Part shown: positions 1 through 64,000 of the stretch, piece after piece | How positions within the stretch are numbered: the stretch's first letter is position 1 | Layout: every line of letters begins with the position of its first letter | Notes under the pieces: model-generated | The model's database searches: none | Told to the model about the DNA's origin: nothing | The model's input: only the letters and a program-made list of their open reading frames with translations | Program-made: the position numbers and the translations under genes | DNA from: Brachypodium distachyon | Lineage: Eukaryota; Streptophyta; Magnoliopsida; Poales; Poaceae | NCBI RefSeq assembly: GCF_000005505.3 | Contig: NC_016132.3 | Coordinates: 7,688,001-7,752,000, forward strand | Length of the DNA: 64,000 nucleotides | Reading direction: 5' to 3'

Positions 1-14
1 TTGGATGTGATTTT

Positions 15-29
15 GTCTCCAATAGTTTT
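15..29. repeat. Target-site duplication, left copy
   Basis: The 15-mer GTCTCCAATAGTTTT occurs here and again at 3207-3221, on either side of the LINE. A perfect direct repeat of this length next to an oligo-T run is the signature of target-primed reverse transcription. Confidence 0.85.
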
Positions 30-3000
30 TTTTCTAGAATACGCCTAGCCACGCGTATCATATATATAGAAAAAGAATTACCGCGACGCAGTTACATGCC
101 CGGAGGCCTTAGCGTTAGGGATTACTCGCTTACAGTCCACGACTCACGCACCCTTACAAAAGGAGTTAGGATTCTATCCTTAAACAAGCCAGCACTCTCC
201 CAAGCGGCGCCCTCCTGCTCAATAGAGTGAGCCACCATCGACACGCACGAACGAACCCCCTAAAAAACAATCGCATTTCGGTGTCGCCAAAGGCACCAGC
301 AAATGAGGATGATTCCAGTAGCGAAGTCCCTGCGAATTCTTCGGTCACCAAAATGCAGACCGGACCACCACTGAATCAAGCCAAGCTGACCATCCGGCAT
401 CAGATCCAGCCGCCTCCATCTCCTGAGGAAGATGTCCCAAATCTGCCTAGCGAAGACACACCCGACCATAAGATGAGAAATGGTCTCAGGTGCCTGGTCG
501 CAGAAGGGACAATGTGCCAGGTGCCGCATACCATGACGACTCAAACGATCCGCCGTCCAACAACGGCCTCTAAGAGCAAGCCAAACGAATACCTTGCAAC
601 GGCTCGGTGCCCTAGAACTCCAAAGATCATCGGCACATGGGGCAGCCTCTCTCCCCGAGAAGAAAGCGTCGTAGGCCGAGGACGCCGTGTATAGACCAGA
701 TCGGTCAAGGTTCCACCTGAAGGCGTCTTCATTCGGTGATAGTTCCACCGCCCGAACCAGCTCCCAAATCACAACGAACTAGTCAAATTCCTGGACAACA
801 AGAGAGGCACCCACGCCATGCACCCAAGTATTGTTGGTCAACGTGTCGGCAACCGAGATCTTCCTTGCGCTAGGAGTCAGGCGAGCAGACAAAGTTGGAG
901 CAATCAGATCGAGGCTCACACCATCCAACCAACGGTCGATCCAGAACAGTGCGCGCTGCCCATTACCACCGAGACCGTGACAGCCGCATGAAACAGGTCA
1001 AGCGACTGATCCGAGACTTGCAGGTTAAGGTCAGCCCACGGCCTCGCACTGTCCGACCTTTGGAGCCAGCACCATCTAGCTCAACACCACATTAAGTAGC
1101 CGCAGGATTGGAAGACCTAGGACACCCATCATTTTCGGAGAGCAGACCAAGTCCCACTCAACCAAGCAGTGGCCACCACGAACGTCGCGACGACCCTTCC
1201 ATAGGAAACCACGGCAAATCTTCTGGATGTTCTCAATGAGTTTCACCGGAAGGTCCAGGGATAGCATGGCATAGACCGGCATAGCACTAAGGGTCGATTG
1301 CACCAAGGTCAACCTGCCCCCTAAGAAAAGCAAGGGCGCTGACCACATCTTCAGCTTACCAGCCACTTTATCAATGAGGGTGTGGAGCTGCGCCGCCGAC
1401 GGTCTTCTCAGCCCAAGAGGAATGCCAAGGTAGCAACAAGGTAAAGGTTGGACCACACACCACAGCCTTTGCCCCACCAAGTCCTCTTGCTCAACAATGC
1501 AACGAATAAGGTGCGTCGAGGTTTTCCCAAAATTTATTCAGAGCCCCGAAGCGCTATCGAAGTCTTCAAGAATGGCCACACAAGCCTCCATCTCCTCTTC
1601 CACAGGCTTGAGGAAGATAACCGCCTCGTCCGTGAAGAACAAGGAACGTTGCTTGAGACCACTACGAGCCAGAGGCGAGGCGACAACAATCCCCAGCGTT
1701 CCTCTCTCACCATCATAGCATGAAGCACATCCATGGCAAGAATGAATAACATAGGTGAAAGCGGGTCCCCCTGCCGCAAACCACGACGGTGTAGAATGTC
1801 TCTTCAGGGGATGCCATTGACCAGCACTCTGGTCGTGGAGGAGCCAAGCAAGGCACCAATCCAACCAATCCACCTGCGACCAAACCCAAGCCAACGAAAG
1901 ACATCAAAAAGGAAGAACCAATTCAACGAGTCGAAGGCCTTGGTGATGTCCAGCTTCAGAAGCACCGCCGGCTGCCTCAACTGATGTAAATGCCGGGTTG
2001 TGCCTTGCATCAACTGGAAATTATCATGGAGACAACGACCATGCACAAAAGCACCTTGGTGGGGCCCCACAAGACAAGGTAGCTCCGGGCCAAGACGGTT
2101 GGCCAGCACCTTGGAGATCAACTTGCCGATAGCATGGATCAAGCTAATCGGCTGGAAATCACGGATGTATTCCACCACCTGCTGCTTGGGGAGGAGACAG
2201 ATAAGGGCCTGGTTTATCGCCTCCAAACCACGCACATCAAGTGAGGCGAAAGCCCTGAAACAAGCCATGACGTCCTCTTTTATAATGGGCCAACACGAGG
2301 TGAAGAAACGTGTCGTGAAGCCGTCCGGGCCCGGGCATTTGTCCGGCGGTAAGTTCCTTACTGCCATCCACACTTCCTCCTCCGAGTAGTCGCCGTCAAG
2401 GTCCAAGGGTTGGGCCGAATGCAGGCCCAAGAATTTGGGGTCCAAAGCAAAAGGACGGTCCTCGACGGAGCCCAACAAAGCACCGAAGAAATCATCCGCC
2501 ACCGAGGAGATCCCATCGTGGTCCGAAATCAACCCCCCATCCACTCCAAGAGACGCAATGAAGTTTTTCCGTTTGCGCTGACTAGCATGAAGATGGAAGA
2601 ATTTAGTGTTTGCATCCCCCTCCTTGAGCCACAGAAGGCAGGAGCGTTGCCTAGCAATCGTTCTTTCAAGGGAGCAAAGGCCGAGGAGTTTCTTCTTCAT
2701 GAGAGATCGAAGGAGCCTCTCCTGGGCAGACAAGGGCCGCCTCTCCATAGCCACATCAAACCGCAAAATCACCTCCGTGGCCACCAAAATTTGCAACTTG
2801 GTATTGCCCACAAATTTGTCACTCCTGCTTTTAAGTCGTCTAGCCGCCACCTGCAACCTTGCGGCCGTTCATTGGAATGGATTGAGAATATGAGCCATCT
2901 CACACCAAGCCGTGGACACCACCTCACGAAAGCTAGGCACCTTCGGCCAAAAAGTTTCAAAATGAAATCTATGCCCCACTCTCAAATCAGCCGCCAAATC

Positions 3001-3206
3001 AAGGATCAAAGGGCAATGATCAGACGTGGCAGTACTAAAAGCGGATAAGTAGGAGTTGGGCAGCAGCGTCTCCCAATCCACACTCGAAAAAACACGATCC
3101 AAGTGCTCCACCGTGGGCCGATTGCGCTCATTAGACCATGTGAAGCGCCGACCCGCCAAGTACAGCTCCTTAAGCTCAAGGTCAGCAAGAAGCCGCCTGA
3201 ACCTTG
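30..3206 (-). mobile_element. 5'-truncated L1-type LINE retrotransposon
   Basis: This non-LTR retrotransposon is inserted on the minus strand. Its 3' end is at the left, where a short oligo-T run on the plus strand (26-33) represents the poly(A) tail. Reading right to left it holds the C-terminal part of an apurinic-type endonuclease (2869-3159, ending in an SDHCPLIL motif), a reverse transcriptase spread over several frames (about 1080-2856), and a zinc-binding RT-associated domain (260-772, with C-x2-C and H motifs). The N-terminal endonuclease half and any ORF1 are missing, so the copy was truncated at the 5' end on insertion. A perfect 15-bp duplication flanks it. Frameshifts and a damaged catalytic motif mean it cannot move by itself. 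Confidence 0.9.
260..3159 (-). pseudogene. LINE ORF2 remnant (endonuclease-RT-zinc domain)
   Basis: This is the decayed coding part of the LINE. The frame at 1804-2856 holds RT fingers and palm blocks, including a PDGFTTRFF-like block, the LPK/QPISLI block and LKLDITKAFDSLNW with the first catalytic Asp. The next block, RQGDPLSPMLFILAMDVL, is in another frame (1534-1779). The second catalytic motif, normally F/Y-A-D-D, reads FTDEAVIF in the frame at 1538-1894. The 1076-1480 frame carries the post-palm YLGIPLG block, and 260-772 carries the zf-RVT-type domain. At least two frameshifts and the D-to-E change show an inactive copy. Confidence 0.85.
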
Positions 3207-3221
3207 GTCTCCAATAGTTTT
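3207..3221. repeat. Target-site duplication, right copy
   Basis: Second copy of the 15-bp direct repeat GTCTCCAATAGTTTT that flanks the LINE. Confidence 0.85.
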
Positions 3222-3354
3222 AGACTTATGGTGTCGACGGAAATTCCTGGAATGCAGTTTGTGTACAGGTCTGATACCAGTTGGATCAGTTCTTGGTTCG
3301 CAAGTTCCATGGTTTTTTTTCTAGGAGGGGTGGATTTTAGATCAGAAATGTTAC
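3222..3354 (-). other. Possible coding exon of an unrecognised gene, cut by the LINE
   Basis: On the minus strand an AG acceptor preceded by a pyrimidine-rich stretch (TTTCTTCTGACAG) opens a frame with no stop across the TSD. It reads FVNARNISDLKSTPPRKK, then MELANQELIQLVSDLY and a final LKLLETK. If the LINE is removed, the frame continues unbroken into bases 14-1. I do not recognise the protein. It could be the end of a gene lying mostly left of the window, or chance. It does not look like the missing domain of the FAD synthetase next door. Confidence 0.35.
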
Positions 3355-3364
3355 GAGCGTTCAC

Positions 3365-3809
3365 AAAGCTCTGTCAGAAGAAACCTTCTCTCTCAACTCT
3401 GAATTTCTGAGCAGTTCCACATGGATTCGTGTGTTTCATATTGTACAGTACTTTTTAAAGAGATTCCTCAAGGTGACAAGCTAGGGTCCATTCAAACCTG
3501 GCAAGGATGCCTCTAACAATTTTGCTGCAACAAGACATACAAGCATTCGCAATCCTCACCTTCCGTTCAAGCAGTGCTAAATTCAAACGTTCTGGCTATA
3601 ATAGCTTTTTTAGATGCAAGATGTAATAATCTTACTAATGCACAGATGTTATAGTTAATCAATAAATATTATAAACTGAACATATACACGCTAATATTCA
3701 CATAGTTTCATCGATGAGATCTTGATAGAAAGCGAGCACAATGAGATTTACAAAGTTTATGACCTGCCTAGAACGTGTGGATTTCACCTGAACTTTGAAA
3801 TGTACTTTA
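3365..3809. other. Gene-poor stretch downstream of FAD synthetase-like gene
   Basis: AT-rich sequence downstream (minus strand) of the FAD synthetase-like stop codon. I see no convincing ORF or repeat. It probably contains the 3' UTR of that gene. Confidence 0.5.
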
Positions 3810-6135
3810 CTACAAATGACTCGTTTGTCGTGGCTTAGTTTTATCCATGCCCTTTCTTGCATCAGAACTACTTTTTGCTTTGCTATTGATCTTCTTTGCT
3901 CTACCGGCCCTTTCAAATGTTCCATCTGATAGCATGTATGCTGGTTTAAACGAGCCTGACCCATCGCTCAGCAATGCATTTGGAACAGTGTCATGTATGC
4001 TCCCAATAGAAGTGTACCTTGAATCAGAGAAAGTAGAAGGAGATGCATGAGTGATCATAAATTTTATAAACTAAAGACCGGATAGCTTCTGGAACTACTG
4101 AGATAACAAGTTAGTTTTACTGAAAGAGGTGAAAGTTTAGAATATCATAGTAACAATACTGCCCAATACAGGGAAAGGGAACTAATTCCATACATTTTAG
4201 AGGGTTCCTACTAAGTTAATTTTCTCAAGAATGATGCGATAAATAGCACCCTGATCCTGTTGACCACATATCTACCAAAAAAGTTCAAGAGTCAAGACTG
4301 AATGAACATACCCTTGATCATAAAGGCTGCAGTATTTGACCTTGCAGGTTAACAGGAAAGACCAGACATCCCTGTCAAAGCACAGCATGCTCTTCAGAAT
4401 TTTAATTAGCACTGGCAAAACGTAAATTATGACTGCTTTACATTTAAATTAGCACTCTGGAAAAACTTATGACTGATTTACAACTGAATCAGAACCCTGA
4501 AAAATTGCAAGCTCCAATTGGTTCACATGATCAGGAAACAAACCTGTAGGACCAATTCAAGATAGGATTCACCCTCATGAAAGGAGGCCAGCTAGCTGAG
4601 CTAGGAGAGAACTGTTCTTGATCAACCTGTAATTTCATATTGTTAGTTTAATCTAAGGATATGCTGGATAATAAATCACTGGTAATTGGAAAAGAAAGTT
4701 ACCGCGTTGGGATCGCCATTTCTAGTGCCAAGGAAAATTGCTTTAATAGGCTTTTCTTTCAACAGAGCTTCTAGGCCAGATTTGAAATCTGTATTGATAG
4801 ACTCCAATGGCAAACCGTAGCTGCAGAGCCAGGAAAAGTCATGAAACTGCTATTCTTTCATCCTACTCCTCAGTAACAAAAAGAATTAGACATGGGACGT
4901 GAGTTCTTACACCGCAGCTGTGTCGTAAGTGAACGCGTCTATTTCAGGAAATGCAGTAGGGTCCTCGAAGTAGATGGTCCTGATAGGGCAGTTTTGAATG
5001 GTGTTATCCATTTGATCTCCGCAGCCTGAACTTACTTTGTGGAGATAGTAGCTAGCCCGAAGCAAATGAAGAAGTACCTGTTTGGTGAATTACATTGATA
5101 TCGTGTTAAGCTTGTGAAAAGGAAAGCAAGTGACTGCAGTTAAAATGTTGAGGAGAGAGTATAGACATGGATATATTACCGTTGAATCTTTGCCACCATT
5201 GAAGCTGAAAGCGGTTTCGTCAAACCTGTAAAGTGAAATATCTGAGACTAAGATTTGGACCGACTATTATATACCAAAGGTAACACCCGAATACTAAATC
5301 CTTCCCACTATTGAAGCTTGCACAACACAATATTAGTACTGTTTCAAAACTACATTGTGCATATCCATAATGCACTACAGAATTCAAGTAAGTTATTTGG
5401 ACATAGGCTAAATGCATCTAGAAGCATCCACTTGTAACAGCTTCAGATCAAGAGTACAGAATTTATGTATCATAACTTCTGTTTCTGTGAAAAGATGCAT
5501 GGTCGATATGGCTTTTCTTTTGCTTGATTAAGTTTGTATGTCTCATTATAACTATTTCTAAGTCAACGCTAAGAACCGTTCGATCCAATCACTGAGATTT
5601 GTGCAAGATTCATACAAGTACAAAAGATAAAAAAATCTTAATCGGATGGCTATGATTGTCGACTAAGAATATGTCTAAAAAGAGAGAGCACTAAATGACT
5701 AAACACTGGCTCAAGTTGAATTCTATTTTTGTTCTTCAGGTAACACGCTCAGCCGACGAACAGATACTAATTTACACCTACTGTTCACTGCTCTAAAACC
5801 CTGACTGAGTCGATCACGTCGATCAGTGGATCAAATTAAGGGGGGCGAAAAACCTACAATCGATTGAACTAATCGAATTTAAGGACATCACTCAGGAAGA
5901 TGCATGAAAAATATCCTAAACTAAAAGTCCTGCTACTCCATAAAACCAAAGATAAAATTTCTCCCGCAGAGACGAGTCCTGTCAAGGGAGAGAGGGAGAG
6001 GATCGGAGGAGGCCTAGGGCGTGTGCGCACGTACGGGTAGAGCGCGAAGGCTCGCTGGATGGCGTAGACGGCGCGGTCATACTTGGCGCGCATACGAGAG
6101 TCGGAGCTCGCCCTCACCGCCCGGTCGATCTCCAT
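3810..6135 (-). CDS. FAD synthetase-like protein, PAPS-reductase-type domain (possibly truncated or pseudogene)
   Basis: FAD synthetases of this type adenylylate FMN with ATP to give FAD. Seven exons on the minus strand join in phase: 6135-6035, 5225-5180, 5077-4911, 4820-4703, 4626-4545, 4371-4312 and 4017-3810. The start is MEIDRAVRAS, then AIQRAFALYP-FDETAFSFNGGKDST, where SFNGGKDST is the nucleotide-binding PP-loop. Later come IRTIYFEDPTAFPEID, KAIFLGTRNGDPNA, WPPFMRVNPI and YTSIGSIHDTVPNALL ending in ERAGRAKK, all typical of the family. The usual plant protein continues into a molybdopterin-binding-like domain. Here the frame stops about 28 residues after ERAGRAKK, giving only about 217 residues. 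As I read it, exon 5 is one base short (...ATC TGA ATT GG...), which would stop translation after NPI. It may therefore be a pseudogene. Intron 1 carries a MITE. Confidence 0.75.
5553..5671. mobile_element. MITE with TATTTCTTAGTCGAC-like ends
   Basis: A block of about 119 bp in intron 1 of the FAD synthetase-like gene starts TATTTCTAAGTCAAC and ends GTCGACTAAGAATA, an imperfect inverted repeat. The interior is closely similar to 23443-23562. The two copies define a small non-autonomous DNA transposon family. Confidence 0.65.
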
Positions 6136-7465
6136 GGCGCCGCTCCCCGGCCCGGCCGTGCTGTCTCCTCCGGCGAAGCGCAAGCGAGGTGCGGGAGAGA
6201 GATCGAGTTCGCGACCTCGCAAGGGGGTGAGTGGGTTGAATCGATCGATCGAAGTACAGAGCAACGCGCCGGGACTCGAAGAAGCGGCGCGTGCCTGAGG
6301 TATACCCCAGCCGGCGTAGATTCAAATTCGGCACCCTTGTTCGAGCGTAACTGCCACGGACATGTCTTTTATCATCTTGGATTTGACGCAACGGGTCGTT
6401 TGGAACCGAGGATTTTTACGGAATTCTTACAGGAAAGGAATTGTACATGAATACATTCCTTCGCACCGTTCGGAACAAAGGATAGAAAAGGGAAACGTTC
6501 GTTTACTCTCGAGCGCTGCTCCCCTTATCAGACGCCACACATCTCCTCACCGGCACAAAACGTCTACACACAGTCACAAACAGCAGACTCACGGAATCCT
6601 TACAGCATATAGGTACGATCGCCCCTATTTGTAATCGTAACATGTCAAGTCATTTTTCCTTTCACTTTATGTAATTTTTCTTTAGTAACCGGCTACTTGT
6701 ATTTTGGATATTTTTGGATGTTGGATGATTTTAATAATATATGGTTGTGTGCATCGATCGATGCAGAGGCCGGGGGTATTCCTCCTTTTCGAAAAAAAAA
6801 GCAATACAGTGTATTGGAACAGGTCTGGACAGATATTTGTAAACCCATTTTATATGGTATCCAATTGATAGGTCATGTCTTAATTGATATTTGACCGTGT
6901 GAATTACTATGGTTGCCTTCACTTGAGCTTGCTTGATATGTGTGCTTGCGACGGGAAATTAAATCCATGCTGTCGAATGGATGCTTGCGACAGGAAAGTA
7001 AGGCGTTATTATGACTTATGAGATAGGAATGGGATGGCCGGCCGGGTTTCAAGATCCGCGTTGTAGTTGCCCATGTTGTTGCAATCAATGTATAAAACTT
7101 TTGTGGTCAAAATGACACAGTATTAGACTGTGTTGGAATAGTATATGTACATCGGATGTCATGTCAATGTGGAAGAAAATATTTACTGCTTCATCTGTAA
7201 AGACAAAAATGGATTGGATGTGGATTATGAAGGATGGGCGCATGCAGAAATTGAGAGGGTACCGTGTTTTTTACTACTTAACTGGCTTTAGCTTTCTATC
7301 ACAAACCAATCAAGGAAATTCGATCTATAAATCATGTCAAAAAAATAGTTCGTGAACAGTTCATGACTATGCACAACGTCCCTAGGATTTTCAGATGTCA
7401 TCGGAAACATAGATAAATTATAATTTCAAATAGTATATATGGCCGTGAGATTTTTTTCTGTCCAC
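6136..7465. other. Intergenic, probable FAD synthetase-like promoter side
   Basis: No convincing gene. The first 300 bases are GC-rich and upstream of the FAD synthetase-like start, so they probably hold its 5' UTR and promoter. The rest is AT-rich with only short chance ORFs. Confidence 0.5.
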
Positions 7466-7770
7466 GACTAGAGAGAGAAAATACATGTTCTTAAGAGAGA
7501 ATGGACATATATATACGGAGAAAACTGGATATATATGTATATATAGAGAAAAACGAAATTGAATAGAGAGAGAAAACACATATTCTTGAGAGAGAATGAA
7601 TATATATATATAGAGAGAGAAAACACATATTCTGGAGAGAGAATTGATTTATATATAGATCGAGAGAGAAAACACATATTCTTGAGAGAGAATGAATATA
7701 TGTATAGAGAAAAAAAACACATATTCTTGAGAGAGAAAATATATACATAGAGAGAGAGAAAACACACATT
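7466..7770. repeat. AT/GA-rich minisatellite
   Basis: At least five degenerate tandem copies of a unit of about 45-60 bp built on AGAGAGAAAACACATATTC, then TTGAGAGAGAATGAATATAT. The repeats create artificial open frames on both strands. Confidence 0.85.
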
Positions 7771-8971
7771 ATTTATAATTCTTTGAATGCATCTAGTGGG
7801 AATAGTTATAGATCTGGAAGGAACATGTTTTTACATCTGGAACTATCGATCGAATAGTCAAAGGCATGGCCATTCTTTAACATACTAACGGGAAGCCCTT
7901 TAGACTCCGTTAGCTTCCATCGACACAGTGATAAACTCACGTCAGCCATCGTGGCTGTAGGAGATTTCGCGGACGGACAAGATTGATGGAGCAACACGCT
8001 GGGGAGTAGAAAATCCACTCTCGATAGAAAAATGTGCATTCCTGTGAAACAATGTTGCTACAATGTGATTTCATAGGAAATAAAACATCCACCTTGAGCT
8101 CATTTTTTTCACACATGAAACAACTCTCAATGTTCCTGCGTTCCGAACGTTTTTTCTACCTCAAACCTATGTTTTCAATTCGTATATGATTTCATATACA
8201 TGTCATGTCAATTTCTGTATTTTTTCTATTACTGTGTTTTCTCTATCTGCGTTCCAAACGGGCCTAAGTTTGGCCTGGATGTGTGCGGGTTTTTTTCGGG
8301 AAACTGGATCTGCCGTTTGAATGTCATTTGATACATATATACAAAAACAAAAGGCAAATTTGATTTATTTTTTCTAAAAAGAAGGACCCCCAAGTATGCG
8401 CATCAATTGATGCATGCGGCCACAATATTATTTGGGAATTATTTTAGCAACAGTTGAGCTATCAGAAGTAAAATTTCTTCTGTGTAAACAAGGACGATCT
8501 AATAGCAATACCACTACTAGTAGGTGCCGTGGTACCCGTACCCCTAAAATTTTGCAAAAAAAATCTCATATTACGTGATATTTATGGCCTCAATATGCCC
8601 CTAAATCTAGCTACTTATGGCTTTGAAAACAATGGTGATGCAGCTTTGATAATAAAAAATGTACCTTTTGTGTAGTGTTTGTGATATTGTGTGATCTATA
8701 AGTGTCGAACGTAATATCCCCAGTGATAAGATTCTAGATCCGCCACTGACTGTCCGCTGGGTGTCATATTCAATGAGGCAAAGTTTGGTCTTCGTGCTAC
8801 TTTCATCAAGTTTCATGTCTCTTACAGGCTTAGTGGCTCAGAGGTTGTAATAAACGAGCGAATGTGCTAGCAGCGATGATATCACATAGTGACCAAGCCA
8901 AACATCTGTTTTGGCTAAACTTTCCATGCGATGCATCTTGTCTAATGCTCGCGCTCCTGAAAGAAAAATAG
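7771..8971. other. Intergenic, no gene seen
   Basis: AT-rich DNA with short ORFs only. No family could be assigned. Confidence 0.5.
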
Positions 8972-9098
8972 TACTCCCTCTGTCCAATAAAAGATGTCTC
9001 ATGTTTTTAAAAATTTAAATGTACCTAGACATGATTTAGTATATAGATGCATTAAAATTTAATCAGAGTTAGACATACTTTGTTGGACGGGAGGAGTA
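8972..9098. mobile_element. Stowaway-like MITE
   Basis: Terminal inverted repeats TACTCCCTCTGTCCAATAAA and its partner ending GGACGGGAGGAGTA enclose about 127 bp of AT-rich sequence flanked by TA. Confidence 0.85.
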
Positions 9099-10838
9099 GC
9101 AACATCAACGACAATGGTAGGTGTGGTTGGTTGCAAAAATTGTGTTGCATACGTAGATAGACGGATTAGAATAGACCAGTAAAATACCCGTGACTTGCAA
9201 TGGCCCACCACACTCTTTCCTGCAAATGTACAGTGACGAAACTATTTAGAAATCGACATGAATGCTCAAAGTCAATAGAATTTGTGTCACTGCGGAGAAT
9301 ATATCCCACACAAACAAGATAATCTTGTTATTATGCACACGATGTCTCTTTCACTTTGACTACATGTGTTCGCAAAAACTTGATCATCAATAAAAAAAAA
9401 CAGAAGACGTTGCGCTACCTCATGACTATAGGTGGCCAATTGGTCGGGCCAAAAAGCCCGTGAGCTCGCAGGGCCAAAAAGCACAGAACTAAACGGGTTG
9501 TGCTGGCCCGCAAGCCTCGATCTCAAGCCTACATGCCGGTGCGGCACGGCCCATTTAACTTTTTTTTAATCTGTTACACAGGCAACCCATGTCATTCTCG
9601 ATCTGGCGGCCCACTCTGCCACTTCCCTCATTCGTTGCGGGCCTGTCCCCTCCCCAACTACTCCCTATCTGGCGGTCCAGTGCCTGTTCTTCCCTTCTCC
9701 CTATCTACATCCAGGACCACGAGTAGGCAGGAGCTAGATCTCCTCAATTTCCCAATCCCATCGATCTGGACAGCGAAGCCCATTCCTCGTCCCTGATCTG
9801 GTAGCGGTGCACTGCACAATCTTGTGGTGGCACAACACGCTTGGCGGTGGCGAAACACGTGTACGCGAAGCACGGGGGGCACGGATCGGAACTTCTGGCA
9901 GGGAGAGGATGGATGGATGGATCGTATCAGGAATGCTCACCGCTGGCCGCCTGGAGATGCCATCGTGACGTGGCCTCCTGGAGGATTCCTTCGCAACGGG
10001 GATGGATCCCGACCTGTTCCGCGGCCGTGCGGGAAACAAGCTAGGGCACGGTGGCCTCGGGCGCGGAGGAGGGAAAGAGAATCGGGGCGGGACGAGCGCA
10101 CACGACGACCGGCGGCGCAAGGTAGACGTTATGTTTTCTTTTTCTTGTTAGGGTGCGTGGGACGGCCGGAAAAAACGTTTCGTTTTTTTACGATTTTTTC
10201 TGGTGGCATATGGAGCGTAATTTCGGTGAAGTAACGTACCGCGACGTCCGTACCATCACCACCAACTCTAATTTAATATATTGGTATAAATAAATCTCTC
10301 AAGAAGACACATGAGTCGTGGAGAGCCATGAAGAAAAACCCAAGCTGGCACTTTGTGAACCATCTATCACTCTGACCTTCGCTGGTTCCTGTAGCCCTCG
10401 TCTCTGAAGACCGATCCGGCGTCAAGGGGTGGGGAGGACAATGGATCAATGTCTATCATTTATTTTTGGCGCATTTGTTAATTTTGTGCGTACTTGTAAT
10501 GATATCTTGACGATGGTGATGACGTCATGAAATAGTGATGTCTATTAATGATCACCGGGATTCTCTCATTCTCGGCCTCCGGAAGAAGGAAAAATGCAAG
10601 GATCGGACGTCCCATCTATGCCTAGTGGCGGATTCGGAAGAAATGAAACCAAAGGATCTTCGGCGGTAATGCGCTCCCAGCTCTTGATGTGGCACATTTG
10701 ATTTGGGAGAAGATCCAAAACAGATCCCGAACATCCTACACGGGTCCGAGAGATTAGTCTTTCATTTTCTGCACTTTTTTCTCTGCTCCTCCCTCTCCTT
10801 TCCAGAGGCCTTGCCTAGCCTTTGCTTATGATTCATTG
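9099..10838. other. Intergenic with hAT-like remnant
   Basis: Around 9425-9560 lies the GGTGGCCAATTGGTCGGGCC and GCCCGT/GGGCC-rich sequence seen at ends of grass hAT elements; a related block is at 27255-27440. From about 9600 to 10130 the DNA is GC-rich with overlapping ORFs on both strands and no recognisable protein. Confidence 0.4.
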
Positions 10839-10963
10839 TACTCTCTCCGTCCGTCCTAAATTAATTAACGTGAATTTGCATAGATTTTTATACAAATCCA
10901 CGTCAATTAATTTGGTAAGGTATAATTATTTCTGCTAATCTAATCAAATCGAACGGACGGAAT
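10839..10963. mobile_element. MITE with CTCTCTCCGTCCG ends
   Basis: Left end TACTCTCTCCGTCCGTCC and right end GAACGGACGGAAT, with an internal inverted match (AATTAATTAACGTGAATTTG against CACGTCAATTAATTTG). Confidence 0.7.
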
Positions 10964-11104
10964 CAGCCGTCTTTTTCCCTCAATTTTTTTAACGTGTGTC
11001 CCATGCTCGGATGGTAGGATCGATCAGATACCAATCCGCGTTTATTCCCTAGTGTAGCAACAGTTTGTGCAACCCAGATTTGGCTGTTTGCATCGCACGC
11101 ATCG
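10964..11104. other. Intergenic
   Basis: Short gap between a MITE and the LINE fragment. Nothing seen. Confidence 0.5.
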
Positions 11105-11330
11105 TTTTTTTTTGCAAGGGAAAGAAAATATATTAATCAGGCGTAGAGAAATCATCTCTTAGAACATTCAGTAAAGGCAGAGGAAAGTTGCTAAACCACC
11201 CACAAGACTGCCTATCAACACGACCAAGGTTTGCAAGCCAGTGGCTTGCGTTGTTTTGTTCCCGGTGAATCTTGCGTAAGGAGATGCTGTGTCTCTGGGC
11301 AATGGTCAAGCAAGCAGCCTTCACAGGTCA
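11105..11330 (-). mobile_element. Retroelement fragment with RNase H-like tail
   Basis: A minus-strand frame at 11133-11324 reads ISLRKIHREQNNASHWLANLG, similar to the C-terminal end of the RNase H-like domain common in plant non-LTR elements. A T-run on the plus strand at 11105-11112 fits a poly(A) tail. It is a severely 5'-truncated fragment; I could not find its target-site duplication. Confidence 0.5.
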
Positions 11331-12187
11331 CTCGTGTGGCTTTAAGACTCTGACGAGAAAATACTCTGGCAGGGCAATGCTCCACTGTATGGTTTTCCGT
11401 CTCATCCAGATGCTATGCTATTTTAAATAGCGTTTTGAAAAAAAAAAATCAAATGTAGCCTAAAATTAAATGTTCAGCATAACAACGTACTAAAAAATTC
11501 TCCAATCATTTTGAAGACCAAATCCATGACATAAACAAAAGATACAAAGCATAATTGAAGCACTAGAGGTGACGACGCCGCTGGCCGCAAGATGGAGAAA
11601 AGGCGGTCTGTTGCGAATTGGAGGAAGGAGTCGTCGTCACCGCTGCCGGTCACGAGCTGTGAGGATTTGCCGCCTCCGGCCCTCATGGTGGAACCAGTTA
11701 GGTCCGAGAGACTGAGACTAGGAGATTTTGAGTATGGTCTTTAGTCCGACGTGGTACTATTTGATCAATTTTGGACGCTATAATATTTAGCGATGCTATA
11801 GCATATAGCATTTAGCATTATTTAGCATGCTAATAGCGAGAATAGTGGCATGGTGAGAAAAATTGCTTAAACGTAGCGTCGGGTGCTTAAACTTGGCGTC
11901 GGGTCTTCAGATATGCTATAGCGACGTTGTAGTGAGAAAATAAGGCGCTATTTAAAACCACGGTAAAAATGATTAATTAGGGATAGCCTTTCATCGAGAA
12001 GAAAAGAAGATCAGCTTAGGCCTTTCCAAAGGGGAGAAAAGGTTAGCGAAAGCAAAAAAAAGAGCTCCATCAAGGGCATCACCATCAACAACCACTGAAG
12101 ACATAAAAGTCAAGCTCGTCAACGCGTGAGGAAGGCAAGTAGGCAACGGGGGAAGAATCCAACCCAAAGAGGAAAAATCGCAGAGCC
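11331..12187. other. Repeat-like AT-rich DNA and F-box gene promoter
   Basis: From about 11415 to 11965 the motif TTTTAAATAGCG / CGCTATTTAAAACC appears near both ends, with several GCTATAGC and TTAGCAT repeats inside, suggesting an old inverted-repeat element of about 550 bp. The last 200 bases before 12188 should contain the F-box gene promoter and leader. Confidence 0.4.
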
Positions 12188-13958
12188 ATGGCGGCCGGAG
12201 CAGCCGACGAGGAGGAGGACCGGCTGAGCGGCCTCCCCGACGACGTCCTCCACTCCATCCTGGCCCGCCTCCCCTTCAAGCACGCCGTCCGCACCAGCGC
12301 CCTCTCCAGGCGGTGGCCGCGCCTCTGGCTTCACGCGCTCGCCGCCTCGCCCGTCCTCGACTTCACCGACCCCGACTTCGTCCGCGGTCACTCGCGAGCG
12401 CAGTTCGTCGCCACCGTCAACCGCTGCCTCAGCGCCCGCGGCGCCGCCCCTCTCCGCGCGCTCCGCGTGGCCTTCTCCCCCTTCGGCGCGTTCGAGCGCG
12501 ACGTCGTCGGCTGGATCTCGGCCGCCCTGGGGAGCGGCGCCACGGAGGTGGACGTGGATCTGAGAGCGCAGGGAAGAAGAAGAAGCGGGGGGATCGAGGC
12601 CGATGCCGAGGACGACGGCGGCGGGACGTTCCGCCGCACGGAGGTGGAGCTTCGGGGGGACCTGTTCTGTTCCCCGAGCTCGCTGTCCCGGCTCAGTCTC
12701 AGCCGGTTCAGCCTCCGCCACGTCCCGCCCGGCGCGGCGGGGCTCGCCGGCCTGACGTCGCTGTCTCTCAGCCACGTCGACGTCACCGACGACGCTCTCC
12801 GGGACGCAGTCTCCGGCTGCCCCGTTCTCGAGTTCCTGAGCCTGAGGAGCTGCGACCTCCTCTCGAATGTGAGAATCGCCGGCGGGAGGCTGCGCGGCCT
12901 GGAAGTCGTGCGCTGCCAGGTGCGGCAGCTGCAGGTGGCCGCGCCCGCGCTCGAGTCCTTCGCCTTCCACGGCGATCTCATGTACCTGAGAGAAGACGAC
13001 AGCAAGCCCCTGGAGTTCATCGGCAGCAAAGGCAACAACGTGACGCCGCCGCCGTCGGAAGCCACGCCGGAGCTGCGAGACGCGTACCTGTCCCACGTCG
13101 ACTTTAGCGGAGAAGACGAAGTCTTCGACGGGTTCGCCTACACAGAGTTCCTAAACAAGGTCGCGCATGCCAAGATCCTGACAATTTGCTCCGTGGCCTT
13201 GCTGGTACGATCCAATTCGAACGTGTTCCTATATCTCGGCTACAAAAATGAACAAAAACAAAACTATGCTAAACATGCGCCGATTGATTGTTGAATCGAT
13301 ATCTGGCAGCACATCGAAGAAGAGAGATTTTTCTCTATGCCCACCATAGACACCCCGAACCTACAAGAGCTGCAGGTGCTCATGGGCTCCCTGGGCGACG
13401 ACGACGACACGCGCTTCCCCGACTTCTTCGAGCTCGCCGCGCCGCCGCTTCTCGAGCGCCTCTTCATCCAGGTAAACATCCAGGTATCATGCACCATCCT
13501 GTAGAACTGCACACGACACGATGGCCGACTCTGACAAGCGAAATTCCCGACCGGATCAAACCGTGCAGCTCCCAGCCGATTGCGACGGCGACAGTGAAGA
13601 GGAGGACACGGACATGGTTCCCGGCCACGAGATCTCTCTTGGCCGCCTGACGTTCATCAAGGTGGCCAACTTCCGGGGGACGAGGCGCGAGCTGCGGCTG
13701 CTCAGGTTCCTCGTGGGGATGGCGCCTGCCCTGGAGCAGCTGGTGCTCGTCACGCCAGACCCAGAAGCAGAACAGGGGGGAACGACTCTGAGACACGATG
13801 ACCAAGACAAGCAACAGCTCCTTCAGATCGTCCAGGAGCAATTGTCGGAGGTTCGGAAAGCTCGGCGGGATCAGGCCCATGTCGTCGTGTGCCGGGCGAG
13901 GGACGATGGCAGCCGGAGGCCCGCGCACAGCAAGTACTACCACCATGACCGGGAATAG
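12188..13958 (+). CDS. F-box/LRR/FBD protein
   Basis: F-box proteins select targets for SCF ubiquitin ligases. Three phase-0 exons (12188-13204, 13310-13471, 13569-13958) give 522 aa. The F-box is at residues 13-47 (RLSGLPDDVLHSILARLPF, then TSALSRRWPRLW). Residues about 150-340 are leucine-rich, with LSRLSLSRFSLRHVPPG and LTSLSLSHVDVTDDAL. Exon 2 holds NLQELQVLMGSLGDDDD. Exon 3 has the FBD-like part LRFLVGMAPALEQLVLVT. Splice sites are GTACGA...GCAG and GTAAAC...GCAG. The gene is extremely GC-rich at its 5' end, as is usual for grass genes. The substrate cannot be told from sequence. The 325-aa ORF on the other strand is a GC shadow. Confidence 0.88.
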
Positions 13959-16080
13959 CTCAGTTTATATGTACGGAGTAGGACATATCTCTATTTTGAA
14001 AGTGGGATTTGCTGTGTCTTATGGATACTGGTCCAAAGTGGGATTTGCTGCCGTTTTGAACGTCCACGCTTTGTGTGATAACCCTGTTTTTAGCTATAAA
14101 CTTGGTTGTGCATCAAGCATTGCATACGCACGTGCCTAAGCACTTTTTTTTATTCACTTAAACTGAAAATCAGTTACAACAAGAAGAGAAAAGCTTAAGT
14201 GAATACTTATTGCCACTAATTATTTGTGCTTGTTTATTTTTATGAGGGTTGTATGCTTGATGTTTGTGAATAATTAACTCCAACCAGAAAGAAGTCGCGA
14301 TCTTTAGCGTCTAACTCTTAAGACCGCAGGGTCACATAAGTTAGTAGTTTCACCGGCATATTTCGTTTAACTCGCTGTGTTAATTACGAGGGCGAAAGTG
14401 CATCAAAAGTGAAACGTATGTATTTAAGTTGAAACTACTTCCCATTAAGTATTTTGATTTAGAAAATATCAGAGGGGCACATGGCTAAGATCATGAATAT
14501 GACTACTAAAAATAATACTAAGGTATTTATGCAAACCAATCTTACAGGTAGAGATTTTTTGGTCAGAGAAATAAATTTATTTATTACTTTTCCAAAATCT
14601 TGCCCTTTGTACAGTTTTACAGGTGTACAAGATATCACTAACACTAGCAGGAGCTGGCCAGCTGAGGCACAGCCACGCACCATACCAAAGCCACGTGGTG
14701 ACCTTTGTAAATATCCTGAGAAGGGTGTAGTTAGGAATCGACCCAAGCTAGGGATAGTTTCTTCTCCATAGTTCTTACCAGTGTAAAAATTCCCCACACC
14801 ATAACTCCCGACTTGGAGGCCATGGCTGCGACCTAGAAGTGCTGAGCACCTGAGAGTGCAGGGGCTTGGGAAGAAAAGGAGTCGGGGAGGAGAAGGCCAG
14901 GGACAGTCGTGCTGCAGCTGGAGGAGAAGTGCTTAGTAGCAGAACAGCTAGGAGGAGGACGAGCAGAGCAAGAAGGTATAGCCTGGGAGTAGAGAAAAAC
15001 TACTTTTTGTTGTCCAAGGGGAAAAACTGAATGTTTTGCTTGATTGTGTATTGTTCTGATGCTTGAAGAGGAGTTACGGAAAACCTCAGCTTGTTTTTGT
15101 CAGTGTTCTCTATAGAAAACAGAGTGATGTATTGCTTTCTTATTAAGTCTTTGGGTTTATAGTAGAAGCTTACTTCAGATTTTTAATGTCATCTTGAGGT
15201 TACATAGGAAGACATGCTTTCTTGTTGTCAAATTTTGTACTGTCAACCTGTGTATGTAGGTGTGCCACACAGACATGCATACAGTTCAGTTTTGGAAATA
15301 GCTTAATGTTCAGAAAAGAAGCTGTGAGCATAGATTGTTAATTCTACAAGCACTACTTCCTAGTCTATCTAAATGACTACATGCCTTGTTTGTAGGATTG
15401 AGTGCTTAAGTTGTAGAGAGAATTAGATTGAGGAATGACAATTAATTTCTATCATCCAGCTTTAGGCCTGGCAATTATTTTTTTCAGAGTACTTGTACTT
15501 TAGCACCTTGAAATCTGGTCAAGCAAAAATAAACAACAACCAGGAAGGAAGCTACACTCCTGTAGTAGATGTTCAGGTTGTTGAAACAAGTACACACACA
15601 TATTAGAGTACATATTCCTGTAGGAAATTATTTTCACCAAATTTCTGTGAGTGAGGAAATTTGTTAAGGGAGTTGTCAAACCAAAATAAATCAGAACCTA
15701 ATTTTTGAATTGGCTTTAATGCTTTAAATCACAATAAAGGTTCAATGACAATAGCTAAAATTCTTAAAATTGTACATGCAGGTGTTTCAAGTTTCTTGCT
15801 GTGATAAAATTTATTTAGCACTATCATGAGTATGTCATGAGCATAATCATCTGCATTACATGCATTCGATGCATAACTTCTGGAACAAGTCCTTATCGGA
15901 CTTTCTCTCTTTTGAGAAGTGGGAGTTCAGCAAGCAAACCTGTCGAACTCCATTACCTATTCGTCACCAGGCAAGTCCAGTTTCTTGTTCATGTCCTTTG
16001 GTACTGTTTGACAAAGTTTCCATCTCTTCTATAACTTGCACAAAATGAAAACCTATTTTCTAAAGTGAATCAATTAGAAT
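13959..16080. other. Intergenic, no gene seen
   Basis: Includes the F-box 3' UTR, then AT-rich DNA with short ORFs (for example 14459-14797 and 15837-16048) that resemble no protein I know. Confidence 0.5.
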
Positions 16081-17130
16081 AGTGACCGCCATCCTTGGGC
16101 GTGATCATGGTGGTGGTGGAACTCTGGAAAGGTGCCGAAGGCACAATGGAAGGCGGGTTCCACTACAATGGGTTTTCATATAAGGTCAAACAACAATTCA
16201 TTACCTGTGCTTAAGCGCCGTAGCGACCGCGTTGACCACATACCCTGTATGTGGGCAAAGCCGAAGTACCCTTGTCCTATGCCATACTACCCCCGGGAGA
16301 GCAAGACCTTGGTAGTTGGATCTGTAGTATCAACTACTAGGAAGGTAGTCTGGTCTGGGACCAGCTACAATGTGCTGGATCTGTAGCATCAGCATGAGAC
16401 CGGTAGTACCCGGCCTGTTGAGCGGGACTACGACGCGGAGTATGGCAGAAAGACGGCGAAAAACCTTTGTGATTCAAGAGTCTGGTTGTGAGTGCGACGG
16501 CATGAACGCCATGACGCTTGGTCCTTTGTGGGTAAAGTAACGCACCTCTGCAGAGTGTAAAAAGTGTGACCTGTCACTCCATGTTCCTGGCTAGAACTAC
16601 GGCAGGAAAGGAGTCCATCGGGGACTCTAGCAGCCTGTAAGACAAGGGATCAATAGCTCTTTGAATAATAACCTGACTCTCTTACCTTACAAAATGCATT
16701 CTTTTGGAGAACACCTCTGTTCTCAGTACATAGTGCATCAAACACCAGTTGATATCCCTGGACTTGTTGAGTACCTTCCGTACTCATCCCCTATGTAAAC
16801 CTCCTTTGTTTAGGTTGTGAGCCGACGACAGAGGAAGAAGTGGTGTACATCGAAGTTGGAGAAGAAGTACCAGCGGAGCCACCTTCAACGAAAGTCGACG
16901 AAGGAGTGGACTACTACTACGAGTACTGTGAAGACAGCAATGACATGTAGATTAGTTAGTAGCTTTGTGAGACGAGCGTGTGGTATTACTTTTGCTGTAC
17001 CAAACAGAACGGTTTTAAATTCCCAGTTTTAAATTTCCAGTACTTTGGGAATCAGTTTGTAAGATCTTTGTGTTGGCACTTCAGTTTGTATGGATTTGTA
17101 ATATAAGTTTGTAATAATGGACCGCTGCAA
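16081..17130. mobile_element. Probable LTR-retroelement remnant
   Basis: Non-coding sequence of moderate GC contains TTGTTGAGTACCTTCCGTACTCATCCCC, shown here only as a motif around 16765-16795, followed by a GA-rich GAGGAAGAAG/GGAGAAGAAG stretch. This combination is common in LTRs and leaders of grass retrotransposons. No gag or pol remains. The family and borders are undetermined. Confidence 0.35.
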
Positions 17131-17800
17131 TGCTTCTGTTGTACTATTCTGATCGATATGTTGTTGATGAGGCGGCACTTCATGTTCAATTTGTCAAAGA
17201 TCACCATATTACTCGAAAGGGTAGTATGTGGGTCGTTTCACTTTGGATGTTGCCAAAAATCGAGAGAATGGTTGTTCATTTTTCTTTACGAAATTACTAC
17301 ACTAGAAACTTCAAATCCAAAATCAATCTACATTCTGAGAAAAAAATGACAAATATTGCTGTGAGTAATAGCCTACTTCGCACAGCATGCAAATTCCCAA
17401 GTTGATCCTAAGTAATCGTTGTTGTTCATTGGATTCCTCCGAAATTACTTCATTAGGATTGAAGAACTGTTGCAGTTCTTCCTAAATAGACTCGATTCTC
17501 CCGTCAAGAGTTTCTTTGAAAGTCAAACGAATAACAAATTGTACCGGTAAAAAAGTCGGAAAAAACCCTTAATGAAACGTGGTTAAAAGAACAAGGTAAT
17601 AAACAAAGTTTTCAAACGAAAAATAAACTCTTTTTTGTTGACACCAAAAACATTTCTTTTGTATCACATGAATGAATTATGAGACTCCTTTTTCTTTGCC
17701 AAGAATTATGAGTACTTTTTTCTCAATTGGGCCGAGGGTCGGAGCTCATTTATGGCTCATTTTTTCTTTGCTTGGCGACCTTCCCTCTCGGCCTCCCCTG
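17131..17800. other. Intergenic upstream of the Mediator-associated-like gene
   Basis: AT-rich with short ORFs and no recognised feature. The last part probably includes the promoter of the downstream gene. Confidence 0.45.
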
Positions 17801-17959
17801 GCCCATCTCGCTGCCGAGCGCCCCAACGGCCCAACCCCGTCGCCCGTCTTGCTCCTCGAGCGAGCGCCGCCACCCCTCCCTGCCCATCCCGCTGCCGAGC
17901 GCCCCAGCCCCCTCGCTCCGTCGCTCGTCTTCCTCCTCGCGCGAGCGCCTCCACCGCAG
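17801..17959 (+). repeat. Two-copy tandem duplication in a GC-rich 5' leader
   Basis: Two diverged copies about 81 bp apart, each starting GCCCATC(T/C)CGCTGCCGAGCG and ending CGAGCGCC(G/T)CCACC. They sit just upstream of a probable 5'-UTR intron (GT at 17960, AG at 18076-18077). Confidence 0.7.
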
Positions 17960-18125
17960 GTATCTATCTCCCCTTCAATTCTCTCGCTCCCGACCGTTTC
18001 TCCTCCCATCACCCCACGAACAGATCCCGCCCTTTAGCTCCCCGTTTCATCTCCTACCGGGTCCTCCGCCCTTGCAGGAAGGCAGCTCCGTTCTGCGCCA
18101 CACGAGGTTCCGTTGCGCGGTAGAC

Positions 18126-21100
18126 ATGGGGAAGGGCGCACGAACTGTCCGGTACGACCGCTTCTCTCCTCCAGTCGAATTAGTGGATTGTGGGATCAGC
18201 TAGTTGCAGCCTTGTTCCGAATGCAATACATGACTCGAATTCAACAAACGGGCAATTAGCAATTCATGAATCAGACATTTTTGATAAAAATTATTGCGGA
18301 ATAAGTCGCTAGTTGTTCTTTGAGGCCTTCTTGTTCTTTTGCATCTGAACTTTGATGCAACTGGTGCGCAGCTATGAGCCTGGGCCGTCATTTGAAGAGA
18401 GCAGAATGGAGGCCATGCTTGACATCTCACCGTCAGACTCAACAGAACTTTGGCTAATGCAGTGGCCTGTAAACCAGGTCACTTGGATTTATTTATTTTC
18501 CCACCCCTGTGGCATGTTACTAATATGCTGCATTGTTTGGGTCCAACATAATGTTTTTCTTTATGATCATGCAGTTAGATGCTTCTGATTTCCACGGTGA
18601 AGAAGTTTCTCTTAAACTACACCATGATGGAAAACTGGGCAGCTTGGAGAGTTCCTCAGGTAAAGGTAATAGTTACTACTAATGTTGTAATTTATTTACT
18701 TGATTGATTATATGGTTTGATGATTTTGAAGTTTTGCATACAGTAACCACTAACCAATTCTGTTTTGGTTAATTCCATCAAACTTCAGTGTTGATCAATT
18801 TTATTTTTCCCAAAAAGCGGTCATTATTCCTGAATATAGCAGTGCTCATTATTCCGAAATGTAGCAGCCGTAATCATATCAAATGGAACCACTTGCTTGT
18901 CCATGGTGAAACTTGTCTCATTCTGTTCAGAGGATTCAGTCAATGCTGGTTCTTTCATTCTCATTAATGTATTGCAGGCCAAACAAGTATCTATACCAAT
19001 ATATTAAATTGGAGTTGTTGGTGATGGTACGGTCGCCGCGGTAGGTTAACTTCGTTCAAATTACAACCAATATGCCACTGCCAGTTATTTTCTTTTCCTC
19101 TAGTTTTTTTTCACGATTTCTCCTACTCCATCTTACAACCGACGCCACCACACCCGCATGCCGACCTCGACGGCGCCATGAGTTGACTACACAGAAAATA
19201 AAAGTTAATAGTTTGTGATTTTGTTGACCTGTAGCAACGCGCGGACACACCTGCTAGTATTCTTGAGTTTTAAGTTCGGATTAAACTTCTTCTACAAGTT
19301 TTCTTGTTTATCTTTACACAACAACCTATTAGCTATTATTGAGTATTGACTCCTTGAAATAGAAATCAGCATGATGTTACACTTCAGCTTAGAGTAAAAG
19401 ATAGTATTCTGTGTGGATGTTCAGAATCCAGAAGTTTGATATGCTTAAAGTGAAAGTTCCTAGTCAACTTACACATGCAATGGCCAAAATACGTCTTCCT
19501 CCTTTACTAGAAGCTATTTGGTTAACATGCCATCCATCAGTAAGAAGTTGTAGTACTACCAGGCTACTTGCCGACGTCTCTAGTCCCTTCTCCATTCTCA
19601 TAGGCTGAAAATACCACTAATCAGCTAAAATACTACTCCCTCCGTTCCATATTAAGTGACGAAATATTACATGTATCTAGACGCTTTTTGGTTATAGATG
19701 CATCCATATTTGGGCAAATTTGAGTGACTTAATATGGGACGGAGGGAGTATCAATTTTGTCCATAAAATTTTATTTACATTATTTGGCAGGTAAATCGTA
19801 TGAACTTGTCAGCTTTTCTGCTCAACAGCCAGATGCTACTGTCTTCATTCCATCAGAATCTGGAATGAGAGCTGGTACGGTAAAATGTCAACTTAATACC
19901 TTAGTATTAGAGTGTTCTGCACAGCTGCTATTTTTTCTTTGTTAATGAAGAAATATGAATTTTTTAAACATTCTGCATTGGTTTAGTATTTACCAATTAC
20001 AGGATCGAGTTTAGTTTGCAGTAGGTAGCTTTTTAATTTTTTTCTTGTTGGCAAAAACATTAATTCACCCTTCCATGAGTCATGATAGAAGACAACGAAC
20101 CTTCTGCTAAATATATGCTAGTAATGATATTTTATAGTTCCACGTTTAATTTCTGAAAATGCGTAGTAAATTTGAGCTTTTGTGATCTTGAAGGGAAATA
20201 GGATATGACACTTCAATCATTGAAATTTTACCTCCAAATGCCTAACTCCTATGAATTGCAGCACATGCTTACTGCTTTGTTAACGTTGGTCGTTGGCACA
20301 GTAATGATTTGGAAAATGTTGTGAAACTGAATCTTAGAGTTAACTGGCATACTAGATGTTGGAACGTTTCTCTACCAACTGATAGAAAAGTGTCTTCTAG
20401 AAATAAAGCTTCCAACGTTGTGAGTTTTCGTTGAATCAGTGTAACTGTAAATTGCATGATATAGAAAGCAATTTAGTGTGATAGCTGTCCCCCCAACTAC
20501 TTAATATAAGTAACACGAGCCTAAAAATTATGTCCTCCATTTTACTATAACCTGTAGCAGATCTATTCTGTTTTTTAATCTTTAACCCAAGCAGATAAAC
20601 AAACTGGGGGAAGTAAACAGATATGTTATGCTTACTTCACACTGGTTCAAGAACAACTTGAAGGAATATGTCTGCTATTTTTTCCTTTGAGTGGCAGTGT
20701 TTTTCCCAGTTTGTTATGACTTTATGAGCACAAGCAGTCTATTTTCTTTTGTATCTATTGTTCATGTTGTATGCTCTCTTTATGCAAACTTACCTTTTCA
20801 CTAACAAATATATAAATAAACTTCAGTGGGGAAGATTTCCCGCAGAGTTTGCTTGGTTCGTTACCCTGAACCTGAAGAATTTGAGAAAGAGAAACAAGGT
20901 TATGGGAGTCTTACTCCTGGCAGTAGGAAATCTGCAGGTATTTCTTTTAAATATATTTTATCTTCACTAATGCCACTGTCGTGATTTGACTAGGCAGGCA
21001 GGATGGCTCTCCAGTTGACTACCTGTTAAAGTCACTAGATTTAGATGTGTTTAATCTGGAAGAATTTTTTAACTAGACTTACCAAATTGTACTGAATTAA

Positions 21101-21689
21101 GTATGAATGGAAGTGTAATTTACATGTGCTAAATCAAACCATAGCTGGTTGCTTGAAAATAAATTAAACCATAGCTGCACCATGCAAACATCACCGCAAA
21201 AGTTGCTTCTAAAATGTACCGATTGATTCTATGTTGCTGTTATATCTTATATGCAAGATGCGGAATTCACTGGTGCTAGAATGCTACTGGGCTAGATGCC
21301 TGCTAGTTTTCTATTATGCCGTTTATTATTATATATATGAATAGGAGTAACGTCAGTCTGATAAGTATGTGTGATAACTGTGACTGTCACTGATCAGTGC
21401 ATACGACTTTCCAGCTTCTTCTAAGAAGACCATGTCTCGGTTCACTGGTGCATCGAAGAACCGCAGCAGCCAAGGATCAGCATTCTCACTGGGCCAACAG
21501 AGCGTAGAGCCGACCCCCAAACACAAGCAAAAGAGAAAGGATGGAAGCAGTTTGGGACACTCAAACGTTTCAGGCAAATCCTCCGAAGGATCCAAGGTTC
21601 GTGGCGCAGAAAGCAACACGACCTCAGAGATGCCGCAGACGTCAGGAGAGAAATCCAAGAAGAAAAAGAAGGTTCGGATTGAAGCGTAG
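18126..21689 (+). CDS. Mediator-associated protein 2-like nuclear protein
   Basis: Six coding exons join in phase (18126-18151, 18372-18477, 18575-18659, 19791-19874, 20827-20937, 21415-21689) to give 228 aa starting MGKGARTVRYEPGPSFEES. The DSTELWLMQWPVNQ, EEVSLKLHHDGKLGSLE, GKSYELVSFSAQ and VGKISRRVCLVRYPEPEEF blocks match my recollection of Arabidopsis Mediator-associated protein 2, whose core resembles the RNA polymerase I A34 subunit. The C-terminus is Ser/Lys-rich and ends EKSKKKKKVRIEA, a likely nuclear localisation signal. A GC-rich leader with a probable UTR intron precedes the start. Intron 3 (18660-19790) holds a Helitron-like element and a MITE. The short first coding exon (26 nt) is set by the phase match across the first intron. 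Function in transcription is inferred from the family. Confidence 0.78.
18990..19257 (+). mobile_element. Non-autonomous Helitron-like element
   Basis: The block starts TCTATACCAATATATTAAA and ends GCAACGCGCGG...CTGCTAG. It lies between an A (18989) and a T (19258) without target duplication, as Helitrons do. The GC-rich 3' part before CTAG could form a small hairpin. Length is 268 bp, with no coding capacity. Confidence 0.6.
19634..19750. mobile_element. Stowaway-like MITE in intron
   Basis: TIRs TACTCCCTCCGTTCCATATT and the matching AATATGGGACGGAGGGAGTA at the other end; 117 bp, within intron 3 of the Mediator-associated-like gene. Confidence 0.9.
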
Positions 21690-23442
21690 CAGCAACAATG
21701 GCAGCAGTCACTCGCCTTGGAGTAGTTGTCTTGTTTCCCCCAGACCGGCGTGATGGATCTTGGTTATCAAAAACAAGGCGGTAGTTTCTTCGTATCTCCT
21801 TTTGCAAATTGTGATGTTTCTTTACGACATGACGGCAGAGGAGGATTCATAACGACAACCTGAGATACGGAAATGCCCCACACACGACGAAATTGTGATG
21901 TTTCTTTATTCACTGCATTTATCTCCTTCTGTGCTGATGCCCTGTACGCCTGCCGCATCATCTCCCTCCAATTCAGAAAGACAAATTTGATGCCGTTGCC
22001 GTTCGTTTATGCATGTTAAAACGTTTATGCATGTCGAGTTTCGTTGAGCTTTGCTCCTACCCCCTTCCAATGCCACCCGTCGAAGTTGAACTAACCAGAG
22101 TAAACTTCAAATCCAAATGATTTCTCAGACGTGTTTGTTGTTGGATCTTGCAACTGGGCAGAAACTTCTTACGTATTTGATTTGCTAGTTATCCAAGTAA
22201 TTGTTGTTGGGTTTGCTCAAAACCATCCAATTCATGAACATCGGACCAACAATGCACATCACGCGATCAGGAAGGAGGCCCCTCTATGGGCGAAGACAGA
22301 GGTGATGGGTCTCGGGTCGCTGCTACCGGTGTCGGCCCTTAGTGTAGTTTGTAATCCAGGCATTAGATCTCGTGGGGACATGTACATAACCATTTCTTCC
22401 ATCGATACATTGAGAATTTTCTTCTATCAATATGTTGAGACGTGAATGTTTTTGCGTTTTTCTCAGAAAAAGGAAAATATGTGTTGCCTTCTGCAGGTTT
22501 GAACGTCCCGAAGGAACTGTGGGGCTGTGGGCGGAACCGCCGCGCATGATCTTGTTTGTTGTGCGTGCAAGCGTGCAACCCTTATCCAGAGCGATCATCA
22601 CTTTACGTCGTCACAGAATTCAATTTCTTTTGCAACCATACGGCGGGCGGGCGGGGAGAAGAGAAACGCCATCGCCAAAGCTAATCTTAAACGCACAAGA
22701 GTTTCCAGATTTTTCGTCATGGCTGAAGGATTCTCTCATACGTGGAGCTAGCTGTTTATGTGAGTGCAAGGCGGAGAAGGATAGCGACGGAGGAGATACA
22801 CTGAACGAACACTGAAGAATGAACAGGGCAATAGAAACCAGACAGCGGCGCAGCGCCGTACGTGTACTTACACTTACCGTCCGTCCGGCCGGGCTCATCA
22901 TGGGTTTTGAGTGCATGATTGCTATTCTTCTTTGCACCCACGCATTCATGTTTTGCGCGCTTTCTCGGTTTTAGAACAGGAGTCAGGAGCTAATGACCAG
23001 TATCCGTCAGGTCAGAGGACAGAGGACGAGGTCGGTTTAAGACAGATTTTCCTAAACAGGAGCTAATGATCAATCATCCGTCAGGTCAGAGTACGAGGAA
23101 TCTAGATTCGATGTTGTAAACCCGCTCAGGAAACAAAGGCTCTCTCGGAGCCAGGCTTTCAAGATCGCCGCAGGATTTGCTAAACCACCTTTTGTTTTCC
23201 TGTAGCTGGCAATCAATCAAATTAATTAACAATTGTGCCATAGCTAGGATTTCACGCGCATAAGGTCTTTTATATTACCCTCCGTTCCCAAGTATAACGT
23301 GCGTAACTTTTATTTGACGTCTAACTTTTTAAAATTTGAATGCCCTTATGTAACAATATATATCAACATGTATGGTTCCAAATCAGGATAACTAGATTTA
23401 TTATGAAATGTATTTTTATGGTATCTTGATTTACGGTTTTGC
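21690..23442. other. Intergenic, no gene seen
   Basis: Short ORFs on both strands only. A single MITE-like end (TACCCTCCGTTCCCAAGTATAACG) is at about 23276, without a clear partner. Confidence 0.5.
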
Positions 23443-23562
23443 TATTTCTTAGTCGATGATAACAATCTTTTGATTCGATCATTGAGATTCGTGTAAGATT
23501 GATGTAGGTCCGATGAATAAGAAAATCTTCATTGGATGGTTATGATTGTCAACTGAGAAATA
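23443..23562. mobile_element. MITE with TATTTCTTAGTCGAC-like ends, second copy
   Basis: About 120 bp, starting TATTTCTTAGTCGATGA and ending GTCAACTGAGAAATA. The interior (GATTCGATCATTGAGATTCG, then TCTTCATTGGATGGTTATGA) matches the copy at 5553-5671. Confidence 0.65.
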
Positions 23563-23747
23563 CCATTTCTTAGACGACTGAGAAATAGACACTCCCATTG
23601 ATTTTCCGTTGATTTAACACTGCATAAGTTGATATTTTTCTATAAATCGATTCCAATTTTATAAAGTTTGTCAACTAACAAATTTTATACATCCTAGTCC
23701 AGCAGTATATTGGACCGGAGTATTTCCTAGTGCACCGGGCCGGCACG

Positions 23748-23863
23748 GCAGCTGTTTTCTCATCCTACGAAAATTAAAACGTACTGCCATGCCATGCCTC
23801 GACAGTACGGCTGTTTTCTCATTCTACGAAAATGAAAACGGACTGCCATGCCTCGACAGTACT
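23748..23863. repeat. Short tandem duplication
   Basis: Two near-identical copies of a unit of about 58 bp: GGCTGTTTTCTCAT, CTACGAAAAT, AAAACG, then ACTGCCATGCC and CTCGACAGTA. Confidence 0.8.
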
Positions 23864-24062
23864 GCATGGGCTGCATCCATCGCCATCGGCCTTATCAGCT
23901 CCATTGGACACAGTACAGTACGTATATACGTACGTGCTAGCTGCATGTGCTCCCTCCAATTATCGCCGCCATCGGGATACGCCAAAAGATCCTTCCAGGA
24001 CCTGTCCACTTCAAAAATCTTCCAGATGATATTGCATTAAATATTTCCTTACATGCACATGC

Positions 24063-24143
24063 TTTTTTGTCCCAAATAAATGACGTGAATTTGTATAAGA
24101 ATCTAAGCAAACGTACGTCATTTATTTTGAGACGGACGGAGTA
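24063..24143. mobile_element. Small MITE upstream of MIR169
   Basis: Inverted match CCCAAATAAATGACGTGAA against ACGTCATTTATTTTGAGACGG, ending GGACGGAGTA. It lies about 90 bp upstream of the MIR169 TATA-like box. Confidence 0.6.
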
Positions 24144-24232
24144 TATCGCAGCTTTATTCAATTTAATTTGCCAGTGTAATTTATGGCGTATTTCAATTTT
24201 CTCACCGATCGACCCTGGGCCGCTGCATCGAT

Positions 24233-24242
24233 CTATATATAG
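24233..24242 (+). promoter_or_regulatory. TATA-like box of MIR169 transcript
   Basis: CTATATATAG about 235 bases upstream of the mature miRNA, followed by a pyrimidine-rich CTTCTCCCTTCTCTC leader. Position suits a pol II plant miRNA promoter, but the start site is not shown. Confidence 0.45.
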
Positions 24243-24440
24243 AAGGCCCATCAACCAAAGTGTACTCCATCTCTGTGCTTCTCCCTTCTCTCGGCTTCTC
24301 CCAGCTTCTTCTCTCCTTCTTCTCTTATCCAGGCTACTTAATTCATGATGCGCCAACCATGGCTGCAGAATCCTGAAGCTAGTAAGCTCTTCAGCTCAGC
24401 AATGGAAGGGTAGGATACGTTTTTGCTTGCCCGTGGCCGC

Positions 24441-24575
24441 GCTAACATTAGGCTTGGGGACTATGGTGCAGCCAAGGATGACTTGCCGATCGAAACGATG
24501 CACAATATGCATCGATCGGCGAGTTGTTCTTGGCTACATCTTAGCTCCTGCCCCTCATGTTAGGCCGGCATGCGG
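24441..24575 (+). ncRNA. MIR169: microRNA precursor, miR169 family
   Basis: Bases 24469-24489 start CAGCCAAGGATG and end GACTTGCCGA, the known miR169 sequence. The opposite arm (about 24518-24538) reads GGCGAGTTGTTCTTGGCTAC, a good miR169-star with bulges, and the loop between is about 28 bases (GATCGAAACGATGC...GCATCGATC also pairs). Outer arms continue to pair (GGCTTGGGGACTATG against CATCTTAGCTCCTGCCCC). miR169 guides cleavage of NF-YA transcription factor mRNAs and acts in drought and nutrient responses (established knowledge). The mature sequence is on the 5' arm. Confidence 0.93.
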
Positions 24576-25289
24576 TGGTATGTATATATAGCTAGTGGTT
24601 CCAAATTAATTAAGAACGGTAAGTTAGTGTGCTTGGACTCATTATGTTCAACATGTTTTGGTTAATTAATCGAAGTATTTGATTAATCGGTTTCACTTCT
24701 CTCCTGATCTTCAGCTGGGTGCCATGCCTAAGCTAGCCGAACAGCGATGTATGCATCTCTGTATCCCTCTGTTCGGCTAGTTGGACATATGGACAGGACA
24801 CATTGTTATAATCTGGGCACTGGGCAGTACAGGCCAGACCACTTGCGGATGCAGAAACTGCAAAACGTAAATGCCGTGATACCTCTCCTGCAGGTTGCAC
24901 GGCTCTAACGCCTCGACAACCCAGGCAACCACAAATCGAATGGATATGATGAATATATATCTCCTTGACCTATAGGATGCTGGTTATTGGATTTCCAGGC
25001 ACACGTTTGATGCTGCCGGAAAGTCTTATAGTATATGTGTGTGTGGCAATTTTTCAGTCTCCTAATTTTTAAATGTTGGATTAATATGTGATGGTCATTC
25101 CCACCCTCCCCTCTCTCATGTGCTATCGCTAACTAAAAAACAGACGACTTCTCGATAGCAAAACCGTATATATAATCCCTCTGTTGCTTGATATCTATTC
25201 ATTTTGGGGTTGTTCTAAGTTTAAACTTCTCAATTTTGATCGATTCTATATAAAAAACCCCAAACATATGTAAAACGAAACGAAAAATA
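24576..25289. other. Intergenic, no gene seen
   Basis: AT-rich. It may contain the rest of the MIR169 primary transcript. No ORF of interest. Confidence 0.5.
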
Positions 25290-25486
25290 TACTCCCTCCG
25301 ATCCATATTAGATGTCGTGCACTAAATCAGCGACGATAAATATCAATCATAAAGAGTATTTGTTAATAGTCCTAACCATACTAGTTTTATGTTGTATATA
25401 TTCGTGTTTGTTTCTACAAACTTGGTCGTTAGTTGACAGACTTAAGATAAGACCAAATGTGCAGATATTTCGAGACGGAGGGAGTA
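25290..25486. mobile_element. Stowaway-like MITE
   Basis: TACTCCCTCCGATCCATATT at the left and GAGACGGAGGGAGTA at the right; 197 bp, longer than the others. Confidence 0.85.
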
Positions 25487-27560
25487 TTTTTGGGCAAAGT
25501 ATGAGTTTGTCATCTTTATTGTATTTATTCGTTACGCAACTTGTGAGCCGTGACCACGCACCTTTTGCATGGCAAGGCGCTGGCTAGCTGGAGATTATCG
25601 TACCGTAGCAGGGCTACGATTCAAGTTTTTCATCAAACAAACTGACGCGATGAGTTACTGGTTAGCCTGTCACGCTCTGGCTGCGCCCCACCGGCGGCGT
25701 CATATGCTATCGGCCAACCCAGGCCGGCCGCGGGCCGCGGCATTATTAACTTGTGCGGAGGACGCTGGCTGGCCCGCGCCACACAACCGTTTTCCGCTTT
25801 CGGGGTGCGGGGGAGCTGGCCAAGGTCACGTGTAGTGGCCTCATGGGAGCTAGCCAGGCCTCGATCGGGAAAAGGGTCGGGAGTCTGTACTACGCGGCGC
25901 GTCGGGCCGCCTCTCTGGGATGGGTCACCGATTGCTTGTTCTGTCTGAGTGAGGGAGCGTTAGTCGCCGCCCGCCTCCGGTAGCATCCAGTGCTGAGCAG
26001 CTTGCGGCACGGCTATATTAAGCCAGGCCAAATCGCACCTTCTTGTGTTTCAGATTGTCGTACTCCTTACAATCACGTTTCCAAAAGATGTTCTAAGTCA
26101 AAATGTTAAAGTTCAATCATTTTTAGAAAAATATACCAAAATCTATAATTCTAAACTATAATTCTAATATTTTCGCAAATAAATAAATATTTTTTTATAG
26201 TATGTTTTTTTATAGTATGTTTGTTTATATCGTTTATATACAAATTTGATCAAAACTTATTGAGATGAAACTTAATCAAACTTTAGAAGTTTGACTCAAT
26301 GTAAAACTGGAACATCTTATATTTATAAACGAATGTGCTATATGTTAGGAGGAGCAACGTGTGAAGTGGTTGACTAGTTGCTCAAGGAGACAAGGAGTCC
26401 ACGACATTTCAATGCAACCTCAAGCCTACTTCTGAAGGAGTCCACGACTTCTCGGTGCAGTCTCAATCTTACCTCGACACCCCGTCAATGCAAGCGCTCA
26501 TCGACTTCCCGAACTCGACACTAGGGCCCTTCAAAGTATTCCTTGGACCCTCACAAGTCCCTTGAGTTCATCCAAATGAGGATGGAATGAGTTGCACAAC
26601 TCTTGAGTGGTATTTATAGCCCAAAGGTTAATGAAAAACGAGGATGCTTGCCCTCCATGGATAAGAAATGGAAGGGTAGAAGGGCAAGTCTAGAACCTTA
26701 TCATAGGCCCTTCCTATTTTCTTCTTATCACGCTCTCGTGCTATAGTAATTTTGTTGCATTTTGCCCCTTTTTGGCTCACCATGTGGTTTCATCGATTGA
26801 CTGGTTGGCTTGACTGACAACCTTGTTGTAAAGCTGACCATCTCGATAACGTATAGCTTGACTTGGTCTTTCCACATAGAATTTGAGGCCCACTCCTGTA
26901 TAGAGAATCTAATATTCCATCTTCTTGGCAATTTCAAAATTTATTAGAAAATTTCATTTTTAGTAAATAAAATGCTTGCACAACTTCAAAAAAATGTTCT
27001 AATGAATAAAAAATAATTGTGTATTGTACATGTCTTCTTAAAAACCTTGAAGTATATATTTACAAAAAGTAAATGTGGAAATGGGTTAAGAGAAAAGGAA
27101 AAAATGAAATAGGGAAGTGAGAAAAGAAGAAAATGAAACAGAAATAAAAAATAAAGCAAAATATGTGAAAAGGAAATACAAACAAAACAAATAGAAAAAA
27201 AATCAAATCGATGTAGCCTCGTGTTTTTTTCTTGAACTGGTGTAAGCTATGTTGGGTATAAGTGGCCATTAGGTCAGCCCGGCACCGGTTAAACGGGCCT
27301 AGCCCGACAATATAGGGGTTGGGCCGGACCGGCCCTAAAACATCACTTGGTGGCCCAAGCGTGCCACGAGGCCCTAAACGGGTTGGCCCGACCCCTAAAG
27401 CCCGATAGGGCCTGAGGAAAGCCCATCAGTGCATAAGGCCCAGCTAAGATTTTTTTTGAAAAAGTTAGATTAGGCCAAAAATAATGGGCCAAAATTGTAT
27501 GGCTGGCCAGAATTTAGAGGGTTGACGGGCCAAATATAGGAAAACTGGAAAAAGAAAGAA
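25487..27560. other. Intergenic with LTR-like and hAT-like remnants
   Basis: From about 26340 to 26960 the sequence is LTR-like (TGCACAACTCTTGAGTGGTATTTATAGCCC around 26592-26622 resembles a TATA/leader region) without coding sequence. From 27255 to 27440 is a GGGCC/GGCCC-rich hAT-type end (AGTGGCCATTAGGTCAGCCC). No genes seen. Confidence 0.4.
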
Positions 27561-28821
27561 GTCCATATATCACCCTCAAATGTATCTCCGTGAACGGATA
27601 ACCCTCTGAAGGTTGAAAACCGTTTAATTTTAACCCCAAACTTTTTAATATCAGATAAATTACCCCACTTAGCTGTTTTGGGACCGAGGTGGCACATTTT
27701 AGACGGTTTAGGGTGTGATTTGAAGTTCTTTTTTTCGTTGACGTGGCCCTGCTGCTCCTTCTCCTCATCCCATCTCTCTTCTTCCTCTCCCTCCCCCAAG
27801 GCTCCCTCTTTTCTTCCCCGAAGCCCAGAAGCACCCTGCTTCCTCTTCTCCAGCGTGGTGACCTCCCGCCGCTCCCGAGCACTCCACGCTTCGCCGACGA
27901 GCCCAGAAGCACTGCTAGGCCGTGTAAAAACCGTCGCCTGCGCCTCTAGCCGCCCCGAATCACCCCGTCACGGTGCTCCTCCGGCGGCGCCCGACCTCTT
28001 CGTCGGCGCCGCGGTCGAGGGCGCCGATGGCTTCAACGCGACGTCGCGATGCTCTCGGACTTGGTGGTGAAGCACAGGGGGCTCCAGGCGCTCGCTCCGC
28101 CGGTCTGAGGCGGCCTTGTGGTTCTAGCGGCGGCGGAGATGAGCTGTGCGGGCGGGCGAGCTCGCCGGGCTTCGGGTACAAGAAGCAGGGGGCGGCTCGG
28201 TTGAGAAGAACGGGAGGAGCAGCTCTGCTCAAGGGTGGGGAAATAGAGGAGAGGGAGCCCGGGAGGGAAGAGCGGCGCCGTCGTCATGCCCGCGTAGCTG
28301 AGTTAAAAGCGTCGTCAGGCCTCGCGTGTTGGTACTGCTCCAGCGAGATGCCGACGCCGCGCCCCGCGTAGCCGCACTTTCACGCGCTGGCCGCGTCAAG
28401 CTGCGCCGCAAGTGCAGTGAGCCTCGAGCCCTCGACACGCTGCAGCGCTGCGCTTCGCGGGAGGCCGCCTTGCCGTTGCTCGCCCTTCGTGCGCTACTAT
28501 GTGCTTGCCACAACACCATGGCCATGCCGCTGCTTCTTGTTGACCGGCGCATGTCAACAATCACGTGATGTTGTGCTGCCGTATCTCACTGGCTTGGGGG
28601 CGACGGGAAGCAGGGTCGAAGGCAAAAAGGAAATTCAACGAGAGCTTTGTGAGTCAAGAATCCTAATCAGCCATAAAACCGTTCTAAATTGGTCACATCA
28701 GCACTAAAACCACTTAAGGAGGTGATTTATCTTGTTTTGTGGATTTCAGGTTTAAATCAGACCAAATGCGAGTTCCAGGGGTTACGCGGTCGGAGACATA
28801 ATTTGAGGATGAAATATGGAT
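27561..28821. mobile_element. GC-rich element with long degenerate inverted ends (Pack-MULE-like)
   Basis: The left end GTCCATATATCACCCTCAAA, then TGTATCTCCGTGAACG matches, inverted, the right end (reverse complement ATCCATATTTCATCCTCAAA, then TTATGTCTCCGACCGCG). More distant similarity follows in both arms (ACCACTT/GTGGCACATT and ACGGTTTTA). The middle (about 27750-28560) is very GC-rich and open in several frames, as in Mutator-like elements that carry gene fragments. I could not identify a source gene or a 9-bp target duplication. Confidence 0.5.
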
Positions 28822-28879
28822 AACTTAACCGGGCCGGCCTGCAAGCTCAGTGTACAGGCTCCAGCACCGCACGGGCCAT

Positions 28880-30460
28880 GCAACGCAAATCCAGCAACAC
28901 TAAACTCCGGCCCAGTTGAGCCAACCCAGACTTGTTCAAAACAGAAGTCACCACGCGCCACGAACGCACGGGTTCCGGCAACCGACGGAAAATCACCAGT
29001 CACCACCGCGGCGCAAACTCCTTGCATGGCCTTGGTTTGGTAGCTATTGAGATGTTTCGCTGGATGGAGATGGAGAATGTAGCACCAAATGACGTCACCT
29101 TTCTTGCAATCCTGTCAGCATGCAGCCATGTTGGATTGACTGATTTGGGTCGCTGGTATTTCAAAATAATGGTTTCTCAGTACATGGTTAAGCCACGAGT
29201 TGAACACTATGGATGCATGGTCGATCTACTTGGCCGTGCTAGTTATTTGATGGAAGCTCAGGACTTAGTTCAGGACATGCCTTTCAAGGCCAATGCAGCA
29301 ATATGGGGAGCTCTTACTGCTGCTGCTCGGACACATACTGATGCTGAGCTTGGCAAACAAGCTTTGTTGCATTTGATTGAGCTTCAGCCTCACAACAGTG
29401 GGGACTATAATCTCCTATCTAATATCTATGCAGAACAGGAGAGGTGGGATGTTGTGAGCAAACTTCGGAAGCAAATCAAAGACAGGGGCTTAAGAAATGT
29501 TCCAGGGCAAGTTCTATTATTGAATTCGATGGCATGGTTCATGAGTTCACTTCGAGAGATGGATCACATCCTGGCTTACACAAGATATGTCACGTACTAT
29601 GTGAGATCACCACTGCATGAAATCTATTAGTTTTGTTGCTTTGCTTCCTGAAGTATTGCGTGATATTCAAGAAGGGTGTGACCATTATTCACATCATAGC
29701 CCAGGTGTGCCAAGCTAAAGTTTCTGTGAAATTGGCAGCATGGTTCAGCTCACACCTACAGTGAATCCCATCCGTGCATACAGAAGATGTTGATCTTTTA
29801 TATGACATCAGTTTTTTTGAGGTAACCTGAAGTCCCACTGATTATGCCTGATACTTTACTTTGTATGGAAGGATTAAATATTCTGGTACACTCTGCAAGA
29901 AATATACTCACTCCGTTCCATAATTCTTGTCTCAAATTTGCCAAAAAATGGATGTATCTATTCCTAAAAAGTGTCTAGATATATGTAATATTTCGACAAG
30001 AATTATGGAACGAATGAATATTATATAGAGAGAGTATATATTCTACTTTATCATTTTTGATAAATTCTATATGCTATTTCTAAGATACTTCAACGCGAAC
30101 TACATGAAATTTTTGTAAGTTGGAACTTAGTTTTTATTGTGTTTGAGAAATACCTTCATATTTGTACATATAATAGAGTATATTAAAAAGCTGCATATTC
30201 TAACAAAAAAAATATATACTATGTTCTGCGTACTACATACTGCCTATAGTTTGCTACATACTACCTGATTAGTACTACATATTACATTCTCCCAATTGCG
30301 CTACATACTAACCTGATTTATGCGAAATGCACGTGGGAGTAACTATACCCGGTAGTACGAGAAAATCGTATTTATATATACTTGCATTTTGGGCCAAGCG
30401 AATATAGCTGAAAGCAAGCAAAGGAGTGTAAGAGAATAGGCAGTGGTTGTGTACAGAGGG
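28880..30460 (+). pseudogene. Partial, decayed duplicate of the PPR gene at 56.4 kb
   Basis: The start (CCAGACTTGTTCAAAACAGAAG onwards, 28926-29026) matches the leader of the PPR gene at 56270-56372. At TGCATG the copy then jumps to the sequence homologous to 57209 and runs to the 3' UTR. About 830 bp of coding sequence, covering the first ~280 codons, is therefore missing. The remaining frame (28932-29630) keeps the C-terminal PPR repeats and E motif (HYGCMVDLLGRASYLMEAQD) but shifts after LRNVPG because a G is lost, and ends early. The 3' flank is also shared, including AAGGAGTGTAAGAGAATAGG at 30421, but only after a 647-bp block (29774-30420) absent from the parent. No start codon remains in the right place. 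Confidence 0.88.
29905..30020. mobile_element. Stowaway-like MITE in duplicate's 3' flank
   Basis: TACTCACTCCGTTCCATAAT at the left, with inverted ATTATGGAACGAATGAAT at the right. It sits inside the 647-bp block specific to this copy. Confidence 0.75.
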
Positions 30461-30565
30461 GTCCCCTGGAGATGGTCTAAGATCCATCCAGGCTCCCTCA
30501 AAGTAACATAAGATGCAGGACACCGTGAAATGGAATACATGTCTCGTCAGGACTTCGCGCCCTTT

Positions 30566-33500
30566 CTACAAGAAGCGACGTCGTTTGAAGTGTCGTGTTA
30601 GTCCGGCAATCTTCCCTGCGATGGAGTGCTCACGTCCCTCACTAGGCCGCATTTGGACGTCAGCCACTGCAACAGTAGCTGTTGCCGCAGAATGCTCCAT
30701 CTGCATCGTCACGTCAACGTCTTCCACTGTCCCCACAAACAAGACCTTGGGACGTTTAGGTTGCTTGCTTGCTGCTGCTTCCAGTTCCTGTTTACTCTGG
30801 TTATCAAATTCACAGAGGTGGTGTCCGAGGTGATTGTTGGTCCTCTTGGAACCATGGATCAGTCTGGCAATCGTTCCTGCCGGGCTCTTCTGCATGACAG
30901 ATCCAACCTGCGTTTGGACGTCATCTTCAGACATGGGAGTTGGTGCTGCGCAGCTCTCTGAATTCTCGTTACTACTTCCCATCTGCATCCAATCGACATC
31001 TTCCATTGTTTGCATAAACAATACCTTGGGCTGTTTCGGGTGCTTCTTTGCTGCTTCTTTCCAATCTTGCTTTGCTCCATCGCTCACTCCATCATGGAGA
31101 GCGACCTCCTTAAGTTGTCTGAGGCACTCCATGTTTATGCCACAAAGAACCCGGCCATCTAGATCCTTGCAGAGCAGCCGGAGTGACTCGAGCCGCTGCA
31201 GAGCCCCCTTCTTGATATCTAACCCGGCCATGGATTGCACCACTATGCATAGGCCTCGCAGGCTACCCAGCACCCCATTCTCTATCTCCAAACTGCCTAA
31301 TTGATTTGCGGTAAGTTTGAGATAGTGCAAGCAGCGCACTGTACTGACAGAAGCAAGAATATCCCCGCTGAGCTGATTGTTTGGAGATGAAAGACACAGC
31401 TCAGTGAGGCCACCCAGCATGGTGACAAACGGAGGCAGGCTGCATATGCTGTTGCCATGTAGCTTCAACGAATGAAGATAGCAGGAATTTTCCAGAGAGA
31501 AATTGAGCAAGTCTTGGGGCCATTCTGTGGAGCCCAGTGATAGTGAATGGGCATCGTTCATGTTGGTGCTTCTCTCAATGAACCCTTGGATGGCGTCTGA
31601 GAGATGATTGAGGTTGCTGCTGCCATCCACAGTGGGCACCCATCTTATTTTCACCTTTGTTAGATGCTCCATATGTTGCAAGAGTTGTGCAAATATTTGG
31701 CTCTCGTCGGCAACAAACCCTTTGAGTGTCTCCAACTTGCTCTTCTCTGACAGGAAAGCCTGTAGCTTACTCACCTTCCGGCCTACATCTTCAAGCTTAA
31801 ACGCTCCAAACAGATGAATCAAAGATGTCATCTTCAGAACTTGTATGGGCAGAACCTCTATCTTCGTCCGTGTTAGGTCCAATGTCTCCAAGTATTTAAG
31901 CTTTGAGATCTCCTTGGGAAGCACTGTAATGGTTTTATTGCCTCTTAGGCTTAGATACCTGAGAAGCAACAGGTTGCATATCTCCAACAAATGCTTGTCA
32001 TCCAAGTAGTCATCGCATTCTTCTAGATCCAACACTCGCAGCAGTTCATACTTGGAGAATTCCAGGACAGATTTGTGTGCCTTCCCAAAGACAGTCAGAG
32101 ACCGGACATGAGACAAATCATTGCTTGGATTCCCCGAGTAATGGTTTAGGGAAAGCCACCTGATTTTACCATCACCGGGCGGGCGATCCTGGCCATGTAA
32201 CAACGTAACGAAGCTCTCTTGTACCGACTTGCGCAAGATGAACTCAAGCATCATACCATGGGTCTGGCACGTCTTCAGCTCTGTATTGTTGTTCACAGCA
32301 ACAGGCAGAACGATGCTCCGGTCAACAAGCTCCTTGAATCTGTCATTTGCAACACCACATTCTTCAACAAATCCTTCAGCCAACAATCGCCTTAGCAGAC
32401 TCTCTGTCCTGACCGGACGACCACCTGGAAAAATGCCCATGTATAGCAAGCAGGCCTTGAGGACATGATCAGTGAGGCTGCTATAGCTGTCAGCGAGCAC
32501 GCGATTCATCCTTGCTAATGTATCCTTTGTTTCCAGGAGCTCACCCAGATTGTTGCACAACTTTGCCCATTCTGTCCGTGTCGGATTGCCTCTGCTCTGC
32601 AAGAACTGGGCTACGGTGACAAGAGCAAGTGGCAGACCATCGCTTTTCTTTAGCGCCTCGGAACCAAGCCCCGCATCAGGCGGTGGATCATCCAGGGAAG
32701 CTTGTTTGAAGAACAACCTCCTCGAGTTTTCTTCGTCAAGAGTCCTCATCATGTACACATGACCATGAGCAAAGCTGCTGCAGGCATTTGCTATGGAGTG
32801 GACGGCCGTTGTAACAACGACTCTGCTGCTCACGCCGGAGACTGCAGGGAAGGCGTTCTTTATGATGTTCCAAAATTCTTTCCGCATGTCATCGATCACA
32901 ATGAAGAACCTAATTAAGAGGCAGATTGAGAAATGAAACATCAAAATCCTGGAATCAGAGAAGAACTACCGCTGCTCATCTGGAACAGTTAGCTAAATGT
33001 TTCTTAATGAATGCTAGTACCTCTTGGACCCAAGGCAGTCTCTGATGCTGGTGCTGAGCTTGTTAATATCGCCGCCATCAGGTACCTGCATGCCAAGTTC
33101 ATGGAGTATCTCCTTGAGAACATCCCCGGCGCCCCTCTCTGCGGCGCGAACCCAAGCCCGTGGTTCATACTGCCCGTCGCCGCTCTCATCGTAGACCTCC
33201 CTGGCAAGAAGTGTCTTCCCTAAACCACCGAACCCAACAATGGAGATCACCTTCAGTTGCTTCGGTTGGCCTTGGGTTTCCCTCATCAGCTGTAGGACCT
33301 CGTCACGGGGCACGTCCATGCCCACGAGGTCAGCTGCAATGGTGTGCGTTGTCGTTTCGCACGACGAGAAGAAGGTGCTCGACGACGCCGACAGCCCCGA
33401 GGTGCTAGATTGGCAGCCACCACCGCCGCCGCTGCCAATATAACACGCTCTCAGCTTGGACGCCTCCTCTGAGATCTTGCGGAGCTCACGGACCGCAGTG

Positions 33501-33874
33501 GCGAACTTGCTGCGGGTCGTCGCCGTCTTCACCCCATGGACAGTCTTCCGGAGCCACGACGGCGTCGACCCGTCGGGCTTGGGCGGCGGCGGCAGTCTCA
33601 CGCGGTGCGTGAAGCGGTCAACGCAGTCCTCGATGCTGTAGGCCAGGTCACGCACGAGCTGGATCCAGACCCTCTGCACATCGTCGCCGTCGCTCCGCTG
33701 GAGACCGCGACGACGGTCATGGTCCTGGATGGCGGCGGCGATCATGCGGAATTCCTTCCTGATGTACTGGATGTCGCGCTCCAGGTTCTGCCGCCGTTTG
33801 TGTTTTTCCTGAAGAAACGCGAAGAGCTTCGGCGCGATCTTAGTGAGAAAAGCGGTGGCCACCGCTGTTTCCAT
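30566..33874 (-). CDS. CC-NB-ARC-LRR immune receptor, probable executor of an NLR pair
   Basis: Two exons (33874-33021 and 32909-30566) with a 111-bp intron give 1,065 aa. Order: Rx-type coiled coil (1-150, with IEDCVDRF at 81-88 as the EDVID-like motif), NB-ARC with P-loop VGFGGLGKTLLAR (213-225), kinase-2 FFIVIDDM (286-293), GLPLA (376-380), RNBS-D-like CLLYMGIFPGG (438-448), then leucine-rich repeats (about 530-890) such as LLLRYLSLRGN and LETLDLTRTKIEVLP. The MHD position reads Q-T-H-G-M-M-L (THG at 501-503), and the RNBS-B arginine is an alanine (VVVTTAVHS). The tail (895-1065) contains two copies of a segment with KQPKVLF...EDVD and ends FKRRRFL. It faces the AP2-NLR across 1.2 kb. NLRs with an altered MHD, such as RGA4 (TYG), can signal without a trigger and need a partner to restrain them (family knowledge); that this one does so is inference. 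Confidence 0.9.
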
Positions 33875-34156
33875 CTCCGCTCCTTTGCCGGCCTCAACTT
33901 TCTTGCTCGCCTCAACTTTCTTCCTTCGTGGAATATGGTGGATTCAGAAACAGCATGAAGTATGAAGAGGACTACAAGAGGAAGCAGCAAGAGCAGAGGT
34001 GGAGGTAGCTTCCGAGTAGTAGCTATAGATGAAGCAGGAAGGCGAAGTGCTGGAAAAACGAGTGCCAGTTCTTTAACCAGATTCAATCAACACACACCGG
34101 CGTCAGACGTCGCATATGGTCCCGCTCGGCCAAGACCCACTATTTCTGTGCTGATT

Positions 34157-34273
34157 TACTTCCTCCATCCCATATCATGTGACTTAAATTTATCTAAATA
34201 TGAGTGTATCTATGTTTAAAAAACGTCTAGATACATGTAATAGAAAATCATTTAATATGTGATGGATGAAGTA
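34157..34273. mobile_element. Stowaway-like MITE between the NLR genes
   Basis: TACTTCCTCCATCCCATATC at the left, with inverted ATATGTGATGGATGAAGTA at the right; 117 bp. Confidence 0.8.
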
Positions 34274-34683
34274 CTGATAGATTTTTTTTCCTTCGTCCAG
34301 CCTGGGTGCACTTTGGAGTTTGGCCTAAGCCAATGCAGTGCATGTGTTCGCTGTGCAGTCGCCGGAGCAGCGCACAGCCGCACACGCTTGGTGGACACAC
34401 GCAGATGAAGAAGATAGCTCTGAAAGGACAGCTCGTTTTCTCTTCTTTGATCCATTTTGTTGTGCCAAGAATTGAGTATTGATGCAAAGGCATTGGTCTT
34501 CACAGGATCCAGAGAGGAACTTGCAATAGACAAAAGCAACGACACGGTATTGAAGTACTGTACTAGAATGCTCTGGCGGGGACCTGCAGTCCAGCATCAG
34601 CGCGCTTTATGTGGTACCCTAAGCAAACACCGTGTCAAAAAAAAAACACCGCGTGGGCGTGTGGCATACATTGGTTAGCAATT

Positions 34684-34804
34684 ACTCACACCAATCCATA
34701 TGATTTGCTCAAAATATTACATGTATCTAAATATTTTTTAAGATAAATACATTCATATTTGATAATTTTAAGACAATTAATATTAATATGGGAAACAGGG
34801 AGTA
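34684..34804. mobile_element. Degenerate Stowaway-like MITE between the NLR genes
   Basis: ACTCACACCAATCCATATGA at the left and AATATGGGAAACAGGGAGTA at the right, with the family interior (ATTACATGTATCTAAATA). Confidence 0.65.
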
Positions 34805-35006
34805 TATTCCTTCCAACAAATGAAAGACCAAGTAACATGCTTTGCTGAGTACCTCTACTAAAGACCGACCAACTCTGAACGTAAAGTCTTGTTCCACCCA
34901 CCCACCAGGCAGCCACCGACACCGAGAGAAGGCCAGCCAGCCAGCGGTGAGGAAGAAGCCACGCCTGCAATACTGCTACTCTGGATCCCTGAAACAAGAT
35001 CGAAGA

Positions 35007-35030
35007 ATGTACCGCTACCCAGCTAGCTAG
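35007..35030 (+). promoter_or_regulatory. Upstream ORF before AP2-NLR start
   Basis: ATG, six more codons and TAG encode MYRYPAS, ending 46 bases before the main ATG at 35077. If transcribed, it could lower translation of the receptor. The transcription start is unknown. Confidence 0.4.
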
Positions 35031-35076
35031 GAGAGAGAAGGCTGCTAGCTTGTTCGTAGTAGAGGCAGCTTCGCTC

Positions 35077-38000
35077 ATGGGCAGCTCTTCCGGCGAGGAT
35101 TCGCCGGCGGCCCGTTTTAAAGCTCCGGCAAAAGAGAAGCAGGTAGCGGTGGCAGGACGGCAGGAAGTGCCAAGTTATCACGGCGTGCGCAAGCGGCCGT
35201 CGGGAAGGTACGCAGCGGAGATCCGGAACCCGTACAAGAAAACTCCCCTAATTCCCCTCAGGCTGGGGACGTACGATACGCCTGAAGAGGCCGCGCGCGC
35301 CTACGACCGTGCCTCCTGGGAGTTCCGTGGCAAGTCGGCACGGCTCAACTTCCCTGATGAGGTCACCGCCGCGGCCGCACCAGCGACCGAGGACCTATCG
35401 GGGAAGCTACCCAATGAGCGCCGTGGCAAGTCGTCCCGGCTCAACTTCCCTGATGAGGTCACCTCCGCCGCTGCACTGGCGACCGAGCGCCGATCGGGGA
35501 AGCTAAAGCTACCCAATAAAATCGCCACGCAATGGTCCTCGTCTGATGGCGGGTCAGGGTCAGAGTCAGAGTCAGACACAGAGGCTCTCGACTTTGCCGA
35601 TGAACCGCGACTACCATCCCAAGGCAAAGGTTCGGCAGAGGAAAACTTTATCGATCTGTTGGATGGGTTCGTCTTCTTGGCACCGGCATGTGAGGTGTCA
35701 CTGTCTGAGGAGTCCTCGTTGGTTTCAACCCAAACCTTGGGTAATCCAGAGGGAACGGCAGAGATCGAGAAGGATTCTAGTTCATTTTGGGCTTACCCTC
35801 CAATCCAGAACCCAGAGAGAACTGTACTCAGGCCAAGATGGCCAACAAGGCGGCGACGAAGGCGAACAAGGTCTGCGGTGACACTGTCGTCCGAACAGTC
35901 CGCGCAGGGCAGCTATTACTTCCAGGAGACCACGGCCGCCGAGATGTTGTTAGGACTGTCAACAGTCGGGTCTCCGCGGCTTAACTTCCCTGAAGAGATA
36001 ACCACCACATTGGCACCGTCATCTGAGGGAACACTGTCGCCCAACTGGCTGCCTGACTGGCTGGCGCCGCTCAACATCCCCGTTCCAGGCGAGGAGTGCC
36101 TCGACTTCTGCACCGAGCTTGCACTGTCGTCGTGCGAGGGCGGCGGCTCGCGCTCTGACGCGCTCCAGGTCCAGGCGGCCGGCACCATGGACGTCCCTCC
36201 CCAAGGTGCCGCCTCCATCATCCAGAACAATGCTACAGAAGACTGCCCACAGCTGCCCTTGCAGCCGGGCGGGGAAGAGGAAGAGCACCACCAACAGCAG
36301 CTCTATCCGTGGCTTGTTTCTCCTCCTCCAACAAGCTCTCACTACTGTGCCGCTCTGGGCGCCATGGGATCCCTCCTAAGGAATCTCCACACAGAACTAC
36401 ACGGAAGTGGCAGCCTGCCAAAGATGGTCAAGGAAAGGATGCAACTCCTCAAAGATGATCTTGAAGAAATAGGCGCGTACCTCGAGGACCTGTCGGAGGT
36501 GGAGGACCCTCCCCTGACGGCCAAGTGCTGGATGAAAGAGGTGCGTGAGCTGACGTACGACGTCGAGGACTACATGAACAAGTCTGTGCTGCGGCAGCCT
36601 GTTGTTGTCCGCGCCACTGCCAGTGCCAAGATCAAGAGCGGCGGCAAACCCGTGGCCAAAGCCCGACATGTTAAGATCACTCGTCTCCCGAGGAGGGTCA
36701 ACCGGCCCCACAGGATCGCCGACATGCTATCAGAGTTCAGGGTGTTTGTCCGGGAGGCCATTGAACGGCACGAGAGGTATGATCTCGGTTGTCGCAGCTT
36801 GAGGCGTAGATTTGTGTCTGTCGGTCCTGTGCTTCCAATGACGTATGATGAAGCTGCCGACATAGTAATTGATGGCCGGATGAGCAAGTTTATCACCTCT
36901 CTGGCTAACGATGGGGATCAGCAGCTCAAGGTGGCATCTCTTGTTGGATCGGAATGTCTTGGTAAAACTACACTTGCCAGAGTGTTCTACGAGAAATTTG
37001 GGGCGCAATGTGATTGTCGGGCCTTCGTTCGGGTGTCCCGAAAGGCTGACATGAAGAGGGTTTTCAGGGACATTCTTTGGCAGGTCCAAAGGCAACAGCC
37101 CCCTGAAGATTGTAAGCAGCATGAACTTACTGACAGTATCAAGAAACATCTGCAAGATAAAAGGTACTACTAGTACTACCTCTACTTCTCAAAGAAAACT
37201 AGTACTACCTCTTTTATCACACAAAATTTATATACTCCCTCCGTCCAACAAAGGATGTCTCAACTTTGACTAAATTTGAATGCATCTATATAACAAGTTA
37301 TGTCTAGATACATCCAAATTTTGACAAGTTGAACGGAGGGAGTATGAATTTTGTCCAAGTATGTCCAGAAAATATTGTATTGAAGATTGCCAAAATGTAT
37401 CAAAGAATCTGATAAACATAGATCCCCTGCTCACTAACTCACTACGCTGCAGTTTGCTCTCAGACCTCTCCTTCTTTCATATTTTAGCCAATGTAGTTGT
37501 TATGGGCATTTTTGCGGAATTAGGATCAATGGCTCTGAGGAGCATATATGCTTTGTTTAGTTTGCAAAATTCAAAAGATGGGTCTAAGAAGTTTATAATT
37601 TCCCAATAAAAAACTCTCACATGTAAATACAAGAATGGGATATACATCCGCATATTTTCAAGAGAAAGTGAATTTATTTGCAATCTGCATAAAAATTACA
37701 AGAATGAAGAGCTAGAAAATCATCTGGATTGCCTAAAAAAAATCATCTGGAGTCGAAATTTCTTTGACTTTTTTCCATAGGATGAATTTTTGCAATAAAC
37801 TTAAGACCTGCGCATAATAGTCAGTCATTGTCATTTTTGGCCATATGGATTTTTTTTTTATGAGAGAGCATGTGCTCCCATGACCACATTCTGTTTTTCG
37901 CATTTTTGCCACCATAGTCATTTCAAGGGTGGTCCTCGAGTGAAACCACCAATTAGACACACAAATCTACTTGGTTCTTGCTAGTCGACAATTTACTTTA

Positions 38001-40151
38001 TGTTCATTCTCTTTATCTAAGATCTTAGAACAATATTCCTTCTAATATCTTAGTTCTGGTAAAACTCATTGTTCCTTTGTTATTTGTTCAGTGTTTTAAT
38101 TCAGTTCCTTGTGGATCTTTGTATTACCCTGAAATCTATCTAACAGGCAAAAATTATTGGCACGCAGGTATTTACTTGTTATTGACGATTTGTGGGATGC
38201 ATCAGTATGGGATATTATAAGTGATGCTTGTCCAAAGGGTAATAATCAGCGCAGCAGAATAATAACAACTACACGAAATGAAGATGTTGCATTATCATGT
38301 TGCTGTGATCTCTCCGAGTATGTATTTGAGATGAAACCTCTGGATGATTATCACTCGAGAAAGCTATTTTTTGGCAGAGTTTTTGGCTCTGAAAGTGACT
38401 GTCCTCAGCAATTTAAAGAAGTTTCAGATGAAATTGTTGGAATATGTGGTGGTTTGCCGCTGGCCATAATCAGCATTGCTAGTCTTTTAGCAAGCCAGAC
38501 TGTCATATTAATGGATCTGTTGATGCACATACGTGATTCATTAACCACCTGTCTGTGGGCAAATTCCACCTCAGAAGGAATGAGACAAGTACTAAACCTC
38601 AGCTACAATAATCTCCCTCAATATTTGAAGACATGCTTGCTCTATTTTAGTATGTATCCATTGGGCCGTACCATCTGCAAGGATGATTTGGTTAAACAAT
38701 GGGTCGCTGAAGGTTTTATCAATGCAGCAGAAGGGAAAGACATGGAGAAAGTTGCAGCAAGCTATTTTGATGAACTTGTTCAGAGAAAGTTCCTCCAACC
38801 TCTATGTATGAACCACAACAATGAGGTGCTGTCCTGCACCGTTCATGACATGCTACATGATCTTATTGCACACAAGTCTGCAGAAGAGAACTTCATTATG
38901 GTAACAGATTATCATCAAAAAAATATGGCACTTTCCGATAATGTTCATCGTCTATCTCTTCACTTTGGCGATGCAAAATATGCAAAGATACCAGAAAATA
39001 TCAGAACCTCTCAAGTTCGGTCTGTTACATTTTCTGGATTATCCAAGTGCATGCCTTCTGTTGCAGAGCTAAGGCTTGTTCGCGTTCTGAACATTGAATT
39101 ATCTGGTCATCACGGTGATGACAGGATAGACCTCACTGGGATTTCGGAACTGTTTCAGCTGACATACTTGAAGGTTGCATCTGCATGTGATGTCTGCATA
39201 GAGCTACCAAACCATATGAAAGGGTTACAATGCTTGGAAACATTGGACATGAATGCAAAAGTGAGTGCTGTTCCATTGGATATTATTCATCTTCCACGCT
39301 TGTTGCATCTCCACCTTCCTGTCGAGACAAGTGTGCAGTTTGATTGGATTGGCAGCACAGGATCCGTTAGCCCGGGGAGCCCTGGAAAGCTCATCAACCT
39401 GAGGGATATTCGCCTCACATGTTCTGTGCCGCCTTCCGACCATCTTGAGAGAAACATGGAAGCTCTGTGCTCTTTGCTCGGAGGACATGACAACCTGAAA
39501 ACTCTAGCCATGGTTCCTATTGCCACTTGTAGAAATGATTTTTTACGTGCTGACAGCGCTTCGGAAGTAACAACAATTTCCTGGGATGGATTGACGCCTC
39601 CTCTCCACCTCCAGAGATTCGAGTGGCTACCCTGCAGCTGCATACTTTCCAGGGTTCCTAAGTGGATTGGAGAACTTGGCAGCCTCTGCATTCTGAAGAT
39701 TGCCATCGAGACATTGTCGATGGATGACGTGGCTAATCTCCAAGGATTGTCTGCGCTAACTGTTGTCTCACTCTACGTCCGGGAAAGAGTTGCAGAAAGA
39801 ATCGTCTTTGGAAAGGCAGGATTCTCTGCTCTCAAGTACTTCAAGTTCAGGTGCAGTGTACCTTGGCTGAAATTTGAGGCAGATGCAATGCCCAATCTCC
39901 AGATTCTCAAGCTTGGATTTAACGCTCCGACGGTGGATCGACAAGACACTGCACATATCAGCATCGAGCGCTTGTCCGGTCTTAACGAGATCACTGTGAA
40001 AATTGGGGGTGCAGGTGCTGATTCAGAGTCCACCTTGATGGACACCGTTAGCAATCACCAAAGCAATCCTAAAATCAAGGTACAGTTAGTGGATTGGGTG
40101 TTTTACGGTGAGTATGGTAGTGATAAGGGGACAGATGAATGTCACGGATAA
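35077..40151 (+). CDS. AP2/ERF-CC-NB-ARC-LRR fusion receptor (NLR with integrated domain)
   Basis: Two exons (35077-37163 and 38168-40151) joined across a 1,004-bp intron (codon AG|G) encode 1,356 aa. Residues 34-92 are an AP2/ERF domain: [19 protein letters not shown], then [20 protein letters not shown] and GKSARLNFP. Residues 84-147 contain two copies of the domain's end, and a third LNFPEEIT copy is near 300. An acidic, Ser-rich linker follows. A coiled coil starts near 429 ([11 protein letters not shown] to [11 protein letters not shown]). NB-ARC has P-loop [13 protein letters not shown] (623-635), kinase-2 [10 protein letters not shown] (697-706), [20 protein letters not shown] and a normal MHD-type VHDMLHDL (921-928). 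Leucine-rich repeats fill the rest. The start is the first ATG in frame; the 5' extension has none. The intron position equals that of the minus-strand partner. AP2 and NLR are in one continuous exon with no stop, so the fusion is not a gene-model error. Confidence 0.9.
35179..35352 (+). other. Integrated AP2/ERF domain region
   Basis: Codons about 35-92 of the AP2-NLR. Fold residues are kept (YxGVRx[24 protein letters not shown]). Three DNA-contact positions known from the AtERF1 structure differ: the Trp of RPW is Ser (RPSG), and the Arg and Trp of ARVWLG are Pro and Arg (IPLRLG). The Trp or Phe of GKW/F is Tyr. Confidence 0.85.
37233..37344. mobile_element. Stowaway-like MITE in AP2-NLR intron
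   Basis: TACTCCCTCCGTCCAACAAA at the left, with GTTGAACGGAGGGAGTA at the right; 112 bp. Confidence 0.9.
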
Positions 40152-41025
40152 CACACCATGGATTCTGGTATGCATAGTTTGGGAATTTTCTGATGACACG
40201 CCATGGGGTTGCTTCAGATGGTGACAAAGTAGATTTTAACTATATGCACTGAAAATTGTATTGGTCTGATGGGAGTAGGTTTGAAATTGATGTTTTTAGA
40301 TGATCCATAGAACGCTTCTGGAACTTTTGGACATTTTGTCGATTGGGTGTGGAGTGATGGGGTTTATGCGTAGAGGTTTTCTATGGTACCCTTAGAGGAG
40401 GGAGTAGTATGATTCTAGTCCAACCAGGCGACCATTGAGGCTTTGTACGGCACATGGATTTTAGGGCATCTGCACATGTGGAGATGAGTCCCAGTTACAG
40501 TTAGCGCAGTACTAATACATATAAGCACCTCATCTGTACCAGCCGATGTTGCCGATGTTGCCTCGTCTTCACCTGACACTCTTCTGTAAAACATGTTATT
40601 CAGTGTTCTTATGGAGAAACGTGGTAGTACAAAATAGATGTTCACAAACATGTATTGACACCAAAGTTTTAAATAGCGGGCAAAGCCATTTCTTCTCCAG
40701 ATATAAAGGCGCTAAGCCTAAAATCATGAAAAGAAAATATAAGAAAATATCACCCAATTAAGCATCATATATCACATATAGCGAAGTGGTTGCAAATCGC
40801 TCTCCGTCAGCAGCTATTTCTTTAGGAGAGAAGAGGAACGAGCAATGGAGGCTAGGATTCTCGTGGTGATTTTCAGAGAACAAAAGAGAAAATGGTCCGG
40901 GCAAACGATTTTCTGGGCCGATACTTTTGGACTTGCGACGAAGATTTAGCACTAAATCATGTCCGGTTTCAACACTATTTGCAATTAAAAAGGGCACGAT
41001 AGACATTAAACAATATTTTAATTTT
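40152..41025. other. Intergenic, no gene seen
   Basis: The AP2-NLR 3' UTR is followed by AT-rich DNA. Near 40665 is a TTTTAAATAGCGGGC motif like that at 11415. Confidence 0.45.
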
Positions 41026-41670
41026 TCCGGAGATTGCACCGTTGGGTCATAATGAAATTTCACGTGATAGTATTAGACAAAATTTCGCACAATCTCACCG
41101 AAGGGATCGACAAAATATTTCATGAGCCAGCAAAAAACAGGCGAACAAGTCGGATGTTCGTGCTGTCCCGCACGGGCGCGAGAATTCCAAACAACACTCG
41201 GTGTTTCTAATCTTTCCGGATATTCCACCGTTGGATCGCGATGAAATTTCACATTGTAGTAGTAGACAAACTTTCGCACAATCCCACCGAAAGGATCGGC
41301 GAAACACTTCTTGAGGCATCGGGAAACATGCGAACAAGTCGGATGTTCGTGCCGTCCTGCACGGTCGCAAGAAATTCAAACAATACTAGGTATTTTGATG
41401 TTTTCTGGAGATTCCACCATTGGATCCCAATGAAATTTCACATTGTGGTAGTAGACAAAATTCCCCACAATCCCACCAAAGTGATCGTTGGAACATTGCT
41501 CGAATCAGCAGGAAACATGTGAACAACGTGTTATCACGCATGATCGCAAGAAATCCGAACAACACTCGGTATTTTGGTATTGGCCGGAGATTTCACTGTT
41601 AGATCATGATGAAATTTCACAGCGTTGTAGAAGACACAATTCCTAACATTCTTATCAGAGGGATCGTCGA
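41026..41670. repeat. Tandem array with a period of about 189 bp
   Basis: Four degenerate copies, anchored by ATGAAATTTCAC at 41052, 41241, 41430 and 41609 (steps of 189, 189 and 179). Other shared parts are CGCACAATCCCACCGAAAGG, GAACAAGTCGGATGTTCGTG and CAAACAACACTCGGT. Confidence 0.88.
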
Positions 41671-41954
41671 AAAAGTTCTTGCGTTAGTAGATACCTTGCG
41701 AGAGAGAAAAGAGGCAGGATGAAGAATAGAACAGGAAGAAGAAAGAAAACGCGAAAAGACTATTCTATCCTTCTGAGTTTGGGGAGGGGGGTGTATTGAA
41801 TTAGGCCCCTTTAGTGACATTGTTAGGGTTTTCTCGTTTAGCGTTAAAACACCGTAGCTATAGTGAAGCGGAGGCGGTATTGCTGGTACCTACTCCATCA
41901 TGACAGCCACTCCATTCTCCCCAGAGACGTGCTAATACGTGAGTTCACCAAATT
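41671..41954. other. Short intergenic gap
   Basis: Unremarkable DNA between the array and the Gypsy insertion. Confidence 0.5.
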
Positions 41955-41959
41955 AGTTT

Positions 41960-42798
41960 TGTTGTTGTTCTCGACAACAATTAGAGTAAGGGGTGCCAAT
42001 GCTCGATGGCACAAGTGCGGGTATAAATGTAGGCATGTACGCCGGCCTTATAGCGAAGGTCGCCGTACACTTGGACAAGTTGACACGTCGATATTTTTTG
42101 AATATGTTCGGTCGACCCTGCGGGTGCGACTTAATCCTATGTTAGGAAAGGCTTCGAGGGGGTTGTTAGCCGAGGGCTTGGGCCGAGCGGATCTTCCCAA
42201 GACACCTTTTGGCGAGAGGTTCGTCAGGGCCGCCTCGTACTTGGACCGAATGCGTCTTTACGAGTATCGAGGTTAGGATACCCTCGGAACTCTAACCCAA
42301 CCCCTTCTCCTTCGAGTCCGGGCCGAATGCGTCTTCCCGGATCTCGAAACTAGAGCTCTTTGCAAGAGGCTCTAGCTCTCTCCCCTTGAGTTTATTCAAG
42401 TTGAGAGTGAATGATACATGCCCCCATGGGGGGAATGTATACCTAGGGGTCCATGACAAATGACCATGGCTACCCTTGAGGGAGAGAGAAAAGTGGGGGC
42501 AAAAAGGTAAAAGTAGCTACTTTGGTCCATAGCTTTTGTGTGCACCATGTGAGAAAAGTAGGGCTTGGTCCATGGTCCAAGGGCTCCCTCCTCTCACTTT
42601 TCTTGCCCCCCACTCTAGCTCATTTGACCCCTTGACCATGGCATGAGAGGCTTGACTCGTTGACTAGTCTTCCTCTGCCACGTAGGATTGACCGCGCCAC
42701 GTAGGTGTCTTTGACTCGTGCTTGCGGAATGTTGACTTGGTCGTCGCCACGTAGGATTTACGGCCCGGCCCATATAAGGGTTTTATTTTACTACAACA
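41960..42798 (-). repeat. 3' LTR of the Gypsy element
   Basis: Begins TGTTGTTGTTCTCGACAACA and ends TTACTACAACA on the plus strand, and aligns along its length with 54360-55212. It lies at the 3' end in element orientation. Confidence 0.95.
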
Positions 42799-42812
42799 GT
42801 AGCCCCCTTGAG
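42799..42812 (-). other. Polypurine tract
   Basis: On the minus strand CAAGGGGGCTAC lies directly before the 3' LTR, the expected plus-strand primer for reverse transcription. Confidence 0.7.
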
Positions 42813-43708
42813 CTGGAGGCATTGAGAATGCCTTTGGGTCAACCTCCGGTGCGAGATCTTTGATCTTTTTCGTCGCTCTTGGGTTCGTGACGGTGTCCCT
42901 TGGAGGATATCCCGATGGGTTCCCTTGTGAGAAACGGAGGTACTTGGTGTTTTTCCTGCAAAAAATGGAAGTCTTGGAGGCGTTGTGGGGAGATTCCATG
43001 CCCATGATGACGTTCTCTGTGAGAAATCGAGCTTCGGGGGGTAATTTTATCAAAATCGGGACCCTAGGGGCCTCTCTACGAGAAATCCGGTGTCCCGGAG
43101 GGCTTTTTTGCAAAAATCAGGGGCCGTACGGGCCTCCCCGAAATTTTCAGGGTCTTATTTGCAATTCCTCCAAAAACTTGGACTTTTCTGCAAGATTTCC
43201 GAACTCAGCCGGCCTCGCGGGCCTGCTGGGCCGTCTTCGGGGGCGCGGGATCACGCCGGGCCGGCACCTTGGCCGTCCCTGGGCGCGCTGCCCCCCCCCT
43301 TTTTTTTTATTCCGACCGACTTCCTGGGCCATTACTGGGCTGCGGCCCAGTTGGAGCCCGGTACCAGTTCGGTTTAAGTAAAGAAGATCCGGCGGCCACG
43401 AAAGGAGGTTAGCCCTAGATCGGACGGCCCCGGTTCATCTTCCTCCTTCGTACGGGAGGGGACCGGGGGCCTCCTTTCCGAGCGCTTTGCAGGGGGGGCG
43501 CCTGTCACCGGCGTGACGCCGGTTCGGTGAGGACGCGGGGGCCTGCGAGCGGGGTACCTCCTTTTGGCCACGCCGGCTCGCTTTAGGGAGAAGGAAAAGC
43601 CTTCCTCTCCCCATTTCTCCTCTTCTCTGTCTTGTTCCTTGGGGATGAAGGACGGCGAGGTGTCGCCGCACCATTGGCCCGGCCTAGACGCCTAGGAGCT
43701 CCGGCGGC
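42813..43708. other. Untranslated region of the Gypsy element
   Basis: No recognisable coding sequence on either strand. In element orientation it is part of the 3' UTR; for the antisense gene it is upstream DNA. Confidence 0.6.
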
Positions 43709-43719
43709 CTATAAAATGG
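43709..43719 (+). promoter_or_regulatory. TATA-like box for the antisense gene
   Basis: CTATAAAATGG on the plus strand, about 1 kb upstream of the antisense ORF, in the direction of that gene and opposite to gag-pol. Confidence 0.5.
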
Positions 43720-44099
43720 AGACCCCATTCGCTGGACAAACTCACACCATGCTCGTTTGATTCGTCCGGCATCGAAGACGAGTTCGGCGGCACCCGACGT
43801 TTCTTCGTGAGGTTGGTGTAGTAGGGAGCTCCACAGGGGCATTAGCTACTCCTTGGTGATGACGGAGGTCGCGTTGTTCGTTAGGAGCAAGCCATGGAAG
43901 CTCTCCATCGTTGAGTCGTCTTGGGGGCGCGGAGCTTGCCCACAGCCGCGTGGGGCGCGCTGCCGATTGTGCTTGCAAGTCCTTCCGGGCGATCCTCGCC
44001 TTCGTCTCCGCCCATCCTGCTCATGCGAAGGTAGGGGGAGGCTTGCGGACCTCGTCCTCGACGTTTCTTGAGTTGGCAATCCTTGCGAGCATTCCGTCG

Positions 44100-44665
44100 A
44101 GCGCTTCGGGGGCGTCGGGGTCGGGTGCGGGCACGCTGCAGGGCACGGGCGTGGGCGCGGCGGCCAAGCGTGAGTGCGGGGGCCCAGCGCGGGCGCGGCC
44201 ATGCTGCAGAGCACCGGCGCAGGCGCGGCGACCGAGCGCGGGCATGGACATGCTGCAGAGCACGGGCGGGGGCGCGGCGGCCGAGCGCGGGCGCGGGCGG
44301 GGGCACGTTGCAAGGCATGGGCGCGGGCGCGGCGGCCAAGCGAGGGCGCGCGCATGCGGCAGGGCACGGGCGCGGGTGCGGGCACGCTGCAGGGCATGGG
44401 TGCGGGCGCGGCGGCAGAGCGCGGGCACGGGCGAGGCGGCCAAGCGCGAGCGCGGGCACGGGCATTCGCGGCAGAGCACGGGCGCGGCATGACGAGGCGT
44501 AGGTGCGCGCGGCTAGGTGCGTGCGCGGGTACCGGCGGCAGAGCGCGGGCACAGGCGGTCGAGCGCTGGCACACGCGGCAGAGCGCGGGCGCGGCACGAC
44601 AATGCTTAGGTGCGCGCGGCTAGGTGCGCGCACGGGTATCGGCGGCAGAGCGCGGGCATTTTGCC
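44100..44665. repeat. GC-rich minisatellite inside the Gypsy element
   Basis: Many irregular copies of a unit of about 30-60 bp based on GGGCGCGGCGGCC(A/G)AGCG, then GGGCACG, TGCAGAGCACG or TGCAGGGCATG. All six frames are largely open, giving long Arg/Ala/Pro-rich ORFs that are artefacts. Confidence 0.9.
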
Positions 44666-44781
44666 GAGCATCTTGCGGGCGAAGGTCGCGGCACCCCTGT
44701 TGCTCCTTCCTTTCTTTTTTGTTGATTCTTTTGAGGTATCCCGCACTTTGCTAATTCTCGGCGGGTCTTTCCGCAGGTGAG

Positions 44782-47409
44782 ATGGCGGGACTCGACGTCG
44801 ATCGTCCAGTGGGCGAGCCAGCGAGGGGATCTCTGGCGGCGCAGCTTGTGGCGAACCGACTGTCACAGAAGAAGAAAGTCTCCTTCCGTCCTCGCGGTGG
44901 CCCTGCCTTGGTTCCGACAGCGCCGGTGGACGGGGAGGTTGGGTGCATGACCACCTTCTTCCTTCGTCGATGAGCCCCGAGGACCTTGCCCAGCTGGAGG
45001 AGGCGGGGTACTTCCCAAAAGGGGATGGTATCCTGCCCGATGGCGAGGAGGTGAGGCTTGACCAGCGACGGCGTCCGGGTTGCATCGTGGCATTCTCGGC
45101 CTGGTTTCACGCCGGCCTGTGCGTGCCCGTTCACCCCTTCCTGCTGAAGTTTTTGGAGACGTACGGCATCGAGCTGGCCCAGCTTCACCCGTCGGCGATC
45201 GTGAGGTTGAACGTTTTCAGGTGGCTGTGTGAGACAGCGCTTCATGAGGAGCCTTCGATGAAGCTTCTGCTGTTCTACTTCACCGTGGAGGTGAGGGAGT
45301 TGCTCACCCCGGACGGCTTCGCCTTGAGCGCCTTTGGTTCGGTGAACCTGAGGCTTCGTTCCGGTTTTGGGGACGACTTCCTGCTCATGCCGGGGAAGAG
45401 CGCGGAGAAGTTGTTCGTCAAGTGGGAGTCCCAGTGGTTTCTTCTTTGGGTTTCGAAGACCCGTCTTCGGCACACGGGTGATCTCCCCCGGCACTCTAGG
45501 GCCGGAGGTCTCAGGGAGGTGTCCCACCCCGGAGATCCTCGGTCGGCCGACCTCTGGAAGGTGGCCACGATCAAGGAAGTGTCTACCGAGAGGAGCTTTC
45601 GTGACCTCATGGAGAAGGTGGTGATGGCGGGACGCTTCATGATGAGGAGTCGTCCGAGGTCCGAGATTGGGATCCCTCGATCTTTCTGTCCTCCACAGCT
45701 CGTCGCCGCACGTGAGTGGCGCTCCTCTCCCCTTCGCGCCTTGATTTTTTTTCCTTGTGAAGGTACTTAACAACTTTGGGCTTGTCTTTTTCAGCGACAT
45801 TTTCTGAGGAGAGGGCGGCGTTGTGGGCCACGCAGTTGATAGGTCCATACGGCGGGCCAGAGCACCGTGACTACGAGGCGAATATCAGCGAGGGGGGATG
45901 TCACAACATCATCGCGAGGTGCTTCGGGAAGATGGTGCCTGTGCGACAGGATCCGAAGTTTGGTCGCCTTCTTCGAGTGGGCGATCGCTACTCCCGCTTG
46001 GCTACGCCGTCGATGTTGGCGGTGGGGTCCAAGCTGCGGGATTCCTGTGGGAAGGCGAAGGCGGGAGCGGCGGTGCTGGGCCTGGCGGTGCCTGTCGCGC
46101 CGGTCCCCAAGGTACCTCGCCCGTCGAGTGGATGCAAGAGGAAAGCTCCCCCGACTCCTTCTCCTTCTCTGGACTACGCCCCGGCGGATCCTGTCGTGGG
46201 CGAGTCGAGGTCCCCCATGAGGGTGACCTTGGACCTGCACATGAAGGGGAAGATTGGACTCGAGCAAGTTCTTCCTCCTTCGAGTCACGAGGTTGAGGCT
46301 TTCACTCGTGAGACGAGGCTTCGGCTTCAGAGCGACTCGTTGGTGGAGTTGTCGACCGGAGCTAGCGGTGCGGGCGTCCAGGTGTTCTCCATTGGTCGCG
46401 AGCGCCCTGAGGAGGATGCTCCTACCTCGGGTGAGTGCCATTTTCTTTTGTTCACGTCATTCTTTTTAAGAATGATTTTGATGTGATCTTCTTGGCTTGT
46501 TTTTAGGTGCGAGGGCCGCGGAGCCCGGGGCTCGTGAGGGCGAGCCCCCGACTCAGGCTTCCGGCGTCCGAGGACGGAGCGAGAGACCCTTTCGTGACAC
46601 TGGAGCTGGTGAGCAACCGTGACGTAGCTCCCTTTGCCCTTTGGGTTAGCTTTATGCTAACTTCCTCTTCTTTGCAGGTAAGAGGCTTGGTCGAGGCCGT
46701 GGGTGCCCTTCCTGCCCTGAAGACTCAGGTGGGGGCGCTTTCCGCTGCCTTGGACGTGGAGATGTCCAAGTCTACCCTTGTCTTGAGTGAGTTGGCTTCG
46801 AAGAGGGTGCGGCGCGAGGCCGTGGAGGCTGAGCTCTCCCGTGTTTCAGCGGAGCTCGCGGCGACCAGGGCTCGACTCGCTGAGGAGTGCCAGAAGGACG
46901 AGATCACGAGGACCCGTCGAGCTGAGGAGGACTTGGTGGTGGCCAACCTTGATAGGGAGCACACCCGCGCGGAGGCAGCTTCCCACAAGGTGGAGTTAGC
47001 GGCAGCGGGTGACGGCCCGATGCTTGCTCCTCGTGCCCGTCCTCCACCGGATCGTCGCCCCAAGGTGGTTTCGCTTTTGCTTGCCCAGGCCACCGAGATT
47101 CGGGAGACGATGACTTGCCTGAGGAGTGTTCCCCAGCCGGATCTTCCTCCGTGTCGCACGGTGGATGAAGCGAGCGGGGTGCTTACTTCCCAGGTGGAGC
47201 TCATTGAGCCTACCGTGAAGTAGTGCCTCCTGAGTACGGGTGCCCGACTTGTTTCGTCGACGGTGGCGGCAGTCCTTGACGGCGGTGCCGGGATGAGTGG
47301 GCTTGAGGGTGAGATGTCTCACGGGGCGAAGAAGTTTCTGGTGGACCAGGGTGCTCCTCTTCGCGCTCAGGCTCGACGCTTCGTGCGTTACCTTGAGCCC
47401 GCTCTTTAG
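44782..47409 (+). CDS. Antisense-strand gene of the Tat element (putative gypsy-type transposon protein), disrupted
   Basis: The plus-strand frame starts MAGLDVDRPVGEP after a TTTCCGCAG acceptor-like site and shifts frame near 44940. It then reads MSPEDLAQLEEAGYFPKGD, RRRPGCIVAFSAWFHAGL, VHPFLLKFLETYGIELAQL and FGDDFLLMPGKSAEKLFV, as in the plant 'putative gypsy type transposon' domain family. GT-AG introns at 45712-45794 and 46431-46506 keep phase, and a third lies around 46609-46684. The C-terminal part is a coiled coil (TQVGALSAALDVEM, VEAELSRVSAELAATRARL). A TAG at 47221-47223 cuts off about 61 codons that remain open to 47409. Function is unknown; such proteins are found only in Tat-type elements. 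The frameshift and stop suggest decay. Confidence 0.75.
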
Positions 47410-48665
47410 GAGGGTGACGGTGAGGCGTGAGCCTCGTCGCCCTTGGAGGTGGTGATGTACCTCAGCTGCTTACTTATGCGATGTTGCATATCCCCACTTG
47501 ACTTAGCCTCATGTCTAGCATGCTTAGGCTCTTAGTCGTAGAGGTCGTAAGGCAGCTTTTTTGTTGTGTTTCATGCTTTACTATGTAGTCAAAATTATCG
47601 GAAATGTTAACCTAGCTTGGCATGTATTTCTCATGTTTCACCATGTAGTCGACATTATCGGAAATATTAACTTGGCTCGACATGTGTTTTTTGGAGTACT
47701 ATATTTCCTTCTTGCGAAGTACTATATTTCCTTAGTTTATACAACTCACGATCGTTCATTGTGATTGCACTTTTGTGCCATCAATTGCTGTCGCCGTTGG
47801 GATATGACTTGGCTTCGGCGCCTTAGGCCATGGTTACGAGCCACGGGTCCTAGTACCCTTGTGAGGGTCGCTATCGATATGCCAGTAGTGATCTGGACAC
47901 TTCGACCTGCCGTTTGGGGAATTTCATGCGGAATTTTCCTTCTTCGGACTTCAGGAAGCTATGCTTTCCCGCGATTATTATGGAGCCTTAGCCCGGTTAC
48001 TATCATGCAGGCCCGTGCGTGACGTCTCGCATACGGGTAGCATGGTTCTCCGAGGTAAGTAGGCTCATGCATAACTCGCTTATTTACGGTTCTCCTTAAA
48101 TGCGTTTTAAGGAGCTTCCGGCCCTCGGGGGACTTGGTTCTACTTGGCGGATGGCCTCGAGGCATGCTAGGATCCACCAAGGAACAAGTCGCTAGTAGCG
48201 ACCTATGTCCATGGACATTTTTAGAGGACGCTTAGGCCAAGGAGGCCTTTTCGCATTCCTCGGCGAGCGGCACAGGGGCAGCGGCTCTTCTACGACGATG
48301 AGTCGTGTGAGTGTCTCGTGTCACTCTTAATTTTTTCCTCAAGGACTTGTTTTTATTGATCCTTACTTTCTTGTCTTAAGGTATAGCCCGATGGGCACTT
48401 ACAAGCCTTATGTAGACGTGGCCTCATTGGCGCTTATGATCCCTCGAAGTTTCGTAGGGAAGAGGCCGGTTGGGCGCTGATGGTCTGCTTTGGGAGCGGC
48501 AAGGATTGCCCTTGAAGGTTCTCCTTAGGCGTAGAAACGCCGGAGCTTGTCACTGTTCCAGGCATGGACAAGATCTTGCCCTTTCATGTTCTCGAGGTGG
48601 TATGCACCATTTCCCAATACCACGGTGATGCGGTATGGTCCTTCCCATTTAGGGTCGAGTTTGCG
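47410..48665. other. Spacer between antisense gene and integrase
   Basis: The 3' sides of two convergent coding units inside the Gypsy element. Only short chance ORFs; GTATTTCTCATGTTTCACCA and a near copy (TGTAGTCGACATTATCGG) suggest a small local duplication at 47560-47680. Confidence 0.5.
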
Positions 48666-50290
48666 TTAGAGCTTTGGGTCGATATTCTTTTTCAGCACGA
48701 GATCTCCTTGGGAGAAGGCTCGTTCCCGCACTCTTGTGTTATAAAAGCGTGCAGTGCTTTGCTCGTAGACGGCGTGACTCATGAGGGCTTTGTCACGAGC
48801 TTCTTCCACAAGATCGATGGCCGTTTTGTGGTGCTCTTCATTTTCGATGAAGGCCATTGGAGTGGCTTCTTGGAGCCTTTCGACCCGAGGTGAGCGGAAC
48901 TCGACCTCGGCGGGAAGAACTGCTTCGGCTCCATACACCAAGGAGAATGATGTTCGGCCCGTGGAACGGCTTACGGAGGTGCGTATGCCCCAAACCACGC
49001 TAGCGAGTTCATCTCCCCATGCTCCCCTTGCTTTGCTAACCGTGTTCTCTACCCTTCGGCGGAGTCCTTGGAGAATTAGTCCATTTGCCCTTTCGCAAGC
49101 GCCGTTGCTCTTTGGGTAAACAACGGATGCGAAGTGCAGTTTGATCTCAAGACATTCGCAGAATTTGATGAATTCCGCATAGTTGAGCTGTTTGCCATTG
49201 TCCACGGTTAGCTCTCGCGGGACGCCATATCGGCATATGATATTCTCCCAAAAAAAATTTGAGTGGCTTGTGACGTGATTTTGCCGAGCGGCGCTGCTTC
49301 TATCCATTTGGAAAGGTAATCAATCGTCACCACGAGGTACTTGCAGCCCCTGTTGCACGCGGGGAAAGGCCTAAGAAGGTCCATTCCCCGGCGTGCAAAT
49401 GGCCATGTTATCGGGATATTCTTCAGGGAAGTCACGGGCGCATGGATTGACTTAGCCATTTTCTGGCAAGCTTCGCATTTCCGCAATATGGTGATTGCAT
49501 CTTGCACCATGGTGGGCCAATAGAATCCCTGTTGTAAGGTTTTTGCCGCGGTGGCTCTTGGCGCGAGATGGTGGCCGCATATTCCCGAATGGATTTCCAG
49601 GAGGAGCTCGGCCCCCCAGTCAGGAGTTATGCACTTAAGCAATGCGGCCGCCCCTTTCTTGTACAGGATGCCGTCGAGGAGGACGTACATCTTGGCTTTC
49701 GCGAGTAGAGTTTTGGCGCTTGGGCCTTCTGCTTCTTCGTCCACCTCGCCTTTCAAGGCGCGGATAATCAATGTCATCCAAGAGGGTGGAGCGTTGATGA
49801 CCATGCTGGTCTTTGAAGCTTCGTCAAGGGTGTCGGCTTCTTCCTTTATGGATGGGGTGCGAATCACTTCGAAGAATGCGCCGGGTGGCAGCGGTTCTTT
49901 GGAACCGGCCGTTCGGGCTAACCTGTCGGCCAGGTGATTTTCTCCTCGTGGAATGCGTCTCGCCTCCATGCCCAGGAAGTACCGTTCCATCTTGCGAACT
50001 TCTTCGATATATTTCTTCATCCTCTCAACAAGACATTGATATGACTTGTCCATTTGGTTTATCACCAGTTGGGACTCTCCTTGGATGAGAAGGCGTCGGA
50101 CCCCCATGGCCTTGGCCAGTCAAAGCCCGAGAAGTAGCGCCTCGTACTCCGCCATATTGTTGGTGGCGTTGAAGTCCAGGTGGGCGGCGTACTCCAAGAT
50201 TTTTCCTTCAGGGCTGATGAGTATGACTCCGGCCCCGGCGCCGTCGAGGCGCTTGGAGCCATCGAACCTCATTATCCAATGTGGTTCGAG
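48666..50290 (-). pseudogene. Gypsy archaeal-type RNase H and integrase
   Basis: RNase H begins FDGSKRLDGAGAGVILISPEG and has NNMAEYEALLLGL, followed by an in-frame TGA (50118-50120, a likely CGA to TGA change) before LAKAMGVRRLLIQGES. The integrase follows: a zinc finger with H-x3-4-H and CEAC, then the core with the first Asp in MDLLRPFP, the second in LTVDNGKQ and the Glu in SNGACERANG. The core changes frame near 49240 at a run of As (TTTTTTT on minus). RNase H removes genomic RNA and integrase inserts the cDNA. This copy is inactive. Confidence 0.85.
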
Positions 50291-52074
50291 GGGCTCGGTT
50301 TTGGACGCGACTTCTTCGGGCGGGGCTAGTGGAGCATGCCACTCGGCCACAAAGTCAGCCATGACTTGGGATTTTATGGCCGTTCTCGCCATGAGTTCTA
50401 GCGAGAAAGGGGCCAATTCCGTTGCCCATTTGGTGATTCTTTCGGTGGCTTCCTTATTGCCGAAGACTTCCTTGAGTGGGAAGGTGGTTGGCACCATGAT
50501 GGTGTGGCCCATGAAGTAATGACGGAGTTTTCGAGAGGCCATGAGGAGGGCGTCAGCGATCTTCTCGATCTAGGTGTATCGACACTTTGCTCCTCCAAGG
50601 CTTCGCTCACGTAATATACCGGGCGTTGTGACCCGTCTTCCTACTTCACGAGTGCGGCGTTCACGGCGACCGGGGTTGCGGCAAGGTACAGGAGCAAGGG
50701 CTCCCCCTGCTTTGGGCCCGTGAGAAGCGGAGGGGTCGACAAATAGGTCTTGAGTTCTTCGAAGGCCCTTTGAGCTTCGTCGGTCCACTCAAAGTTGTCG
50801 AGGCTTCTCAAGGCTTTGAAAAAAGGAAGACCCTTCTTGGTTGATCGGGCGACGAATCGTCCCAAGGCCGCCATTCTTCCCGCTAGGCGCTGCACATCTT
50901 TGACGGAGCGAGGAGGCTCCATTTCCATGATGGCCCAGATTTTCTCCGGGTTAGCCTCGATCCCTCGTTGAGAGACGAGGAAGCCCAGGAGTTTTCCTCC
51001 TTGAACTCCGAATGCGCACTTCTCCGGATTGAGCTTTATGCCATACTTGCGGAGATTGTCGAAGGTTTCCTGCAGGTCCTTGGGATGAGTTCCTGCAATT
51101 TGACTTTTGATGACGGCGTCATCCACGTATACTTCGGCGTTTCTCCCCAATTGTTCTTTGAGGATGAGGCTGACGAGGCGTTGGAAGGTCGCGCTGGCGT
51201 TCCTCAATCCAAAGGGCATTCTGCGATAGTAGAAGGTGCCGACAGGAGTGATGAAGCTGGTCTTTTCCTCGTCTTCCTTGGCCATGTGGACTTGGTGGTA
51301 TCCCGAATAGGCGTCCAAGAAGCTCAACCTCTCGCATCCCGCCGTGGAGTCGACCAGTTGGTCGATCCGAGGGAGCGGGTAGTCGTCCTTGGGGCATGCC
51401 TTGTTCAGGTCGGTGAAGTCGACACACATTCGCCACTTGCCGTTGGCCTTTTTCACCAAGACAGGATTGGCTAGCCACTCGGGATGCCAAACTTCTCGGA
51501 TAAGCCCGACGTCGGAGAGTTTAGCGATTTCTTGTTTGATGACTTCGCTTCGCTCGGTGGAGAGTTTTCGAAGCTTCTGCTTCACGGGAGCTTTGCCGGG
51601 TCTCACGGCGAGGCGATGTTCCATGACGTCACGCGGGACTCCTCCCATGTCGGAAGGTGACCAAGCGAAAAGGTCGGAATTCTTCCGGAGCAGGCCGACA
51701 AGTTCGTCCTCGAGTTTACTCGGGAGGTCGGCTCCAATCTTCACCGTGCGCATGGCGTCATCTTGGGAGATGCGTACTTCCTTGAGTTCTCCCTCGGGGA
51801 GAGGCTTGGGGATGTAGCGCTCCTGAGAATTGGTTTCGGATGCTCCCGTGCTCGAAAGCAAGTTAATACTCTTGGATGATTCTCCCTTTTCGGCGCACTT
51901 GGTCTCGTGGCGGTAAAGTGTCTTCCTGTCGGAAGATTGCTCGCCGCGGACCGTTATCACGCCCTTCGGCCCTAGGATCTTCATGCACAAGAAATTGTGG
52001 TGGATGGCGGCACAAAGACGGTTTAGCATCGTCCTCCCGAGGATGGCGTTGAAGGAGGCCTCCATATCCACCAC
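50291..52074 (-). pseudogene. Gypsy reverse transcriptase and first RNase H
   Basis: The long frame 50641-52074 holds the RT: CVDFTDLNKACPKDDYPLP, SFLDAYSGYHQVHMA, RRMPFGLRNASATFQR and the catalytic YVDDAVIKS, then LLGFLVSQRGIEANPEKI. The protease end (MVDMEASFNAILGRTMLN) is at the start. A TAG after VNAALVK interrupts the first RNase H (EDGSQRPVYYVSEALEE), which then shifts frame to MASRKLRHYFMGHTIMV. RT copies the RNA genome in virus-like particles. Confidence 0.9.
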
Positions 52075-52197
52075 GTCGAAGCGTACGAGCTCGGTTCGAT
52101 GATTTGCGGCGTTTCCGAAGGTCGTGAGGAGCTCAATTTGTCCGAGCGGCTAAATGGACTTTCCTGGTACGAAACCTGTGAGGAGATAAAGGGATGG

Positions 52198-54316
52198 CTA
52201 AAGCGAGCCGTTCTTGTATCCCCCCCGTGGCTCCATCAGCTTTTTTAATGTGCTCAGATATAGGATGTCGGCGGAGCTTCCGCCATCCTCAAGAATCTTC
52301 TTGAGCTCACAATTGGCGACGATCGCCGTCACAAAGAGGGCGTCGTCATGTGGGAAGCGTATCCCCTTAGCGTCTTCTTCGGTGAAGGATATTGGCACGC
52401 TCGCCCACTTAGGTGGTGGTGTCGGGGTGAAGGTTCCCACGACATTGACTTCGCGAGCGTACTCCTTGCGTTGTCGCTTTGATTCTCGTCCCGTTGCGGA
52501 GCCCCCGAGTATCACTCCTACGTGATGTGCTGGTTCCTGGAACGGGAGGTTGTCTTCCTTTGGTGCTGGGTCAGCGACGAGGACGTTGGCGGGGCGTGGA
52601 GCCTCGGCTGTCTTCTCATCCTTGCGCCAGGCCTGCATTCGCGCCTGGAACTCTTTGCGGGCTACGATGAGCGTGTTGCACTCTTCGGTGCTATGGCTTG
52701 CCGAGTTGTGGATGAGGCACCTTCCAGCCACTCCCTCGGTCGGACGAGGTGGCTTCTTGGCTTGCCAAGTCTTTTGAAGTGATGCTTACCCTTCGACGGC
52801 GAAGATTTTCCGGGCTTGGTCACCGGCGCCCTTTTTCCCCCACCTCTTCTTCTTCTTGGAAGACGAAGCGGGTGCAGGAGGTTTGTCGGACGAGTGAGTT
52901 CCTTCGAGAGCGGCGCGTGGCGCGTCCTTCTTGGCGATGTCCCCGTCTTCGCCCCGGGCGTATTCTTGCAAGATTCGATAAAGCTCTTCGGTCGTCCTCG
53001 GTGGGTTACGACTTAGGGCCCGATTCACTTCTCCTTGGAGAAGACCTTGCATGCATGCGTCGATCACAGTGGTCAATGGCGGGTTGGCGATTTGGTTTCG
53101 CACCTTTGCAAAGCGATGGAAGAAGTTTCGGAGGGATTCCCTTGGCTTTTGTTTCACGGCGTATAGCTCGTGAGCCTGCACGGGCTCCTTAAAGTTTCCT
53201 TGAAAGTTGGCGATGAAGACCTCTTGGAGACGTTTCCATGAATGCACGGAGTTCCTCCGCAGGTTGTAAAACCAAGTTTGCGCCATTCCGATGAGCGCGA
53301 GCGGAAATAGGTTGCACATCTCGACGGGACCTCCCCGACGGCCCGTATGGCGGTGGAGTAGACATCCAGGAATTGAAGAGGATTTGACTCCCCGTCATAC
53401 GGCCGTATCATGGGCGGCTTGAACCTTGGCGGAAAAGGCGCGTCTTGGATCTCCCGAGTGAGCGGGTTGCAAGTCGGCCGATTCTTTTGGTTCCTTCGAT
53501 GGCGAGGTCCTCCCTCGTCTCTCGTCGCTAGAGGGGTCGCTTGGAGAATGATCTCGACGTTTTCTTGGAGGGTCGGAGCATCGACGGGAATTCCTTTCGC
53601 TGTCGGCACGGGTTCCGGATTCCGCCACTTGCTCGTTTCCATGCACGCTAGGGTATCGTTCCTCGCGAGGCGCAGCTTGAGGTGGTACCTGGTGGGCGCC
53701 TTGTTCGACCCCGGTGGGGGGGAGCAAGGGGCGCTTGCGGGGCATTCGCAAAGCGAGGTTGATGTTGAGGGTGTGCGATTTGGAGAGCACCTTGCGGCGG
53801 AAGCCCCCAATAAGGATGATACCAAGGAGCTCCTTGGGCGATCGCGGCGAGCGCCAGTGGAGGTAATCCTGTGTTGGAGGGGTCGTAGGCCGGGACTCCT
53901 TGGTTTTCTGGCGCGGATCCTCCCGATGCCACATGGTTTCCTCTTGTAGGTTCCGAGGGCAGGGTTACCACTGGTTGTACAGAAGGTGGCGCGAAGCCCA
54001 TCGAGCGAGGCATGCCGAGTTCCGTGTCCCCTACGGGGGCGGTAACCGTAGGCAGCTCGCCGATCCTTGCCACTACATTGGTAAGTGTCGAGGGACCGCC
54101 TACGACAGTTTCGAGCACCTCGATTCCTTCCGGGACGGCCGGTAGCGGAGGGGCGACCGCGACTTCCGTCGCAGCGACCATGCTTGTAGCAGCGTCCGGA
54201 ATGGTGATGTTTTCTTCTTCCTCGGGAGCCCCCGAGGCACTTGCTTTCTTCGTTTGCAACCGTGTAGACTTCGCGGCAAGTTGGGGACCCGATGAAGTAG
54301 GCTTCGTGGGGGCCAT
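52198..54316 (-). pseudogene. Gypsy gag and aspartic protease
   Basis: gag starts MAPTKPTSSGPQLAAKSTRL at 54316 and passes through three overlapping frames (53648-54316, 53154-53825, 52786-53319), so it has two or more frameshifts. The core includes NLFPLALIGMAQTWFYNL and FHRFAKVRNQIANP, typical of plant retrotransposon gag. A CCHC-like knuckle (RCLIHNSASHSTEEC) and the protease site (ILEDGGSSADILY, where D-G-G-S corresponds to D-S/T-G) lie in 52198-52731. Confidence 0.85.
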
Positions 54317-54340
54317 TAGATCTTCAATTGCGGCGAGGGT

Positions 54341-54359
54341 TCCCCATGGTCAGCGCCAC
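54341..54359 (-). other. Primer-binding site
   Basis: Directly inside the 5' LTR, the minus strand reads G then TGGCGCTGACCATGGGGA. The TGGCGC start is usual for tRNA-primed plant Gypsy elements. I cannot name the tRNA with confidence. Confidence 0.6.
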
Positions 54360-55212
54360 TGTTGTTGTTCTCGACAACAATTAGAGTAAGGGGTGCCAAT
54401 GCTCGATGGCACAAGTGCGGGTATAAATGTAGGCATGTACGCCGGCCTTATAGGGAAGGTCGCCGTACACTTGGACAAGTGGACACGTCGATATTTTTTG
54501 AATAGGTTCGGTCGACCCTGTGGGTGCGACTTAATCCTATGTTAGGAAAGGCTTCGAGGGGGTTGTTAACCGATGGCTTGGGTCGAGCGGATCTTCCCAA
54601 GACACCTTTTGGCGAGAGGTTCGTCGGGGCGGCCTCGTACTTGGACCGAACGTGTCTTTCCAAGTATCGAGGTTAGGATACCCTCGGAACTCTAACACAA
54701 ACCCATTCTCCTTCGAGTCCGGACCGAACGCGTCTTCCCGGATCTCGAAACTAGAGCTCTTTGCAAGAGACTCTAGCCCTCTCCCCTTGAGTTTATTCAA
54801 GTTTGAGAGTGAATGATACATGGCCTCATGGGGGGTATTTATAGCCTAAGGGTCCATGACAAATGACCATGGCTACCCTTGAGGGAGAGAGAAAAGTGGG
54901 GACAAAAGGGTAAAAGTAGTTACTTTGGTCCATAACTTTTGTGTGCACCATGTGAGAAAAGTAGGGCTTGGTCCATGGTCCACCATGGTCCAAGGGCTCC
55001 CTCCTCTCACTTTTCTTGCCCCCCCACTCTAGCTCATTTGCCCACTTGACCATGGCATGAGAGGCTTGACTCGTTGACTAGTCTTCCTCTGCCACGTAGA
55101 ATTGACCGCGCCACGTAGGTGTCTTTGACTCGTGCTTGCGGAATGTTGACTTGGTCGTCACCACGTAGGATTTACGGCCCGGCACATATAAAAGTTTTAT
55201 TTTACTACAACA
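54360..55212 (-). repeat. 5' LTR of the Gypsy element
   Basis: Same ends as the left LTR. It differs by scattered substitutions and a 10-bp duplication (CCATGGTCCA near 54975-54995). Confidence 0.95.
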
Positions 55213-55217
55213 AGTTT

Positions 55218-56269
55218 CATGTGTCTTATATTAGAGAGATGATCAAGAGAAAAGATATTACTACTCGTGTCAGGCACAGACCTTTTTGGTTGTGATCACG
55301 TGATAACCTTTTCTTTTCCTTTGCGGCTCTTTCTCCTCTTTGTGTTATCACACCACAGACCTATTTTATTTCTCACTTTTCTCTCTCGTATATTTTGTTT
55401 CTTTTGTAGATGAAATTTTGAGAGACACTTGTTTCTTTTGTATTAATTTTACTCGTGGGTACATATTACACTGCGTCAGGTGCATGTACACCAAACAATG
55501 CTAAATAAACAAATTTATTTAGTAAAAATTCTACGAGATTCATTGTCGTGTATGATAATAAAAATCAATGATTGTTATCTAAAATTTAGACATGCGGTAG
55601 ATGTTAGATGTACACGAAAACACATCAAAATTAGTACATCACGACTTATGATAACTAAAACTAGTACATCATGCCAGTACCAAGTACCTCGCCGGTTGTA
55701 ATTACATCAACTATTCATTGTTTATTTAAAATTAGACAATAATGCATATGTTAAATTTACACGAAAGCACATCAAATTGAGTACAACATGATCCATGGTA
55801 ATGAAAGTTAGTGGAACATCATCTGCAAATAATTAAAGTTGCCATCGGTACGAAATCAGTGCAAAATTACAGCTACAAATTAGTGCAAATTAGTCATGGG
55901 CGCATCTTGGTCAGGCGGTGGGTGCCGGACGAAGAAGAAGACAGAGGTGGCGTCTTGATGCCGTAGATGTCGAGCGCCGTCGGGGAGCAGAACTTGAGGC
56001 CGGGGCCGAGGGTGGAGATGCTCAGCCGCGGCGGCAGAGTAGAAGGTCGTCGACGGGCCGACGGCGCCACACCGGCGGCGGCCTCGTGCCTGAGCGCGTG
56101 CACGGCCGCAGCAGGCTGCACCTGCAGGTCTTGCGCCTGGCCAATCGCTCATCCGTGGTAGAGGATTAAGAAAATAGAGTGGGCATGCAATTAAATACGG
56201 TGTGTGGATCCGTGGAAGGAACTACTCCCCAACCGCGACCCAATCTTGCTTGTTTTTTTTTTCGAGGGC
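55218..56269. other. Intergenic and PPR promoter side
   Basis: AT-rich DNA up to about 55880, with a repeated motif (ACACGAAAGCACATCAAA / ACACGAAAACACATCAAA). From 55900 to 56160 a GC-rich block is open on the minus strand (LSISTLGPGLKFCSPTALDI), which could be a gene fragment, but I cannot identify it. Confidence 0.4.
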
Positions 56270-56372
56270 GACCCAAGCTTGTTCAAACACAGAAGTAGCC
56301 CGCGCCACGAATCCAGCAAGTCCTCCAACCGTCGGACAATCACCGGTCACCGCCGCTGCGCAAGCTCCCTGC

Positions 56373-57875
56373 ATGCCGCCGCCGCCTCTGCCGCAGGCGC
56401 TCCACCACGCCTTCTCCTTTCTCACCCGCCTCGACTCCCCGCGGCACCTCCTGCAGACCCACGCCTACCTCCTCCCCCGGGGCGGGCACCGCAACGCGCG
56501 CCTCCTCTCCGCGCTCCTCCTCGCCTCGCTCCGCCTCCCGCTCCGCCCCCACGCCCTCGCGCTCCTCCGCCGCATCCACCCTTCCTTATCCCTCAACGCC
56601 GCCGCCAAAATCCCCCACCTGCGCGGCACCCTCGGCCCGCAGCTCCACTCCGTCATCGTCCGTGCCGGGCTTGCCTCCGACGCGCACGTATCGGCCAGCC
56701 TCATCCAGACGTACTTCTCCTGCGGCCGCGTCGCCTCCGCTCGCAGCGTGTTCGATCAGACGACCGACAAGGACATCTTTTGCTGGAATGTCATGATCTC
56801 GGGGTATGTGAAGTCTGGGAACTTGGCTTGCGCGCGCGAGCTGTTCGATGTTATGCCGGCAAGGAATGTGGTGTCGTGGACGACTGTGATTGGGGCATAT
56901 GCGCAGATGAAACAGCCAGTGGAGGCAGTCGAGGTCTTCCGGAGGATGCAGGTGGAGGAAGGGATCGAGCCGGATGGGGTGGCGTTGCTGTCGGTGTTGT
57001 CAGCTTGTGGGGATCTTGGCGCGGTTGATTTGGGGGAATGGGTGCACAGGTTCGTGGTGAGGCGGGGGTTATGCTGGCAGATACCACTGATGAATGCAAT
57101 CATTGACATGTATGTTAAATTGGGGTGTGTTAGGAAGGCAGTGGAGGTGTTTGAGGGTATGGATCAGAAGAGCGTTGTGACTTGGACGACGGTGATCGCT
57201 GGGTTTGCGTTGCATGGCCTTGGTTTGGAAGCTATTGAAATGTTTCGCCGGATGGAGATGGAGAATGTGGCACCAAATGACGTCACCTTTCTTGCAATCC
57301 TGTCAGCATGTAGCCATGTTGGATTGACTGATTTGGGTCGCTGGTATTTCAAAATAATGGTTTCTCAGTACAGGATTAAGCAACGAGTTGAACACTATGG
57401 ATGCATGGTTGATCTACTTGGCCGTGCTGGTTATTTGATGGAAGCTCAAGACTTGGTTCAGGACATGCCTTTCAAGGCAAATGCGGCAATATGGGGAGCT
57501 CTTCTTGCTGCTGCTCGGACACATGGTGATGCTGAGCTTGGAAAACAAGCTTTGTTGCATTTGATTGAGCTTGAGCCTCACAACAGTGGGAACTATATTC
57601 TTCTATCTAATATTTATGCAGAACAGGAGAGGTGGGATGATGTGAGCAAACTTCGAAAGCAAATGAAAGACAGGGGCCTAAGAAATGTACCGGGGGCAAG
57701 TTCTATTGAAGTCGATGGCATGGTTCATGAGTTCACTTCGAGAGATGGATCACATCCTTGCTTACACAAGATATGTAAAGTACTATGTGAGATCACCACT
57801 GACATGAAATCCATTAGTTTTGTTGCTTTGCTCCCTGAAGCATTGCATGATATTGAAGAAGGGCAAGATCATTAA
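56373..57875 (+). CDS. Pentatricopeptide repeat protein, PLS class, E-type
   Basis: Intronless, 500 aa. PPR proteins bind organelle RNA, and E-class members take part in C-to-U editing or other RNA processing in mitochondria or plastids (family knowledge). Repeats are visible from residue about 90: SASLIQTYFSCGRVASARSV, CWNVMISGYVKSGNLACARE, SWTTVIGAYAQMKQPVEAVE, NAIIDMYVKLGCVRKAVEVF, TWTTVIAGFALHGLGLEAIE and HYGCMVDLLGRAGYLMEAQD. The E motif follows (AAIWGALLAAARTHGDAELG to NIYAEQERWDDVSKLRKQM) with an E+-like VPGASSIEVDG. There is no DYW domain, so it would need a partner for deamination. The ATG at 56373 fits the family start; the frame is open upstream without an ATG. The Arg/Pro-rich N-terminus could be an organelle transit peptide. 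A damaged copy is at 28.9 kb. Confidence 0.9.
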   Translation: MPPPPLPQALHHAFSFLTRLDSPRHLLQTHAYLLPRGGHRNARLLSALLLASLRLPLRPHALALLRRIHPSLSLNAAAKIPHLRGTLGPQLHSVIVRAGLASDAHVSASLIQTYFSCGRVASARSVFDQTTDKDIFCWNVMISGYVKSGNLACARELFDVMPARNVVSWTTVIGAYAQMKQPVEAVEVFRRMQVEEGIEPDGVALLSVLSACGDLGAVDLGEWVHRFVVRRGLCWQIPLMNAIIDMYVKLGCVRKAVEVFEGMDQKSVVTWTTVIAGFALHGLGLEAIEMFRRMEMENVAPNDVTFLAILSACSHVGLTDLGRWYFKIMVSQYRIKQRVEHYGCMVDLLGRAGYLMEAQDLVQDMPFKANAAIWGALLAAARTHGDAELGKQALLHLIELEPHNSGNYILLSNIYAEQERWDDVSKLRKQMKDRGLRNVPGASSIEVDGMVHEFTSRDGSHPCLHKICKVLCEITTDMKSISFVALLPEALHDIEEGQDH

Positions 57876-58733
57876 GTAAGAGCACTATTCACATCATAGG
57901 CCAGGTGTGCCAAGCTAAAGTTCAGTGAAATTGGCAGCATGGTTAACGAGCTCACACGGTCACACCTAGAGTGAATTCCATCCAAGGAATGTAAGAGAAT
58001 AAGCAGTGGTTGTGTACAGAGGGTCGAAAGTCAGATAGCTCATCCTTGATGGACTAGTTGTTCCGTGAGAGATTTTGTTCTTTGGATCTAAAGTGAGCAA
58101 GCGCGCAGCTTTATTTACAGGTACGAGAACCATCTACCAACTACAACGAGCCTCTTATTTGATATTGACTGTTCAGTTGTTTCCACAGGCTTCATCTTTT
58201 GCAACATATATTGAACAAATGGACCACACCGTTTTTAGCTTTACCTTCATTTTTCTAAAAGGGAACGCAAAGCCTCCCGGCCTGTGCATCCTCGGATGCA
58301 CTGATGCACATTTTCAGCTTTAATAAAAAATGTATAGTATAGTCATTGAAGTTGCTGTTCTCAAGGAGTCCTTATTGCGTGCACTACTATCACATCTAAA
58401 TGAATCAGCGAAAATGCTTTAGAAACTTAAAAGTTACTTTCTCTGAGTTGGTACTGTGCGGGTTCTTCTTTATATACTGTATCAGATACTTTTCAGTATG
58501 CTATGTCGAATTTCTCATACAATCGTTCGTTCGTTATTAATTTATTACACTTCCTTACAAGTTCCATTTTGGTCCTACGAGAATCCAGCTGTAATCAAAC
58601 CAACTGTTGCAGCAACGCAGCACCAGATCAGCAATTCACCTACTACTCTATGTCAAACCGGCAATACATTTCCTGAAGTAGTGCTCTCTTAAAACTGAGT
58701 ACTACCTCTTAAAAATGACAAATTACAGTTACT
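57876..58733. other. Convergent 3' region between PPR and kinesin genes
   Basis: Holds the 3' UTRs of both genes. Bases 57984-58023 are shared with the PPR duplicate at 30421-30460. No other gene seen. Confidence 0.6.
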
Positions 58734-61700
58734 TTAGAGCATCAAGCTCTGAAAGAAGTCGTGCTCTAATCCAAGGCTGACAGTGCCTAATCCTAGAAGA
58801 ACACCGACCCATGCTGTTCGGAGAGCTTGAAAGAACTTTGTCAACTTTCCTGTACACAAGAACACAATCAGTAAACATAGAGCCTCTGCAATAGGGATTA
58901 GGGACTATATATACAATGATAGAAGTGCAAGTCAAGACCACTGAAACGAACAAATGGTGCTATTTTTTAGGCTATTGTGCAGTTCGTTTTATGTTAAAAA
59001 TGATAACAAGGTAAAGATTTAGACTACATTTTTGTAGTGTAAGACCAGGTATATTCCATAATTTTCATTAATTGCTATATAAACTGTTATCCTATTAATA
59101 AATGATTTTGCCAATTCACTATCCTTCATAGAAACAGCTTAAACAATATCCTTAGCTACATAAAGACTCATGTTAGCATCGTGTGTAAGTCTATATTATC
59201 AACCATAACTTGAAGTTTCAGAGTGCCTATTCTAGACTCACTCTGGGATGGAACTCTATAGCTTATACTTAGTAGCTCTTCAGTTTTCAACAATGAAGAC
59301 CAGGACTATGCTATATGTTCTACAACTTACTCTCTAGCAGCAATTGGAGTAATCAGTAAAACACACATGATAAACCAGTTTTTTCACGTTTCTTTGCATG
59401 TGCATGCTTGTTGTCTTCAAAATGATCTGCCACCTGTACATTCTTTCGATTTGTATTGCCTCAGCTATGCTTAAAAGTATTCGGTTTCCACTAAAATTTC
59501 TATAAGTACCATTCTGCTATGATCTTTTCTCAATGTGCCTTAAAATAGCAAAATATGGATTGTGGATAGGATGGAGACAACATCTCTATACTACTCCCTC
59601 CGTCCCATATTAAGTGTCGAAATATTACATGTATCTAGACATTTTTTTTATGTATAGATACATCCATATTTGGACAAATTTGAGACACTTAATATGAGAT
59701 GGAGGGAGTATATATGATTCAGGTTAAATCATTGGCAGGTGTTTGCAAGACTTGACTAGATGTGGATGCAGCACAATTTATTTATGTTATACAAATATGA
59801 CATTAAGCATCACATGATTGGAACTTGATCTTTTCCCCTTTTTTTCTCTAAAATAATCTACTTGTGCATATGTATATTGTAAAGTATTTTTTATATGCCA
59901 AGCCATTCTCCTACTTTGATTTCAAATTTATATGAAATAACATTAGAAAATCCAGATGGCGCTAGATGTATAACGATGACCTTCTGTTGGCAAAAACAAA
60001 ATTGACAGGATGTTGGCAAATACATTATCCTGGAAGCACATTCCCCAATGTTAGATTGCATTACCTATGTTGTGTTCCTCTTCTTGGAACCTGATTCCAG
60101 GATTTGTACTTGGATCAGCTTTTGATTCCTTTTCTGGCTTTAGCATGCACTCATTCAGCTCTTCTTGAAGCGATCTTCTGGACCTCCCATGATTTGCAAG
60201 AGTTCCACTTTTATGTTTCTTTGATTCGTCTTTGCTGCAAAATTCTTTTGATGGAGGACTGCATAATTCTACTGCAGCTAAATGATTAGCAGTGTGCCTG
60301 ATATCCTTTAAATTGTGTGGTGGGTAACGAAGTGTCATGTCGCTTTCTTCATCATGTACCTGTTTACAACCTTCAGTCTTTTCCATCTTAATTGGTGAAG
60401 GAATACTGGGAGTTTCCTCTTCAGTTACTTTGGGAACAGTTAGAACCATTTTATTTTGACATGTGCCAGTGTTTTCAAGTATTTGTTGGTGGATCCATTT
60501 ATCAATGTCTATAATCCCTCTGTCTTCAGTTTTGTTCTTCATATTTCCTGATTCTGTAAGTTGGCATTCTTTGAAGGAAAGACCCTGTGATGGTTTCTCG
60601 TGTTCTGAGAAAATCACCTGTTTTATCTCGTACTCTGATGCTTCTTGGCTGCATTCAGTTCCATCTAGTATGCTCGGTGTCCAATTCATGTCACTTGTCA
60701 TGGAGAGACTGCATTCAGAGCTGCATTCTGACTGCCAAGTGTTAGCATTTAGTGGAAGCCTTACAGATTCAGCATAAACTGAGGAAGGCCTTCTCTTTGG
60801 TGGCACTGGTGGTTTCATCCTGTTAATGCTGGGAATGCTGTTATTTAAGCCTATCCTTTGCTGGCTAGCAGCAGTTGGCTTCATGAACCTTGGCAGCCCA
60901 GAAGAAACTTCTCCACGATTCTTCAAACTTCGTACATTCTTTAATATGTCAATCTTCAGTTGTTCAGTGGATGGATGTGAAATGATTAAATTTGTGCTAA
61001 AAGATGGCTGGGGCCCTTTCAGATGCTCCATTGTCTCCTCAAGCTTCTTAACTTTTCTTGTAATATCTTCACATTCTTGTTCCAAATCACTGACCTTCTG
61101 TTCTAACTCCATTAGCAAATGTTCCTTCCTTGCTTTTACCTCCTGATTGAGAACAATATATTAGTTCCTTTTTCTGTAGAAAAGAGTGTTATGTAGTACA
61201 TAAAAATAGAAGCCAACATATAAAACAGTTAGGTAGCTTATCATGGCAATTTCTGGTTTCTGGGACATTCATTTCCCTCGAACAATTTCTGGGACATTCA
61301 TTAGTCTTGGCAGATTTAATAGCCTCTTATTATTATCAGGAGTTGTCTTTTTATCAATTCAAATGTCTTGGTATTAGTTTTCATTAATTGAACTACTTTA
61401 ATGTTTGACAAATAGCAGTGATGAATATATTCAGTTTTTTTCTCTCAAAAATATACTCATGTTAGTCGTAGTTGCAAAAGCTTACTGGCGATTCTTCACT
61501 TTCTAGGCGAATGCTTCTCACTCTTGTTGCAAAACCCAAGGTACAGATTGTCTCACAAAAATCGTTCTCATCTGGTCTGATATGGACAAGCATCAATGTT
61601 TTTGACTCGCATCCTGTGAACATGAATACAGTATGATGAGCTACACGAAATCTGGGTTTGTAAAACTAGAAAGCAATAAACTGCCTTTGAAACACTTAGC

Positions 61701-64000
61701 GAGTCTCTGTTTACCTAGAGAGTCTCTCAGGACTTGTGTAAGCTTACTATTCCTGCAAGAAAAAAGTGAAAGGTTACCGTTGTCTTGAACTTTACTGATG
61801 AAATGGCAAACTTTTGTGCCAACTGCGGAGCATGAGCATGAGGAATTTCACTTACCTGTAAGGTACATGAGCTTTTTTAGTTTGTAATGCATCAATCACA
61901 TCCCCTAGGGCTGACAGTGACAAATTAATGGCTTTGCCTTCCTTGAGCCTTTTCCCAGTTGCTTTTGTCTTTACAAGTCTTTCACTTCCACCTAGATCAA
62001 TCATCCATAATTTGTTTTTTGCTTGTTTTCTCTCAGGTGCATTGAAGGAGGTCAATGATATGCGAATCAAACTGTCGCATAAATGAATAGAAAAAAAGAG
62101 TACATGTTAGCTATCCCTCCATCTTGTTCTGTTTCTAAAAGCAGTCATTTTTTATTCAAGCAGTAGCTTTAATAAGCATTTGTTATCAACTTTTGATTCA
62201 GGGCCTCTTTCAGTCAGGTGCAACCATGGTTAATATCTTCTCAATTGCTACAAAAATAAGATATACTTTCTCAATTTAATAAATATGTTACCAGTGAGAT
62301 CTGCTTGATGTGGAATTAGCCATCGTGGACGCTGTTGATCTAAGACGGGTCCCCATGCCATATAATCTTTTCACTTCTTGAAAATTATTCACAGTAATTG
62401 CCACTAGGTTTTCAATCTCAATGCCACCATCAGGATCTGTTTTAATTGAGAGGCTGTATCCAGAGATGCATTAAATACTGATTTACATAAACAAACGATG
62501 GTAAGGGTGCACAGATATATAACATAAAAGCTAGTTAACCCACACTATCAAAATTACAGGAACAACTCAAACAACTCATATCTCAAGCAGATGATGTAAG
62601 ATTCTCTTTCGTAGGAAATGATTCTCTTTCAGTCAGATCCTTAAAGGCATTAAATTTCAAAGTTACATCATTCACATATTTCCTTGTTGTCTATGCATTA
62701 ATGGTGTTTACATGTACAAGAAATCATGACCGATTATGTAACCTGTGTTGCACATATGTAGTAGTATAGGGATGGCACAGTATGTCACTCTTGTGAATTT
62801 TTTTCAGAACTTTAAATTGGACAATAGTGATACTAAATAAAATCAATGATCTAAATAATTTCATAATGACATGAGGTATATCTTTACTTCTTAGAGTTGG
62901 TGGTCGTCCGTTCACTCCACTAAGACTATTCCTTATAATGCTAAAAAAATGAACATAATTACACCCATTCAATATGATAGATATATGTCATGATCTTTTG
63001 ACTACAACTGATTGGATTGATGCATATCTTTAGATAATTGTTATCCAACGCATAATTTAGGAACATGAGAATATCTTTACTTCTTATAAAGATCTGAGTT
63101 GTTGGTCATCCGTTCATTCCACTAAGACTTCCTTATAATGCTAGAAAATGAACATAATTACACCCATTCAGTACGGTAGATATATGTATCGCAATCTTTT
63201 TTTTTTGCAGGGAATTTATCTTAATCTTTTGACTACAAATAATTGCATTGATGTATATCTTTTGTTATCCAGCACATAATTTAGGAACATAAGGATAAAA
63301 GTGCAATTAAGCGACTTATGCAACAAAAAATCCGTAGCGCGCATGTTCATTTAGGTAGTCTTCATATAAGTTCATAAAGTTACTTCTACAACCTGAAGCC
63401 AGGAACCTGTACATGTATTTTGGTTTGATGTGGAAATTATAGCAGCAGATTCACATACCCTGACAGCTTTATATCAGTGCAGGCACGTGCTAACCAAAAA
63501 TTGGAAAATATTGACGAGTCAACCGAGCAAGCTCTCATGCCGTTAGATTGGAAAGAATTCTGCAGCATACCCAGAAAGTTCACCCGACTGAATTTTAATG
63601 ACTTCCAACACACCTCTTAAAATATTCAACCATAGCTGCAGTACATTTTTATAGTATGGATTCAATATCATTGGAAATTGATTCAACATAATTTGACAAT
63701 GAACACTGAACTGACACTTGTTAGTTATTCATTGCTGTTGCTCTACATCAGTCAGGATTCAGGAACTGACCCCAATTCCCATTTCTTATGTTTGTTATAA
63801 GTGGGAAAGTAGAACTAACATATCTTAGATATGTTATAGTTTGTTTCTCTTTGTATTCTAATAATAAAACATACGGTAAAAGAAACCTCATTACTGGTCT
63901 TGCAAGAAAGTTCCATCAAGTTAGCCAATTACCTGGGCGCATTCGGAAACCCATTGGTTTTGTTTCCTGGAACTAACAAATCTCGAAGGTTCCCCATATA
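58734..64000 (-). CDS. Kinesin-like motor protein, KIN-14-like, with C-terminal hydrophobic tail (partial, 5' end outside)
   Basis: Kinesins use ATP to move along microtubules. Eight minus-strand exons join in phase: 64000-63933 (partial), 62453-62292, 62071-61856, 61752-61715, 61613-61486, 61142-60065 and 58849-58734, as far as I can place them. The motor parts are [25 protein letters not shown] (switch I), [15 protein letters not shown] (switch II), [32 protein letters not shown] and [15 protein letters not shown] coiled coil follows ([20 protein letters not shown]), then a long polar tail with [12 protein letters not shown]. The last exon encodes [32 protein letters not shown] and a short end, a likely membrane segment. 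P-loop exons lie right of the window. The motor resembles plant kinesin-14 (inference). Confidence 0.85.
59592..59710. mobile_element. Stowaway-like MITE in kinesin's last intron
   Basis: TACTCCCTCCGTCCCATATT with inverted AATATGAGATGGAGGGAGTA; 119 bp. Confidence 0.9.
62878..63300. repeat. Tandem duplication in a kinesin intron
   Basis: Two copies of a unit of about 195 bp (TATCTTTACTTCTTA, ATCCGTTCATTCCACTAAGA, AACATAATTACACCCATTCA, CATAATTTAGGAACAT). The second carries an extra T-rich block of about 30 bp near 63190-63220. Confidence 0.8.

Follow-up and report, generated by a model that had tools for sequence, protein, structure and literature searches.

The rice immune receptor pair RGA5/RGA4 (Pia/CO39) consists of two head-to-head CC-NLR genes, one of which, RGA5, carries an extra domain, the HMA (RATX1) domain, located C-terminally. 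The MHD motif of RGA4 is reported as TYG, with the glycine needed for autoactivity, and that of RGA5 as LHH (PMC4246468, PMC7491719). MIC1/C7 pairs share this head-to-head arrangement of CC-NLRs with one domain-bearing member (Bailey 2018). Pik-1/Pik-2 and RRS1/RPS4 are likewise described as paired receptors with one domain-bearing member, the latter pair being of the TIR type (PMC7491719). N-terminal additions are also on record: an N-terminal AP2b-NLR fusion on wheat 2DL, in which AP2b replaces a MYB domain, is reported by the same study that lists AP2 among the MIC1 domains of B. distachyon in its Table 2 (Bailey 2018, PMC5819176), and the MYB and BED domains of wheat are said to be mostly N-terminal (PMC7422411). 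Among the titles and abstract openings returned by a literature search, no functional study of an AP2-NLR receptor was found.

The window analyzed here, the whole 64-kb stretch of DNA, contains two genes of this kind. Gene A, the sensor-like member (35077..40151, plus strand), encodes an AP2-CC-NB-ARC-WH-LRR protein of 1356 aa according to Pfam, the splice model and the database protein P0002, which is also 1356 aa long and differs at a single residue (N91S; 1/1356). Gene B, the executor-like member (30566..33874, minus strand), encodes a CC-NB-ARC-LRR protein of 1065 aa, matched by P0122 with 3 of 1065 residues different. For both genes, GT..AG splicing gives full frames, with exons at 35077-37163 and 38168-40151 in gene A and at 33874-33021 and 32909-30566 in gene B. 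The introns, of 1004 bp (37164-38167) and 111 bp (33020-32910), respectively, cut an AGG codon identically, directly ahead of (Y/F)..VIDD, and thus occupy a common position before kinase-2. A single open frame of 726 codons (34993-37173) holds the AP2 domain, the Rx_N coiled coil and the first half of the NB-ARC domain of gene A, and 38133-40151 holds the second half, the WH and the LRR; the closest in-frame stop upstream of the gene A ATG lies at 34990, with no further in-frame ATG between them. By Pfam, the coiled coil of gene A is located at 36361..36579, its NB-ARC domain, which contains the intron, at 36877..38612 and its LRR (LRR_14) at 39012..40073. The Rx_N/NB-ARC/LRR matches of gene B lie on the minus strand within 33943-30566, with the coiled coil at 33593..33847, the intron-containing NB-ARC domain at 32495..33262 and the LRR (LRR_14) at 31025..32110. 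The P-loop is intact in both genes. As no Pfam family other than NLR-type ones scores above the cut-off in gene B, the AP2 domain is confined to gene A, and a tblastn search of the window (E 1e-3) found no AP2 or NLR stretches besides these two genes. The divergent pair, the shared intron position and the extra AP2/ERF domain in one member alone, all proposed in an earlier sequence-only reading, are borne out by the Pfam matches and splice models.

The two genes lie on opposite strands with their ATGs 1202 bp apart, well within the definition used for RGA5/RGA4-type (MIC1/C7) pairs, namely two head-to-head CC-NB-ARC-LRR genes at most 15 kb apart. The intervening stretch (33875..35076) is a possible shared promoter; it contains two [AG]CCGAC sites on the plus strand and neither a W-box (TTGAC[CT]) nor a GCCGCC box.

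An NB-ARC tree of 52 rows, picked by hand, places the domain-bearing member in the RGA5 clade and the plain member in the RGA4 clade. Gene A falls within a 31-row side that includes all 7 rows that NCBI names RGA5 or RGA5-like, and gene B within a 21-row side that includes all 7 rows named RGA4-like, each with 100/100 support, the separation being partly by construction, since the rows of the two sides were gathered by separate searches. The clade labels derive from the NCBI names of relatives, with rice RGA5/RGA4, the published MIC1 set, Pik-1/Pik-2 and RRS1/RPS4 all lying outside the tree; genes A and B are of the CC type, in contrast to RRS1/RPS4. Neighboring locus tags recur across other grasses: of the 37 A-side proteins entered under a locus tag, 17, BRADI_4g12895 among them, lie no more than three tags from a B-side protein and the other 20 have no listed B-side neighbor, with tags indicating neighborhood and carrying no orientation. 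Among named relatives, B. distachyon proteins come closest (77-84% to gene A and 78% to gene B), and the near-consecutively tagged BRADI_4g12895/4g12893 are counterparts of genes A and B; a literature search for four B. distachyon locus tags, one of them guessed, found no mention. The outcome named beforehand as speaking against a pair, NB-ARC domains outside paired clades with no pairing in relatives, was thus tested in part, and both the clades and the neighboring tags point the other way.

The MHD-like motifs, assigned from motif positions, fit this placement. Gene B carries THG (32255..32263, minus strand), and so shares the third-position glycine of RGA4; gene A carries VHD (38841..38849, plus strand), whereas RGA5 has LHH. 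Glycine occupies this position in 110 of 117 B-side proteins versus 4 of 112 on the A side. The most fitting reading of genes A and B is a sensor/executor pair of the RGA5/RGA4 type, and the pairing first proposed from the letters alone is upheld by the clades, the recurrent neighboring tags and the glycine-type MHD motif of gene B. The locus differs from RGA5/RGA4 in the kind and position of the extra domain, an N-terminal AP2 in place of an HMA domain. In pairs of this type, a CID motif is expected directly ahead of the integrated domain; gene A has a cap-like NHxxNP segment, from which 26 aa remain to the end, while its extra domain is N-terminal.

It is fairly probable, in our judgment, that gene A acts as a sensor that restrains the executor, gene B, with AP2 serving as effector bait. 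In gene B, the THG motif would favor ready activation, and the coiled coil is preceded by no extra segment. Gene A would hold gene B in check, its own coiled coil, encoded in the same exon as AP2, sitting behind an extension of 426 residues that starts with the ERF-type AP2 domain. A pathogen molecule would contact this AP2 as it would a real ERF, and this contact would free gene B, leading to cell death. Repression of gene B by gene A, effector binding to AP2 and the trigger are inferred, and AP2 is thus a putative bait for effectors aimed at ERFs, as the sequence-only reading had proposed.

The sequence-only reading regarded an N-terminal AP2 as unusual, a view weakened by the wheat AP2b-NLR and by further precedents. 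P0032 of Aegilops geniculata (ACQJBY_018414), whose identity with AP2b is only putative, carries an AP2 domain N-terminal to a CC-NLR, and its tag adjoins that of an RGA4-side gene, ACQJBY_018415. P0027 of Festuca, with an RGA4-side gene two tags away, and P0036 of Aegilops tauschii are RGA5-side NLRs likewise preceded by the DNA-binding domain of a transcription factor, here MYB in place of AP2, and P0036 has additional NPR1-type domains at the C terminus. The AP2 of P0032 is dissimilar to that of gene A, ranking 110 of 121 in similarity to it, and looks DREB-type, while that of gene A looks ERF-type, as judged by the DREB/ERF subtype rule. Judged by NB-ARC clade and AP2 subfamily together, gene A and P0032, standing in for AP2b, do not appear to stem from the same fusion event. 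A single NB-ARC clade uniting gene A, P0003 and BRADI_4g12895 with P0032, P0027 and P0036 was rejected (AU p 4e-6). The dissimilar AP2 domains and this rejection suggest that the capture by gene A was probably independent of the other N-terminal fusions found.

The AP2/ERF domain of gene A (35170..35361, plus strand; about residues 32-95) was delimited by a Pfam match (35170-35322), alignments, a structural model and a PDB match. In phmmer comparisons with solved ERF domains, it matches ERF096 (4.1e-16) and AtERF1 (7.8e-14), and the best PDB match of its predicted fold is 1gcc (AtERF1), with 54% identity. The core is modeled as three strands and a helix, with modest overall confidence (mean pLDDT 62.2, pTM 0.45) and values of 62-85 in 10-residue blocks inside the domain, the minimum lying at the altered loop; the core fold thus appears largely retained, less confidently at that loop. 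The domain has a sequence of the type [11 protein letters not shown]...KKTP. In AtERF1 numbering, S154 and P170 are common to gene A and the free ERF P0260, and the idea that all four altered contacts (R147, W154, R170, W172) were lost after capture was rejected on this basis; proline in place of R170 is reported as natural in monocot TaERF4-type proteins (PMC3602543).

A retained fold also suits an output role, in which AP2, rather than being bait, tethers gene A, active or resting, to ERF target promoters with a direct effect on transcription. Such a role appears unlikely, although R150, R152 and R162 are retained in the alignment, so that residual DNA binding may persist, a six-arginine stretch at residue 258 is a candidate nuclear signal, and the TP-type loop is shared with P0260; TaERF4-subfamily ERFs with proline there are described as binding GCCGAC but not GCCGCC (PMC3602543). 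Against it, gene A carries R147H, W172R and a 3-residue insert in the W172 loop, all absent from P0260, at positions where R147 is retained in 116 and W172 in 115 of 120 AP2 matches, and none of three EAR-like patterns searched for occurs in its first 430 residues.

Less probable again is that AP2 is the decaying, roleless passenger of a chance fusion, with the pair relying on LRR recognition alone. The Pfam score is marginal (34.0 bits against a cut-off of 33.3), and the region contains, besides the insert, a 96-bp (32-codon) in-frame tandem duplication of 1.9 copies (TRF; 35325..35505, plus strand) that repeats the C-terminal end of AP2 ([13 protein letters not shown]). In B. distachyon, the counterpart as annotated, called partial, has no AP2 and starts at the coiled coil, and in the closest relative, P0003, part of the linker remains with AP2 absent from the frame; in both, the domain may have been lost, be dispensable or have been missed by the gene models. 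However, the 726-codon frame runs stop-free over AP2 and the linker, gene A is nearly identical to P0002, and the related sensors P0032, P0027 and P0036 carry N-terminal transcription-factor domains. A third stretch resembling the 96-bp repeat occurs at residue 298.

That AP2 and NLR are separate neighboring genes wrongly read as one is scarcely credible and was rejected, as a single unbroken exon runs from AP2 past the P-loop and both parts are present on the one contig of P0002. This contig, at 4686 nt, is shorter than the 5075-bp unspliced gene A, the simplest reading being that AP2 and NLR share one transcript. The frame, the splice model and P0002 together place the extra domain in one translated product, and the P0002 match argues against an annotation or frame artifact. 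The earlier concern that the two parts are never joined was addressed in part through P0002, and they were found together there.

We tentatively suggest that RGA5-type sensors possess a second, N-terminal slot that has repeatedly captured transcription-factor DNA-binding domains, namely MYB, DREB-type AP2 and ERF-type AP2, the captured domain serving as both bait and safety catch. If so, this slot would be distinct from the known C-terminal one and filled in independent lineages, and the captured domain would cap the first coiled-coil helix, such that the sensor forms no pore and relies wholly on its glycine-MHD partner.

The N-terminal AP2-NLR fusion is a kind already known, to which gene A adds a member with an ERF-type AP2. 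When paired receptors independently capture the same sort of host protein, each capture hints at a pathogen target, and that of an ERF-type AP2, seemingly unrelated to the Aegilops one, would mark ERF and DREB factors as proteins that effectors target repeatedly in grasses. Genes A and B form a natural pair for asking whether an N-terminal bait can function, and their compactness and their counterpart in the model grass B. distachyon make such tests practical.

Two CC-NB-ARC-LRR genes lie back to back in the window, and Pfam matches and splice models bear out the sequence-only reading of a head-to-head arrangement with an AP2 domain in one member. By Pfam, a single unbroken plus-strand frame (34993-37173) encodes AP2, which scores 34.0 bits against a cut-off of 33.3, together with Rx_N and the first half of NB-ARC; the remainder of NB-ARC lies with WH and LRR at 38133-40151 on the same strand. 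The minus-strand matches are to Rx_N and NB-ARC (33943-33014) and to NB-ARC through LRR (32965-30566). With GT..AG splicing, gene A, the sensor-like member carrying AP2, is modelled at 35077-37163 and 38168-40151 (+; 1356 aa), and the executor-like gene B at 33874-33021 and 32909-30566 (-; 1065 aa), the two ATGs being 1202 bp apart. The modelled introns (1004 bp in A, 111 bp in B) interrupt an identical AGG codon before (Y/F)..VIDD; the P-loop is whole in both genes, and the coiled coil and AP2 of A share one exon. The intron of A includes a short element (37235-37345) whose ends, read by eye, are of CTCCCTCCGT type, which we take to resemble a Stowaway-type MITE, and a 189-bp-unit tandem repeat (3.4 copies, 41014-41641) lies immediately downstream of A. 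The C-terminal cap-like segment of B (..PK.PKVLF.., 30566-31090, -) is present twice, and a simple pattern finds this doubling in three of the 120 listed B-side proteins: P0122 (a near-copy of B), P0123 (its B. distachyon counterpart) and P0221. Elsewhere in the window are a MIR169_2 precursor (24458-24549, +; 61.7 bits; the sole Rfam match at gathering score), an F-box/LRR reading frame of FBD-associated type (12143-13291, +), a PPR fragment with an E motif (28920-29627, +), a longer PPR frame with an E motif (56178-57872, +), retroelement parts (48669-52149, -) comprising reverse transcriptase, RNase H-like, integrase zinc-binding and a weak, sub-cut-off integrase core, and another reverse-transcriptase piece (1807-2868, -).

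The protein search with A (best 120 of 369 matches) found P0002, a 1356-aa protein departing from A at N91S only and carried on a 4686-nt contig. Since unspliced A spans 5075 bp (coding sequence 4071) and its reading frame runs into a stop where the intron begins, this contig is most simply a spliced transcript; alternatively, it is genomic with an intron about 390 bp shorter. The 'lgn' label on database proteins presumably denotes assembled public reads. P0122, identical to B at 1062 of 1065 residues, is weaker evidence, as its 3708-nt contig has room for unspliced B (3309 bp).

NB-ARC regions were taken from 238 of the 240 listed proteins (best 120 each from the A and B searches), omitting P0002 and P0122 as near-copies; 207 proteins passed an 85% coverage filter, giving 225 regions, including A and B, for FastTree. 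A careful tree was run on 52 rows, namely A, B and 50 regions from 54 hand-labelled proteins (no region passed for P0006 and P0214, P0008 and P0013 were excluded, and P0004 and P0007 each contributed one of their two regions). Among the rows treed, P0003 and BRADI_4g12895 are nearest to A and BRADI_4g12893 is nearest to B in both trees. Support in the careful tree is 100/100 both for the A side, with 31 rows, and for the B side, with 21, a split that is partly by construction, each side having been gathered by its own search. The seven rows named RGA5 or RGA5-like by NCBI fall with A and the seven named RGA4-like with B, clades being judged by these names as rice RGA5 and RGA4 are absent from the tree; the independent part of the evidence is the names and gene neighbouring. 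For the latter, 37 of 41 locus-tagged A-side rows were counted, leaving out P0108 and P0116 (repeat tags) and P0014 and P0030 (assemblies without a B-side row). A B-side protein lies one tag away from at least 13 of the 37, within two tags of at least 15 and within three of at least 17, a minimum because each search contributed its best 120 cluster representatives, and one showing neighbourhood, tags being silent on orientation. One of those 17 shares its partner with another, and 20 of the 37 have no B-side neighbour among the matches listed.

The MHD position reads THG in B and VHD in A. Counting near-copies of A and B, and with relatives as non-independent counts, the motif was locatable in 117 of 120 B-side proteins (THG in 90, TYG in 14, G third in 110) and in 112 of 120 on the A side (D third in 65, G third in four). 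According to PMC4246468 and PMC7491719, the RGA4 motif is TYG, its glycine being required for autoactivity, RGA5 has LHH, and the helper in such pairs is suppressed by the sensor. By these motif states, B has the executor hallmark and A lacks it. The proposal of a paired NLR is well supported by RGA5/RGA4-type clades, tag neighbours and MHD states together.

The AP2 of A matches solved ERF domains, and a search with A residues 1-201 returned AP2/ERF proteins from many plants (best 120 of 3447 matches), ERF4, ERF8 and ERF11 being frequent among those named. In AtERF1 numbering, R147, W154 and R162 are presumably DNA-contact residues. Judged against these best 120 matches, R147 is H in A (R kept in 116 of 120 located domains), W154 is S (W in 113, S in two), R170 is P (R in 117, P in one) and W172 is R (W in 115); R150, R152 and R162 are retained. 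PMC3602543 lists Arg150, Arg152, Arg170 and Trp172 among contact residues, and describes TaERF4-type monocot ERFs with Pro at the R170 place that bind GCCGAC and not GCCGCC. S154 and P170 are both present in P0260, one of the 120 listed AP2 matches and second of 121 in similarity to the AP2 of A, one point below P0248. Given these shared states and the natural Pro of TaERF4-type ERFs, S154 and P170 are probably donor-derived; R147H, W172R and a 3-residue insert have no counterpart in P0260. An in-frame duplication of 96 bp repeats the domain end, and another stretch like it, the third, occurs at residue 298. An AlphaFold model of 116 residues gives a helix and three-strand sheet (mean pLDDT 62.2, pTM 0.45; 10-residue blocks inside AP2 at 62-85 with the minimum at the altered loop; 43 residues below 50), with 1gcc as top PDB match (TM 0.80 by target, 0.46 by query). 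None of three EAR-like patterns occurs in the first 430 residues of A. A role for this AP2 as bait is plausible.

A GAM motif is locatable ahead of the first P-loop in 71 of 120 A-side proteins (best 120 of 369 matches), starting at a median of residue 59 and at 427 in A; among those 71, only P0017 has it later (525). An NHxxNP cap is recognisable in 90 of the same 120, 70 of which extend at least 100 residues beyond it; A extends 26, so by length A leaves vacant the C-terminal slot often occupied in this group. Part of the post-AP2 linker survives in the closest relative, P0003, whose frame begins inside that linker; its AP2 may have been lost or severed by the contig end. The annotated B. 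distachyon counterpart of A ('partial') starts at the coiled coil. An N-terminal AP2 had been thought unusual; it is uncommon, but already in print and thus not new, as the wheat AP2b-NLR on 2DL has AP2 in MYB's place as an N-terminal fusion (Bailey 2018, PMC5819176). That paper also reports head-to-head pairing of MIC1 NLRs with clade C7, and its MIC1 domains for B. distachyon include an AP2, at a position that the sections covered do not give, possibly of the same lineage as in A.

In other grasses, an N-terminal AP2 occurs in P0032 (Aegilops geniculata) and an N-terminal MYB in P0027 (Festuca) and P0036 (Ae. tauschii); judged by locus tag, RGA4-side genes lie near P0032 and P0027, and P0036, a sensor-side NLR, also has BTB/ankyrin/NPR1 domains at its C-terminus. 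The AP2 of P0032 ranks 110 of 121 in similarity to A's. A single clade of A, P0003 and BRADI_4g12895 with P0032, P0027 and P0036, defined by N-terminal domains after the FastTree result was seen, was rejected (AU test, p 4e-6). From this rejection and the AP2 rank, capture in A looks independent; an ancient N-terminal fusion swapped or lost across many lines, or NB-ARC gene conversion, could mimic this pattern. A represents an additional, probably independent case of an already-known type of fused paired NLR.
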